From assembly GCA_947631535.1 (NCBI GenBank), contig CANRLU010000001.1:83532-123755 (forward strand): a DNA stretch of 40,224 bases, in the 5' to 3' direction. Shown here piece after piece: positions 1 to 40,224 of the stretch (within the stretch, counting starts at the first letter, position 1; each line of letters starts with the position of its first letter). This DNA is from an uncultured Clostridia bacterium (lineage in GTDB: Bacteria > Bacillota > Clostridia > Oscillospirales > Ruminococcaceae). The translations under genes and the position numbers were made by a program. The notes beneath the pieces are model-generated. The model was not told where the DNA came from, did not search any database, and was given only the letters and a program-made list of their open reading frames with translations.

Positions 1-684
1 GGCCGGCACTCCGTCCCCTGAGAGGAACGAAAGCCTTATGATGTCCCTTTTAAGGTCGTCGCAAAGCTTTTCAACGATGCCGTCCTGCGTTTCCTGTTTT
101 CTTGCGGAGTATTCCCCGCCGTACTTCTTGGTAACGCCTGCGCCCTTCTGCGCGGGCACCGCGACAAAGCTCCACTCATAGGCATCGGTAGGACCGCTGA
201 GTATGTGGAAGCACTTCCTGCCGTTATACACCCTTCCCTTGCGGTGGGCACATTCTCCGGCATTGCGGTCGCGGCCGCACACCGAGCATATCTCTTTGGA
301 TACCGAGCACCCGACCGAGACCTCCTTTTTTATTCCGCCGTCTATCTCGCGGATAAGATCGGCATTTGAAGACGTCCTGACCATATAGGCGCTCGCCTTG
401 AGATAGGTATAGACCTCGCCGTCGGCGGTCTTCCTGGAAGGGTCCGACACCACCTCGGTATCGTAGATCCTCGCCGTCTGATTCTCGCCCTTGGGGTCGT
501 GGCTCCATATGCCTGTCTTGCCCACGTAAAGCTCTGCGAGCTTTTTAAGCGCGTCTACCGAGAATTTCTCGCAGTCGCGGTCTATCTCGTTGTCGCAGAG
601 GACTACCGAAAACGTATACACTTCGTCCTCTTTGAGCTCTCGGCGGGTAAATTTGTTTATCTTCGCCATTTCGGTTTCAGACAC
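1..684 (-). CDS. Prohead-protease-like phage head protein, 3' end off window
   Basis: 228 codons are visible and the frame runs off the left edge without a stop. The chosen start is GTG at 684, preceded by AAGGAGG at a good distance; an in-frame ATG at 669 lacks such a site. Visible features are an acidic DNEIDRD stretch near residues 31-37, His62 in a WSHDPKG context, a VSVGCSV segment near 122-128, a Cys/His cluster (C133, C136, C145, H147, C158) that could bind metal, and an AYEWSFVAVPAQ segment near 168-179. The position right after the portal gene and the His/Ser pattern fit the HK97-type prohead protease group, which processes the capsid scaffold during head maturation. The Cys/His insertion is not part of the minimal protease fold. 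The protease assignment is inference from order and motifs. Confidence 0.65.
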   Translation of the reverse strand, partial: MSETEMAKINKFTRRELKEDEVYTFSVVLCDNEIDRDCEKFSVDALKKLAELYVGKTGIWSHDPKGENQTARIYDTEVVSDPSRKTADGEVYTYLKASAYMVRTSSNADLIREIDGGIKKEVSVGCSVSKEICSVCGRDRNAGECAHRKGRVYNGRKCFHILSGPTDAYEWSFVAVPAQKGAGVTKKYGGEYSARKQETQDGIVEKLCDDLKRDIIRLSFLSGDGVPA

Positions 685-1846
685 TTTTTAATTCCTCCTT
701 TTCGTTTGATATTTCCACCGCTCTTGCCTGGGCGTTGCGCAGTCTTGCCAGAGCAAGCTCCGTCTCGTCCTGAAGGTCTATGTTGTCCCATTCGATCTCA
801 AGTCCGTCCGCGCTCCCCGAGATCTTCAAAAATGCGTCGCATATCCTTATGAGCGAGGGTTCGAGGAGCCTTCTGTAATATTCGAGCTCACTCGTTAAAA
901 TGTCGGTCTGCTGCGCCGACATCCTCTCCGAAGTGCTCCAGCTCAGACCGAGCAGGAACGGCGGTATACCGAGCTTCGCAATAAGCTGCTCCAAAAGCTG
1001 CCTAACGGGTATTTCGGTGTCGATCATCTGATTGTCGGCGCCTATGACCTTTATGCCGACGTCGCCGACGGCCACAAAGTCGCGGATATCGCCGTTTTTC
1101 ATAGCCGCCATTCCGCTCGACCATTCCTTTGCTATCTGCGCGGCGCGCTCGCGGGCAAAAGCCCTGTCGCCGTTGTCGCCCGAGGGCTTATAGGTGACGG
1201 CGTAGCGCACGTTGCCCACTCTGTCGAAGTTCTGGCCGATGCACTCGTATATCCTCAGGAGTATCGCCGAGAGTCCGGGCAGGCCTCTTAATATCGACAC
1301 TCCGCAGGGAGACTCCGGCGTAGGCGAAAGCGCCGTGAACACGAGATTTTCGGGGTGACTGAGCTTTATGGGCTTAAGCGCACCGCGGCAGCAGTAATAC
1401 TGCCTCGAAAGAGGGCCGTCGCCCTCGCGTATCTCCATATTCTTCACCGGAGCAGGATATATCCCCGCGATGGAGGTCTTGGTCCTGTCGTAAACGATCT
1501 CGCCGAGCGAACAGCCGTAGGTGAGCAGCGAGTCGAGGCTGGTGTCGGCAAACGTCTGGAGCCCTCTGCCCGAGGCGCCCACCCTCACGTTCTTCACGAA
1601 CCTGTCGAGCGCGGGCTGAAAGCGCGGGTCCAAAGCCTTTGCCCTGAATCCGCCCACGAGCCTTATCATCTTTCCTATGCAGGCGTCGATGATGGGCACC
1701 TCTGCCCTGAGCTTTGAGTAAAGTTCGTTTTCGCAGGCCGAGCCGCAGCCGCTAAGCCTGAAAAATCCTTCGCTGCCCTTTCTCGAGGGAGTTTCGGCGC
1801 CGATATCCGGCTTCGGAGCGGCCTTTGTTTTAAAAAATAATGCCAA
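677..1846 (-). CDS. Phage portal protein
   Basis: 389 residues. Portal proteins form the ring at one capsid vertex through which terminase pumps DNA. The call rests on position between the large terminase and the prohead-protease-like gene, on length, and on sequence character: a central region with a GIPPFLLGLS segment followed by SERMSAQQTDILTSELEYY, and a C-terminal mixed-charge helix, as in portals of Mu-like and PBSX-like phages. The start codon is TTG at 1846, 37 bp after the terminase stop, with only a weak GGAAG upstream. The next in-frame Met is far inside the conserved region, so a non-ATG start is needed. The stop overlaps the next gene's GTG start by 8 bp, suggesting translational coupling. 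Confidence 0.8.
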   Translation of the reverse strand: MALFFKTKAAPKPDIGAETPSRKGSEGFFRLSGCGSACENELYSKLRAEVPIIDACIGKMIRLVGGFRAKALDPRFQPALDRFVKNVRVGASGRGLQTFADTSLDSLLTYGCSLGEIVYDRTKTSIAGIYPAPVKNMEIREGDGPLSRQYYCCRGALKPIKLSHPENLVFTALSPTPESPCGVSILRGLPGLSAILLRIYECIGQNFDRVGNVRYAVTYKPSGDNGDRAFARERAAQIAKEWSSGMAAMKNGDIRDFVAVGDVGIKVIGADNQMIDTEIPVRQLLEQLIAKLGIPPFLLGLSWSTSERMSAQQTDILTSELEYYRRLLEPSLIRICDAFLKISGSADGLEIEWDNIDLQDETELALARLRNAQARAVEISNEKEELKSV

Positions 1847-1883
1847 ATTTTCACTTCCGTTTCGTTAAAGATCCTGCGGCGGA

Positions 1884-3140
1884 CTACCTCTCGACAGAGG
1901 CGAAGTACCAATCTCCGTCTCCCGCCCCGCCGATATATCCCGTAACGAAATATCTGAGGTCGTCCATAGCGTGGTCGTTTTCCTTCACCACGCTGTCTTT
2001 GCCGCCTTTTTCGTCCCAGCGGTAAAGCGCGAACTCCCTTATGCAGTCGCGGCACTCCGCCGAGATAAAGATTTTTTTGCTCCTGAGAGCGTCGCCTACG
2101 CGGCGTATACCGCTCAATACGTCGTTGTCGGCGGGAGTGACGGAATACTTCCCGTGGCGGCGTATGCACTCCATAAAGCTTGCCGCCGAAGGGTCGCATA
2201 TCACAGTCTCGATCTTCCTGCCGCCGCAGAGCCGCTCCAGAGCTTCGTAGTGCTCTTCGTCGGTGCGCATGGCGCCCTCCCGCTTCGAGCTGTAGTAGTA
2301 TTCCGAAAGCCTGTACCACGCCCCGCCGCTTTCGCCCCACAGCCCGAAAGATGACGGGTTTACCGTGCCGTAATCGCAGCTCACCGCGAATCTATGGCAC
2401 TCCGGCAGTTCGCTCACGACGTGCACGGCCCTGTCAAACATCGGATACACGCAGCCGCTCATAGCCACCCACTTTCCGAGCACGAACCGCTGATAAAACG
2501 TCCCGCTGTAAAGGCGCTCATATCTTTCCCTCACTTCTTTGCTCAGCGACGGGTTATCGTCCATCGTAAAGTGGATATAAAGAGCCTTTTTCTCATCGGC
2601 CTTTTGTATCCACTCGGTGTAGAACCAGTGCGAGGGGTTGTCGGGATTGCAGTTGAACCACAGCTTTGAGTTTTTCAGCGAGCACCTTGCTATTGCCTGC
2701 TCGGCAAACGAGCGCGGCATAAGCGCGACTTCGTCAAGAAGCACGCCGCCGAGGGTCATTCCCTGTATCAGGGCGGCGCTGCTCTCGTCCTTGCCTCCGA
2801 AGAGGTAAAAGCGGTTTTCCCGCCCGCGGTGACTCACGGTAAAAAAGTTCTTTGAAGCCTGCATTTTAACTTCAAAGCCGTTTTGCGAGCAGTACTTTGC
2901 AAGGTCGTCGGCGATGTTTCTTTTCACCGAGGTTATCGTCTTGCCGCATATGGCAAAATCGGTCGAATCGAAGCAGGTCATCGCCCAGAGGATAAACGAT
3001 ATCCCCATCGAGACCGTTTTGCCGCTCCTCACGGAGCCGTCGCAGATTATCGCGCATCTGTCCCTGTATTTTCGGTTGAACCACCAGGTTATCACCCTGC
3101 GCTGCTTGGGTGAAAATGTCTCGAATTTCAGCACGGTCAA
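1884..3140 (-). CDS. terL: Phage terminase large subunit (PBSX/XtmB type)
   Basis: 418 residues. This is the ATPase-nuclease motor that cuts and packages phage DNA. The N-terminal ATPase has a Walker A at residues 35-42 (GSVRSGKT), a Walker B-type GGVLLDEV near 130-137 and a WFNCNPDNPSHWFY coupling segment typical of the PBSX/Terminase_6 group. The C-terminal RNase-H-like nuclease shows acidic positions in CDYGT, CDPSA and DHAMDDLRYF. The length is normal. The start is TTG at 3140, overlapping the stop of the small subunit as TTGA; a GTG at 3134 is a possible alternative, and both lie downstream of GGAGGG. It is predicted intact. Confidence 0.93.
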   Translation of the reverse strand: MTVLKFETFSPKQRRVITWWFNRKYRDRCAIICDGSVRSGKTVSMGISFILWAMTCFDSTDFAICGKTITSVKRNIADDLAKYCSQNGFEVKMQASKNFFTVSHRGRENRFYLFGGKDESSAALIQGMTLGGVLLDEVALMPRSFAEQAIARCSLKNSKLWFNCNPDNPSHWFYTEWIQKADEKKALYIHFTMDDNPSLSKEVRERYERLYSGTFYQRFVLGKWVAMSGCVYPMFDRAVHVVSELPECHRFAVSCDYGTVNPSSFGLWGESGGAWYRLSEYYYSSKREGAMRTDEEHYEALERLCGGRKIETVICDPSAASFMECIRRHGKYSVTPADNDVLSGIRRVGDALRSKKIFISAECRDCIREFALYRWDEKGGKDSVVKENDHAMDDLRYFVTGYIGGAGDGDWYFASVER

Positions 3141-3634
3141 ACGCCCTCCGGCTCAGCCGCGCTCTTCTGCAAAGCGGTAAAGAAGCTGTCGGCCGCGGCG
3201 GTGTCCAAGGCTCGGTCTTCAAGCTCGGCAAGCTTCTCAAGAGCTTCGAGGCGGTCGAAAAATTTGATCTCCACTCCTCCGCCCTTTACCCGCTTTATCT
3301 CCGAAACGTTGAACAGATCGAGACGTTCAAAGTTTTCCGTCGGGAAGTCGTCGTTTAAAAGCGCGAGTGCGTCGTTTATCCTTCCGAAGGCCAGCCGCCT
3401 CAGTCCCGCAAGCGCTTCTATCTCCGCACCTTTCTGCCTGCGGCTTTTAAGCCTTCGCCTTACTCCTGCCGAGGCTTTAAGCCTAAGGCCCTCTTTCAGA
3501 GCGGCCTCGGGCTTTATCCCGATGCTTATTGCCGCCTCTTTCGGGTCTCCGAGCATCATAAGGCAGTCCGCAAAGTCGCGGGCGGGGTCGCCGTTGTCCG
3601 GCGAATGTTTTTCGGTAATCTTAGTTATTTTCAA
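3137..3634 (-). CDS. terS: Phage terminase small subunit (putative)
   Basis: 165 residues, directly upstream of and overlapping the large terminase by 4 bp. Small terminases recognise the packaging site and load the motor. An N-terminal segment (about residues 18-50) reads like the helix-turn-helix of this family: a helix, then KEAAISIGIKPEAALKEG, then a basic stretch RRRLKSRR. The C-terminal half is helical and charged, fitting an oligomerisation region. The start is TTG at 3634 behind an AAGGAC-type site with short spacing; no upstream ATG fits. The assignment depends mainly on gene order. Confidence 0.7.
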   Translation of the reverse strand: MKITKITEKHSPDNGDPARDFADCLMMLGDPKEAAISIGIKPEAALKEGLRLKASAGVRRRLKSRRQKGAEIEALAGLRRLAFGRINDALALLNDDFPTENFERLDLFNVSEIKRVKGGGVEIKFFDRLEALEKLAELEDRALDTAAADSFFTALQKSAAEPEGV

Positions 3635-3692
3635 CCGTCCTTTCCGAAAGGGTGATTTTTAAAACCCCTTTCACTATATCCTCCGAAAACAA

Positions 3693-3722
3693 AAAATGTT
3701 GCACGCAAACGTGCAACATTTT
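3693..3722. repeat. 13-bp perfect inverted repeat
   Basis: The arms at 3693-3705 and 3710-3722 are exact reverse complements (core GTTGCACG/CGTGCAAC) around a CAAA loop. The A-run on the left and T-run on the right would make it terminator-like in either direction. It lies upstream of the phage terminase genes and downstream of nothing obvious on the plus strand, so a phage operator or attenuator is also possible. Confidence 0.7.
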
Positions 3723-3749
3723 CGGAAATTTATTCTTTTACCCCTTACG

Positions 3750-3769
3750 GAGTCCGTTTGTACGGACTC
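3750..3769. repeat. 8-bp perfect inverted repeat
   Basis: Arms GAGTCCGT and ACGGACTC surround a TTGT loop, 28 bp to the right of the 3693-3722 hairpin. No T-run follows it. It could be an operator or a structured leader element; the function is unknown. Confidence 0.55.
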
Positions 3770-3863
3770 GAAGGAGAAATTTTGCGAGATTTCGGAGGGG
3801 TGACTTATGAGTATTTTTGTTTGCCGTGCCCGCCGCTCGACAAACAGGTGATCCCTTAATAGA

Positions 3864-3946
3864 GCCCCTGCGCCTTGTCCCACATTTTATATAATCACAG
3901 GCGCAATCGAAAACTTTTAAGTTTTTCTCATCCGAAACTTTTGCCC
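3864..3946 (+). repeat. Dispersed intergenic repeat, copy A
   Basis: The segment contains CCCTGCGCCTTGTCCCAC (3866-3883), then a variable spacer, then a dyad AAAACTT-TT-AAGTTTT (3910-3925) and a shorter CCGAAACTTTTG at 3932-3943. The same order (CCCTGCACCTTGTTCCACC, spacer, CCGAAAACTTTTAGG) occurs inverted at 40076-40131, and the dyad alone occurs at 38481-38501. This indicates a family of short non-coding repeats in this genome. Confidence 0.6.
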
Positions 3947-3974
3947 TCTCCTTCAATAAAATGTCAGCCTGCCT

Positions 3975-4003
3975 GCATAAAATTGAAAATCCCGCTAATA
4001 CTT
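3975..4003 (+). promoter_or_regulatory. Candidate sigma-F/sigma-G type promoter for spoIIQ
   Basis: A GCATA -35-like box at 3975-3979 is followed after 14 bp by GCTAATACTT at 3994-4003, resembling the forespore sigma-F -10 pattern except at the second G. Known spoIIQ genes are sigma-F controlled. A poor sigma-A-like TTGAAC at 4007 is an alternative. The call is tentative. Confidence 0.35.
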
Positions 4004-4056
4004 AACTTGAACAGCAGAGTCTGTTATTTCTATCAAGCTTTTCCTTGGAGGTAGCT

Positions 4057-4809
4057 ATGAAAAAGGTCAAATTCAGACAACCAGGCAGCAAAGCGCTCTA
4101 TATCACGCTCTGCGTAGGCATACTTGCGGTAGGCATCGCCTCGGTGGCGGGATACCGCGCGGCCGTCAGCTCGATAACCGACGGCCTCATCACCCCCTCC
4201 GACGAGGCGGATATTCCGGATATAGACTATTCTGCCGTCGATGCCGTTCTCAGCGGTATCCAAAAAGACGCGGAGGATAACGTTCCCGCAGACGCAGGCA
4301 CCACTTCCTCGCCCGAAAACGCTCCCGCTTCGGACGAAACACCCGTGGGTGAGGCGATAGTCGATATCACCGACGAGCTCGAGGCTCTCTATTACGAGCA
4401 GGCGATAATGATGCCCGTAAACGGCGAGATAGTAAACTCCTATTCGGGCGGAGAGCTCGTTAAATCCCCGGGAGGAGTATGGCGCACTCACGACGGGATA
4501 GACATAGCCGCCGAGGAGGGCACCTCGGTGAAAGCTATGACTTCCGGCACCGTAACGCAGGTATATGACGACCCGCTCTGGGGGACCTGCGTTGTTATCG
4601 ACCACGGCAACACGATGTCGGGCTTCTACTTCGGGCTTTCCGCCGCACCCGCAGTCGCCGAAGGGCAGACGGTGAACGCCGGCGACGTTATCGGCACCGT
4701 GGGCAGCACCGCCGATATCGAATCTGACCTTGGCTCGCATATCCACTTTGCACTGAAGTATCAGGAGCAGTGGATAGACCCGATAGGCTACATCGAGCCT
4801 ATGAAATAA
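4057..4809 (+). CDS. spoIIQ: SpoIIQ-like forespore M23/LytM-domain protein
   Basis: 250 residues from ATG 4057, which follows GGAGG (4047-4051) at proper spacing; an in-frame TTG at 4045 is inside the ribosome binding site and is rejected. It has a short basic N-terminus, one membrane segment (about residues 14-33), a low-complexity linker rich in Asp, Ser and Pro, then a C-terminal LytM/M23 domain (about 115-245). SpoIIQ sits in the forespore membrane and binds SpoIIIAH across the intermembrane space during engulfment. Here the zinc-site residues appear complete: His145 and Asp149 (HDGID) and His228/His230 (HIH). The Bacillus subtilis protein lacks one of these, while clostridial forms retain them. 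It is a lone gene, ended by a hairpin shared with the polysaccharide operon. Another membrane-anchored M23 endopeptidase is the alternative. Confidence 0.78.
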   Translation: MKKVKFRQPGSKALYITLCVGILAVGIASVAGYRAAVSSITDGLITPSDEADIPDIDYSAVDAVLSGIQKDAEDNVPADAGTTSSPENAPASDETPVGEAIVDITDELEALYYEQAIMMPVNGEIVNSYSGGELVKSPGGVWRTHDGIDIAAEEGTSVKAMTSGTVTQVYDDPLWGTCVVIDHGNTMSGFYFGLSAAPAVAEGQTVNAGDVIGTVGSTADIESDLGSHIHFALKYQEQWIDPIGYIEPMK

Positions 4810-4814
4810 CACCG

Positions 4815-4845
4815 AAAAAGCAGGGGACCGCATCCCCTGCTTTTT
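4815..4845. terminator. Bidirectional intrinsic terminator
   Basis: A 13-bp perfect stem (4815-4827 with 4833-4845; GC core GCAGGGGA/TCCCCTGC) has a CCGCA loop, an A5 run on the left and a T5 run on the right. It lies 5 bp after the spoIIQ stop and 7 bp after the flippase stop on the other strand, so it serves both convergent units. Confidence 0.93.
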
Positions 4846-4852
4846 GCCTGCT

Positions 4853-6397
4853 TTATTCGACCTCATTCTTTCTTTTGAAGATCTTGCTGATAAGATGGCT
4901 GCACACTCCGCGCAGATATCCGAATTCCTCGGTGCGGCGGTAAACAACGTAAAACACGGCGTTGGGCACGACTGCGCAGACCGCCGCCTTATAGACAAAC
5001 GCAAGCAGTCCGCCCGTGAAGATATTGCATATAAGCCCCGTGATGAGCCCTGCCGCCGCAGTCACGGCGGTATAGCCCGCGTATCTTATGAAATATTTCA
5101 GCGGGTTTTCTCCGAAGCCCGAGCGGTAGAGTATCACCGGCTCCACCCAAAAAGGCACCAAAACCATACTGATAAGCGTTCCGAGCAATACGCCCGCTAT
5201 CCCGAGCGGCTTTGCAAGGACTATGGATATGACGAAATTGAGAGGCACCTCAAACAGCGGCACCAGCCTGTCGTTCCAGAAGAGGCCCATGGCGTCCTTG
5301 GTGTTATATACCGGCTTGCGCATAGCCGAAACGTAGAAATTAACGACTATTATCGCCTCGGTCCACCTTGAAAGAAGATATTCCTCTCCGAGCCACAGCG
5401 ATATGAACGGCGTAAACAGATGCCACAGGCATATCGAGCAGAATCCGAAGAGCCAGGCCGACATAAAGTTCTGACTGTTAAAGGCCTTTATCTTGCGCTC
5501 TCTGCTTTCGAGCGCGTTAAGGTTCCCGACGCTCGCCATAATGTCCTCATAAAAGCGGTTGAGCATCTGATGGAGAACGTTGGTTATCATCACATAGTTG
5601 GAATAAAGTCCCACAGAGGCAAGGCTCACAAATTTCGCCATCAGGATATTGTCGGTCCCGAAAACTGCCACCGAACCGAAACGGTGAAACGCCATTGCCC
5701 CGACGTTTTTCTTTATTACCGACTTGTCTTCGTCCTTGAGCGGCTTTACGTCCTTCTCTTTAAGATAGGGATACATTCTGTCGGCCGTGAGGGATATCCA
5801 GAGGTTTGAGGCCACCGAGGTGAGCGCCATGCATACCACATAGAGTATGTAGTTCTTAAAGGCGATGAGGAGCATAAGCTGCACCATCTGCCCGCCGAGC
5901 TTAACATAGGTGCGTATCCGCGTTTCGACGTATTTCTTCTGGTCGGCAAACAAGAGCGATGCCTTATATGAGAAGAAATACGACAGCCCCGAATTGAGCA
6001 CGTGAAGAACGTATATCAGCTCTATGTGAGCTATCCCCTCGGGCATTTCTTTTACGAAAATGTCCAAAAAAGGCGTGAGCGAAAGCCCTACCGCGATTAT
6101 CAGCACGCCTATAACGGTGTATGCCCTGCGGTAAAGCCTCATGAGCGACTTCACCGTTTCGCGGTCGTCGGTGGCGACGGGTTTGTAAAGGCTGAAGGTC
6201 ACCGAAGAGCCAAAGCCGAGCTCGGCCACGGAGAGCACCGTGAGGATATTTGAAAACAGCCCGTTGAGCCCGAGATACTGCTCGCCGAGAATGTGTATGA
6301 ACATTCTGCGGACAAAGAAACTCACCAGAACGAGAGGTATCTGCGTGAACACCGTCGAGCGGACGTTCTTGAATATATTGTCTACCCGCCTGCTCAT
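4853..6397 (-). CDS. Wzx-type polysaccharide flippase
   Basis: 514 residues, about 12-14 hydrophobic segments, no signal peptide cleavage pattern. The N-terminus (basic KNVRSTVFTQIPLVLVSFFVRRMF, then GLNGLFSNILTVLSVAELGFGSS within about residues 10-65) is characteristic of the MATE/MOP-superfamily polysaccharide transporters of Gram-positive capsule and exopolysaccharide loci. It would flip undecaprenyl-linked repeat units across the membrane. It is the last gene of the operon, overlapping the preceding glycosyltransferase as ATGA, and is followed by a strong terminator. Which repeat unit it carries cannot be read from sequence. Confidence 0.88.
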   Translation of the reverse strand: MSRRVDNIFKNVRSTVFTQIPLVLVSFFVRRMFIHILGEQYLGLNGLFSNILTVLSVAELGFGSSVTFSLYKPVATDDRETVKSLMRLYRRAYTVIGVLIIAVGLSLTPFLDIFVKEMPEGIAHIELIYVLHVLNSGLSYFFSYKASLLFADQKKYVETRIRTYVKLGGQMVQLMLLIAFKNYILYVVCMALTSVASNLWISLTADRMYPYLKEKDVKPLKDEDKSVIKKNVGAMAFHRFGSVAVFGTDNILMAKFVSLASVGLYSNYVMITNVLHQMLNRFYEDIMASVGNLNALESRERKIKAFNSQNFMSAWLFGFCSICLWHLFTPFISLWLGEEYLLSRWTEAIIVVNFYVSAMRKPVYNTKDAMGLFWNDRLVPLFEVPLNFVISIVLAKPLGIAGVLLGTLISMVLVPFWVEPVILYRSGFGENPLKYFIRYAGYTAVTAAAGLITGLICNIFTGGLLAFVYKAAVCAVVPNAVFYVVYRRTEEFGYLRGVCSHLISKIFKRKNEVE

Positions 6398-7410
6398 TTT
6401 TCCTCACCGCCCGAATGTTTGCCGCCTTTATGCAAAATCCGCCCTATAAAGGGATTGAGTTTTGTCCTCCAGAAACGCATAAAGTGCGGAAAATGAATAT
6501 ATACCGCCATTTTTGCCTTGGCAGAAGAAAACCTCTTTGTCTGCTTTTTGCAGTAAAGGTCGTAGTAGCTTTTGAACATCTTTACGCCGCTGCGCCTTTC
6601 TTCGGCGGTTATCGGCATATAATTCAAAGAGTCGGTCCCGCGGCAAACGGTTTTCAGAATGTTCCGCGAGATGAGCGGCATAAATTCCGCGTCGTCCTCG
6701 TAGCGCTCATATCTTCCCGCCCAGGCGTCAAGGCAGTCCTGCCAGCCCTTGAGATCGCGCATGCGGATTATCGAGCCCTCGCGCTGCCGGTAATAATAGA
6801 GCGGCGTATCAAAGAACACAAATTTTTCTGCATTTTCAAAGATAAGGTGTATCACCGCCATGTCCTCGTAATACTTCCCCTCGGGGAAGGTTATCCCATC
6901 GAGCGTTTCGCGCCTGAAGAGCTTGTTCCAAAGGTGGCTCGTACAGCCCCTGTCGCCGAGAAGAAGCGAAAGCGCCTCACGCTTAGGCACCGCTCGCCTG
7001 ACGCCGTCTTTTGCGGGGACTCCGGCAATGTCCGAGCTCTTACAGATCTCGGCATAACCGCACACGGCTATGTCGCTCTGCGTTTCGGCGATCGCTCCGT
7101 AAAGCTCCGAAAAGAGTTCGGGAGCCGCGATGTCGTCGGCGTCGGCAAAGCCGATAAAACTGCCGCGTGCGTTCTCAAGACCTATGTTTCTCGCCCTCGA
7201 CACTCCCCCGCCGGAGGTATGTATCACCCTGAACCTTGAGTCGCGCAGGGCGTATTCGTCGCATATCCCGCCGGAGCCGTCGGTCGAGCCGTCGTCGATA
7301 AGGATAAATTCAAGGTTGTCGCAGGTCTGCGCGCAGAGGCCGTCAAGGCACTCCGCGATATACTGCGCCACGTTATAAACCGGCACTATCACCGAAATAA
7401 GGTCATTCAA
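6394..7410 (-). CDS. Glycosyltransferase family 2
   Basis: 338 residues with a GT-A fold N-terminus: SVIVPVYNV (residues 6-14), LIDDGSTDGS near 36-45 and FADADD near 88-93, the last being the metal/nucleotide-sugar DXD region. The C-terminal third is basic (KAKMAVYIHF and similar) and probably membrane-associated. It should add one sugar to the lipid-linked repeat unit on the cytoplasmic face. The start appears to be TTG at 7410 downstream of GAGGAG; no in-frame ATG precedes the SVIVPVYN strand. A 34-bp gap separates it from the upstream acyltransferase, and its stop overlaps the flippase start. Donor and acceptor are unknown. Confidence 0.85.
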   Translation of the reverse strand: MNDLISVIVPVYNVAQYIAECLDGLCAQTCDNLEFILIDDGSTDGSGGICDEYALRDSRFRVIHTSGGGVSRARNIGLENARGSFIGFADADDIAAPELFSELYGAIAETQSDIAVCGYAEICKSSDIAGVPAKDGVRRAVPKREALSLLLGDRGCTSHLWNKLFRRETLDGITFPEGKYYEDMAVIHLIFENAEKFVFFDTPLYYYRQREGSIIRMRDLKGWQDCLDAWAGRYERYEDDAEFMPLISRNILKTVCRGTDSLNYMPITAEERRSGVKMFKSYYDLYCKKQTKRFSSAKAKMAVYIHFPHFMRFWRTKLNPFIGRILHKGGKHSGGEEK

Positions 7411-7444
7411 TATGCGTCCAGCTCCTCTCGTTGCATAGGATAAT

Positions 7445-8581
7445 TTAAGCTTTGCCGCTTCTTCCGCCCGTCACAGCCGAATAAAGCTTCGGCAGCAGCC
7501 TTTCAAACAGCATCGCGAACACAAGGCAGGCAAAAAACGTTATCACGGGCGCCCCGAAATATATAAGTGCCTGGGAGACCGCGCCGTCCGGCAGAAGTTT
7601 AGCGCCTATCTTTTGCAAAAATCCCATTGCCGGCTCGTGGAAGAGATATATTGCGAAGCTGTAGCCCGCGGCTTTAAGGAGCCTTCGCTCGGCCTTTTCG
7701 GACCTGAAGACCGTGGCGAACCTGAAGAAGAAGCAGAATCCGAAGATGACGGTGAGCTTTCTGAAGAACTCGTCGGCAAAGCGGTCGTTCATAAGGCAGA
7801 AAAGCCCTATCGAAGCGGCGTAGAGCAGCGCAATTACCGGCGCGGGTATCCTGTCGAGCTCGCAAAGGTGCCTTTGATATTTCACTGAATAATATCCCAG
7901 GCAGAAATAAACGAGCGCCGAAGAGCTAAGGCAGAATATGCCCGTCTGAATATCGAGCACGTAAACAAGCGCGAGAAGCACGAGCACCGCCTTGGGGAAG
8001 CGGTCAACGGCCTTTTTAAGAAGCGGCGCTATAAGATTTAGGACAAAAAGATCCCTTAAGAACCACAGCGGCGAAACGAACGGCGAGTAAAAGCTCCCCG
8101 CACCGCTGCTCGGAAGTATCCCGAAGAAGCCGTCGATATAGTCCACAACTCCCCAATCGGCTATTATTTTGCTCTCGTTGCCGAAAAACCCGCTTATAAC
8201 CGGAAGCTTCTGCGCGACAAAATAGGCGGCTATCCAGAAGGCGTTGAGTATGAAATACGGTGCGATAAGAGTGCGGAGCTTTTTGCGGACGTTGTCGGCC
8301 CAGTCGAACTCGCGGCGGAACAAAAGTATCGCCGAGATAAAGAAGAATCCGGGCACCGAGCATCGCACGATAATGTGAGAAATAAGATATTTGGCGGTTT
8401 CGAGCCAGGCGGGCGCCTGCAAAAGGATATCGCCGTCGGAAAAGGAGATAACGGCCTCGTCGGCGTGCCAGAAGAGCACCATAACGGTGAGCCACACCCT
8501 TAATATCTGTATCCGCTTCGATTCTTCCGCGCCGATGCCGTATGCGGCTCTCGGCAGCGTTTTGCTCTGTAATGGAACCAT
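7445..8581 (-). CDS. Acyltransferase family 3 membrane protein
   Basis: 378 residues with roughly ten membrane segments. The N-terminal helix ILRVWLTVMVLFWHAD holds the family's conserved histidine, and a SPLWFLRDLFVLNL segment follows mid-protein; both are typical of the Acyl_transf_3 (OafA/NodX-like) family. Members transfer acetyl, succinyl or similar groups to extracytoplasmic sugars, so this gene probably decorates the polysaccharide. The ATG start at 8581 follows a GGCGGGG segment that can pair with CCTTT to form a small hairpin over the ribosome binding region. The 43-bp gap upstream is one of the largest in the operon. Confidence 0.85.
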   Translation of the reverse strand: MVPLQSKTLPRAAYGIGAEESKRIQILRVWLTVMVLFWHADEAVISFSDGDILLQAPAWLETAKYLISHIIVRCSVPGFFFISAILLFRREFDWADNVRKKLRTLIAPYFILNAFWIAAYFVAQKLPVISGFFGNESKIIADWGVVDYIDGFFGILPSSGAGSFYSPFVSPLWFLRDLFVLNLIAPLLKKAVDRFPKAVLVLLALVYVLDIQTGIFCLSSSALVYFCLGYYSVKYQRHLCELDRIPAPVIALLYAASIGLFCLMNDRFADEFFRKLTVIFGFCFFFRFATVFRSEKAERRLLKAAGYSFAIYLFHEPAMGFLQKIGAKLLPDGAVSQALIYFGAPVITFFACLVFAMLFERLLPKLYSAVTGGRSGKA

Positions 8582-8624
8582 ATAAAAGGCCCCGCCTTTC
8601 GGTGAAAATATTGTATGACTGCCG

Positions 8625-9674
8625 CTACCTTCCCTGCTTGAGCGAAAGAAGGAGTTCGAGCAAAGAATACGCCCGAAGCTTCATAAGCAGCGCGGCGGCA
8701 TACTGCCTAAAAGGCAGCTTCTCAATGGGATACTCCGCCAGGACCTTTTTCAGCTCGCCGTCTTCGCAAAGGTCTTTGAGCCACTGCCTCACCTGCGCCC
8801 TTCCGGCGGACTTTTTCTGCCTCACGGCCGCTATGGCGCTTCGGCGCGCACGCGCTATCAAAAATCTGCCGCAGCGAAGCGATACCTCGCTCTCGGGGTA
8901 AAGCGGCGCAAGACGGCGCTTTATTTCGCAGTAAAGCTCTTTTACCTTGCCGAAGCGGTCGGCCCTGAAGGTTTTAGTGAGCGAGCCCGCATTGGCACAG
9001 TAATAATACACCGGCGAGGCTTCCGTGGCGACGGTGCGGCATTTTTGCAAAACGTCGATGTCGAATATCACGTCCTCCGAGATAAACTGCCGCTCCGAAA
9101 CGAACCTTATGCCGTTATCCTCTATTATGCTCCTTCGAAACAGCGCCCGCCACACCGATACCTCCATAACGGTATCGCGGGTACGGCCCGGCGCAGTGGC
9201 GACAAAGTCCAAAAGAAGCCCGCGCATCTGCTCTTCGCCGCTCCAAAGCCTTTCTTTTCCGTTCTCGGGAGCTTCGGTTATCCCGTCGGCGTCGCTGTAA
9301 TATATCCCGCCGTACACTATGTCGGCTCCGGTTTTTACGGCGCGGTCGTAAAGCTTTTCGCACATGTCTTGGGTGACGAAGTCGTCGGAATCCACAAACG
9401 CCGCATATTCGCCCGCGGCGGCGTCAAGGCCGCTGTTTCGGGCATATCCGAGCCCTGCGTTTTGCTTATGTATCACCTTTACCCGCGGATCGGCCGCCGC
9501 AAAGCCGTCGCACATTTTGGGGCAGCCGTCGGGCGAGCCGTCGTCCACGAGTATTATCTCGATATCGGAAAAGCTCTGCCCCAAGAGCGACTCCATACAC
9601 CTCTCAAGATAAGGCTCCACCTTATACACCGGAACGATTATGCTTATCGCCGGAATGTGCTGACTGCCGCTCAT
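8625..9674 (-). CDS. Glycosyltransferase family 2
   Basis: 349 residues. The N-terminus gives ISIIVPVYKVEPYLERC (about residues 10-26), then IILVDDGSPDG (about 39-49) and AAFVDSDDFV (about 89-98), the standard GT2 nucleotide-binding and DXD elements. The C-terminus is basic and rich in Leu/Lys, consistent with peripheral membrane attachment. It overlaps the upstream Fe-S protein gene by ATGA (9671-9674). It resembles the GT2 genes at 6394 and 14259 in layout (each reads [IL]DD[GS]S.DG and contains a D-D pair after FAD/FVD/YVD), so the three are likely paralogues acting at successive sugars. Substrate unknown. Confidence 0.87.
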   Translation of the reverse strand: MSGSQHIPAISIIVPVYKVEPYLERCMESLLGQSFSDIEIILVDDGSPDGCPKMCDGFAAADPRVKVIHKQNAGLGYARNSGLDAAAGEYAAFVDSDDFVTQDMCEKLYDRAVKTGADIVYGGIYYSDADGITEAPENGKERLWSGEEQMRGLLLDFVATAPGRTRDTVMEVSVWRALFRRSIIEDNGIRFVSERQFISEDVIFDIDVLQKCRTVATEASPVYYYCANAGSLTKTFRADRFGKVKELYCEIKRRLAPLYPESEVSLRCGRFLIARARRSAIAAVRQKKSAGRAQVRQWLKDLCEDGELKKVLAEYPIEKLPFRQYAAALLMKLRAYSLLELLLSLKQGR

Positions 9675-10918
9675 ACGCTTCCTCCCCGCCCGCGGCCTCT
9701 GAGCCTGCCGAGCATCGATTTTACGCCGCGCCTTATCCCTTTCGGGACGCAGGCTATAATGCTCTCCTTTATCCTGTCGGCCCTGAAGAGCTTTTTGTAT
9801 TCGCGGTCAAAGCCCCCGTATCCTCCACCGATATACGCCTTTTCAAGGAGCTCTCGCTCCGGCCTTTTCCTGCTCGGCGCCCTGAGCTGATCGTTGTGCC
9901 GTGCGGCCTTTTCGGCCTCGGCGGGCATTACTTTAAGGCTGCCGCGGCAACTTTCAAACAATTCCGCGCCTTTTTCGGTGGTTATCAGCACGCAGGAAAC
10001 TCCGTTTTTGTTAGAAAGACCGTATTTTCTGACGGCGTCGGGATATTCCTCATGAAATCCCCAGAAGTCCCCCACGGTGATGTCTGCTGCGCGTTCGAGC
10101 CTTGCGTATTTGCAGTTGTAGCAGCTCTCGCGGGATATCAGCCCCTTTAAAAACGCAGCGAAATAAGGCAGCGTCCTGCCGTTTTTTATGACGGTTTTGC
10201 GGCTGCCGTCCGGCATTTTCATCTCAAAGGCGCACATAACGCCCTGGCCCTTGCTCTTTCCGCGAAAATTCACCGACTCCGTCTTTCCGCCCGACTCCTT
10301 CTCGGTAAACCCGATAAGCTCGCGCATCATCTTAACGCTCGGAACGCCGTGGCAGATAAGGTCGAGCGTATAAAGCCCGCTGCGGTCACCGCCGAGATAG
10401 CTTTTGAGCGCGGCAGTCTGGCAGGGGGTCCCCGAAAACAGGACCTCTCTGCCGGCGTCGAGGTCTTCTCTGACCTTTTTGTATATGCCCTCCGTCCTGC
10501 TCTGGGCATACTTCGAGCCGCGTATGGGCCTTAGGTCTTCAAGGCTGTCCGCCCTGACGTGAGCAGGAAAGAACCCGCCCCCGTCCTCGCACATTTTTAC
10601 GCCGTAGACCGTTCCGCCGCTTTTAACGACGGCTTCCGAAAGCACGGCGGCTATCCCTCCCGAGGACGAGCTTTTCAGTATATCCTCAGAGACCGCCGTT
10701 GCCGCCCACGCGCAGATCGGCTTATTCAGCTCAACGCCGTTCTGAAACGCGCATACCCTGCGGCAGAGGCCGCACTCAACGCAGGCCTCGGAATCTATCT
10801 CTGGATACAAAAACCCCGACGCACCCTCCGTCATCTTTATCGCCGACTTCTGGCAGACATCGGCGCAGGCTCCGCAGCCGCAGCAGTCGGAAACGTTATC
10901 AAACAGCGTTATAGGCAT
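9671..10918 (-). CDS. F420H2 dehydrogenase/hydrogenase beta-like Fe-S protein
   Basis: 415 residues. Two N-terminal ferredoxin clusters are visible: C12/C13-C15-C18-C22 and C46-C49-C52-C56. These are followed by the FrhB/FdhB-type beta-subunit domain (SSSGGIAAVLSEAVV, then LFSGTPCQTAALKSYL, then LICHGVPS) and a later Cys pair in SCYNCKYA. Stand-alone homologues occur in many polysaccharide loci next to pyruvyl transferases, where their reaction is unproven; a redox step on a sugar or on a carrier-linked intermediate is the usual guess. The start at 10918 has GGAGG nine bases upstream and lies 20 bp inside the preceding pyruvyl transferase gene. No coenzyme F420 biosynthesis gene is visible, so the family name should not be read as proof of F420 use. 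Confidence 0.85.
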   Translation of the reverse strand: MPITLFDNVSDCCGCGACADVCQKSAIKMTEGASGFLYPEIDSEACVECGLCRRVCAFQNGVELNKPICAWAATAVSEDILKSSSSGGIAAVLSEAVVKSGGTVYGVKMCEDGGGFFPAHVRADSLEDLRPIRGSKYAQSRTEGIYKKVREDLDAGREVLFSGTPCQTAALKSYLGGDRSGLYTLDLICHGVPSVKMMRELIGFTEKESGGKTESVNFRGKSKGQGVMCAFEMKMPDGSRKTVIKNGRTLPYFAAFLKGLISRESCYNCKYARLERAADITVGDFWGFHEEYPDAVRKYGLSNKNGVSCVLITTEKGAELFESCRGSLKVMPAEAEKAARHNDQLRAPSRKRPERELLEKAYIGGGYGGFDREYKKLFRADRIKESIIACVPKGIRRGVKSMLGRLRGRGRGGSV

Positions 10919-11996
10919 CTTGCAGGTCCTCCGTTTTCCGTGATATAAGAACGCTTTCCCTCAGATATTCAAGGCTTTCCGCCCTCTTTTCGGCGATAAC
11001 GCCCCCGACTTTTTCATAATCTATCGGCTCGCCGCCGAAAGGAGCTTCGCCGGCCGAGAGCGTGCGGTCATTTATGCCGAGCTCCGAAAGAAGCGAATTT
11101 ACCTTTTTTATACGGCTCTCATTGGTGAGATACACCTTGAACTGCTTTTTATTGAGTATTGAGAACACCGCGCCGTGAAACGTCCCCGTAAACACATACT
11201 CTGCGTTTTTGAACATTCCCGTCCATTCAAAGGGCGTAAGGCCCGCGGTCACGCCGGAATACCTTTTGTCACATTCCCCTGCGCCGTAGACCCTCAGGCC
11301 GTGCTCGTCGGCGTATTTAAATATGCGCTCCCTTATTTCCGCGGGGAGCTTTTCGCAGTAATAGAACAGTATGTAAGGCTTTTGGGCCCTTTTAGGCTCT
11401 TCCGTCGGGCAGGGAACGAGAAAAGTCGGGTCAAGAACGCGAACGGCCTCTCTGCCCGAGACGTTTTTAATAAGCTCCGCCGTCCTGTCGTCCCTCGCGG
11501 AAAGGGCGGAAAATTTCTTTATTCCCTCGGCGACGTATTCCGGCACGTCTCCCTCTGCCGAGGTGTTTCCCACGCTCGGCGCATATGCCGTGAGGTTCTT
11601 GCACGAAAGCCCCTCGCCGAATTTTATCTTCGCCCTGCCCTTGGGGTCGTCGTAGTTCCAGACCTCGTCGCTGCCGACGATAATGCAGTCGAGCCCGAGG
11701 TCGTTCACCTGCTTTGCACTGAAACAGAGCTTTGTGAGAGCAAGGCAGTCTTTTCTCGCTTCGGAGAAAATATGCGGCAGCCTTGTTTTTTCAAGCCACA
11801 TTTTAAGCGTCTCCCTGCCGCGGTAGAACCTGAACCACCCTGCGGTGTTTATCAGAAAGTGCTTTACGTTTATGCAGTTCACTATGCACACGCTGTCTTC
11901 GGGGAATAGCTCCCTGAGAGCCTGCTGCAGGGCATATGCCTGCAAAAACGCCCCGAAATTGTTGATATAGTGGTGCGTAAGTATGCCTATCTTCAT
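10899..11996 (-). CDS. Polysaccharide pyruvyl transferase family protein
   Basis: 365 residues. The N-terminus MKIGILTHHYINNFGAFLQA and the following YALQQALRE are the hallmark of the PS_pyruv_trans family (CsaB/WcaK-like). The C-terminal half has the GT-B-like nucleotide site region with YVFTGTFHGAVFSI, where the TG.FHG motif is conserved. Such enzymes transfer pyruvate from phosphoenolpyruvate to form a ketal on a sugar. In Gram-positive bacteria pyruvylated wall polysaccharide is the known ligand of SLH domains, relevant because an SLH protein is encoded five genes upstream. It starts 1 bp after the preceding glycosyltransferase stop. The acceptor sugar is not predictable. Confidence 0.87.
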   Translation of the reverse strand: MKIGILTHHYINNFGAFLQAYALQQALRELFPEDSVCIVNCINVKHFLINTAGWFRFYRGRETLKMWLEKTRLPHIFSEARKDCLALTKLCFSAKQVNDLGLDCIIVGSDEVWNYDDPKGRAKIKFGEGLSCKNLTAYAPSVGNTSAEGDVPEYVAEGIKKFSALSARDDRTAELIKNVSGREAVRVLDPTFLVPCPTEEPKRAQKPYILFYYCEKLPAEIRERIFKYADEHGLRVYGAGECDKRYSGVTAGLTPFEWTGMFKNAEYVFTGTFHGAVFSILNKKQFKVYLTNESRIKKVNSLLSELGINDRTLSAGEAPFGGEPIDYEKVGGVIAEKRAESLEYLRESVLISRKTEDLQDAYNAV

Positions 11997-11997
11997 A

Positions 11998-13113
11998 TCA
12001 CATCGCTCCCGCCAGTTTCAGATATTCCTCCTGAAGCTTTTTGGCCTCCGCCTCAATGTTATAGCCGTGCAGAGTCATAAGCTCGGTGTTGTCCCGTCTT
12101 TCAGCGTTAAGACTTAACGCTTCCTCCATAGCTCTTGCCCAGGCTTCGGGACCCTCTTCGAGCCCTATGAACCTCGCCCTGTCGGTTATCCCTATCTCGG
12201 GCGTGACGTTTTTTGAGAAAATGCAGGGCAGGTCGGCGGCCTGCGCCTCGACTCCCACCACCGGAAGCCCCTCCCAGAGCGAGGGCAGCACAAAGCAGTC
12301 GAATGCCTGATACCATTCGTTGGCGTTTGGAACGCTCCCCGCAAAAATCACGGAGTTTTCCGCTCCGAGAGCCTTGACGCGCTCCTTTGCAGCTTCCTCG
12401 AGCTCGCCCTCGCCCAAAAGAACGAGCACTGCGCTCGGGTCGGACTTTAAAAGCAGGGCAAAGGAGTCGAGCAGGAATTTATGGTTTTTCTGCGCCATAA
12501 ATCTGCCGACATGGCCTATAACGTGCTTCCCGTCAAGACCGGCGGAGCTTCTTATTTTACTTCTGACGTCTTCGTTATACGAAAATCTCCCGAGCTCTAT
12601 CGCGTTGGGGATTATCCTGTAATCTCGGCTTTCGGCGACCTTTTTTCCGTAGTAAAACGCCGCCGCGGCCTCACCGCAGGAGTATCTGTGGGTGATGTTG
12701 GCGCCGAGCCTGCTCTTGCAGAAGTCCTTGAGAGGCCTTTTGATGTCCTTGGCGTTGTTGGCGCCGTGAGCGTGAAATATCCTCACGGGGATGCCGTTCA
12801 CCTTTGCCGCGTGGAGCGCATACACCCCGAAAGCTCCGTTATGCGCCTCGAGTATCCTGTATTCGGGGTGTTCCGCAAAAAGCGACTTCATATACGAAAG
12901 ATACTTCGGATATTTGAGCGGATTGAGCCCCGGCGTGCGGAATATCCTGCCGCCAAGGGCGGTTATCTCGCCGTCGTAGGCGCCCGGCTTCGACTTGTTG
13001 CACAAAAAGTCGAATTGCACCTTGTCCCTGTCCATATGGCGGTAATAATTCATGAGCATGGTCTCTATTCCCGCCCTGTCCATATTGCTCACCGAATGTA
13101 AAACACGTATCAT
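11998..13113 (-). CDS. Glycosyltransferase, GT4 (GT-B) type
   Basis: 371 residues from ATG 13113 (MIRVLHSVSNMDRAGIETML), chosen because it overlaps the upstream stop as ATGA and has GGGGGAAG at correct distance; a longer reading frame to 13140 is not needed. It has a GT-B fold: N-terminal MDRAGIETMLMNYYR loop, a linker, then the donor domain with VIGHVGRFMAQKNHKFLLDSF, LLGEGE and the E-x7-E region in LPSLWEGLPVVGVEAQA. This is the 'EpsF/CapM-like' pattern found in exopolysaccharide loci. It should add a sugar to the undecaprenyl-linked chain with retention. Donor unknown. Confidence 0.88.
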   Translation of the reverse strand: MIRVLHSVSNMDRAGIETMLMNYYRHMDRDKVQFDFLCNKSKPGAYDGEITALGGRIFRTPGLNPLKYPKYLSYMKSLFAEHPEYRILEAHNGAFGVYALHAAKVNGIPVRIFHAHGANNAKDIKRPLKDFCKSRLGANITHRYSCGEAAAAFYYGKKVAESRDYRIIPNAIELGRFSYNEDVRSKIRSSAGLDGKHVIGHVGRFMAQKNHKFLLDSFALLLKSDPSAVLVLLGEGELEEAAKERVKALGAENSVIFAGSVPNANEWYQAFDCFVLPSLWEGLPVVGVEAQAADLPCIFSKNVTPEIGITDRARFIGLEEGPEAWARAMEEALSLNAERRDNTELMTLHGYNIEAEAKKLQEEYLKLAGAM

Positions 13114-14228
13114 TTTTTCTTCCCCCTGCCACTGCGGCAAACCTCTTCGTAAAGCGAGAGCGTGTCGTCAACAACGGCCTCCCAGGAATATTTTTCTCTC
13201 ATAAATTCCGTCTGCGCCCCGAGCCTGCCGGCGGGAACCTCGGTATTTATCGCTTCTTCAAGCTTCTGCCTGAGATCGTCGGGGTCGCCGTGCCTGAATA
13301 AAGTCAGATATTCTTCCGGCGCGACTTTATTCTCCTCAATGTCGCTCGCGATGCAGGGCGCGCCGTAGCTCAGCGCTTCAAGAAGGCTCAGCGGCATACC
13401 CTCGACGTCGCTCGGAAGAACATAGGCCCGACAGTTGGAAAAAAGCTCGTCCAAAAGCGCGCCGCTCACGAATCCCGCAAACGTCACTCTGCCGTCAAGA
13501 GAAGCCTTTTCGCGAATTTTGTTAACATAGTCCGTGTCGTTGAGCCTGCCGGCTATCACGAGCTTCAAATCGGTATCAATGCCCTTAAAGGCGTCGAGAA
13601 GATAATGCAGCCCCTTTTCGGGGACGAGCCTCGCAAGAAACAGAATATAATCCCCGCCCCTGAGCCCCAGCTTTGCTATCTCGCTCGGAGCTCTCCGCGT
13701 TCCCGTGGTGATGCCGTTTCTTATAAACGATGTCTCCCTTTTATAGGCGTTTTCAAAGTAGTTCTGCATATTTTCCGAGAGGACTATCATTCTGTCCGCC
13801 CGCTTTACGGCGGTCTTTTCGGAGCGCTTTATATACCATGTCGCGAGGGAGCCCCACTTGCTGCGCTGCCAGTCGAGCCCGTGGACCGTAACGACGGTGG
13901 GTATTCCGAAGAGTCTTGTGAGCCATGACATTCCCGCAGGGCCTTCGGCGTGAAAATGTATGACGTCGTAGTGCCCGAAAAGCGCCCTGAAAGCCGCAAG
14001 GACTGAATAAACTATCACGTCCGAGCCCTTTATGTCCACGGTGGGAACGTCTTTCAGCGCAACGCCCTTATAGGTCTTCGCAGAGCGCTCCTGACCCTTT
14101 CGACGGCGGTTGTAAAGCACGACTTCGTGCCCTCTAAGCGCCATTCTCACGGCGAGCTCCTCGACGGCTACCTCTATCCCGCCCTCGCGCGAGGGGACGG
14201 TCTTGTGGCCTATCATAGCTATCTTCAT
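13110..14228 (-). CDS. Glycosyltransferase, GT4 type, rhamnosyltransferase-like N-terminus
   Basis: 372 residues. The N-terminal half reads MKIAMIGHKTVPSREGGIEV followed by AVEELA, and later VVTVHGLDWQRSKWGSLA. This combination is seen in the DUF1972/WchF-like group of beta-rhamnosyltransferases. The C-terminal donor domain carries DYILFLARLVPEKGLHYLL and LPSDVEGMPLSLLEALSYG with the E-x7-E motif. It would act on the lipid-linked intermediate, classically as the second sugar transferase; rhamnose specificity is only a suggestion. Its start is 30 bp after the GT2 stop and its stop overlaps the next transferase as ATGA. Confidence 0.86.
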   Translation of the reverse strand: MKIAMIGHKTVPSREGGIEVAVEELAVRMALRGHEVVLYNRRRKGQERSAKTYKGVALKDVPTVDIKGSDVIVYSVLAAFRALFGHYDVIHFHAEGPAGMSWLTRLFGIPTVVTVHGLDWQRSKWGSLATWYIKRSEKTAVKRADRMIVLSENMQNYFENAYKRETSFIRNGITTGTRRAPSEIAKLGLRGGDYILFLARLVPEKGLHYLLDAFKGIDTDLKLVIAGRLNDTDYVNKIREKASLDGRVTFAGFVSGALLDELFSNCRAYVLPSDVEGMPLSLLEALSYGAPCIASDIEENKVAPEEYLTLFRHGDPDDLRQKLEEAINTEVPAGRLGAQTEFMREKYSWEAVVDDTLSLYEEVCRSGRGKKK

Positions 14229-14258
14229 CTGCTCTCTCCTTTCCGTAAACCGCTGATG

Positions 14259-15284
14259 CTATCTTCCCTTTAAGGCGGCTACAGGCGCCTTGAGCGCCTC
14301 ATACGCCCTCAAAAACACATATGCCGCGCGGTATCTCTTCTTTTTTATAAGCCGAAGCACGGCCTTCTTCTTGAATTTGAGCCTTGTGAACCTTGCGTTT
14401 TCAAGACCTTCGCGTATCACGGGGCTGTCCATATGCGCGGCAACCCTTTTAAGCTCGCCCGAGTCCTTTGCCGCGGCGGTGCGCTCCATAAAGATAAAGC
14501 AGGTAAAAGCCGTGTATCTGTCTATCTTTTCGGAAAATCCCTCGCCGTGCTCCGAAGCCGTGAGGCGCATCTCGCGCAGCAGGTTTTTGAACTGCTCGAA
14601 TATGCCGTCGCCTATTCCGCGGGAAAGCGAAGACTCCCTTATCCTGTAGAAATAGGTCACTTCCGAACTGACATATATGCTGCTCATCGAATAGAACACC
14701 TCGGTGAGGCATAAAAGGTCTTCGCCGAACTTTAGGCCCTCGGCTATCCTCATCTGGCAGGGGTAAAGCACCGAGCGGCGCATGGCATGGCCTATCATCT
14801 GATATTGCAGGTGTTCCCATTCCGTATTCATGACCGCAAGGGGATAGATCTTTTCTTTCAGCATATCTCCGGAATAATATCCGTCTTCTATACATTCGGT
14901 GACCTTTTTCGAACGGTCGCCGTAGTCGTAGAGCTTTGCCGTGAGTATAACGTCGGCCCCGCTTATGCGGATCTTTTCGCCGAAGTGCAAAAGAGCCCCC
15001 GGCGCAAGCCTGTCGTCGCCGTCAACGTATATCACGTATTCTCCGCCCGCGGCCATAAGCCCCGATTTTCTCGCTCTGTCCGGCCCGCCGTTCGGGCGGT
15101 GGATAACGCTCACCCTGCTGTCGGCAGCGGCGTATTCGTCGCATATTGCCGGACAGCCGTCGGGCGAGGAATCGTCAACAAGAATAAGCTCGAAATCGCT
15201 GAAATTCTGACTGAGTATGCTTTCTATGCACTCCCTTAAATACTCCTCGACCTTATATACCGTAACTATTATCGAAAAAAGCAA
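14259..15284 (-). CDS. Glycosyltransferase family 2
   Basis: 341 residues from TTG 15284. A TTG at 15293 sits directly against the GAAGGAG site with no spacing, whereas TTG 15284 is nine bases away and lies just before the first beta strand (FSIIVTVYKVEEYL), so it is preferred. GT2 elements are LILVDDSSPDG and YVIYVDGDDRL. The C-terminal third is basic and helical. It is the first glycosyltransferase in the operon, 36 bp after the SLH-SGNH gene. The substrate is unknown. Confidence 0.85.
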   Translation of the reverse strand: MLFSIIVTVYKVEEYLRECIESILSQNFSDFELILVDDSSPDGCPAICDEYAAADSRVSVIHRPNGGPDRARKSGLMAAGGEYVIYVDGDDRLAPGALLHFGEKIRISGADVILTAKLYDYGDRSKKVTECIEDGYYSGDMLKEKIYPLAVMNTEWEHLQYQMIGHAMRRSVLYPCQMRIAEGLKFGEDLLCLTEVFYSMSSIYVSSEVTYFYRIRESSLSRGIGDGIFEQFKNLLREMRLTASEHGEGFSEKIDRYTAFTCFIFMERTAAAKDSGELKRVAAHMDSPVIREGLENARFTRLKFKKKAVLRLIKKKRYRAAYVFLRAYEALKAPVAALKGR

Positions 15285-15320
15285 AAAGTCCAACTCCTTC
15301 GGCGCCGCACCGCGCCCGTT

Positions 15321-16889
15321 TTATTTTAACAGTTCGCCCGCCATCCAATCGGCGAGCTCTTTCATTCCCTCGGCATTGGGGTGAGTCCCGTCGTAAAACA
15401 GCGACGAGTCCATAATCCTGCCCTCGGTGCTTATCGTATCAAGGCCGTTAAGCTCCGCTATTTCGGCTATCCATTCGTTGAGCCCTGCAAGTGAGCTGCG
15501 CGGATACCCGCAAAGATATATCTTTGCCTCGGGATATTCGTCGGATATGTCGTCGAGCATCTTCTGATAATCCCTCATAAATGCGTCATAATCGCGCTTT
15601 TTGGCGTAGTCGTTGCAGCCGATGAAGACTATCACCACGTCGGGCGAGCGCCCGCAGATGCCCAGATCCCTGCCTCTGCCCGCACTTGCGGCGTGCTCCG
15701 GCTCTCCGAGGTCGCTTACCCCCGAGCCCGCATATGCGTTTATTTTGCAGATGTTCATTCCCAGCTTTTTTGCAAGCAGATACCACCACATCTGCGAGAC
15801 CTGCGTAACGTCGTCGTCGGGGTAGTTGAAAGTCTTGGGGGTATAGCGGCGGTAGGCGCTTAAGCTGTCGCCGATGACAGAGAGATATTTCCCCTCGAAT
15901 CGGCTGTTTTCCGGCTTTTGCGACTCCTTTTCCGCAAGCCCTTCGTCTGAGAGAGTTCCGAAGAAGTTCACGGAGCTTTCTTCCTCTTCCGAGACCGCCG
16001 CGGCGATGTATTTCGTTTCCGGAGTGACCTCTAAGGTTATGCTGCCGGAATTTATCCTGCTTTCGCCGATAACGCGGGTGTCTTTATCCAAACAAAAAAT
16101 AACATGCTCACTTTCGTCCCCGAATACGAGCGTTACGCTTTCGAGGGGGTAAAACTGACTGTCGATGTCGATGCGATACTGAACGGTCCCCTCTGCAGAG
16201 CGGTATTTTACCCAGTCGCCGCTGCGCTCGTAGCACTCGCCGGTGCGGTAGTAAAGCAAAAGCGGCACCCTGCGTCCGATTATGTCAACCGTCTTGCAAT
16301 AAAGCTCCGCCGCCTGCGCGCGGGTGACAAAAGAGCTTCCGCAGAATCCCCTCTTGCCTTCGGGCTCCATTATCCCGAGCGAGCACACCGCGGCCACGGC
16401 GCTCCGATATTTCTCGGGGATATCTTCATAGCCCTCCGTGCCGCCGTCCTGCGGGGCGTCAAAGCGGTCTTTCAAAAGATTTGCGGTCATCAGGGCGGCC
16501 TCATACCTGCTCACGGTGTGATTCATCTTCAGGTTCATTATGCCGATATATATTCCGTGAGCCATCAGCAGCTTACGGCCCGAAGCCGCCGCCTCGCAGC
16601 CCTCCACGAAGCCGTAAAAGGCCTTTGCAAGGATATCGGAAAACTCCTGTAAAGTGAGCCCGCCCTCGGGCAGAAACAGCTGCCCGCCGTCATCCAAAAC
16701 TTCCGCCGCCGACATAACGCCGTCCTCGCAGGCCCGAAGGATATATTCATACCCCTCATATTGGGCGGGAACGTCTTCAAACAAAGGCCCGCCGTAAGCC
16801 AGAGCTCCCGCCGATGCACAAAAACATACGGCGGACGCAAGAGCAAGACATACGGCCCTTTTTGCGATACTTTTAAGGCGGCAGGTCAC
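15321..16889 (-). CDS. Secreted SLH-domain SGNH hydrolase
   Basis: 522 residues, GTG start at 16889 overlapping the upstream gene as GTGA, with AAAGGGG at a good distance. It has an N-terminal signal peptide (basic start, hydrophobic core, Ala-rich end near residue 32). Three SLH-like repeats follow at about 36-90, 105-140 and 153-203, each ending in a form of the 'R-x-E/Q-A' helix. A beta-rich linker covers about 205-325. The SGNH/GDSL hydrolase domain (330-522) has block I GDSL with Ser342, Gly/Asn blocks (AGSG at 387-390; GCND with Asn426) and Asp500/His503 in DGTHPN, so the catalytic set looks complete. SGNH enzymes of envelope loci act as O-acetyl esterases or transferases on sugars. SLH repeats imply anchoring to the wall polysaccharide. 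Confidence 0.82.
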   Translation of the reverse strand: MTCRLKSIAKRAVCLALASAVCFCASAGALAYGGPLFEDVPAQYEGYEYILRACEDGVMSAAEVLDDGGQLFLPEGGLTLQEFSDILAKAFYGFVEGCEAAASGRKLLMAHGIYIGIMNLKMNHTVSRYEAALMTANLLKDRFDAPQDGGTEGYEDIPEKYRSAVAAVCSLGIMEPEGKRGFCGSSFVTRAQAAELYCKTVDIIGRRVPLLLYYRTGECYERSGDWVKYRSAEGTVQYRIDIDSQFYPLESVTLVFGDESEHVIFCLDKDTRVIGESRINSGSITLEVTPETKYIAAAVSEEEESSVNFFGTLSDEGLAEKESQKPENSRFEGKYLSVIGDSLSAYRRYTPKTFNYPDDDVTQVSQMWWYLLAKKLGMNICKINAYAGSGVSDLGEPEHAASAGRGRDLGICGRSPDVVIVFIGCNDYAKKRDYDAFMRDYQKMLDDISDEYPEAKIYLCGYPRSSLAGLNEWIAEIAELNGLDTISTEGRIMDSSLFYDGTHPNAEGMKELADWMAGELLK

Positions 16890-18184
16890 GGCTTTACCCC
16901 TTTCGTGATGAGTTTTGTGCGCACTCTTTCATTCCGCCCGTCCGACGGCTCTTCTTCGGCTTCGTCCGGCTCGTCTATCCGATATGACATCGTGAGCAGC
17001 GAGATCACGGCGGTGAGATAAATATAGTTGAAAGTATTGTCGGTAAGCGCTGTGGCGACAAGATAAACGCAGTAGCAGAAGCTCAGCACCGCGCCGTGTA
17101 TCCCCTGGAGCTTCGCCACGAGCCACGACCTCACAGAAAACACCGAAAGCCCCCACAGCAGCAGTCCCCAGAATCCTATGTCGATATAAAGCGCGACGAT
17201 GTCGTTATGAAGTCCGGTGCCGCTTGCGTCGTTCATATATTCAAGCAGAAATCCCGCTCCGCGCCCCATATAGTTCGGCCCGAAGTGGTAATAATCCCTC
17301 ACGAGCTCCAGAAGATGGGCTCGGCCCATAAGATTTATGCCCCAGTGCTCCTCGAGATAGCTCATAAAGCCCCAGTCGATAAGCCCGACGTAAAGCAGGA
17401 GTATCCCCGCGGCGACCGCTCCGGCTGCCATGAGCCACTTCACGTTTTTGCGCTTTTCGCTCGCGCCGAACCACAAAGCTATTCCGGCCGCAACGGCAAG
17501 CGCAACGGCAAGAAGGCTTATCCTCTTGAAGCCTGAGAGGAAGAAGAACAGCGACAAAAACGCCAATACATATACCCACGGCTTCTTCCAGAGTTCCTTA
17601 CGGTTTATTATAAAGAACACGAGGTATATCCCGAACGCAAACGTGAGCTCGTGTATCTCCATTTTGGCGATTATCCCGCCGGTGTCGTCGGCAAAGCTGA
17701 CGATGACGTTGCGCAGCTCGGAAAGATATGCCGAGAGCCCGCTTTCGCGTATGACCGTTACGAACCTTATGGCGTTCACGAATATCATCGAGACAAGATT
17801 TATCCATATGCTCCGGCTTCCGAGTACATAGACCATACCCGCCATGGCGAGAATTACGTTTATGTGATATACCTGGCTGAAGAGCCCGCGGCGTATCTCG
17901 GCAAAAGAGCTGAAATTGAACACCCACAGAAGCGCCGATATCGAAAGGTCGATGACATAGGGCAGCACGAGAACTCCGATATAGCATATCAGCTTTTTGC
18001 CCCTGACCAAGTCGGTGGAGACCAGAAAAACGCATACGCTCACAACGATCATCAATATGGCGAAAAGGTGCTTGAAAAGGATACCCACGCCGAAGTGCAA
18101 GGAATCGTTGTCGAGGTAATACATAAGCGAGGTCAGGGCGAAATACACCGCCGTCCACGCATAGAGCGACGCCTTTTGCTTCAT
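16886..18184 (-). CDS. O-antigen ligase/polymerase-like membrane protein (Wzy candidate)
   Basis: 432 residues with about ten to twelve membrane segments. A long extracytoplasmic loop late in the protein contains GRAHLLELVRDYYHFG and a G-rich GRGAGFLLEYMND...GLHNDIVALYIDIG region, the pattern of the Wzy_C/O-antigen-ligase superfamily, where an H-N-D-type loop is functional. With Wzx and Wzz-like genes in the same operon, the best reading is the polymerase that joins repeat units outside the membrane. The start overlaps the Wzz-GGDEF gene stop by ATGA, the stop overlaps the SLH-SGNH gene by GTGA. Confidence 0.82.
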   Translation of the reverse strand: MKQKASLYAWTAVYFALTSLMYYLDNDSLHFGVGILFKHLFAILMIVVSVCVFLVSTDLVRGKKLICYIGVLVLPYVIDLSISALLWVFNFSSFAEIRRGLFSQVYHINVILAMAGMVYVLGSRSIWINLVSMIFVNAIRFVTVIRESGLSAYLSELRNVIVSFADDTGGIIAKMEIHELTFAFGIYLVFFIINRKELWKKPWVYVLAFLSLFFFLSGFKRISLLAVALAVAAGIALWFGASEKRKNVKWLMAAGAVAAGILLLYVGLIDWGFMSYLEEHWGINLMGRAHLLELVRDYYHFGPNYMGRGAGFLLEYMNDASGTGLHNDIVALYIDIGFWGLLLWGLSVFSVRSWLVAKLQGIHGAVLSFCYCVYLVATALTDNTFNYIYLTAVISLLTMSYRIDEPDEAEEEPSDGRNERVRTKLITKGVKP

Positions 18185-20142
18185 ACCTTTTCGGCGTCGG
18201 CCTGCTGCTCTTCGCCGGACTTCGGCTCAACGGTCAGATGGTCTTTGCGCAGAGCGGTGGCCTTTGAAATGAGCGAGCGTATATTATATGTTCCTGCCTC
18301 GCGGGCGTTCACGCCTCCGAGCGAATATGCCACGGGGTAAGAGCCCGCCTGGTCGTTGATTACGGTAACAAGGCGCTCAAGCTCGGGAGCTATGCTGTCC
18401 TCCGAAGCGTCGAGGTCGAAGAACGCCCAGAACTGCCCGCTTCCGTTATATCCCACAAAGCTTTCGCTGCGGTTTTCCACCATTTCGCGAAGCACTCTGC
18501 CGAACGTCTGAAGTATCCTGTCGGCCTCCTCGCGGCCGAGTTCCCTGTTTATCTCATGCTGATTGCGAAGCTGCAGGCTTAAGCAGCAGAAGCTGCTCCG
18601 CATAGCCGATTCCTTTGCCTTTTCGCTGATGAAATTGTCGCAGGCTACGCGGTTCATGCAGCCGGTGAGGCGGTCCCTGAGGAAGACGTATTCCAGAATG
18701 TCTCCGATACGGCCGAGCAGCACAGCGGCTCCGCAGCCGATTATGAGGAACACCACCGCAACTATTATCATATAAAGCCTTATGTTGATGGTTGTTCCGG
18801 CGGTGACGCTCGTAAGAGTCTGGATATTCTGCGCGCCGAGATAGTCGTTATACTCCGAGTTGGTCTCGTCGGCTATGGCGTAAAGCTCGCTGAGGCGCTC
18901 CATAAGGGTGGAGATCTGCTCTTCTATCTCTTCGGCGGTCGCACTGCTGCTTATTACCGAATAGGGCGAAGCCGGCTGCAAAGTTGTGACGGTGGTGCCG
19001 TCTTCGTTCTGCTGAACGACTTCTATTGGCTTATAGTAGCCGTAGGTGCTGAGTATAAATCTGCAGTAGTCCTTATCCACGGTGGCGTGGTCGGCCTTTG
19101 TTTTGGCCTTGGCCCAGTTCGAGAGCAGCGTGTCGTACTCCACGGTGTGGTCTATTTCTTCCGTTTTTGTCCCGCCGCTGGCCGATGAGCTGTCGCGGTA
19201 GTTGTCGTAAACGTTGTCGAGGATATAATTGTAGTCCTCGGTGTAGTCGCTGTAGGTGTTCCCCGAGCTGCGCATCTTATCGACGTATGTATTTATTACC
19301 CTGTCGGTCTCGCTGAGGTCTTCCTCGGCGGTGGTGCTCTCAAGCTCGTGACGCGCGCTCTCATCGAGATACTTGCTTATGAGAACGTCGGTGTTTTTCG
19401 AGAGCTTGTTGCCCAGAATAAGCGAATAAAGCTTGTATACGTTCACCTTCTGGAGCATCTCGAAGTCGGACTGAAGGTCTTTGAAGGAATATCCGGTAGA
19501 AGCCGAGCGGAAGCCGTCCGACTTTTCGCTGTATTCGTAGAGCTTATCTATGGTATCGTTCAAAAGGTCGGATATCTGATTTGTAACGTCGAGATAATCG
19601 TATTCATCGACCTGTATTCCCTTCACCTTGTTGCTTATGTAGGTGCGGTTGATGTGTTTGGCGCTGTATTCCGAGGAATACACGTCCAAAAGCTCGTTCA
19701 GAACGTCGCGGACGAGGTCGGTGCTCGCGCCGGCGATGCCGCTCCCCATAGTGCAGGTTACGGAATAAACCGTGGGCTCTTCAACGCTCTTCTCGCCCTG
19801 CTCGTTGAGGGCGGTCTGAACGGCCAGATCTTCCTCTTTGACTATCGGTGTGACGGTTATGCTCGAACAGAATCTGTCAACGCTGTAAGAGCCGGAAAGT
19901 CCCAGATTCTCCATAGCCTTGGCCATATTGGCGGCGGAATTTATCTCTGAGGTGTCAATCCTGCTGCCGTCGGGTGCAAGGCCCTCGGCCGCCCGGTCGT
20001 TGCTGTAGCGGATAACCGCCGTGGCGACGTATTCCTGGCTTCCCGAAAGGAAGTAATAGGCCATCAAGGTCATCACGAAGAAGAAGAGGATTATGAACGG
20101 CATCCACTTTTTGAGATATCTGAAAAGCTGAAATTCTCTCAT
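18181..20142 (-). CDS. Wzz-like chain-length protein fused to degenerate GGDEF domain
   Basis: 653 residues. Membrane segments at about 14-33 and 455-480 enclose a roughly 420-residue extracytoplasmic domain that is charged and helical, the Wzz/CpsC layout but far longer than the usual Gram-positive form of about 230 residues. After the second membrane segment comes a GGDEF-family cytoplasmic domain starting LRDRLTGCMNR (about 487-497), the standard D-x-L-T-G-x-x-N-R opening. The signature GGDEF is replaced by GSGQF (567-571), so cyclase activity is unlikely. The domain may bind a nucleotide or mediate dimerisation. It starts immediately after the stop of the neighbouring paralogue (TAA-ATG) and overlaps the polymerase gene. 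The two Wzz-like proteins share several motifs (see the findings). Confidence 0.8.
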   Translation of the reverse strand: MREFQLFRYLKKWMPFIILFFFVMTLMAYYFLSGSQEYVATAVIRYSNDRAAEGLAPDGSRIDTSEINSAANMAKAMENLGLSGSYSVDRFCSSITVTPIVKEEDLAVQTALNEQGEKSVEEPTVYSVTCTMGSGIAGASTDLVRDVLNELLDVYSSEYSAKHINRTYISNKVKGIQVDEYDYLDVTNQISDLLNDTIDKLYEYSEKSDGFRSASTGYSFKDLQSDFEMLQKVNVYKLYSLILGNKLSKNTDVLISKYLDESARHELESTTAEEDLSETDRVINTYVDKMRSSGNTYSDYTEDYNYILDNVYDNYRDSSSASGGTKTEEIDHTVEYDTLLSNWAKAKTKADHATVDKDYCRFILSTYGYYKPIEVVQQNEDGTTVTTLQPASPYSVISSSATAEEIEEQISTLMERLSELYAIADETNSEYNDYLGAQNIQTLTSVTAGTTINIRLYMIIVAVVFLIIGCGAAVLLGRIGDILEYVFLRDRLTGCMNRVACDNFISEKAKESAMRSSFCCLSLQLRNQHEINRELGREEADRILQTFGRVLREMVENRSESFVGYNGSGQFWAFFDLDASEDSIAPELERLVTVINDQAGSYPVAYSLGGVNAREAGTYNIRSLISKATALRKDHLTVEPKSGEEQQADAEKV

Positions 20143-21522
20143 TTAATCCGCCTTCTTTCTGTTTCTCTTTATATCGCCCAGGAAGCTTATCACGTGGAGC
20201 ATCACGAATACCGCCAGAGTGAGCACGGCCGCCTTTTTTACCGCCGACATCGCCCTTGACTTCCAAGAGCTTACCGAAACGGTGAGATATCCGTTGGCCT
20301 GCCTGAAATCGTATTCCTTTACGAGCGAGCGGGCGCGTTCGGCAGTATCGGTGAGTTCGGCCTCTATCTGCTCTATCATTCTGTCGGCCCCCGCCGCCGA
20401 GCCGCTCTTTTCACCTTCCGCGGAAAGCTTATCGGCGATATATTCGTTGTCGGCGATCCTTGCGTGGAGCTCTATCATCTTGTCGGCGCTCTCCTCGGCC
20501 TCCTCGGCAAATTCGTCTACGCCTATCTTCGTCTGCGACATATAAAACTGCCCGTAGCTGTCGTATGTAGGAACAAGAACTATCCTCGCCATATCGTCCT
20601 CGTATTTTCTCATCACGGCGAGCCAGTTGTTGCTGGTCATGCGGTCTTTGCGGGCCTCAAAATCGAGGAAGATGTTTTCGGCCGAGAGCCTTCCGAGGTA
20701 GGTCTGGGTGTCCTTTGAAAGGCTGTTCTCGAGGACGTATGCCCTGAGGTCGGCAACAAGGGTATCTCGTATGTAATCGGCGCGGGTCTCTATGCTGCTG
20801 AAGCCCTCGCCCGTATCCTCCGACTGGAAGCTTCGGGTATTCTCCGAAAGCGTATACATAAAGTTTGCTATCCTGTCGGCCTCGGTGGAAAGGAGGTCGC
20901 ATATATCGAGATAATCCTCGCCGTTAAATTCGGAGTAGTCCTTGCTGAGCGGTTCGAGGTTGGTGGTATACTGCGCCGAGAGCCATTCCCTGTAGGCCGC
21001 GGAGAACACCTGGAGCACGTTTTCGCCGTCAAGGTGATCCGTCTTGCCGTTGGCCGAATATTTTATGCGGTATTCGGTGGAAACGCGGTAGTTGTCGCCG
21101 TCAATGCCGCCAGAGCTCTTTGCGGAGATATCCAGAACGTCTGCAAGATCCTCGGCTGTAACGTCGGACAGGACGTGCTTATCCTCCATTATATTCAGAA
21201 CTTCGCTGCCCAAAACGTCGGCCTGGTTGAACTTCGTGCCGTTGGGGTAAAGCCCACTCGAAGCGCCGTCGTAATTGAGCGAGAGAGTGGCGGTGCAGGA
21301 GCGCGGAACTTCCAATCCGCAGATCATAATGCTCACAAGGAAATATCCTGCCGTTACCACATATATCCAGCCCTTTTTGTGGAGCGGACGGTATCTCGTG
21401 CCGGTGATCTCTCTCATTCTCACACCGTCGAGCCTTACTATGTATATCAACGCCGCAATTACCAAGAGCGCCGCGACGGCTGCAAGAGCATATCCGCCGT
21501 AGGAATAAAGAAGGTAACTCAT
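20143..21522 (-). CDS. Wzz-like polysaccharide chain-length protein, paralogue without GGDEF
   Basis: 459 residues. Hydrophobic segments lie at about 9-29 and 50-70, followed by a 360-residue extracytoplasmic region and a C-terminal membrane segment (about 430-450) with a short basic tail. It shares with the downstream protein an A-T-x-x-x-x-Y start, a GLYPNGT/GLAPDGS block, a DYLDI/DYLDV-containing helix and an LSKDT/LSKNT motif, so the two are tandem duplicates. One extra N-terminal membrane segment and the absence of GGDEF distinguish it. It probably acts with the downstream protein in export or chain-length control. No tyrosine kinase (CpsD/EpsB type) is encoded here, although such kinases normally partner CpsC-like proteins. 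It starts 13 bp after the metallophosphoesterase stop. Confidence 0.72.
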   Translation of the reverse strand: MSYLLYSYGGYALAAVAALLVIAALIYIVRLDGVRMREITGTRYRPLHKKGWIYVVTAGYFLVSIMICGLEVPRSCTATLSLNYDGASSGLYPNGTKFNQADVLGSEVLNIMEDKHVLSDVTAEDLADVLDISAKSSGGIDGDNYRVSTEYRIKYSANGKTDHLDGENVLQVFSAAYREWLSAQYTTNLEPLSKDYSEFNGEDYLDICDLLSTEADRIANFMYTLSENTRSFQSEDTGEGFSSIETRADYIRDTLVADLRAYVLENSLSKDTQTYLGRLSAENIFLDFEARKDRMTSNNWLAVMRKYEDDMARIVLVPTYDSYGQFYMSQTKIGVDEFAEEAEESADKMIELHARIADNEYIADKLSAEGEKSGSAAGADRMIEQIEAELTDTAERARSLVKEYDFRQANGYLTVSVSSWKSRAMSAVKKAAVLTLAVFVMLHVISFLGDIKRNRKKAD

Positions 21523-21535
21523 TTTACATTCCTCC

Positions 21536-22702
21536 TTATGAAATATCGACGATAACGAGCTCGGGCGGGTTGAACAGCCTCGGTATTATGCCGTGATTCC
21601 CAAGCCCTCTGCTTATAACGAGCTCGGGGCCGTCAAGACTCTTCATACCGGCATCGTATTTCGGGAAAAGCCCTTCGTCGCCCGAAAGCAGGCCTCCCAG
21701 CCCGGGAAGGCGTATTATGCCGCCGTGGTTGTGCCCCGATACGACAAGGTCTACGCTGCTGCCCGAAAACACCCTTGCAGAGGCCTCGGGATAGTGAGAT
21801 ATCATTATCTTGCACTGTGCGGTGTCGTCGGCCATAAACCTTGTAATAAACTTTCCGGAATACGGCCAGGCGGCGTCCATATTGGTGCTCATTCCGCCTA
21901 TCAGGACGGTGTTGCCGTTTATTTCGGCGGTGACGGAGGAATTCTGCAAAACGGTCACTCCGGCCTTTTCAAGCCCGCTGAACAGGCTGCCGTCAACCAC
22001 GAGCGAAGAAAAGTCCTCCCCCGAATAACCTATTTCGTCAAGGTCTTCCTTGGTGAGCGCCATTCCGTATACCGCTATGTCGTCGTGGTTGCCCATTCCG
22101 AAGTAGACCGGCGCTATAGCCTGAAGCCGCGTGCACAGATCGACGGCATACCTTACGTCGGGGTCCTTGGCGTTGAGAGTGTCGCCCGCTATGAGGATCA
22201 TATCCGGCTCGAGCTCTTTTATCCTGTCTATCAGGTCCTGATTGCCTATGCCGAACTCCTTCTGATGAAGGTCGGCGAGCACGACCGCCCGCATCGGCGC
22301 AACGACATGCTCCGGATAGACCGCATAATATGAATAGGATATCGTCCTGCTCTCTATGCCGCTCCAAATGTAGAGCCCGCCTATGCACACCGCCGCCGCA
22401 ACGAGCAGCACCGAAATGTATTTCAGGATTTTCCTCGCCCTATGATGATTTTTTAACATTTTGCCGTCTCCTTTATTGTGAAGCACTTCGCCCTCCGCCG
22501 GTTTTTCCGGAGCCTTTTCGGGCCTGTGCCGAATTGTTTCCGCTTTTATATCCGCACTTTCGCCGACCTTATTCGGGGGCCGCCGCCTGCGGCGCTTAAA
22601 ACGTATGAGCAGAAATATGCCTGCCGAAAGCATAGCCGCTGCAAGTATTGCAAGAGCCGTACAGACGGCGATCTTTTTGAATTTCCTGTGCTTTTTGCGC
22701 AT
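21536..22702 (-). CDS. Membrane-anchored metallophosphoesterase (YkuE-like)
   Basis: 388 residues from ATG 22702. The calcineurin-like fold is complete: D144/H146 (ADLHQ), D174 (AGDT), N205/H206 (GNHDD), H303 (ISHYPE) and H324/H326 (SGHNHGG), binding two metals. Two hydrophobic segments precede it (about 11-34 and 93-112), joined by a basic, Pro/Glu-rich linker. ATG 22702 follows AAAGGAG; a second in-frame ATG at 22459 also follows AAAGGAG with ideal spacing and would give a 307-residue protein with one membrane segment, the normal YkuE layout. Both starts may be used. It is the first gene of the polysaccharide operon; homologues are called UDP-diacylglucosamine or general lipid phosphohydrolases, and the substrate here is unknown. 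Confidence 0.85.
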   Translation of the reverse strand: MRKKHRKFKKIAVCTALAILAAAMLSAGIFLLIRFKRRRRRPPNKVGESADIKAETIRHRPEKAPEKPAEGEVLHNKGDGKMLKNHHRARKILKYISVLLVAAAVCIGGLYIWSGIESRTISYSYYAVYPEHVVAPMRAVVLADLHQKEFGIGNQDLIDRIKELEPDMILIAGDTLNAKDPDVRYAVDLCTRLQAIAPVYFGMGNHDDIAVYGMALTKEDLDEIGYSGEDFSSLVVDGSLFSGLEKAGVTVLQNSSVTAEINGNTVLIGGMSTNMDAAWPYSGKFITRFMADDTAQCKIMISHYPEASARVFSGSSVDLVVSGHNHGGIIRLPGLGGLLSGDEGLFPKYDAGMKSLDGPELVISRGLGNHGIIPRLFNPPELVIVDIS

Positions 22703-22770
22703 ATTTCGCTTCTCCTTTCGGCTGCGGGGCGATATCCGTATAAGCCCTTTTGTCGGAAGATATATAGTAG

Positions 22771-22799
22771 ATTATAACTCATACGATTTTTTCTGTCAA
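22771..22799 (-). promoter_or_regulatory. Sigma-A promoter of polysaccharide operon
   Basis: Read on the minus strand, TTGACA (22799-22794) and TATAAT (22776-22771) are both perfect consensus with a 17-bp spacer. Transcription should start near 22764, giving a leader of about 60 nt before ATG 22702. Confidence 0.9.
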
Positions 22800-22870
22800 T
22801 AGCAATAATGCCGTTCAGGCGTGTCCCCGCAGAACACATTTTTTGCCGCGCTCCCGCCTTTTTAAATGTC

Positions 22871-22898
22871 TTGACAACACCTTTTAAATCTGTATAAT
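22871..22898 (+). promoter_or_regulatory. Sigma-A promoter P1 of kinase-CotH-VTC operon
   Basis: TTGACA at 22871-22876 and TATAAT at 22893-22898, both perfect consensus, 16-bp spacer. The start point would be near 22905, about 100 nt upstream of the kinase start codon. Confidence 0.85.
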
Positions 22899-22925
22899 GT
22901 TTATGTACGCTTTAGGCTGAAGCGC

Positions 22926-22954
22926 TTGCATTTATCCGGCTTTTGCTGTATAAT
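22926..22954 (+). promoter_or_regulatory. Sigma-A promoter P2 of kinase-CotH-VTC operon
   Basis: TTGCAT (22926-22931) and perfect TATAAT (22949-22954) with a 17-bp spacer, 56 bp downstream of P1. The -35 is one to two mismatches from consensus, so this may be a regulated second start giving a leader of about 45 nt. Confidence 0.65.
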
Positions 22955-23008
22955 GATGAAAATTTTTGCGATCCGCCCGTTTTGCAGTTTATATGAGAAA
23001 GGATACTT

Positions 23009-26000
23009 ATGATGAAAAAACGCCTGCTAAGCCTTGTTCTGACTGTGCTGACGCTGTTTTCGGCGTGCTTTTCCGCCTACGCCGCAGAGGCCTCCGAAAG
23101 CGATAACGAGGTCCTGAAAGTCGGATTCTTTGCGTTTTCCGGATACCACATAATCGGAGAAGACGGCCGCAGGAGCGGCTACGGCTACGAATTTTTGCAG
23201 AGGCTCGCCATTCACGGGGGCTGGTCTTATGAATATGTCGGATACGACGGCTCTTATGCCGATTCGCTCGATATGCTGCGGAACGGCGAGGTCGATATAG
23301 TCACCTCCGTATCTAAGACCCCTGCCCGCGAAGAGGAATTTTTGTTCTCCGACCAGTCTATAGGGGTAAATTCCACCATCTTCACCGTGAAAGCCGGAAA
23401 CGACTACATTATGGAGGGCGATTATTCTACTTACAACGGCATAACCGTAGGCATGCTCGAGGGCAACTCCAAAAACGCCAACTTCGAGCGCTTTGCCGAA
23501 GAGCACTCCTTTACATTTGCGCCGATGTATTTTGCCGATCAGGACGAACTTACCGCCGCGCTCCGGAGCGGAGAAGTTGACGCCGCAGTTACCGGAAGTC
23601 TCAGGCTTCTTGAAAACGAGTGGCTGCTCGAGTCGTTCGACGCGAGCCCGTTCTACATATGCACCTCAAAAGACAACGCCGAGCTTATGAAGCGCATCAA
23701 CGCCGCGATAAACGAGATGGATCTTCATGACCCAAACTGGCGCGATATCCTTCACGAAACCTATTACGCCACCGACCGCTCGGGTGAGATCATTCTGAAC
23801 GCCGGCGAGCGGGCTTTTATAGACGATCTTAAAGCCTCGGGGAAGCCCCTGCGCGTGCTTTTCAACCCCGACCGCGTTCCCTACAGCTACTTTAAAGACG
23901 GCAGGGCCGAGGGCATACTCCCCGCGATATTTGAAGTACTTGCCGAGCGCCTCGGGTTCACTTACGAATGTATCCCCGTTGCCGACAGGAACGAATATTA
24001 CGCTCTGCGCTCATCGGGCGAGGCCGACGTTGTGCTCGACTTTACCGGCGACTACTACCTTGCCGAAGAGGAAGGCTATAAAATAACCGTCCCCTATTTC
24101 AACACCAACTTTGCGCGCCTCACTCTTGCGGATTCCGCGGGTGCAGCTTCTGTAATTGCCATTCCCGACCGCGCCGACGCCATCGACGCTCTTATTACGA
24201 GCCGCTACGGTGAGGATTCCATACTCAGGTTCGACACGGCGGAGGGCTGCATAAACGCCGTCATCGACGGCAGGGCCGACGCAGCCGTGCTTTATTCCTA
24301 CAACGCCGAATATTACGTAAGGCAGGATATCCGCAACCGACTCGCCGCAGTTGTGTTCGGCGATACATCGCTCTCTTATGCCGTCGCCAACAACGTAAGC
24401 GGCGGGAGATATCTGCTCTCGCTCCTCGATAAGGCGGCCGACAGTTTTACCGATCCCGAGCTCGACGCCATAGTCGCGCGGGAGATGGAAGCCGTCCAGC
24501 AGAGCGATATGAGCCTGACGGCGTTTTTATACCGCAACCCGCTCTACAGCATGCTCGCGGTGGGGTTCGTATTGCTGCTTATGTTCGTAATAGTGCTGCT
24601 CGTTGTGAGGACCCGCAACCAGCACCGCCTTAAGGAAAGGATCGCGCAGGCGACGAGCGAGCTCGAAAAGAAGACCGAAGAGCTCACCGAGGCGCTTCAG
24701 GCCGCAGACTCCGCCAACCGCGCCAAAACGACATTCCTGAACAATATGTCTCATGACATACGCACTCCTATGAACGCGATAATCGGCTACACCGCTCTCA
24801 CCACCGCTCATATCGACAACAAGGAGCGCGCGCAGGATTATCTTTCAAAAATAGCGCAGGCCTCAAACCACCTGCTCTCGCTTATAAACGACGTTCTGGA
24901 TATGAGCCGCATAGAATCGGGAAAAGTCACGATAAACGAACGCCCCGAGAACCTTGCTGAAATACTCCAGAGCCTGCGCAACATCATCCAGTCGGACATT
25001 CACGCGAAGAATATGGAGCTGTTTATAGACACCGTCGATGTTTCCGATGAGGAAGTCCTTTGCGACAAGCTCCGTCTCAATCAGATACTCCTTAACCTCA
25101 CCTCTAACGCTATAAAGTTCACCCCTGCGGGCGGAACGGTGGCGATAAGAGTGACCCAGAAGCCCTCGCGTTCGCCTAAGCGCGGCGTATACGAATTCAA
25201 GGTGAGCGACACCGGCATAGGAATGAGCCCCGAATTTGCAAAGACAGTCTTTGACCCGTTCACCCGCGAGCAGTCCTCGACGGTGAGCGGAATACAGGGC
25301 ACCGGCCTCGGAATGGCGATAACAAAGAACATCGTCGATATGATGGGCGGCACCATAAGCGTTGAGAGCGCGCAGGGCAAGGGCACCACCTTCACCGTTC
25401 TGCTCGAACTCGGATTCTCGGCCGATCACCGCGAAATGGGCCCGATAGAAGAGCTCGCCGGATTCAGGGGGCTCGTCGTGGACGACGACATGATCTGCTG
25501 CCAGAGCGTTTCAAAGATGCTCAGGCAGATAGGAATGAGGGCCGAATGGGCGCTTTCGGGCAAAGAGGCCATTGCAAGGACCTCCGAAGCGGTCGAGATG
25601 TCTGACCAGTTCGAGGTGTATATAGTTGACTGGTCTATGCCCGAGCTGAGCGGAATAGAGACGGTCCGCGAGATACGCAAGATAGTCGGCGACGATTCCC
25701 CGATAATCCTTATGTCGGCATACGATTGGACGGACATCGAGCAGGAAGCCCGCAATGCCGGCGTTACGGGATTTGTGAGCAAGCCGCTGTTTGCCTCTGA
25801 CCTGCACAGGACTCTTGAGCGAAGCATCGGCAAGGGTGCCAAGGAGAGTCCTTCGCCGATAAAGATAGCTTCGGAAGAGGAGAGCTTTGAGGGCAAGAGG
25901 ATACTTCTTGCCGAAGACAACGAGCTCAACCGTGAGATAGCCGCAGAGATACTCACCGAGGCGGGCTTTGAAGTTGACTGCGCCGAAAACGGCAAACAGG

Positions 26001-26281
26001 CCTACGAGGCAGTCGCTTCGGCTGCGGAGGGGCAGTATGACCTTGTGCTTATGGACATTCAGATGCCCATTATGGACGGCTATGCCGCCACTCACGCCAT
26101 ACGCGGACTGAAAGATCCTGCACTTGCGAATCTGCCGATAATTGCTATGACGGCCAACGCCTTTGAGGAAGACCGCGAACGCGCCCTTGAGGCAGGAATG
26201 AACGGGCACTTGGCAAAGCCTATAGACCTCGACAAAATGATGGCTCTGCTGCACGACCTGTTCAATAAAGAAAATAAATAA
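23009..26281 (+). CDS. Hybrid histidine kinase: two SBP sensors, HisKA, HATPase, two REC
   Basis: 1090 residues. The ATG at 23009 follows AGAAAGG; ATG 23012 is equivalent. A signal peptide (about 1-26, ending AYA) is followed by two periplasmic-type solute-binding domains (about 35-255 and 275-500; SBP_bac_3 family), one membrane helix (512-533) and a coiled coil. The kinase core has His582 in SHDIRTP, the N box in LNLTSNAIKFTP, and G boxes DTGIGMS and GTGLGMAI. Two receiver domains follow, with phospho-acceptors Asp874 (VDWSMPELSG) and Asp1016 (LMDIQMPIMDG). This is the BvgS/EvgS-like architecture with an additional REC and no HPt. It should sense an extracellular small molecule (amino acid or similar) and pass phosphate on. 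It is the first gene of the operon with DUF4956, CotH and VTC genes; no response regulator with a DNA-binding domain is nearby. Confidence 0.92.
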   Translation: MMKKRLLSLVLTVLTLFSACFSAYAAEASESDNEVLKVGFFAFSGYHIIGEDGRRSGYGYEFLQRLAIHGGWSYEYVGYDGSYADSLDMLRNGEVDIVTSVSKTPAREEEFLFSDQSIGVNSTIFTVKAGNDYIMEGDYSTYNGITVGMLEGNSKNANFERFAEEHSFTFAPMYFADQDELTAALRSGEVDAAVTGSLRLLENEWLLESFDASPFYICTSKDNAELMKRINAAINEMDLHDPNWRDILHETYYATDRSGEIILNAGERAFIDDLKASGKPLRVLFNPDRVPYSYFKDGRAEGILPAIFEVLAERLGFTYECIPVADRNEYYALRSSGEADVVLDFTGDYYLAEEEGYKITVPYFNTNFARLTLADSAGAASVIAIPDRADAIDALITSRYGEDSILRFDTAEGCINAVIDGRADAAVLYSYNAEYYVRQDIRNRLAAVVFGDTSLSYAVANNVSGGRYLLSLLDKAADSFTDPELDAIVAREMEAVQQSDMSLTAFLYRNPLYSMLAVGFVLLLMFVIVLLVVRTRNQHRLKERIAQATSELEKKTEELTEALQAADSANRAKTTFLNNMSHDIRTPMNAIIGYTALTTAHIDNKERAQDYLSKIAQASNHLLSLINDVLDMSRIESGKVTINERPENLAEILQSLRNIIQSDIHAKNMELFIDTVDVSDEEVLCDKLRLNQILLNLTSNAIKFTPAGGTVAIRVTQKPSRSPKRGVYEFKVSDTGIGMSPEFAKTVFDPFTREQSSTVSGIQGTGLGMAITKNIVDMMGGTISVESAQGKGTTFTVLLELGFSADHREMGPIEELAGFRGLVVDDDMICCQSVSKMLRQIGMRAEWALSGKEAIARTSEAVEMSDQFEVYIVDWSMPELSGIETVREIRKIVGDDSPIILMSAYDWTDIEQEARNAGVTGFVSKPLFASDLHRTLERSIGKGAKESPSPIKIASEEESFEGKRILLAEDNELNREIAAEILTEAGFEVDCAENGKQAYEAVASAAEGQYDLVLMDIQMPIMDGYAATHAIRGLKDPALANLPIIAMTANAFEEDRERALEAGMNGHLAKPIDLDKMMALLHDLFNKENK

Positions 26282-26348
26282 AACGGCAGCGCCTTAACGC
26301 GCCGAAAAATACGCCGCGCCAAAACGGCCGCATACCAGGAGGAAGAAT

Positions 26349-27020
26349 ATGACAAGATCCGAAATCATCAAATACCTTATAGCCAACAACGCCGCCGTGC
26401 CGATAGTGCAGATAGCGGCGGGGCTCTTAGTGGCGCTTTTGCTTGCGCTATGCATTTACTTCGTATACCGCAAGACCTACTCCGGCGTGATGTATTCCAA
26501 GGACTTCAACATAACCGTGCTGATGCTTTCGCTCATAACCACATTCATCATAATGATAATCGGAAGCAACCTTGCGCTGTCACTCGGCATGGTGGGCGCG
26601 CTCTCGATAATCCGCTTCAGGACCGCCGTAAAAAACAGCCGCGACGCAGCTTTCCTCTTCTGGTCAATAGGAGTGGGGCTTTCCTGCGGCACCGGAGTAT
26701 ACACCATAGGCATAATAGGCTCGGTGGTAATAGGCGCCGTTCTTCTGATATTCAACAAGATCTCGCTCTCCGAAAGAAACCCCTACCTTTTGGTTGTAAA
26801 CGGGCAGAAGATAGACCACGAAAAGCTCGAAGACTTCCTTAAGGCCAACTGTCAGCGCTTTGTTCTGAGAATGACCAACCAAAGCTCGGGCAGCGTGGAA
26901 TGTACATACGAACTGCTGTTCAAGTGCTCTACCGGCGACTTCGTCGGCAGGCTTCAGGAGGCCTTCCCCGACGCCGATATGCACCTGCTCTCGTATCAGG
27001 GGGAGCTTGGGGGTGAATGA
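26349..27020 (+). CDS. DUF4956 membrane protein
   Basis: 223 residues with a strong AGGAGG site before ATG 26349. Membrane segments lie at about 18-39, 54-74 and 103-135, then a soluble C-terminal domain. The SLGMVGALSIIRFRT segment (78-92) followed by DAAFLFWSIGVGLSCGTG (99-116) is the DUF4956 hallmark. The function of this family is unknown. It is commonly encoded beside VTC-domain and CotH-domain proteins, as here, and is presumed to be a membrane partner of the polyphosphate-type enzyme. It is 67 bp after the kinase, with no terminator between, and overlaps the next gene by ATGA. Confidence 0.88.
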   Translation: MTRSEIIKYLIANNAAVPIVQIAAGLLVALLLALCIYFVYRKTYSGVMYSKDFNITVLMLSLITTFIIMIIGSNLALSLGMVGALSIIRFRTAVKNSRDAAFLFWSIGVGLSCGTGVYTIGIIGSVVIGAVLLIFNKISLSERNPYLLVVNGQKIDHEKLEDFLKANCQRFVLRMTNQSSGSVECTYELLFKCSTGDFVGRLQEAFPDADMHLLSYQGELGGE

Positions 27021-29242
27021 CCGCTATGGTCAGGCGTTCTGACGTTGCAATTTTTTCGCTCGCGGCTCTGCTGCTTGCCGTCCTTGTATTCATAGGGCTG
27101 CGCGTTGAACCCTCCGAGCAGGCTTTATGCATAAACGAGCTTTTGCCGAACGGCTCGATACTTCTTGCCGACGGCGAAGAGGCCACCGAATGGATAGAGC
27201 TTTATAACGGCACCGACGAGACCGTCGCATTAAAGGGCTGCGGCCTTTCGGACGACCCCGACGAGCCCTTTAAGTACGTCTTCGGGGACATCTCGATAGC
27301 CCCGAAGGGATTTCTGCTGCTCGGCACAACGGATACCGACAAAAGGATCTCCCCCGACGCCGTGATAAATTTCAGGCTCGGCTCAAGAGGGGGCGTCGTC
27401 GTTCTCACCGCGCCCGACGGCAGCACCATAGACAGATTTGAATATCAGCAGTGCTACAACGAAATACCCTACGGCCGCGCCTACGACGGCGGCAGGCCCG
27501 CCTTGCTGAACAACGCCACTCCCGGCTACAGCAACTCCGCCTCGACGGTATCGCGCTACGTGACCGAGACCGTAAACAAAGAGCGCCCCTCTTTTTCCTG
27601 CCCGGGAGGGTTTTACAACGAGCCATTTTATCTTGAGATAGAGCACCCCGAGGGCACCTCGGTGTATTACACCACCGACGGCTCCGTCCCCGACTTCACC
27701 TCAAAGCTCTATGACGGCCCGCTGTTCATTGAGGACGCATCGCCGCTGCCCAACCGCTATGCGGGCATTTCGACCACTCACTACACAAGGCTTACCACCG
27801 AATTTGCTGCCGAGCCCGTCACAAAGGGCACCGTGATACGCGCGCGAATATGCCGCGACGGCTATCTTTCGGAATACACCGCCGACGCAACTTACTTCGT
27901 GGGCATAGAGCCGACCGTTACCGCCGTTTCGATAATCACCGACCCCGACAATCTATTCGGATACTACAACGGCATATATACCCGCGGAGTACTCGGCGAC
28001 TACGGACCCTTTACCAAGCCAAATTATACCGACGGCAATAAGAATTACATAGGAAACTACACCGTCAGGGGAAAGGAAGCCGCAAGGCCCGCAAGCGTAG
28101 AGATTTTTGAAGATGCGTCGGGCTACAGGGCATCGGGGCAGAGCTGCGAAATACGCATAAACGGCGGACCCGCAGGCGCAGTCGAGCAGGTAAAGTCGCT
28201 CAGGCTCTACGCGACCTCAAAATACGGCGATAAAAACAGCTTTGACATAAACTTCGACTATTCCTGCGAGGCTCCCGTTTACACCTGCCAGCTCGTTCTG
28301 CGCACAAAGAGAAACTTTGTTACCGGCGCCCTTGAAGACGTTATATCCTCGGTGCCTTTTCTCGACGACGGCATTTACGTTCAGTGCTTCGAGCCCGCTG
28401 CGCTTTACATCAACGGCGAATACTGGGGCATCACCGCCCTTCGCGAAAGGATAAACGGCGCGTCCGTCGCCGAAAGATACGGCATCGCTAAAAATAACCT
28501 CGCGCTCCTCAAAATAGGAGACAGACAGGTAAATCTCGTCGAGGGAAGCGAAGAAGACCTTGAAGACTATCAAAGTCTTATCAACTATTCTCAGTCGCAC
28601 GATATGACCCTTGAGGAGAGCTATAACTACATCGCCGACAGAATAGACATCGACAGCTTTATCCGCCAGCAGCTCATACACATATACTACTGCTGCTACG
28701 ACTGGCCAGACAACAATATAAGAATGTTCCGCTCGAAAACCGCAGACCCCGACAATCCCTATGCCGACGGCAAGTGGCACTATGTCCTTTACGACATGGA
28801 CCGCGCCTGCATCTTTTACGAGCACAACACCCTTTTGTACGCGATGGGGTATATATCCGAACGCGGAGAGTTCTGGGACGGCCCCGAACCCGGGGAGTGG
28901 AGCATATCGCTCTTCCGCGGGCTTATGGACAACGCAGAGTTCCGCGCGCGCTTTCTCGAGATATATAAGGAATACCGCGCGGAGAAGTTCACGGCGGAAT
29001 ATATGAACGGACTCCTCGACGACATACTCAACAGCTACGGCGAGGAATTTCAGCACCATACTGACCGCTGGACGGCAACACCCAACCTTCTCGGAAAGAT
29101 AATGGGCGAGGAGAGCTCGGCGCCCGAAGGTCAGGAGAAGATAGAGCAAATACGGGAATTCTTCGACAAGCGCCTATCCTATATGGACTCCTATATGGAG
29201 GACTTCTACGCGAGCAAGGGAGAGGATATCATATGGGAGTGA
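27017..29242 (+). CDS. Lamin-tail/CotH-kinase protein, membrane anchored
   Basis: 741 residues. One N-terminal membrane segment (about 10-29) leads to an exported lamin-tail domain (about 37-150, with INELLPNG and ATEWIELYNGT), a chitobiase-type beta-sandwich (about 190-295, YYTTDGSVPD) and a CotH kinase domain (about 300-700). CotH features seen are RINGGPAG, KSLRLYA, YINGEYWGITALRERI (464-479), DWPDNN (562-567) and LYDMDRA (591-597). CotH proteins are atypical kinases; Bacillus CotH phosphorylates spore-coat proteins. The best start is ATG 27017 (overlapping the upstream stop) or ATG 27026, nine bases after GGGGG. The gene lies in the operon with DUF4956 and VTC, so the substrate may be an extracytoplasmic protein rather than spore coat. 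Confidence 0.88.
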   Translation: MTAMVRRSDVAIFSLAALLLAVLVFIGLRVEPSEQALCINELLPNGSILLADGEEATEWIELYNGTDETVALKGCGLSDDPDEPFKYVFGDISIAPKGFLLLGTTDTDKRISPDAVINFRLGSRGGVVVLTAPDGSTIDRFEYQQCYNEIPYGRAYDGGRPALLNNATPGYSNSASTVSRYVTETVNKERPSFSCPGGFYNEPFYLEIEHPEGTSVYYTTDGSVPDFTSKLYDGPLFIEDASPLPNRYAGISTTHYTRLTTEFAAEPVTKGTVIRARICRDGYLSEYTADATYFVGIEPTVTAVSIITDPDNLFGYYNGIYTRGVLGDYGPFTKPNYTDGNKNYIGNYTVRGKEAARPASVEIFEDASGYRASGQSCEIRINGGPAGAVEQVKSLRLYATSKYGDKNSFDINFDYSCEAPVYTCQLVLRTKRNFVTGALEDVISSVPFLDDGIYVQCFEPAALYINGEYWGITALRERINGASVAERYGIAKNNLALLKIGDRQVNLVEGSEEDLEDYQSLINYSQSHDMTLEESYNYIADRIDIDSFIRQQLIHIYYCCYDWPDNNIRMFRSKTADPDNPYADGKWHYVLYDMDRACIFYEHNTLLYAMGYISERGEFWDGPEPGEWSISLFRGLMDNAEFRARFLEIYKEYRAEKFTAEYMNGLLDDILNSYGEEFQHHTDRWTATPNLLGKIMGEESSAPEGQEKIEQIREFFDKRLSYMDSYMEDFYASKGEDIIWE

Positions 29243-29934
29243 AGCCCGTTTACCGCCACGAGGACAAGTTTCTCATAAACTATGTGCAGTATGTAAAGGT
29301 GAAGCAGGCCGTATCCGCCGTCATGAAGCGCGACATTCACGCCGCCGACGGCAAGGGATACACCATTCGCAGCCTTTATTTCGACACCCCTTTTAATCGC
29401 GACTACCACGAAAAGGAGGACGGCACCGACGTGCGCCGAAAGCTCCGTCTGCGCGCATACGGCTCGGCCTCAGGGCCGTTCAAGCTCGAAATAAAGCACC
29501 GCAGAGAGGGCGGGATATTCAAAGAGAGCGTTACCCTTAAGCGCGAAGACGCCGAAAAGCTGATTATCCGCGGGGCAGACCCTGCCTTTCTTCTCGACCT
29601 TCCATCTCCCGCCGCCGCGAATATCTACCGCCTCTTTAAGACGGCAGGATATCTTCCCGCCGCCATTATAGACTACGAGCGCGAAGCGTTCACGCTGCCT
29701 TTCTTTGAAACGCGCGTCACCTTTGACCGCAGCATAAGAACGAGCGGCGAAACGGAAAGGTTCTTCGAGCCCGAGCTCGGGCTTATTCCCGTATTCCCGC
29801 CCGACGAGATAGTTCTCGAAGTGAAATATAACCACATGTTCCCCTCTTTTCTCAAACCGCTCACCGGTATCGCCGAGGGGCAGGAGATGTCTATAAGCAA
29901 ATACTATTACGCCCGACTCCTGCTCGGACGATAG
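29233..29934 (+). CDS. VTC-domain polyphosphate polymerase-like protein
   Basis: 233 residues, essentially one VTC domain (triphosphate-tunnel fold). Charged tunnel residues characteristic of the family are visible: Arg8, Glu10 and Lys12 (YRHEDKF), Arg46 (IRSLYFDT), Arg69-Arg74 (RRKLRLR), Glu86 and Lys88 (LEIKH), an F-E-x-R-V-T-F-D-R segment, and a terminal EVKYN. In yeast the VTC4 catalytic domain makes inorganic polyphosphate from ATP; bacterial stand-alone versions are inferred to do the same, facing the cytoplasm, often with DUF4956. It starts 10 bp inside the CotH gene (ATG after GGGAGAGGA), so the three are translationally coupled. A short GTG start at 29239 is a less likely alternative. 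Confidence 0.9.
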   Translation: MGVKPVYRHEDKFLINYVQYVKVKQAVSAVMKRDIHAADGKGYTIRSLYFDTPFNRDYHEKEDGTDVRRKLRLRAYGSASGPFKLEIKHRREGGIFKESVTLKREDAEKLIIRGADPAFLLDLPSPAAANIYRLFKTAGYLPAAIIDYEREAFTLPFFETRVTFDRSIRTSGETERFFEPELGLIPVFPPDEIVLEVKYNHMFPSFLKPLTGIAEGQEMSISKYYYARLLLGR

Positions 29935-29951
29935 CCAAAAGCACACAAAAA

Positions 29952-29972
29952 AGCACCGGTCTGACCGGTGCT
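29952..29972. terminator. Bidirectional intrinsic terminator
   Basis: A 9-bp perfect stem (AGCACCGGT with ACCGGTGCT) and CTG loop. It is followed by ATTTTATTT on the plus strand and by TTTTTT on the minus strand. It ends the VTC operon (17 bp after its stop) and the arginine operon (23 bp after argD); it is stronger on the minus strand. Confidence 0.9.
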
Positions 29973-29995
29973 ATTTTATTTGATCCTTATTTTAT

Positions 29996-31174
29996 TCAGA
30001 AGCTTTCAAGGGACTTTTCAAGCGCCGCGAGCGCTTCGTCGAGCTCCGCATAGGTTATCGTGAGCGGCGGCAGAAGTCTTACCTTTGCCTTTGCCGTTAA
30101 AAGCAGCGCGCCGTTTGCAATTCCCGCTTTCACGACGTCCGCCGACTTTATGCCGTCCGCAAGCTCGATGCCGAGCATTAGTCCCATTCCGGCTATCCCC
30201 GAAACGTGGGGCATTTTCAGCACGCGCTCCCTGATATATTCGCCCTTTTTGACTACCTCCGCGAGGAAGCCCTCGTCGAGGCGGTTTATTATCTCAACGG
30301 CGCCCGAGCAGGCTATCGGGTTTCCTCCGAATGTGGTGGCGTGGTCGCCGGGAGAGAAAACATTCTCCACCTTTTCTCCGAAGAGCACCGCCGCGAGCGG
30401 AAGCCCTCCGCCTATCCCCTTTGCGGAAGTCACGAGGTCGGGCCTTATGCCGTACTGCTCGAAGCAGTAGAGGCTCCCCGTCCGGCCGACACCGGTCTGG
30501 ACCTCGTCGATAATAAGCAGTATGTCGTTTTCACGGCAGAATTTCTCGGCTTCAAGGACAAATTCCCTGTCTACGGGCAGCACTCCGCCCTCGCCCTGAA
30601 TGAGCTCCATCATCACCGCGCAGACGCCCTCTGACTTCGCCGTAAGTTCCGCGATGCTGCCCGCTTCAACGAAGTCGAAACCCTCGGTGAACGGGAAGAA
30701 GTAGTTATGAAAGACGTCCTGACCCGTTGCTGAAAGGGTGGTCACGGTGCGCCCGTGGAAGGAGTTTTTGAGGGTGAGGATCTTGCTCCTGCCCTCGCCG
30801 TATTTCATAAAGGAATACTTTCGCGCGGCTTTTATGGCGCCCTCGTTGGCTTCGGCGCCGCTGTTGGCAAAGAACACCTTCTTCATTCCTGTGCGCTTGC
30901 AGAGGAGCTCGGCGAGCTTTCCGCAGGGCTCGGTGTAATATAGGTTCGAGATGTGCTGGAGCTTTCCGAGCTGCTCGGTAACGGCTTTTATCCAGCCTTC
31001 GTCGCAGAAGCCGAGGGAATTTACCCCTATTCCGCTCGTCATATCAATGTAGCGGCGGCCGTCGGCGTCGAAACAGACTGCGTTTCTGCCCGAAGTTATC
31101 GCTACCGGAAAACGCCCGTATGTGTGCGCGACATATTCGCTGTCGCGGCGCTGTATAGTGTCAAAATTGCTCAT
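29996..31174 (-). CDS. argD: Acetylornithine aminotransferase
   Basis: 392 residues, class-III PLP aminotransferase. It converts N-acetylglutamate semialdehyde and glutamate to N-acetylornithine and 2-oxoglutarate. The PLP lysine is Lys252 in SAKGIGGGLPLAAV; phosphate and ring contacts lie in SGAEANEGAIK (about 104-114), SFHGRT and IIDEVQTG. Length matches ArgD and ATG 31174 sits 4 bp after the argB stop, so it is the last gene of an argCJBD operon, ending at the bidirectional terminator. The related enzymes acting on succinylornithine or GABA are excluded by the operon context. Confidence 0.96.
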   Translation of the reverse strand: MSNFDTIQRRDSEYVAHTYGRFPVAITSGRNAVCFDADGRRYIDMTSGIGVNSLGFCDEGWIKAVTEQLGKLQHISNLYYTEPCGKLAELLCKRTGMKKVFFANSGAEANEGAIKAARKYSFMKYGEGRSKILTLKNSFHGRTVTTLSATGQDVFHNYFFPFTEGFDFVEAGSIAELTAKSEGVCAVMMELIQGEGGVLPVDREFVLEAEKFCRENDILLIIDEVQTGVGRTGSLYCFEQYGIRPDLVTSAKGIGGGLPLAAVLFGEKVENVFSPGDHATTFGGNPIACSGAVEIINRLDEGFLAEVVKKGEYIRERVLKMPHVSGIAGMGLMLGIELADGIKSADVVKAGIANGALLLTAKAKVRLLPPLTITYAELDEALAALEKSLESF

Positions 31175-31178
31175 AACG

Positions 31179-32045
31179 TCACCTTGTGAAAAGAGTTCCT
31201 ATGCCCTCGTCAGAGAACATCTCTATCAGTATCGAATGTTCTATTCTGCCGTCTATCATAACGGCCTTTTTGACGCCGTTTTCAAGCGCCTTTACGCAGC
31301 TCTGGACCTTCGGTATCATTCCGCCCGATATTATCCCCTGCTCCGTGAGCCCCGGGACCTCCGAGAGCTTTACCTCTGGTATCATAGAATCGGGGTAGTT
31401 TATGTCGCGCATAAGGCCGCGTATATCGGTCAGGGTGATGAGGTTTTCGGCTCCGAGAGCTGCCGCTATCTCGGCGGCAGCGGTGTCGGCATTTATGTTG
31501 TATACCTGACCGTTTTTGTCAGACCCGACCGTTGCGATAACGGGTATGTAGCGGTTGTAGATAGCGTTGGCGAGCGGCTGAGGGTCGATATCGACGATTT
31601 CGCCGACAAAGCCGAGGTCTTTGCCGCTGTCGAGCTTTTTGGCCTTTATCATACCGCCGTCTATCCCGCAGAATCCGAGAGCCTTGCCCCCGCACTGCCC
31701 GATGAGTGAAACGAGGTCCTTGTTTATCTTGCCGGCGAGGACCATCTGCACGACCTCTGCCGTTTCGGCGTCGGTATATCTCAAGCCGTCAATAAAGCGG
31801 CTCTGCTTTCCGAGAGCTTTTAGGGTCTCGGTTATCTCGGGTCCTCCGCCGTGAACGAGCACCACTCTCACTCCTATGAGCGAAAGAAGCACGATGTCGC
31901 TCATAACGGCTCTTTTAAGCTCGGGGTTTATCATCGCGTTGCCGCCGTATTTCACGACGACCACCCGCCCCGTATACTTCTGGATATATGGCAGTGCGCT
32001 TATAAGCACCTGCGCCTGCAATCCCGTAGAGATATTGTCGCTCAT
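31179..32045 (-). CDS. argB: Acetylglutamate kinase
   Basis: 288 residues, amino-acid-kinase family. It phosphorylates N-acetylglutamate, normally the committed and arginine-inhibited step. Seen motifs: VVKYGGNAM near the N-terminus (ATP phosphate contact), VLVHGGGPEIT, and NINADTAAAEIA followed by LTDIRGL (nucleotide site). The N-terminal helix before VVKYGG, which in feedback-inhibited hexameric enzymes takes part in oligomer formation, is present. ATG 32045 lies 21 bp after argJ. Feedback inhibition by arginine is likely but not proven from sequence. Confidence 0.97.
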   Translation of the reverse strand: MSDNISTGLQAQVLISALPYIQKYTGRVVVVKYGGNAMINPELKRAVMSDIVLLSLIGVRVVLVHGGGPEITETLKALGKQSRFIDGLRYTDAETAEVVQMVLAGKINKDLVSLIGQCGGKALGFCGIDGGMIKAKKLDSGKDLGFVGEIVDIDPQPLANAIYNRYIPVIATVGSDKNGQVYNINADTAAAEIAAALGAENLITLTDIRGLMRDINYPDSMIPEVKLSEVPGLTEQGIISGGMIPKVQSCVKALENGVKKAVMIDGRIEHSILIEMFSDEGIGTLFTR

Positions 32046-32066
32046 AAAATGCTCTCTCCTTTTTTA

Positions 32067-33287
32067 TCAGGTCCTGTAATCGCCGTTTATTTTGACGTAG
32101 TCGTAGGTGAGGTCGCAGCCCCAGGCCTTTGCCGATGCGCTGCCGTCACCGAGGGCGATGTCAATATGTATCTCGCTTTCCGAGAGTATCTTTTTGGCTT
32201 CGTCTTCGTCAAACGGCAGGCAGAAGCCGCCCTTTACACCCTCTATGCTCCCCGCCGCGCTCGACATAGATATCGAGACTTTCGAGACGTCGAACTCGGC
32301 TCCGCAGTAGCCCATAGCGCAGAGAAGCCTTCCCCAGTTGGCGTCGGCGCCGAAGAACATCGCCTTTACAAGGCTCGAAGCTATTACCCCGCGGGCTATC
32401 GTCTTGGCGGTTTTAACGTCGGCGGCTCCGCTCACGCTGCATATAAGCAGCTTCGTCGCGCCCTCGCCGTCGCCGGCTATCATCGGGGCCATATAGTTTC
32501 CTATGACTCTCAGCGCCTCGGTGAAGCTCTCAAAGTCTTCGCCATTGGAATCTATCAGTGAGTTCCCCGCGAGGCCCGAAGCCATTACCGCGACCATATC
32601 GTTGGTGGAGGTGTCGCCGTCCACGCTTATCATATTATAGGTGTCGTCAACGACCGCTTTCAGCGCCTTTGAGAGCATCTCGGAGGAGATCGCGACGTCG
32701 GTGGTTATAAACGAGAGCATCGTCGCCATATTGGGGTGTATCATTCCAGAGCCCTTGGCGATTGCTCCGAAGCGAACCGTCTTTCCGCCTATCTCGGCCT
32801 CAAAGGATATCTCCTTTATCTTGGTGTCGGTGGTCATGATCGCGAGCGCGGCGTCTTCTCCGCCCTCTTTGGAGAGCAGCTTCGGGAGCTCCGAAATGCC
32901 GTAGGCGATAGGCTCTATATCGAGGCTCTGGCCGATGACACCCGTCGAGGCGACTATAACGTCGCTCGGGCTTATGCCGAGAGCCTTCGCGGTGAGCTCG
33001 CACATTGCCTCGGCCTTTTCAACGCCGTCGGCGTTCGAGGTGTTGGCGTTGCCGCTGTTGCAGATGACCGCTCTCGCCTTTCCGTCGGCGATATTGGCGC
33101 GGGTAACGGTTATCGGCGCACCGTAGACCTTATTCTGCGTGTAGACTGCCGCAGCGCTGCACTCGGTGTCGCAGAAGATCATCGCTATATCTTTTTTGGA
33201 GCGGTTCTTTCTCACTCCGCAGTGCATACCCGCAGCCGTGAACCCCTTTGGCGCACACACGCCGCCCGTTACGTTTTTTACCGTCAT
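32067..33287 (-). CDS. argJ: Ornithine acetyltransferase / N-acetylglutamate synthase
   Basis: 406 residues, full length for ArgJ. It moves acetyl from N-acetylornithine to glutamate and may also acetylate glutamate from acetyl-CoA. The autocleavage site is Ala188-Thr189 in HPNMATMLSF, with Thr189 the nucleophile of the new beta chain. The oxyanion region STGVIGQ (about 114-120) and the C-terminal GDGSASAKAWGCDLTYDYV segment are present. Having argJ makes a separate argA and argE unnecessary, i.e. a cyclic acetyl pathway. Start ATG 33287 overlaps the argC stop as ATGA. Confidence 0.97.
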   Translation of the reverse strand: MTVKNVTGGVCAPKGFTAAGMHCGVRKNRSKKDIAMIFCDTECSAAAVYTQNKVYGAPITVTRANIADGKARAVICNSGNANTSNADGVEKAEAMCELTAKALGISPSDVIVASTGVIGQSLDIEPIAYGISELPKLLSKEGGEDAALAIMTTDTKIKEISFEAEIGGKTVRFGAIAKGSGMIHPNMATMLSFITTDVAISSEMLSKALKAVVDDTYNMISVDGDTSTNDMVAVMASGLAGNSLIDSNGEDFESFTEALRVIGNYMAPMIAGDGEGATKLLICSVSGAADVKTAKTIARGVIASSLVKAMFFGADANWGRLLCAMGYCGAEFDVSKVSISMSSAAGSIEGVKGGFCLPFDEDEAKKILSESEIHIDIALGDGSASAKAWGCDLTYDYVKINGDYRT

Positions 33288-34234
33288 AAAAGTTTGTCTC
33301 CTTCACTCAAATAAGCCGTCTCGGGAAGCCCGAGCGCAATATTCATATTCTGTACCGCCGCTCCGGAAGCGCCTTTGCCGAGGTTGTCAAAAACGGCCGT
33401 AAGCGTCATCGTTTCGTCGTTGCCCATAACATATAGGTCGAGCCGGCAGGTCTTTTCGAGCACGTTGGCCGCCAAAAATCCGCCATCGGGGGCTTTTTTT
33501 ACCCCTATAAGCTCGGAATCGCGGTAAAACTCCGAGAGCGCCTCGAACATTCCCTCAAGGGTTACTTTCTTTTCGAGAAGCCGCGTATATATCGGAACGC
33601 TCACCGCCATACCGCTGTAAAAATCGGCGACTATCGGGTTGAAAATCGGCGCAGAGGCTATTCCCGTGATGGCCTGCATCTCGGGCAGATGCTTATGCGC
33701 AAGCCCCAAGCCGTATTGCCTCGGGCTGTCGAACTCGCGGGGGCGCTCGCCAGACTCATACTGCGCTATCATCTTTTTGCCGCCGCCGCTGTAGCCGGTT
33801 ATGCTGTGACAGGTAAACGGGTAGTCCCGCCCTGCTATTCCGAGGCTGACGAGCGGGTAAACGCTCGCGATAAAGCCGGTCGCGTGGCAGCCGGGGTTGG
33901 CTATCCTCCTGCCCTCGGCTATCGCTCTGCGGAAGTCGGGACCGAGCTCGGGGAAGCCGTAGGCCCAGCCCTCAGCAGTTCTGTGGGCGGTGGAGGCGTC
34001 GATTACCACCGTATTCGGGTTTTCGACCAGCGCCACGGCCTCCCTCGCCGCCGCATCGGGCAGACAGAGAAAAGTAACGTCGCTGTCGTTTATCAGCCTT
34101 GCGCGCTCATTAGGGTCCTTTCGCAGCTCGGGTTCTATCTCCGAAAGCTCGATATCGCGGTGCGCCGAGAGCCTCGTTTTAAGCTGGAGCCCCGCGGTCC
34201 CCTCCGCGCCGTCGATAAATGCCCTGTATCTCAT
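33284..34234 (-). CDS. argC: N-acetyl-gamma-glutamyl-phosphate reductase, short type
   Basis: 316 residues from ATG 34234; an upstream in-frame GTG at 34243 is less likely because the first beta strand begins RYRAFIDGAEGT. NADPH binding is expected at GAEGTAGL. The catalytic Cys116 is in NPGCHATG, and His in GLAHKHLPEM is the family's second active-site residue. At about 310 residues and with the 'IDG.EGT' opening it belongs to the shorter AGPR type 2, unlike the roughly 345-residue type of Bacillus. It is the first gene of the arg operon, 35-40 nt after a consensus promoter. Confidence 0.95.
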   Translation of the reverse strand: MRYRAFIDGAEGTAGLQLKTRLSAHRDIELSEIEPELRKDPNERARLINDSDVTFLCLPDAAAREAVALVENPNTVVIDASTAHRTAEGWAYGFPELGPDFRRAIAEGRRIANPGCHATGFIASVYPLVSLGIAGRDYPFTCHSITGYSGGGKKMIAQYESGERPREFDSPRQYGLGLAHKHLPEMQAITGIASAPIFNPIVADFYSGMAVSVPIYTRLLEKKVTLEGMFEALSEFYRDSELIGVKKAPDGGFLAANVLEKTCRLDLYVMGNDETMTLTAVFDNLGKGASGAAVQNMNIALGLPETAYLSEGDKLL

Positions 34235-34275
34235 ATTTCTCACTCTTTTCGGGTGTGTTATTCCATTTCAGAACT

Positions 34276-34303
34276 ATTATATCAACTTGCGTGGAGTTGT
34301 CAA
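34276..34303 (-). promoter_or_regulatory. Sigma-A promoter of argCJBD
   Basis: On the minus strand TTGACA (34303-34298) and TATAAT (34281-34276) are perfect consensus, 16-bp spacer. The start would be near 34269, about 35 nt before argC. Confidence 0.9.
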
Positions 34304-34330
34304 GAGCTTATGAGGCATATCCGAAAAATT

Positions 34331-34410
34331 TATGTATAATATTCATAATACCGCATCAATATTGCATAATTATAAATAATTTTGCCGAAAATATGCATAT
34401 TATATGTATA
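34331..34410. promoter_or_regulatory. AT-rich palindromic stretch, possible ArgR sites
   Basis: Two partial palindromes, TATGTATAATATTCATA at 34331-34347 and TATGCATATTATATGTATA at 34392-34410, resemble ARG boxes (half site TNTGNAT), one base short of the 18-bp consensus. They lie 28-107 bp upstream of the argC -35 rather than over the promoter. AT-rich chance is possible. Confidence 0.3.
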
Positions 34411-34422
34411 TTTTTATAAAAC

Positions 34423-34456
34423 AAGATCCGCCTGCACTTTTGTGCAAACGGATCTT
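34423..34456 (-). terminator. Intrinsic terminator of EF-G-like gene
   Basis: Outer stem AAGATCCG/CGGATCTT plus inner stem TGCAC/GTGCA with a TTTT loop, separated by small internal bulges. On the minus strand it is followed by GTTTTATAAAAAT, and it lies about 42 bp beyond the stop at 34498. Confidence 0.7.
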
Positions 34457-34497
34457 ATCTATTGATACTGTGAGATTATTCCGTAAAAGCGGTCGAA

Positions 34498-36567
34498 TTA
34501 CTCGTCATCGACCTTGTAATTTGCGATAACGTCGTCAACGAGCATCTGCGGGAGCTGGTCGTAGCGGAGCTTTTCGAGGGTGAACTCGCCTTCGCCCCTT
34601 GTCATCTGCCTTACGAGCATCGCAAAGTCGTGGACCTCGCTCTCGGGGATCTCCGCCTCGATGGTTGTAAGACCCTTCTTCTTGGCGGGGTTCATTCCGA
34701 GGACTCTGCCGCGGCGCTTGTTGAGCTCGCCCATCATATCTCCGGTATTTGCGTCGGGAACGGTGACGGTGAGCATATCTATGGGTTCGAGGAGGACGGG
34801 CTGAGCCTGCCTCATACCCTCTTTAAAGGCTATCGAGGCCGCGAGCTTGAAGGACATTTCGGAGGAATCGACGGGGTGATAGGATCCGTCAACGAGCGTC
34901 GCCTTAACTCCGACTACAGGGAATCCCGCGAGGACGCCCTTCTTCATGCAATCCTGAAGTCCCTTTTCAACGGCGGGGAAGAAGTTGCGCGGAACGGCGC
35001 CGCCGAATACGTTTTCTTCAAATACGAGCTCGTCGGAATCGCAGGGCTCGAATTCTATCCAGACGTCGCCGTACTGGCCGTGACCGCCCGACTGCTTCTT
35101 GTGGCGCCCTTGGACCTTTACCTTCTTGCGGATGGTCTCCTTATAGGACACCTTCGGAACGGAGGTAACAACGTCAACTCCGAAGCCGGTCTTGAGCTTC
35201 GAAAGGGTGGACTCGATGTGCTGCTCGCCGAGGCCCGAGAGTATCTGCTCGAATGTGGTGTCGTCCTGAGCGTAGCTGAGGGTCTGGTCTTCTTCGAGTA
35301 TCCTCTGCATAGCGCCCGAGATCTTCTGCTCGTCGCCCTGGGACTTCGCCTTTACGCAGACGGAGTAGCAGGGGTGCGGGAACCTGAGCTTTTCAAAGCT
35401 TATGACCCTTGAGGCGTCGCAGATAGTGTCGTTGGTGTTGACCGACATCTTTGTCGCGACTACTATATCGCCTGCTCCGGCAAACGGGACCTCTATCTGT
35501 TTCTTTCCGACGAGGTCTATAAGCTTGCCGACCTTTTCGGTGCCGCCGGTGGTGGCGTTTACTATCTCCTTGCCGCTCTCGAGCTTGCCGCTCATAACCT
35601 TTATAAACGACATCTTGCCCACGAACGGGTCGGCGACCGTTTTGAAGACGAACGCCGAAAGCGGCGCGTCGGCCTCATAGGTGACTTTTACGTCGTTGCC
35701 GTCGGAGTCTTTCCCGACGATGCCGGCCGTCTCGTGAGGAGAGGGCAGGAGCTTTTCGATCTGGTCCATAAGGAGGTCCGCTCCCTCAAGACCGATGCTC
35801 GAAATGCAGGTGACGGGGGTTATCATTCCGTTGATGATTCCGTTGTGAACACCGTTGAGGAGCTCTTCGTGAGTAAGCGGCTCGCCGTCGAGAAACTTCA
35901 TCATAAGCTCTTCGTCGGTCTCGGCGACCGCCTCGGAGACGGCTTCCATAAGCCCGTCGATGCGGTAGGTCGGGTCGGGCTCGCCTGCGTCAACGCGGTT
36001 GCCCTTGGCGTCGTATTTATAGTTCTTGCCGGCAAGAACGTCGTAATAAGAGACTATCTTGCCGTCTTTGATGAGCGGGGAAACGAGCGGGCAGACGGAG
36101 GAGCCGAACTCGGTCTTCAGCGAGGTGAGGACGTTGGAGAAGTTGGCGTTTTCGTCGTCGATCTTGGTTACGACGAACATATGCGGGGTCTTGTGCTCGA
36201 CTGCGGCGTCATAGGCCTTCTTGGTGCCGACGTGTACGCCCGACTTGGCCGAGACTGCGATGAGCAGGCAGTCGGCCGCAAATACGCCCTCAACGAGACC
36301 TCCGGCGTAGTCGAACAGGCCGGGAGTGTCGAGAATATTTACCTTCATGCCGTTTCTCTCATAGAAAGAGAGCGAGGTGTATATTGAGCATTTCTTTGCC
36401 ACTTCTATCGGAGTGTAGTCAGAGACGGTGTTGCCGTCAAGAGTCTTTCCGAGGCGGTCGGTAGCCCCCGCTTTATAAAGGAGCGCTTCAACGACCGAGG
36501 TCTTGCCCGAGGCGGAATGTCCTGCCAGAGCTATGTTTTTGATGTGTGAGCTGTCGTAGTTTTTCAA
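34498..36567 (-). CDS. EF-G-family GTPase, non-canonical paralogue
   Basis: 689 residues with all EF-G domains: G domain 1-275, domain II, III, IV and V. The G motifs deviate from the canonical translocase: P-loop GHSASGKT (16-23) in place of the usual GHVDAGKT, G3 DTPG (80-83) intact, and G4 TKID (134-137) in place of NKxD. A central EEDQTLSYAQDD stretch and the domain IV GQYGDVWI/FEP segment are typical of the group often annotated 'elongation factor G' but clustering apart from housekeeping FusA. Domain IV, which inserts into the ribosomal A site, is full length. Function may be in ribosome recycling or stress; the rRNA/str-operon context of fusA is absent. It is monocistronic, with its own promoter and terminator. 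Confidence 0.88.
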   Translation of the reverse strand: MKNYDSSHIKNIALAGHSASGKTSVVEALLYKAGATDRLGKTLDGNTVSDYTPIEVAKKCSIYTSLSFYERNGMKVNILDTPGLFDYAGGLVEGVFAADCLLIAVSAKSGVHVGTKKAYDAAVEHKTPHMFVVTKIDDENANFSNVLTSLKTEFGSSVCPLVSPLIKDGKIVSYYDVLAGKNYKYDAKGNRVDAGEPDPTYRIDGLMEAVSEAVAETDEELMMKFLDGEPLTHEELLNGVHNGIINGMITPVTCISSIGLEGADLLMDQIEKLLPSPHETAGIVGKDSDGNDVKVTYEADAPLSAFVFKTVADPFVGKMSFIKVMSGKLESGKEIVNATTGGTEKVGKLIDLVGKKQIEVPFAGAGDIVVATKMSVNTNDTICDASRVISFEKLRFPHPCYSVCVKAKSQGDEQKISGAMQRILEEDQTLSYAQDDTTFEQILSGLGEQHIESTLSKLKTGFGVDVVTSVPKVSYKETIRKKVKVQGRHKKQSGGHGQYGDVWIEFEPCDSDELVFEENVFGGAVPRNFFPAVEKGLQDCMKKGVLAGFPVVGVKATLVDGSYHPVDSSEMSFKLAASIAFKEGMRQAQPVLLEPIDMLTVTVPDANTGDMMGELNKRRGRVLGMNPAKKKGLTTIEAEIPESEVHDFAMLVRQMTRGEGEFTLEKLRYDQLPQMLVDDVIANYKVDDE

Positions 36568-36644
36568 TGTGATCTCTCCATTCGGGTATGTTATAGTGAT
36601 TGTGATTTATCGGATTTCTACAATTAAATCCAACGTTCTTTTTA

Positions 36645-36673
36645 ATTATATATCATTTTGTCACAAATAGCAA
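36645..36673 (-). promoter_or_regulatory. Sigma-A promoter of EF-G-like gene
   Basis: On the minus strand TTGCTA (36673-36668), 17-bp spacer, perfect TATAAT (36650-36645). The start point would be near 36638, giving a leader of about 70 nt. Confidence 0.7.
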
Positions 36674-36739
36674 TACCAAAATTTAAACAACACTCTTGTA
36701 TATATTGTATAAAAAACAGCCCCCAAAAGGACAAAAAAT

Positions 36740-36770
36740 CCCGCCCGAGGCATTTTTTACCCCGAGCGGG
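36740..36770 (-). terminator. Intrinsic terminator of ypeB
   Basis: On the minus strand the arms CCCGCTCGGGG and CCTCGGGCGGG pair over 11 bp with two G-U wobbles, followed by ATTTTTTG. It begins 13 bp after the ypeB stop. Confidence 0.85.
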
Positions 36771-36782
36771 CTCAAAACAAGG

Positions 36783-38111
36783 TCAAACGGTGAGCTTTCC
36801 GCCGTCCATATTCAGAAGAATGAGGATATCCTCCTCGTCGCCGGTCATCGCATTGACGTAAACGAGCACGTCTTTTCCGTCGTCAGAGCGGCACAGAAGC
36901 TCGTAGCAGAGTTTTTCCTCCACCGAATCGGTCGGAATGACCGCAAGGCCGACCTTTTTCACGGTGAGCGCCGAGCTCACGCCGTCGGAGGCGTCGCTTT
37001 GAGATATCTTCGGCTCGCCGAAGTCTCTTTCGCGATGATTAACAAGGAATCCTCTGGCGTCGAAGCTTAATATCTCGCCGTTGTCGAGCGCGACGGCGAC
37101 CTTTATGAGGTCGGTATAGCAGGTGATGCCGCCGTCGTTATAGGCGTAGTTCACGGTGCACACATTATTATAGCTCTCGTAATAAGTCCGCTCCATATCC
37201 TCTATGCCGAGGCTCTCAAGATATTCGTCGGCCCGGCGCGCGGCGTCTTCGGCCGAAAGCGAGCTTTCCTTAACGTTGCGGCTCTTGATGCAGTAAACGA
37301 TATATCCGCCGTTTTTCGAGACGGCGCACCGCCCGCCCTCGCTGTAAAAGCAGTATGACGGCAGTCTGCCCTCTTCGCTTGCTCCGCACTCCATAACGCG
37401 GAAACTGTCTGTGCCGAGTGCCTTCGAGGCCTTTTCAAGGGCTTCTTCCTTTGAGACCTCCTCCGCGTCTTTGGTCATAAGCGGGACGCGCTCAAGAATG
37501 TGGTCGGAAAACGGGCCGTCATAAATGAGCTTCGGCATACCCGAAAGGCCGTCCTCTATCCCCGAGAAGCCCTCCGCAACATATCCTTCGGTGTTTGCGA
37601 AAAGCTCGGAAACGGTCACGTCGCTCGTCAGCAGCTTTGTGCGGAGCTCCCAGAGGTCTTCGCAGAGCTGTTCTGCGCAGGCGCCGAGCTTTTCAACGGT
37701 TTGGCGATCGTCATCGGTAAGCTCTTCGCCCGCCGTCGCCCTGCGCGAGAGCGACGAGGCATAATTTCCCACCTGCGACAGGAATTTTTCGAGGTTATCT
37801 ATTCCCATTCCGTAAACGGGCAGGCTTTCGAGCGCGGATTTCGCCTGTCCCGACTGCTCCATAAGCTCGTTCGAGAGGCGTGTCATCATAGCCGGCGACG
37901 ATACATAGCGCCCTTTTGTAAGCACTGCGCTTATGCCGTCGGCGCTCTGGGCAAGGCCTTCTATCGCGGCGCTGTAGCCCGCTTCGACCGACGTTTCAAG
38001 GCGTTCTATCTTCTTCATATATATGATATTTGCCGCGGCGAGAACGGCTATTATCGCCCCGAGGAACGAAACGAGCCTTATAAGCCCCCGCCGTGAGAAA
38101 GTGGTTTTCAT
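36783..38111 (-). CDS. ypeB: Germination protein YpeB
   Basis: 442 residues, start ATG 38111 after AAGGAAG. It has an N-terminal membrane segment (about 8-31), a helical YpeB domain (KIERLETSVEAGYSAAIEGL at about 31-50, and VGNYASSLSRRATAGEELTD) and C-terminal PepSY-like beta domains. YpeB sits with the spore cortex-lytic enzyme SleB at the inner spore membrane and is required for SleB localisation and stability; its transcription is forespore (sigma-G) driven in Bacillus. Here sleB is not adjacent: upstream is a 580-bp repeat region and a divergent htrA. A clear sigma-G promoter was not identified. It marks the host as a spore former. Confidence 0.88.
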   Translation of the reverse strand: MKTTFSRRGLIRLVSFLGAIIAVLAAANIIYMKKIERLETSVEAGYSAAIEGLAQSADGISAVLTKGRYVSSPAMMTRLSNELMEQSGQAKSALESLPVYGMGIDNLEKFLSQVGNYASSLSRRATAGEELTDDDRQTVEKLGACAEQLCEDLWELRTKLLTSDVTVSELFANTEGYVAEGFSGIEDGLSGMPKLIYDGPFSDHILERVPLMTKDAEEVSKEEALEKASKALGTDSFRVMECGASEEGRLPSYCFYSEGGRCAVSKNGGYIVYCIKSRNVKESSLSAEDAARRADEYLESLGIEDMERTYYESYNNVCTVNYAYNDGGITCYTDLIKVAVALDNGEILSFDARGFLVNHRERDFGEPKISQSDASDGVSSALTVKKVGLAVIPTDSVEEKLCYELLCRSDDGKDVLVYVNAMTGDEEDILILLNMDGGKLTV

Positions 38112-38220
38112 TTTGCTTACTTCCTTTCAAGGTTAAATTCGGTATTATTTTTGCTCATTTTTCAGAGAATACGCAAGTTAATATTTGACATATATATGAT
38201 GTGAAAGATAGGAAAAAGTT

Positions 38221-38295
38221 GGGGCGAACGCCGAGACGCTTTGCCCCTCCCTCTCCTCCATCCCCGCAGGGGAGTGGTCGGTCACCGAAAGGTGA
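38221..38295. repeat. Cluster of three short GC hairpins
   Basis: GGGGC...GCCCC (38221-38225 with 38243-38247), TCCCC-GCA-GGGGA (38261-38273) and TCACC-GAAA-GGTGA (38282-38295, a GNRA loop) occur within 75 bp. No T-run follows them. It reads like a short structured intergenic repeat or a small RNA fragment; it cannot be assigned. Confidence 0.4.
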
Positions 38296-38480
38296 ACATA
38301 ATGAGACAGAAAGTGCGGAAAATCCAGAAAATCCATAAAAGTAAAATTATAAAAAGCGCTTTATTAAATTGCAGTATAAAAGTGACCTTGATATTATGCT
38401 TCGCAGATTTGTGAACTTTCTGCACTTTCCACACTTTCCGAAAAACGAAATGGTGATTAGGGGCGGGGAAGCAAAAAGCT

Positions 38481-38501
38481 TGACCGAAAACTTTTAAGTT
38501 T
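38481..38501 (+). repeat. Dispersed repeat dyad, copy C
   Basis: TGACCGAAAACTTTTAAGTT (38481-38500) has the same AAACTT-TT-AAGTTT dyad as at 3910-3925. It is preceded by GGGGCGGGGAAGC, similar to the GCGGGGTTTAACCGAAAACT seen on the minus strand at about 40034-40053. Confidence 0.6.
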
Positions 38502-38654
38502 GGACAGCGTCTCTCAAAAATATCGCTTTTGTGGAAATTGTGGAACTTTCGGGAAATACTGCGGCATAAAAGCGTCCCGAATCTTTCAGAAATTTTCACA
38601 CGCATTTAAACTGTTTTTAAATCTTCGGTGTTATTATGATCACGTAAACAAAAG

Positions 38655-38669
38655 GCAGGCATCGCCTGC
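38655..38669 (+). promoter_or_regulatory. htrA leader hairpin
   Basis: GCAGGC-ATC-GCCTGC, a 6-bp perfect stem ending 11 bp before the GGAG site of htrA. It may stabilise the mRNA 5' end or tune initiation. Confidence 0.4.
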
Positions 38670-38692
38670 AAGGCAAAAAAGGAGTGTCATTT

Positions 38693-39955
38693 ATGTACGA
38701 AAACAATGAAAACTATCCGATCGTTCCCTATGTAAAGCCCAAAAAGACCGGCGCGCTGAAAATTGTCGCCATCGCTCTTTGCTGCTCGCTTCTGGGAGGA
38801 GCCGCTGGCGCCCTCGGGACATATGCCCTCACCCGTGCAGACAGCCCCGTGCTGAGTTCGGCTACGATATACGAGAGCTCGCGCGAGCCGCGCACGCTCA
38901 ACGTGGCCTATGCCGACAGCGACCGCGAACTCACACCGGCCGAGGTGTATGAACTCAACGTCAACTCCACCGTGGGCATAACCACCTCGATAGACACCAA
39001 CTTCTTCGGCTACCGCACCACCTCGGCGGCTTCGGGCTCGGGCTTCATACTCACCGAAAACGGCTATATAGTCACCAACTACCACGTTATAGAGGATGCA
39101 AACTCGATAACGGTATCCACCTACGACGGCAATACCTATTCCGCAAAAGCCGTGGGATATGACGAGGAAAACGACGTAGCCGTTCTGAAAATAGACGCCG
39201 ACGGCCTCACACCGGTGGTACTCGGCAGCTCGGACGATTCCCGCGTGGGCGACTACGTATGCGCAATAGGCAACCCTCTCGGAGAGCTTACTTTTTCGCT
39301 GACGAGCGGCGTTATAAGTGCGCTTGACCGCAGCGTGACCATAGAAGGCACGAGAATGGACCTTATCCAGACCGACTGCGCGATAAATTCTGGCAACTCC
39401 GGCGGAGCGCTCTTCAATATGTACGGCGAGGTGATAGGAATAACCAACGCCAAGCTTTCGGGCAGCTCTTCGGGGAGCGCTTCCATCGACAACATAGCGT
39501 TCGCAATACCCATAGACAGCGTTAAAACCATTATCTCGGGCATCATCACCGACGGCACCGTTGAAAAGCCCTATATAGGCGTTACCATCTACACGCTCGG
39601 CAGCGAATATCAGCGCTTCGGGCTCTCGGGAGTGGTCGTGCAGGAGGTAGAGGAAGACTCCCCTGCCGATGAAGCGGGCTTAATGGCCGACGACATAATC
39701 ACAGCCGTAAACGGCGAAAGGATAACCCAGAACAGCGACCTCACCGGCGTGGTGACGAAATGCCGCGAGGGCGACAAGATCACACTTTCGGTGACAAGGC
39801 AGGGTGAAGAGCTCGAGCTCACGGTCACGGTAAAGGTGAGGAAGCAGTCGGCGCTCGGCGAAAGCGACGATGAGCAGGACGACGAAGACTACTACGGCGG
39901 CTACGGACTGTTTCCGTGGTCGGACTTCCGCTCGGGCAGCGGCACACCGATGTAA
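38693..39955 (+). CDS. htrA: HtrA/DegP-type membrane serine protease with PDZ
   Basis: 420 residues from ATG 38693, eight bases after AAAAGGAG; an in-frame GTG at 38684 lies within the ribosome binding site. A cytoplasmic N-terminus is followed by one membrane segment (about 19-42). The trypsin-like domain has the full triad: His131 (TNYHVIE), Asp161 (ENDVAVLKI) and Ser236 (SGNSGGALF). A PDZ domain covers about 295-385 (PYIGVTIYTLG, ADEAGLMADDIITAVNG). An Asp/Glu/Tyr-rich tail ends the protein. It should degrade or refold misfolded exported proteins at the membrane surface and is usually under envelope-stress control. It is monocistronic, ending in a strong terminator. Confidence 0.95.
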   Translation: MYENNENYPIVPYVKPKKTGALKIVAIALCCSLLGGAAGALGTYALTRADSPVLSSATIYESSREPRTLNVAYADSDRELTPAEVYELNVNSTVGITTSIDTNFFGYRTTSAASGSGFILTENGYIVTNYHVIEDANSITVSTYDGNTYSAKAVGYDEENDVAVLKIDADGLTPVVLGSSDDSRVGDYVCAIGNPLGELTFSLTSGVISALDRSVTIEGTRMDLIQTDCAINSGNSGGALFNMYGEVIGITNAKLSGSSSGSASIDNIAFAIPIDSVKTIISGIITDGTVEKPYIGVTIYTLGSEYQRFGLSGVVVQEVEEDSPADEAGLMADDIITAVNGERITQNSDLTGVVTKCREGDKITLSVTRQGEELELTVTVKVRKQSALGESDDEQDDEDYYGGYGLFPWSDFRSGSGTPM

Positions 39956-39971
39956 AAAAGCATAATATTCA

Positions 39972-39992
39972 GGCCGGATCAAAAGTCCGGCC
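39972..39992 (+). terminator. Intrinsic terminator of htrA
   Basis: Stem GGCCGGA (39972-39978) / TCCGGCC (39986-39992), 7-nt loop, then TTTTTG. It begins 17 bp after the htrA stop. Confidence 0.92.
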
Positions 39993-40028
39993 TTTTTGTA
40001 ATCGCACAAAAGTTTCAGTCAAGAAAAG

Positions 40029-40131
40029 CCCGAAAGTTTTCGGTTAAACCCCGCCGGAAGTTTTAGCAGGGAAAACCTAAAAGTTTTCGGTCGAGCCCCA
40101 GCTTTCACATAAGGTGGAACAAGGTGCAGGG
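40029..40131 (-). repeat. Dispersed intergenic repeat, copies B and D
   Basis: On the minus strand, CCCTGCACCTTGTTCCACC (40131-40113), a spacer and CCGAAAACTTTTAGG (40090-40076) match copy A at 3864-3946 in order and spacing type. A further unit, AACCGAAAACTTTCGGG, follows at 40045-40029. The region from 40000 to the window end has no gene. Confidence 0.6.
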
Positions 40132-40161
40132 CATTTGGGTCGAGAGCGAAGCGAACGACAG

Positions 40162-40207
40162 ATGCGGCGTGACTGTGTTACCTTTATATCACTCTTCGAC
40201 GCCGCAT
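40162..40207. repeat. 9-bp dyad at window end
   Basis: ATGCGGCGT (40162-40170) and ACGCCGCAT (40199-40207) are exact reverse complements with a 28-nt AT-rich loop. The surrounding sequence (AGCGAAGCGAACG) looks like the outer part of the dispersed repeat; the function is unknown. Confidence 0.45.
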
Positions 40208-40224
40208 TGCAGAGCGCGAAATCC

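Follow-up and report, generated by a model that had tools for sequence, protein, structure and literature searches.

Degenerate GGDEF and EAL domains on a family of Wzz-type co-polymerases suggest that the c-di-GMP system steers polysaccharide chain building directly

The stretch of DNA analysed here (the window, 40,224 nucleotides) carries a polysaccharide cluster in which one gene, here called PCP-B, joins a Wzz-type co-polymerase core to a pseudo-GGDEF domain (Table 1). The PCP-B open reading frame starts with ATG, follows the genes for PCP-A and a metallophosphoesterase, and has its stop overlapped by four bases by the start of a polymerase-like gene. PCP-A and PCP-B share 22% identity (BLASTP, E = 3.6e-6). 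The remainder of the cluster encodes a GDSL esterase, five glycosyltransferases, a pyruvyl transferase, an FrhB-type protein and an acyltransferase 3 protein, and the occurrence of glycosyltransferases, pyruvyl transferase, acyltransferase and a polymerase-like gene near PCP-B is that of a Wzy-dependent cluster. Because the polymerase-like gene has no Pfam match, its assignment as Wzy draws on its predicted helices and its context. A horizontal island was rejected on base composition, as GC content runs from 0.51 to 0.57 along the window without a clear step.

Table 1 Features of the PCP-B locus, in window coordinates
Feature	Position	Strand	Basis
PCP-B, Wzz-type co-polymerase core plus pseudo-GGDEF domain, 653 aa	18181..20142	-	ORF, Pfam, family homology
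PCP-B first membrane helix (residues 10-28)	20059..20115	-	Hydropathy scan
PCP-B predicted extracytoplasmic domain (residues 29-457, ~430 aa)	18772..20058	-	Hydropathy; conserved columns
PCP-B second membrane helix (residues 458-476), just ahead of the GGDEF domain	18715..18771	-	Hydropathy scan
PCP-B pseudo-GGDEF domain (residues 489-628)	18259..18678	-	Pfam PF00990
DRLTGCMNR motif (residues 490-498)	18649..18675	-	Sequence reading
GSGQF instead of GG(D/E)EF (residues 567-571)	18430..18444	-	DNA reading
N532, equivalent of PleD N335 (guanine-binding)	18547..18549	-	Alignment; role as described in PMC7288161
D541, equivalent of PleD D344 (guanine-binding)	18520..18522	-	Alignment; role as described in PMC7288161
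PCP-A, tandem paralogue of the co-polymerase core without cytoplasmic domain, abutting PCP-B	20143..21522	-	BLASTP
Calcineurin-type metallophosphoesterase with predicted membrane helices	21536..22702	-	PF00149, E = 2.6e-12; hydropathy
Multi-helix membrane protein, probable Wzy-type polymerase	16886..18184	-	9 predicted helices, no Pfam match
Remaining polysaccharide cluster	4853..16889	-	Pfam
Probable flippase	4853-6397	-	Inferred from helices, no Pfam match

By hydropathy, the two membrane helices of PCP-B bracket its outer domain, which is the layout of PCP co-polymerases. From the positions of these helices we infer a topology in which the GGDEF domain would be cytoplasmic. A structure model of the full-length protein, built from 2 sequences, reached a mean pLDDT of 42 and was too poor for use.

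The preliminary description had called PCP-B a Wzz-like chain-length protein. On sequence comparison this is correct for the family rather than from the window protein alone, for which the Wzz profile PF02706 gives no Pfam match at E up to 1. The family-level reading follows from two results. First, PF02706 matches relatives at E ≤ 0.01 (9 of 36 that carry a GGDEF domain and 3 of 13 that carry an EAL domain on the same core; best 2.6e-5). Second, profile-profile comparison with 22 canonical CpsC proteins gives probabilities of 87.5 for the GGDEF-type core, 92.9 for the EAL-type core and 95.4 for PCP-A, far above the controls (≤1.3 with the CpsC alignment reversed; ≤0.7 with its columns shuffled, 20 times for each core), although this likeness covers no more than roughly the N-terminal 100 residues of the core. 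The GGDEF-type and EAL-type cores match each other along their profiles with a probability of 100 (E = 1.6e-80).

The GGDEF domain itself, with its DRLTGCMNR opening and altered signature, was confirmed. A significant match was sought over residues 485-640 and found: PF00990 covers residues 489-628 with a score of 41.6 bits (E = 1.4e-10; cut-off 23.8), and NCBIfam TIGR00254 matches residues 484-628 with 36.4 bits, one bit below its cut-off of 37.4. The same domain is matched in 36/36 scanned relatives, the GGDEF-type family profile retrieves GGDEF structures from the PDB (best 8.7e-14), and the asparagine of LTGxxNR is retained in all 36 aligned members.

The earlier proposal that this domain is inactive is well supported, since the GG(D/E)EF signature that marks a diguanylate cyclase occurs in 0/37 GGDEF-type members. 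The metal-ligand positions have also changed: the window protein has Q at the D327 position and G at the E370 position, an acidic residue at E370 is found in 3/37 members (Asp, in GSDQF), and Asp stands at D327 in 17/36 aligned members. These scattered aspartates, together with a score above the Pfam cut-off, are what an active cyclase with an unusual signature has in its favour, but the window protein lacks both metal ligands. We rule out this reading on residues and give it almost no probability.

PelD and PopA are I-site c-di-GMP receptors that carry RxxD ahead of the signature. This motif is present in 0/36 aligned GGDEF-type members, and the window protein reads R-S-E-S at the corresponding position; two alignments placed the I-site Arg column differently, and both lack RxxD. 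The window type is therefore ruled out as an I-site receptor. We counted the loss of RxxD in the window domain, the route used by PelD-type dead GGDEF domains, against gating by c-di-GMP.

Retention is instead seen where the guanine base of GTP is held, a role described for N335 and D344 of PleD (PMC7288161). Their equivalents are kept in 35/37 and 36/37 GGDEF-type members, respectively; both counts include one member with a GNAQF signature (L007) that was read apart from the alignment of 36. The window domain thus keeps guanine-contact residues and has lost metal and I-site residues. Such a domain might sense GTP, as an index of energy or stringent state, and couple chain building to GTP supply; CC3396, whose dead GGDEF domain is described as binding GTP, would be the model for this (PMC7288161). 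However, the metal-ligand losses listed above and the K442/R446 segment, which shows no conservation in the GGDEF-type alignment, fit GTP binding poorly, and a GTP sensor would leave unexplained both the EAL-bearing siblings and the intact EAL genes described below. We consider GTP sensing decidedly unlikely.

A search for homologues with the same domain order, as the preliminary description had proposed, yielded 37 Wzz-GGDEF proteins, along with 14 siblings that carry an EAL domain on the same core (detected in 13/13 of those scanned). Counts differ slightly between analyses: a contig-edge fragment (L006/L031) is included in the 37 tails and the GGDEF-type alignment but not in the tree or the 36 neighbourhoods; L117 is among the 37 tails and absent from the GGDEF-type alignment; and L209 lies outside the 13-member EAL-type alignment and inside the 14-member residue, tree and neighbourhood counts. 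A protein of 880 aa (L117/L192), which owes its length to an extended low-complexity tail, is of GGDEF type and does not figure in the EAL counts.

The operon is conserved across these loci. PCP-A lies next to PCP-B in 36/36 GGDEF-type and 14/14 EAL-type loci, and the metallophosphoesterase is present in 36/36 and 13/14 neighbourhoods, respectively. A homologue of the polymerase-like gene occurs in all 36 GGDEF-type neighbourhoods, within 100 bases of PCP-B in 27. The polymerase-like profile finds nothing in the 14 EAL-type loci, so the GGDEF and EAL types may serve different polymerases; we counted this silence against gating by c-di-GMP.

Loss of catalytic residues could also mean that the domain is a decaying relic without function. 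Against this, its derived signature, most commonly GNGSF or GSGQF, is common to 15 family-level groups, and selection on the GGDEF tails is purifying, with a median dN/dS of 0.063 over 28 usable GGDEF-type pairs. A relic is accordingly given a probability close to nil, and this selection together with conservation in 37 proteins rules out chance or an annotation artefact as the source of the fusion.

Most of the EAL-type siblings have degenerate tails as well. With residue numbers that we take to correspond to those of RocR, all 14 fused EAL domains retain E175, R179, N233, E265, D295, K316, E355 and Q372, whereas the second metal aspartate, D296, remains in 1/14 and E352 in 3/14. The latter residue is described as the general base (PMC12943098). 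All ten are present in one sibling (L209), which on this basis may be active; L179 and L202 have lost one, and eleven have lost two, although the tree gives no branch order among these stages. Thirteen of the 14 therefore have the pattern of degenerate EAL receptors, in which the pocket is kept and catalytic residues are lost, a comparison that concerns the EAL siblings and not the window protein. On a tree of the cores, each tail type forms a single clade, with 2 changes in all and support of 100/100 and 95/92. Two separate fusions to one core are thus likely. Seventeen tailless relatives of about 500 aa, the most distant of all, served as outgroup only; four neighbour proteins scanned at four of these loci comprised LepA, GyrB, a pectate lyase and one protein without a match.

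Enzymes of c-di-GMP turnover are encoded near many of these loci. In the subclade with the GNGSF signature, a stand-alone EAL protein is present in 18/19 neighbourhoods, the 19th being broken by a contig end, and all ten residues are kept in 18/18 of these proteins. Across all neighbourhoods, 25 of 26 stand-alone EAL proteins scoring at least 80 bits are intact at the ten residues. At least 3/14 EAL-type and at least 2/36 GGDEF-type neighbourhoods encode, on the same strand, a protein with an intact GG(D/E)EF signature, as judged by motif pattern and profile matches. Genome-wide, strong GGDEF matches occur in 41/49 member genomes, including 14/14 of the EAL type. The genome that contains the window encodes one protein combining HD-GYP-type and GGEEF parts with RxxD, and its available contigs encode no EAL gene. 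Of the 35 GGDEF-type genomes searched, 8 lack a GGDEF match at E ≤ 1e-20. Completeness is at least 90% for two of these eight, and seven carry the EAL gene of the cluster. We counted the lack of an EAL gene in the window genome, and these eight genomes, against gating by c-di-GMP.

GGDEF and EAL domains are able to pair. Such pairing has been described for LapD, and an EAL protein encoded at the same place in nearly every cluster of one subclade raises the alternative that the pseudo-GGDEF domain is purely a docking scaffold, for an EAL protein, the polymerase or PCP-A, that binds no nucleotide. The disappearance of the signature, of RxxD and, in most members, of the metal ligands agrees with this alternative, and the pseudokinase EcpK, proposed to be a scaffold for EpsV, offers a precedent (PMC12004946). 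A pure scaffold would nevertheless find the guanine-contact positions superfluous, and it does not account for the eight site residues kept by every fused EAL sibling. We regard it as rather unlikely.

Transmembrane GGDEF and EAL proteins often have outer sensors and inner outputs. This common arrangement invites a reading in which signalling runs in reverse, with the outer domain sensing the state of the polymer or envelope and the cytoplasmic domain controlling a partner c-di-GMP enzyme. The intact EAL partners encoded in the GNGSF subclade are compatible with such an output, as is the one fused EAL domain that may be active. However, the outer part is Wzz-related, a second Wzz-type gene accompanies it, and every GGDEF-type neighbourhood contains a polymerase-like gene, all of which is more in keeping with a functional component of a polymerization complex. 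Moreover, 13/14 EAL tails and 37/37 GGDEF tails are degenerate. Reverse signalling is, in our estimate, very unlikely.

It had also been proposed that the tail replaces the tyrosine kinase that partners CpsC-like proteins, and this idea stands in part. No BY-kinase scoring at least 30 bits was found in any of the 50 fetched neighbourhoods of domain-bearing loci, where the sole sub-threshold signal is a 22-bit match in a cut open reading frame (L001), and the window genome encodes a separate CpsC/CpsD pair on contig C39, away from PCP-B. But all nine of the nearer tailless relatives likewise have no kinase nearby, so kinase replacement does not by itself explain the tail, which would be dispensable for kinase-free function. 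These kinase-free tailless relatives, too, were counted against gating by c-di-GMP.

The reading that we favour, with a shade better than an even chance, is that a PCP-A/PCP-B co-polymerase is gated by the c-di-GMP system through its dead GGDEF input module, and not by a BY-kinase. PCP-B would form one half of a heterotypic Wzz-type co-polymerase with PCP-A, as the partner of the adjacent Wzy-type polymerase, and the dead GGDEF domain on its cytoplasmic end would serve as input module for the c-di-GMP system of the cell, through either binding of a ligand or docking of a c-di-GMP enzyme. The second membrane helix would then relay the signal to the outer domain, altering co-polymerase assembly and, in turn, polymerization or chain length. 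Input by the domain would thereby take the role held by BY-kinase phosphorylation in CpsC/CpsD systems. That relatives carry either a dead GGDEF or a mostly dead EAL tail suggests that the c-di-GMP system steers chain building directly. The earlier idea of a direct action of a nucleotide signal on the co-polymerase gains circumstantial support from the degenerate EAL siblings and the intact EAL proteins of one subclade. More tentatively, at a little under an even chance, we propose that Clostridia-like bacteria have a class of Wzx/Wzy co-polymerases, not described before, whose polymerization is under direct control of the c-di-GMP system instead of a tyrosine kinase, and whose scaffold captured a GGDEF domain once and an EAL domain once, each turning from enzyme to receptor.

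Several known systems share parts of this architecture. CpsC/CpsD systems (Wzd/Wze, CapAB; PCP-2b with BY-kinase) have the Wzz-type N terminus, two helices around an outer domain and a polymerase-like gene nearby. In contrast, the PCP-B outer domain is far longer (about 430 residues, where the whole CpsC of the same genome has 330), the co-polymerase genes form a tandem pair, the cytoplasmic domain is GGDEF or EAL, and no BY-kinase was found nearby. In Myxococcus xanthus, EcpK/EpsV is likewise described as a Wzx/Wzy co-polymerase run by a dead domain and not by tyrosine phosphorylation, although EcpK is a separate pseudokinase, whereas the PCP-B family has a fused pseudo-GGDEF or EAL domain (PMC12004946).

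Among proteins with degenerate c-di-GMP domains, LapD is a transmembrane protein reported to relay the cytoplasmic c-di-GMP state outward, as proposed here for PCP-B (PMC3032553). It differs in having a HAMP domain and both GGDEF and EAL domains in tandem and in controlling a protease, whereas PCP-B has a single such domain on a polysaccharide co-polymerase and no HAMP match. PelD, which also occurs in Gram-positive pel loci of Firmicutes, is likewise membrane-bound, serves a polysaccharide system and carries a dead GGDEF domain (PMC7112168); unlike the PCP-B family it is described as binding c-di-GMP via RxxD, and Pel is synthase-dependent, whereas the PCP-B cluster is Wzy-dependent. Alg44 is a 'co-polymerase' that doubles as c-di-GMP receptor, as PCP-B may do, but through a PilZ domain in the alginate system, without GGDEF or EAL (PMC8461298). 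Finally, CC3396 of Caulobacter uses a dead GGDEF domain as nucleotide sensor, the role proposed for PCP-B, yet its ligand is GTP, it regulates an attached EAL domain, and it is described without mention of a polysaccharide role (PMC7288161).

Direct action of c-di-GMP is described for synthase-type systems, namely cellulose, alginate and Pel. Wzy-dependent chain length has been attributed to tyrosine phosphorylation of PCP-2 proteins, in a description that makes no mention of GGDEF (PMC12220298). Among the open-access papers listed as matches, no title or abstract opening described a Wzz protein fused to a GGDEF or EAL domain. If these co-polymerases read c-di-GMP, this signal would gain a direct post-translational hold on Wzy-type polymerization too. 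The PCP-B family provides natural controls on one scaffold, with GGDEF-type, EAL-type, possibly active EAL-type and tailless members.

The preliminary description had PCP-B carrying a GGDEF domain that opens with DRLTGCMNR and has its signature changed to GSGQF. Both motifs are present, residues 489–628 match GGDEF in Pfam (E 1.4e-10), and GSGQF lies at the place of an active cyclase's GG(D/E)EF. In the residue roles given by PMC7288161, N335 and D344 contact guanine, D327 binds metal, and E370 serves both metal binding and catalysis. Equivalents of the guanine contacts are retained in the aligned GGDEF-type tails (N335 in 34 and D344 in 35 of 36 readable rows). The D327 equivalent is Asp in 17/36 rows and Q in the window protein, and the E370 equivalent is Asp in 3/36, lacks an acid in 33/36 and is G in the window protein. 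RxxD occurs in none of the 36 readable aligned rows. The substituted signature is itself conserved (GNGSF in 17/36, GSGQF in 6/36), and the 37th member, L007, has GNAQF with N and D retained. GGDEF-type tails are under purifying selection: 136 pairs of both types were compared, and the 28 GGDEF-type pairs with usable dS give median dN/dS values of 0.063 for the tail and 0.050 for the core, to be read as well below 1 because many dS values are near saturation. The single usable EAL-type pair gives 0.099.

A second tail type, an EAL domain, is found on the same kind of core in 14 proteins (Pfam EAL in 13/13 scanned, best 5.1e-60), and the EAL-type and GGDEF-type cores match one another as profiles (E 1.6e-80). 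The assignment of EAL motifs to RocR numbers was made here, and all residue roles other than that of E352 are taken as general background. Among the 14 fused EALs, E175, R179, N233, E265, D295, K316, E355 and Q372 are always retained, D296 is retained in one, and the general base E352, whose role is described with the ExL motif in PMC12943098, is retained in three. Such a set would be expected, from the residues present, of a pocket that binds without cutting. The EAL-type co-polymerase of L209 has all ten residues and is possibly still catalytic, which would make it a co-polymerase with its own working phosphodiesterase. On a midpoint-rooted tree of 76 cores (36 GGDEF, 14 EAL and 26 without a tail; long branches flagged), the GGDEF type is monophyletic (bootstrap/SH-aLRT 100/100), as is the EAL type (95/92; recovered in 96% of 200 bootstrap trees), and two changes suffice for the tail labels, against 33 in shuffles.

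The designation of the core as Wzz-type holds through its relatives and through profile comparison, but not through Pfam on the window protein itself, for which the scan returned no Wzz match. At E ≤ 0.01, Wzz is matched by 9/36 GGDEF-type and 3/13 EAL-type relatives. Against a reference profile of 22 canonical CpsC proteins from the host and its relatives, probabilities are 87.5 for the GGDEF-type core, 92.9 for the EAL-type core and 95.4 for the PCP-A core, over 90–98 columns near the N-terminus. Because controls reach at most 1.3 (reversed CpsC alignments ≤1.3; column-shuffled ≤0.7; two other cluster membrane families against the GGDEF-type core, 0.3), the core is, on profile evidence, a distant relative of Wzz whose outer domain is far larger. 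PCP-A and PCP-B are paralogues (BLASTP E 3.6e-6; profile probability 100, E 1.3e-38).

In the window, the PCP-A gene directly abuts that of PCP-B, which overlaps the next gene by 4 bases, within a minus-strand polysaccharide cluster running from 22702 down to about 4853.

Features of the window and of relatives' loci
Locus	Position	Strand	Feature
Window	21536-22702	-	Metallophosphoesterase, among the cluster's first genes
Window	20143-21522	-	PCP-A, membrane protein; no Pfam match
Window	18181-20142	-	PCP-B, 653 aa
Window	16886-18184	-	Many-helix membrane protein, probable polymerase
Window	to ~4853	-	Rest of cluster, after the probable polymerase: GDSL esterase, five glycosyltransferases, pyruvyl transferase, FrhB-type protein, acyltransferase, probable flippase
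Window	23009-26281	+	Hybrid histidine kinase, two periplasmic binding-type domains
Window	26349-29934	+	Consecutive DUF4956, CotH kinase and VTC polyphosphate polymerase genes
Window	677-3634	-	Phage portal, terminase large and small subunit genes
L200	17179-18366	same as co-polymerase	Intact-GGDEF protein, few kb from EAL-type co-polymerase
L201	16951-18081	same as co-polymerase	Intact-GGDEF protein, few kb from EAL-type co-polymerase
L207	14431-15813	same as co-polymerase	Intact-GGDEF protein, few kb from EAL-type co-polymerase
L209	9186-11480		EAL-type co-polymerase
L217	15467-16966		Degenerate stand-alone EAL protein
L192	9178-11820		GGDEF-type member, 880 aa; long Lys/Ser-rich tail behind pseudo-GGDEF
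L216	9636-12041		PCP-A ORF of 801 aa (usually 450-480)

Neighbourhoods of up to 20 kb, some shortened by contig ends, were searched with profiles built here. At all 36 GGDEF-type loci PCP-A adjoins PCP-B on the same strand and a metallophosphoesterase is present; a polymerase-like gene occurs in 36/36, at most 100 bases away in 27. EAL-type loci have PCP-A in 14/14 and the metallophosphoesterase in 13/14; the polymerase-like profile matches in 0/14, and L034, the one such locus looked at, has a Wzy_C gene instead. The nine nearer tailless relatives have PCP-A in eight and the metallophosphoesterase in six. No BY-kinase (≥30 bits) was found in these 36 GGDEF-type, 14 EAL-type or 9 tailless neighbourhoods with a profile built from CpsC loci themselves, which is not an independent test of sensitivity; a normal CpsC/CpsD pair lies on a different contig of the window genome. 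The outgroup (L035–L047) comprises 17 PCP-like proteins without a tail, each about 500 aa long, from the host's family, some paired; these profiles found none of the neighbour genes sought there, and scanned neighbours include LepA, GyrB and pectate lyase, which are not polysaccharide genes.

In 18 of the 19 GNGSF-subclade neighbourhoods (the 19th is shortened by a contig end), an EAL protein of about 455 aa with a hydrophobic N-terminus is encoded 5.7 kb from PCP-B (Pfam E 5.9e-55 at L169), with the ten residues complete in 18/18. Across all neighbourhoods they are complete in 25 of 26 stand-alone EALs scoring ≥80 bits. The exception is the degenerate protein of L217, whose PCP-B is tailless, possibly an unfused form of a co-polymerase with a degenerate EAL. 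Intact GG(D/E)EF proteins are encoded on the same strand at L030 and L198 (GGDEF type), L200, L201 and L207 (EAL type), and L214 and L215 (tailless); those of the three EAL-type loci are possible local cyclases.

Searching the window genome for GGDEF gives three matches, namely PCP-B, a weak one in a regulator (24.7 bits) and a receiver/HD-GYP-type/GGEEF protein that has RxxD (parts beyond the GGDEF match read by eye); searching it for EAL gives none. Strong GGDEF matches (E ≤ 1e-20), which are family matches with catalytic residues read in a minority, occur in 41/49 member genomes, 28/30 good-quality ones, 14/14 EAL-type and 27/35 GGDEF-type genomes. The eight genomes lacking one are all GGDEF type, and seven have a cluster EAL.

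Two unrelated c-di-GMP domains were separately fused to one and the same site of this co-polymerase. Both tail types lose catalysis, selection is clear in the type with more sequences, and sister clusters encode intact c-di-GMP phosphodiesterases. The best explanation of these findings is a single common signal, most likely from the c-di-GMP system. In CpsC/CpsD and Wzc systems, co-polymerase assembly state is reported to be set by a tyrosine kinase (PMC12004946; PMC12220298). Here the c-di-GMP system would set it from the cytoplasmic end in the kinase's role, an outward relay resembling that described for LapD, which relays c-di-GMP state outward (PMC3032553). For the EAL siblings, the obvious guess is that they bind c-di-GMP directly. 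The window pseudo-GGDEF might bind GTP, bind c-di-GMP other than through an I-site, or dock an EAL partner, the last resembling the trigger phosphodiesterase PdeR, reported to work through direct binding to its partners (PMC5052742). The component parts are of known kinds and the combination may be new. No literature match listed describes a Wzz–GGDEF or Wzz–EAL fusion; domain-architecture databases may list it uncommented.

At E ≤ 1e-8 the PCP-B core profile matches 49/396 genomes of the host's family, 22/394 of the order, 50/391 of the class and 6/398 of the phylum, in overlapping sets whose counts include tailless relatives; within the family set, the host's genus is represented by 7 further genomes, and none of them gave a match. 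No tailed form was seen outside the class in the phylum draw (398 genomes), since the longest open frame there is 552 aa and the shortest complete tailed member has 589 aa. With loci taken from the best 30 matches per search, there are at least 37 proteins of the GGDEF type (from 36 genomes and from L001, a Lachnospiraceae MAG; one is a contig-edge fragment) in at least 15 family-level groups, and at least 14 EAL-type proteins in at least eight.

Divergent from the window cluster, the hybrid histidine kinase is a possible regulator of it. The DUF4956/CotH/VTC row resembles the accessory set reported beside pel loci in PMC7112168; the window row adjoins a Wzy-type cluster, and none of the scanned window ORFs was recognisable as a pel gene. 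The phage genes lie past the cluster's far end.
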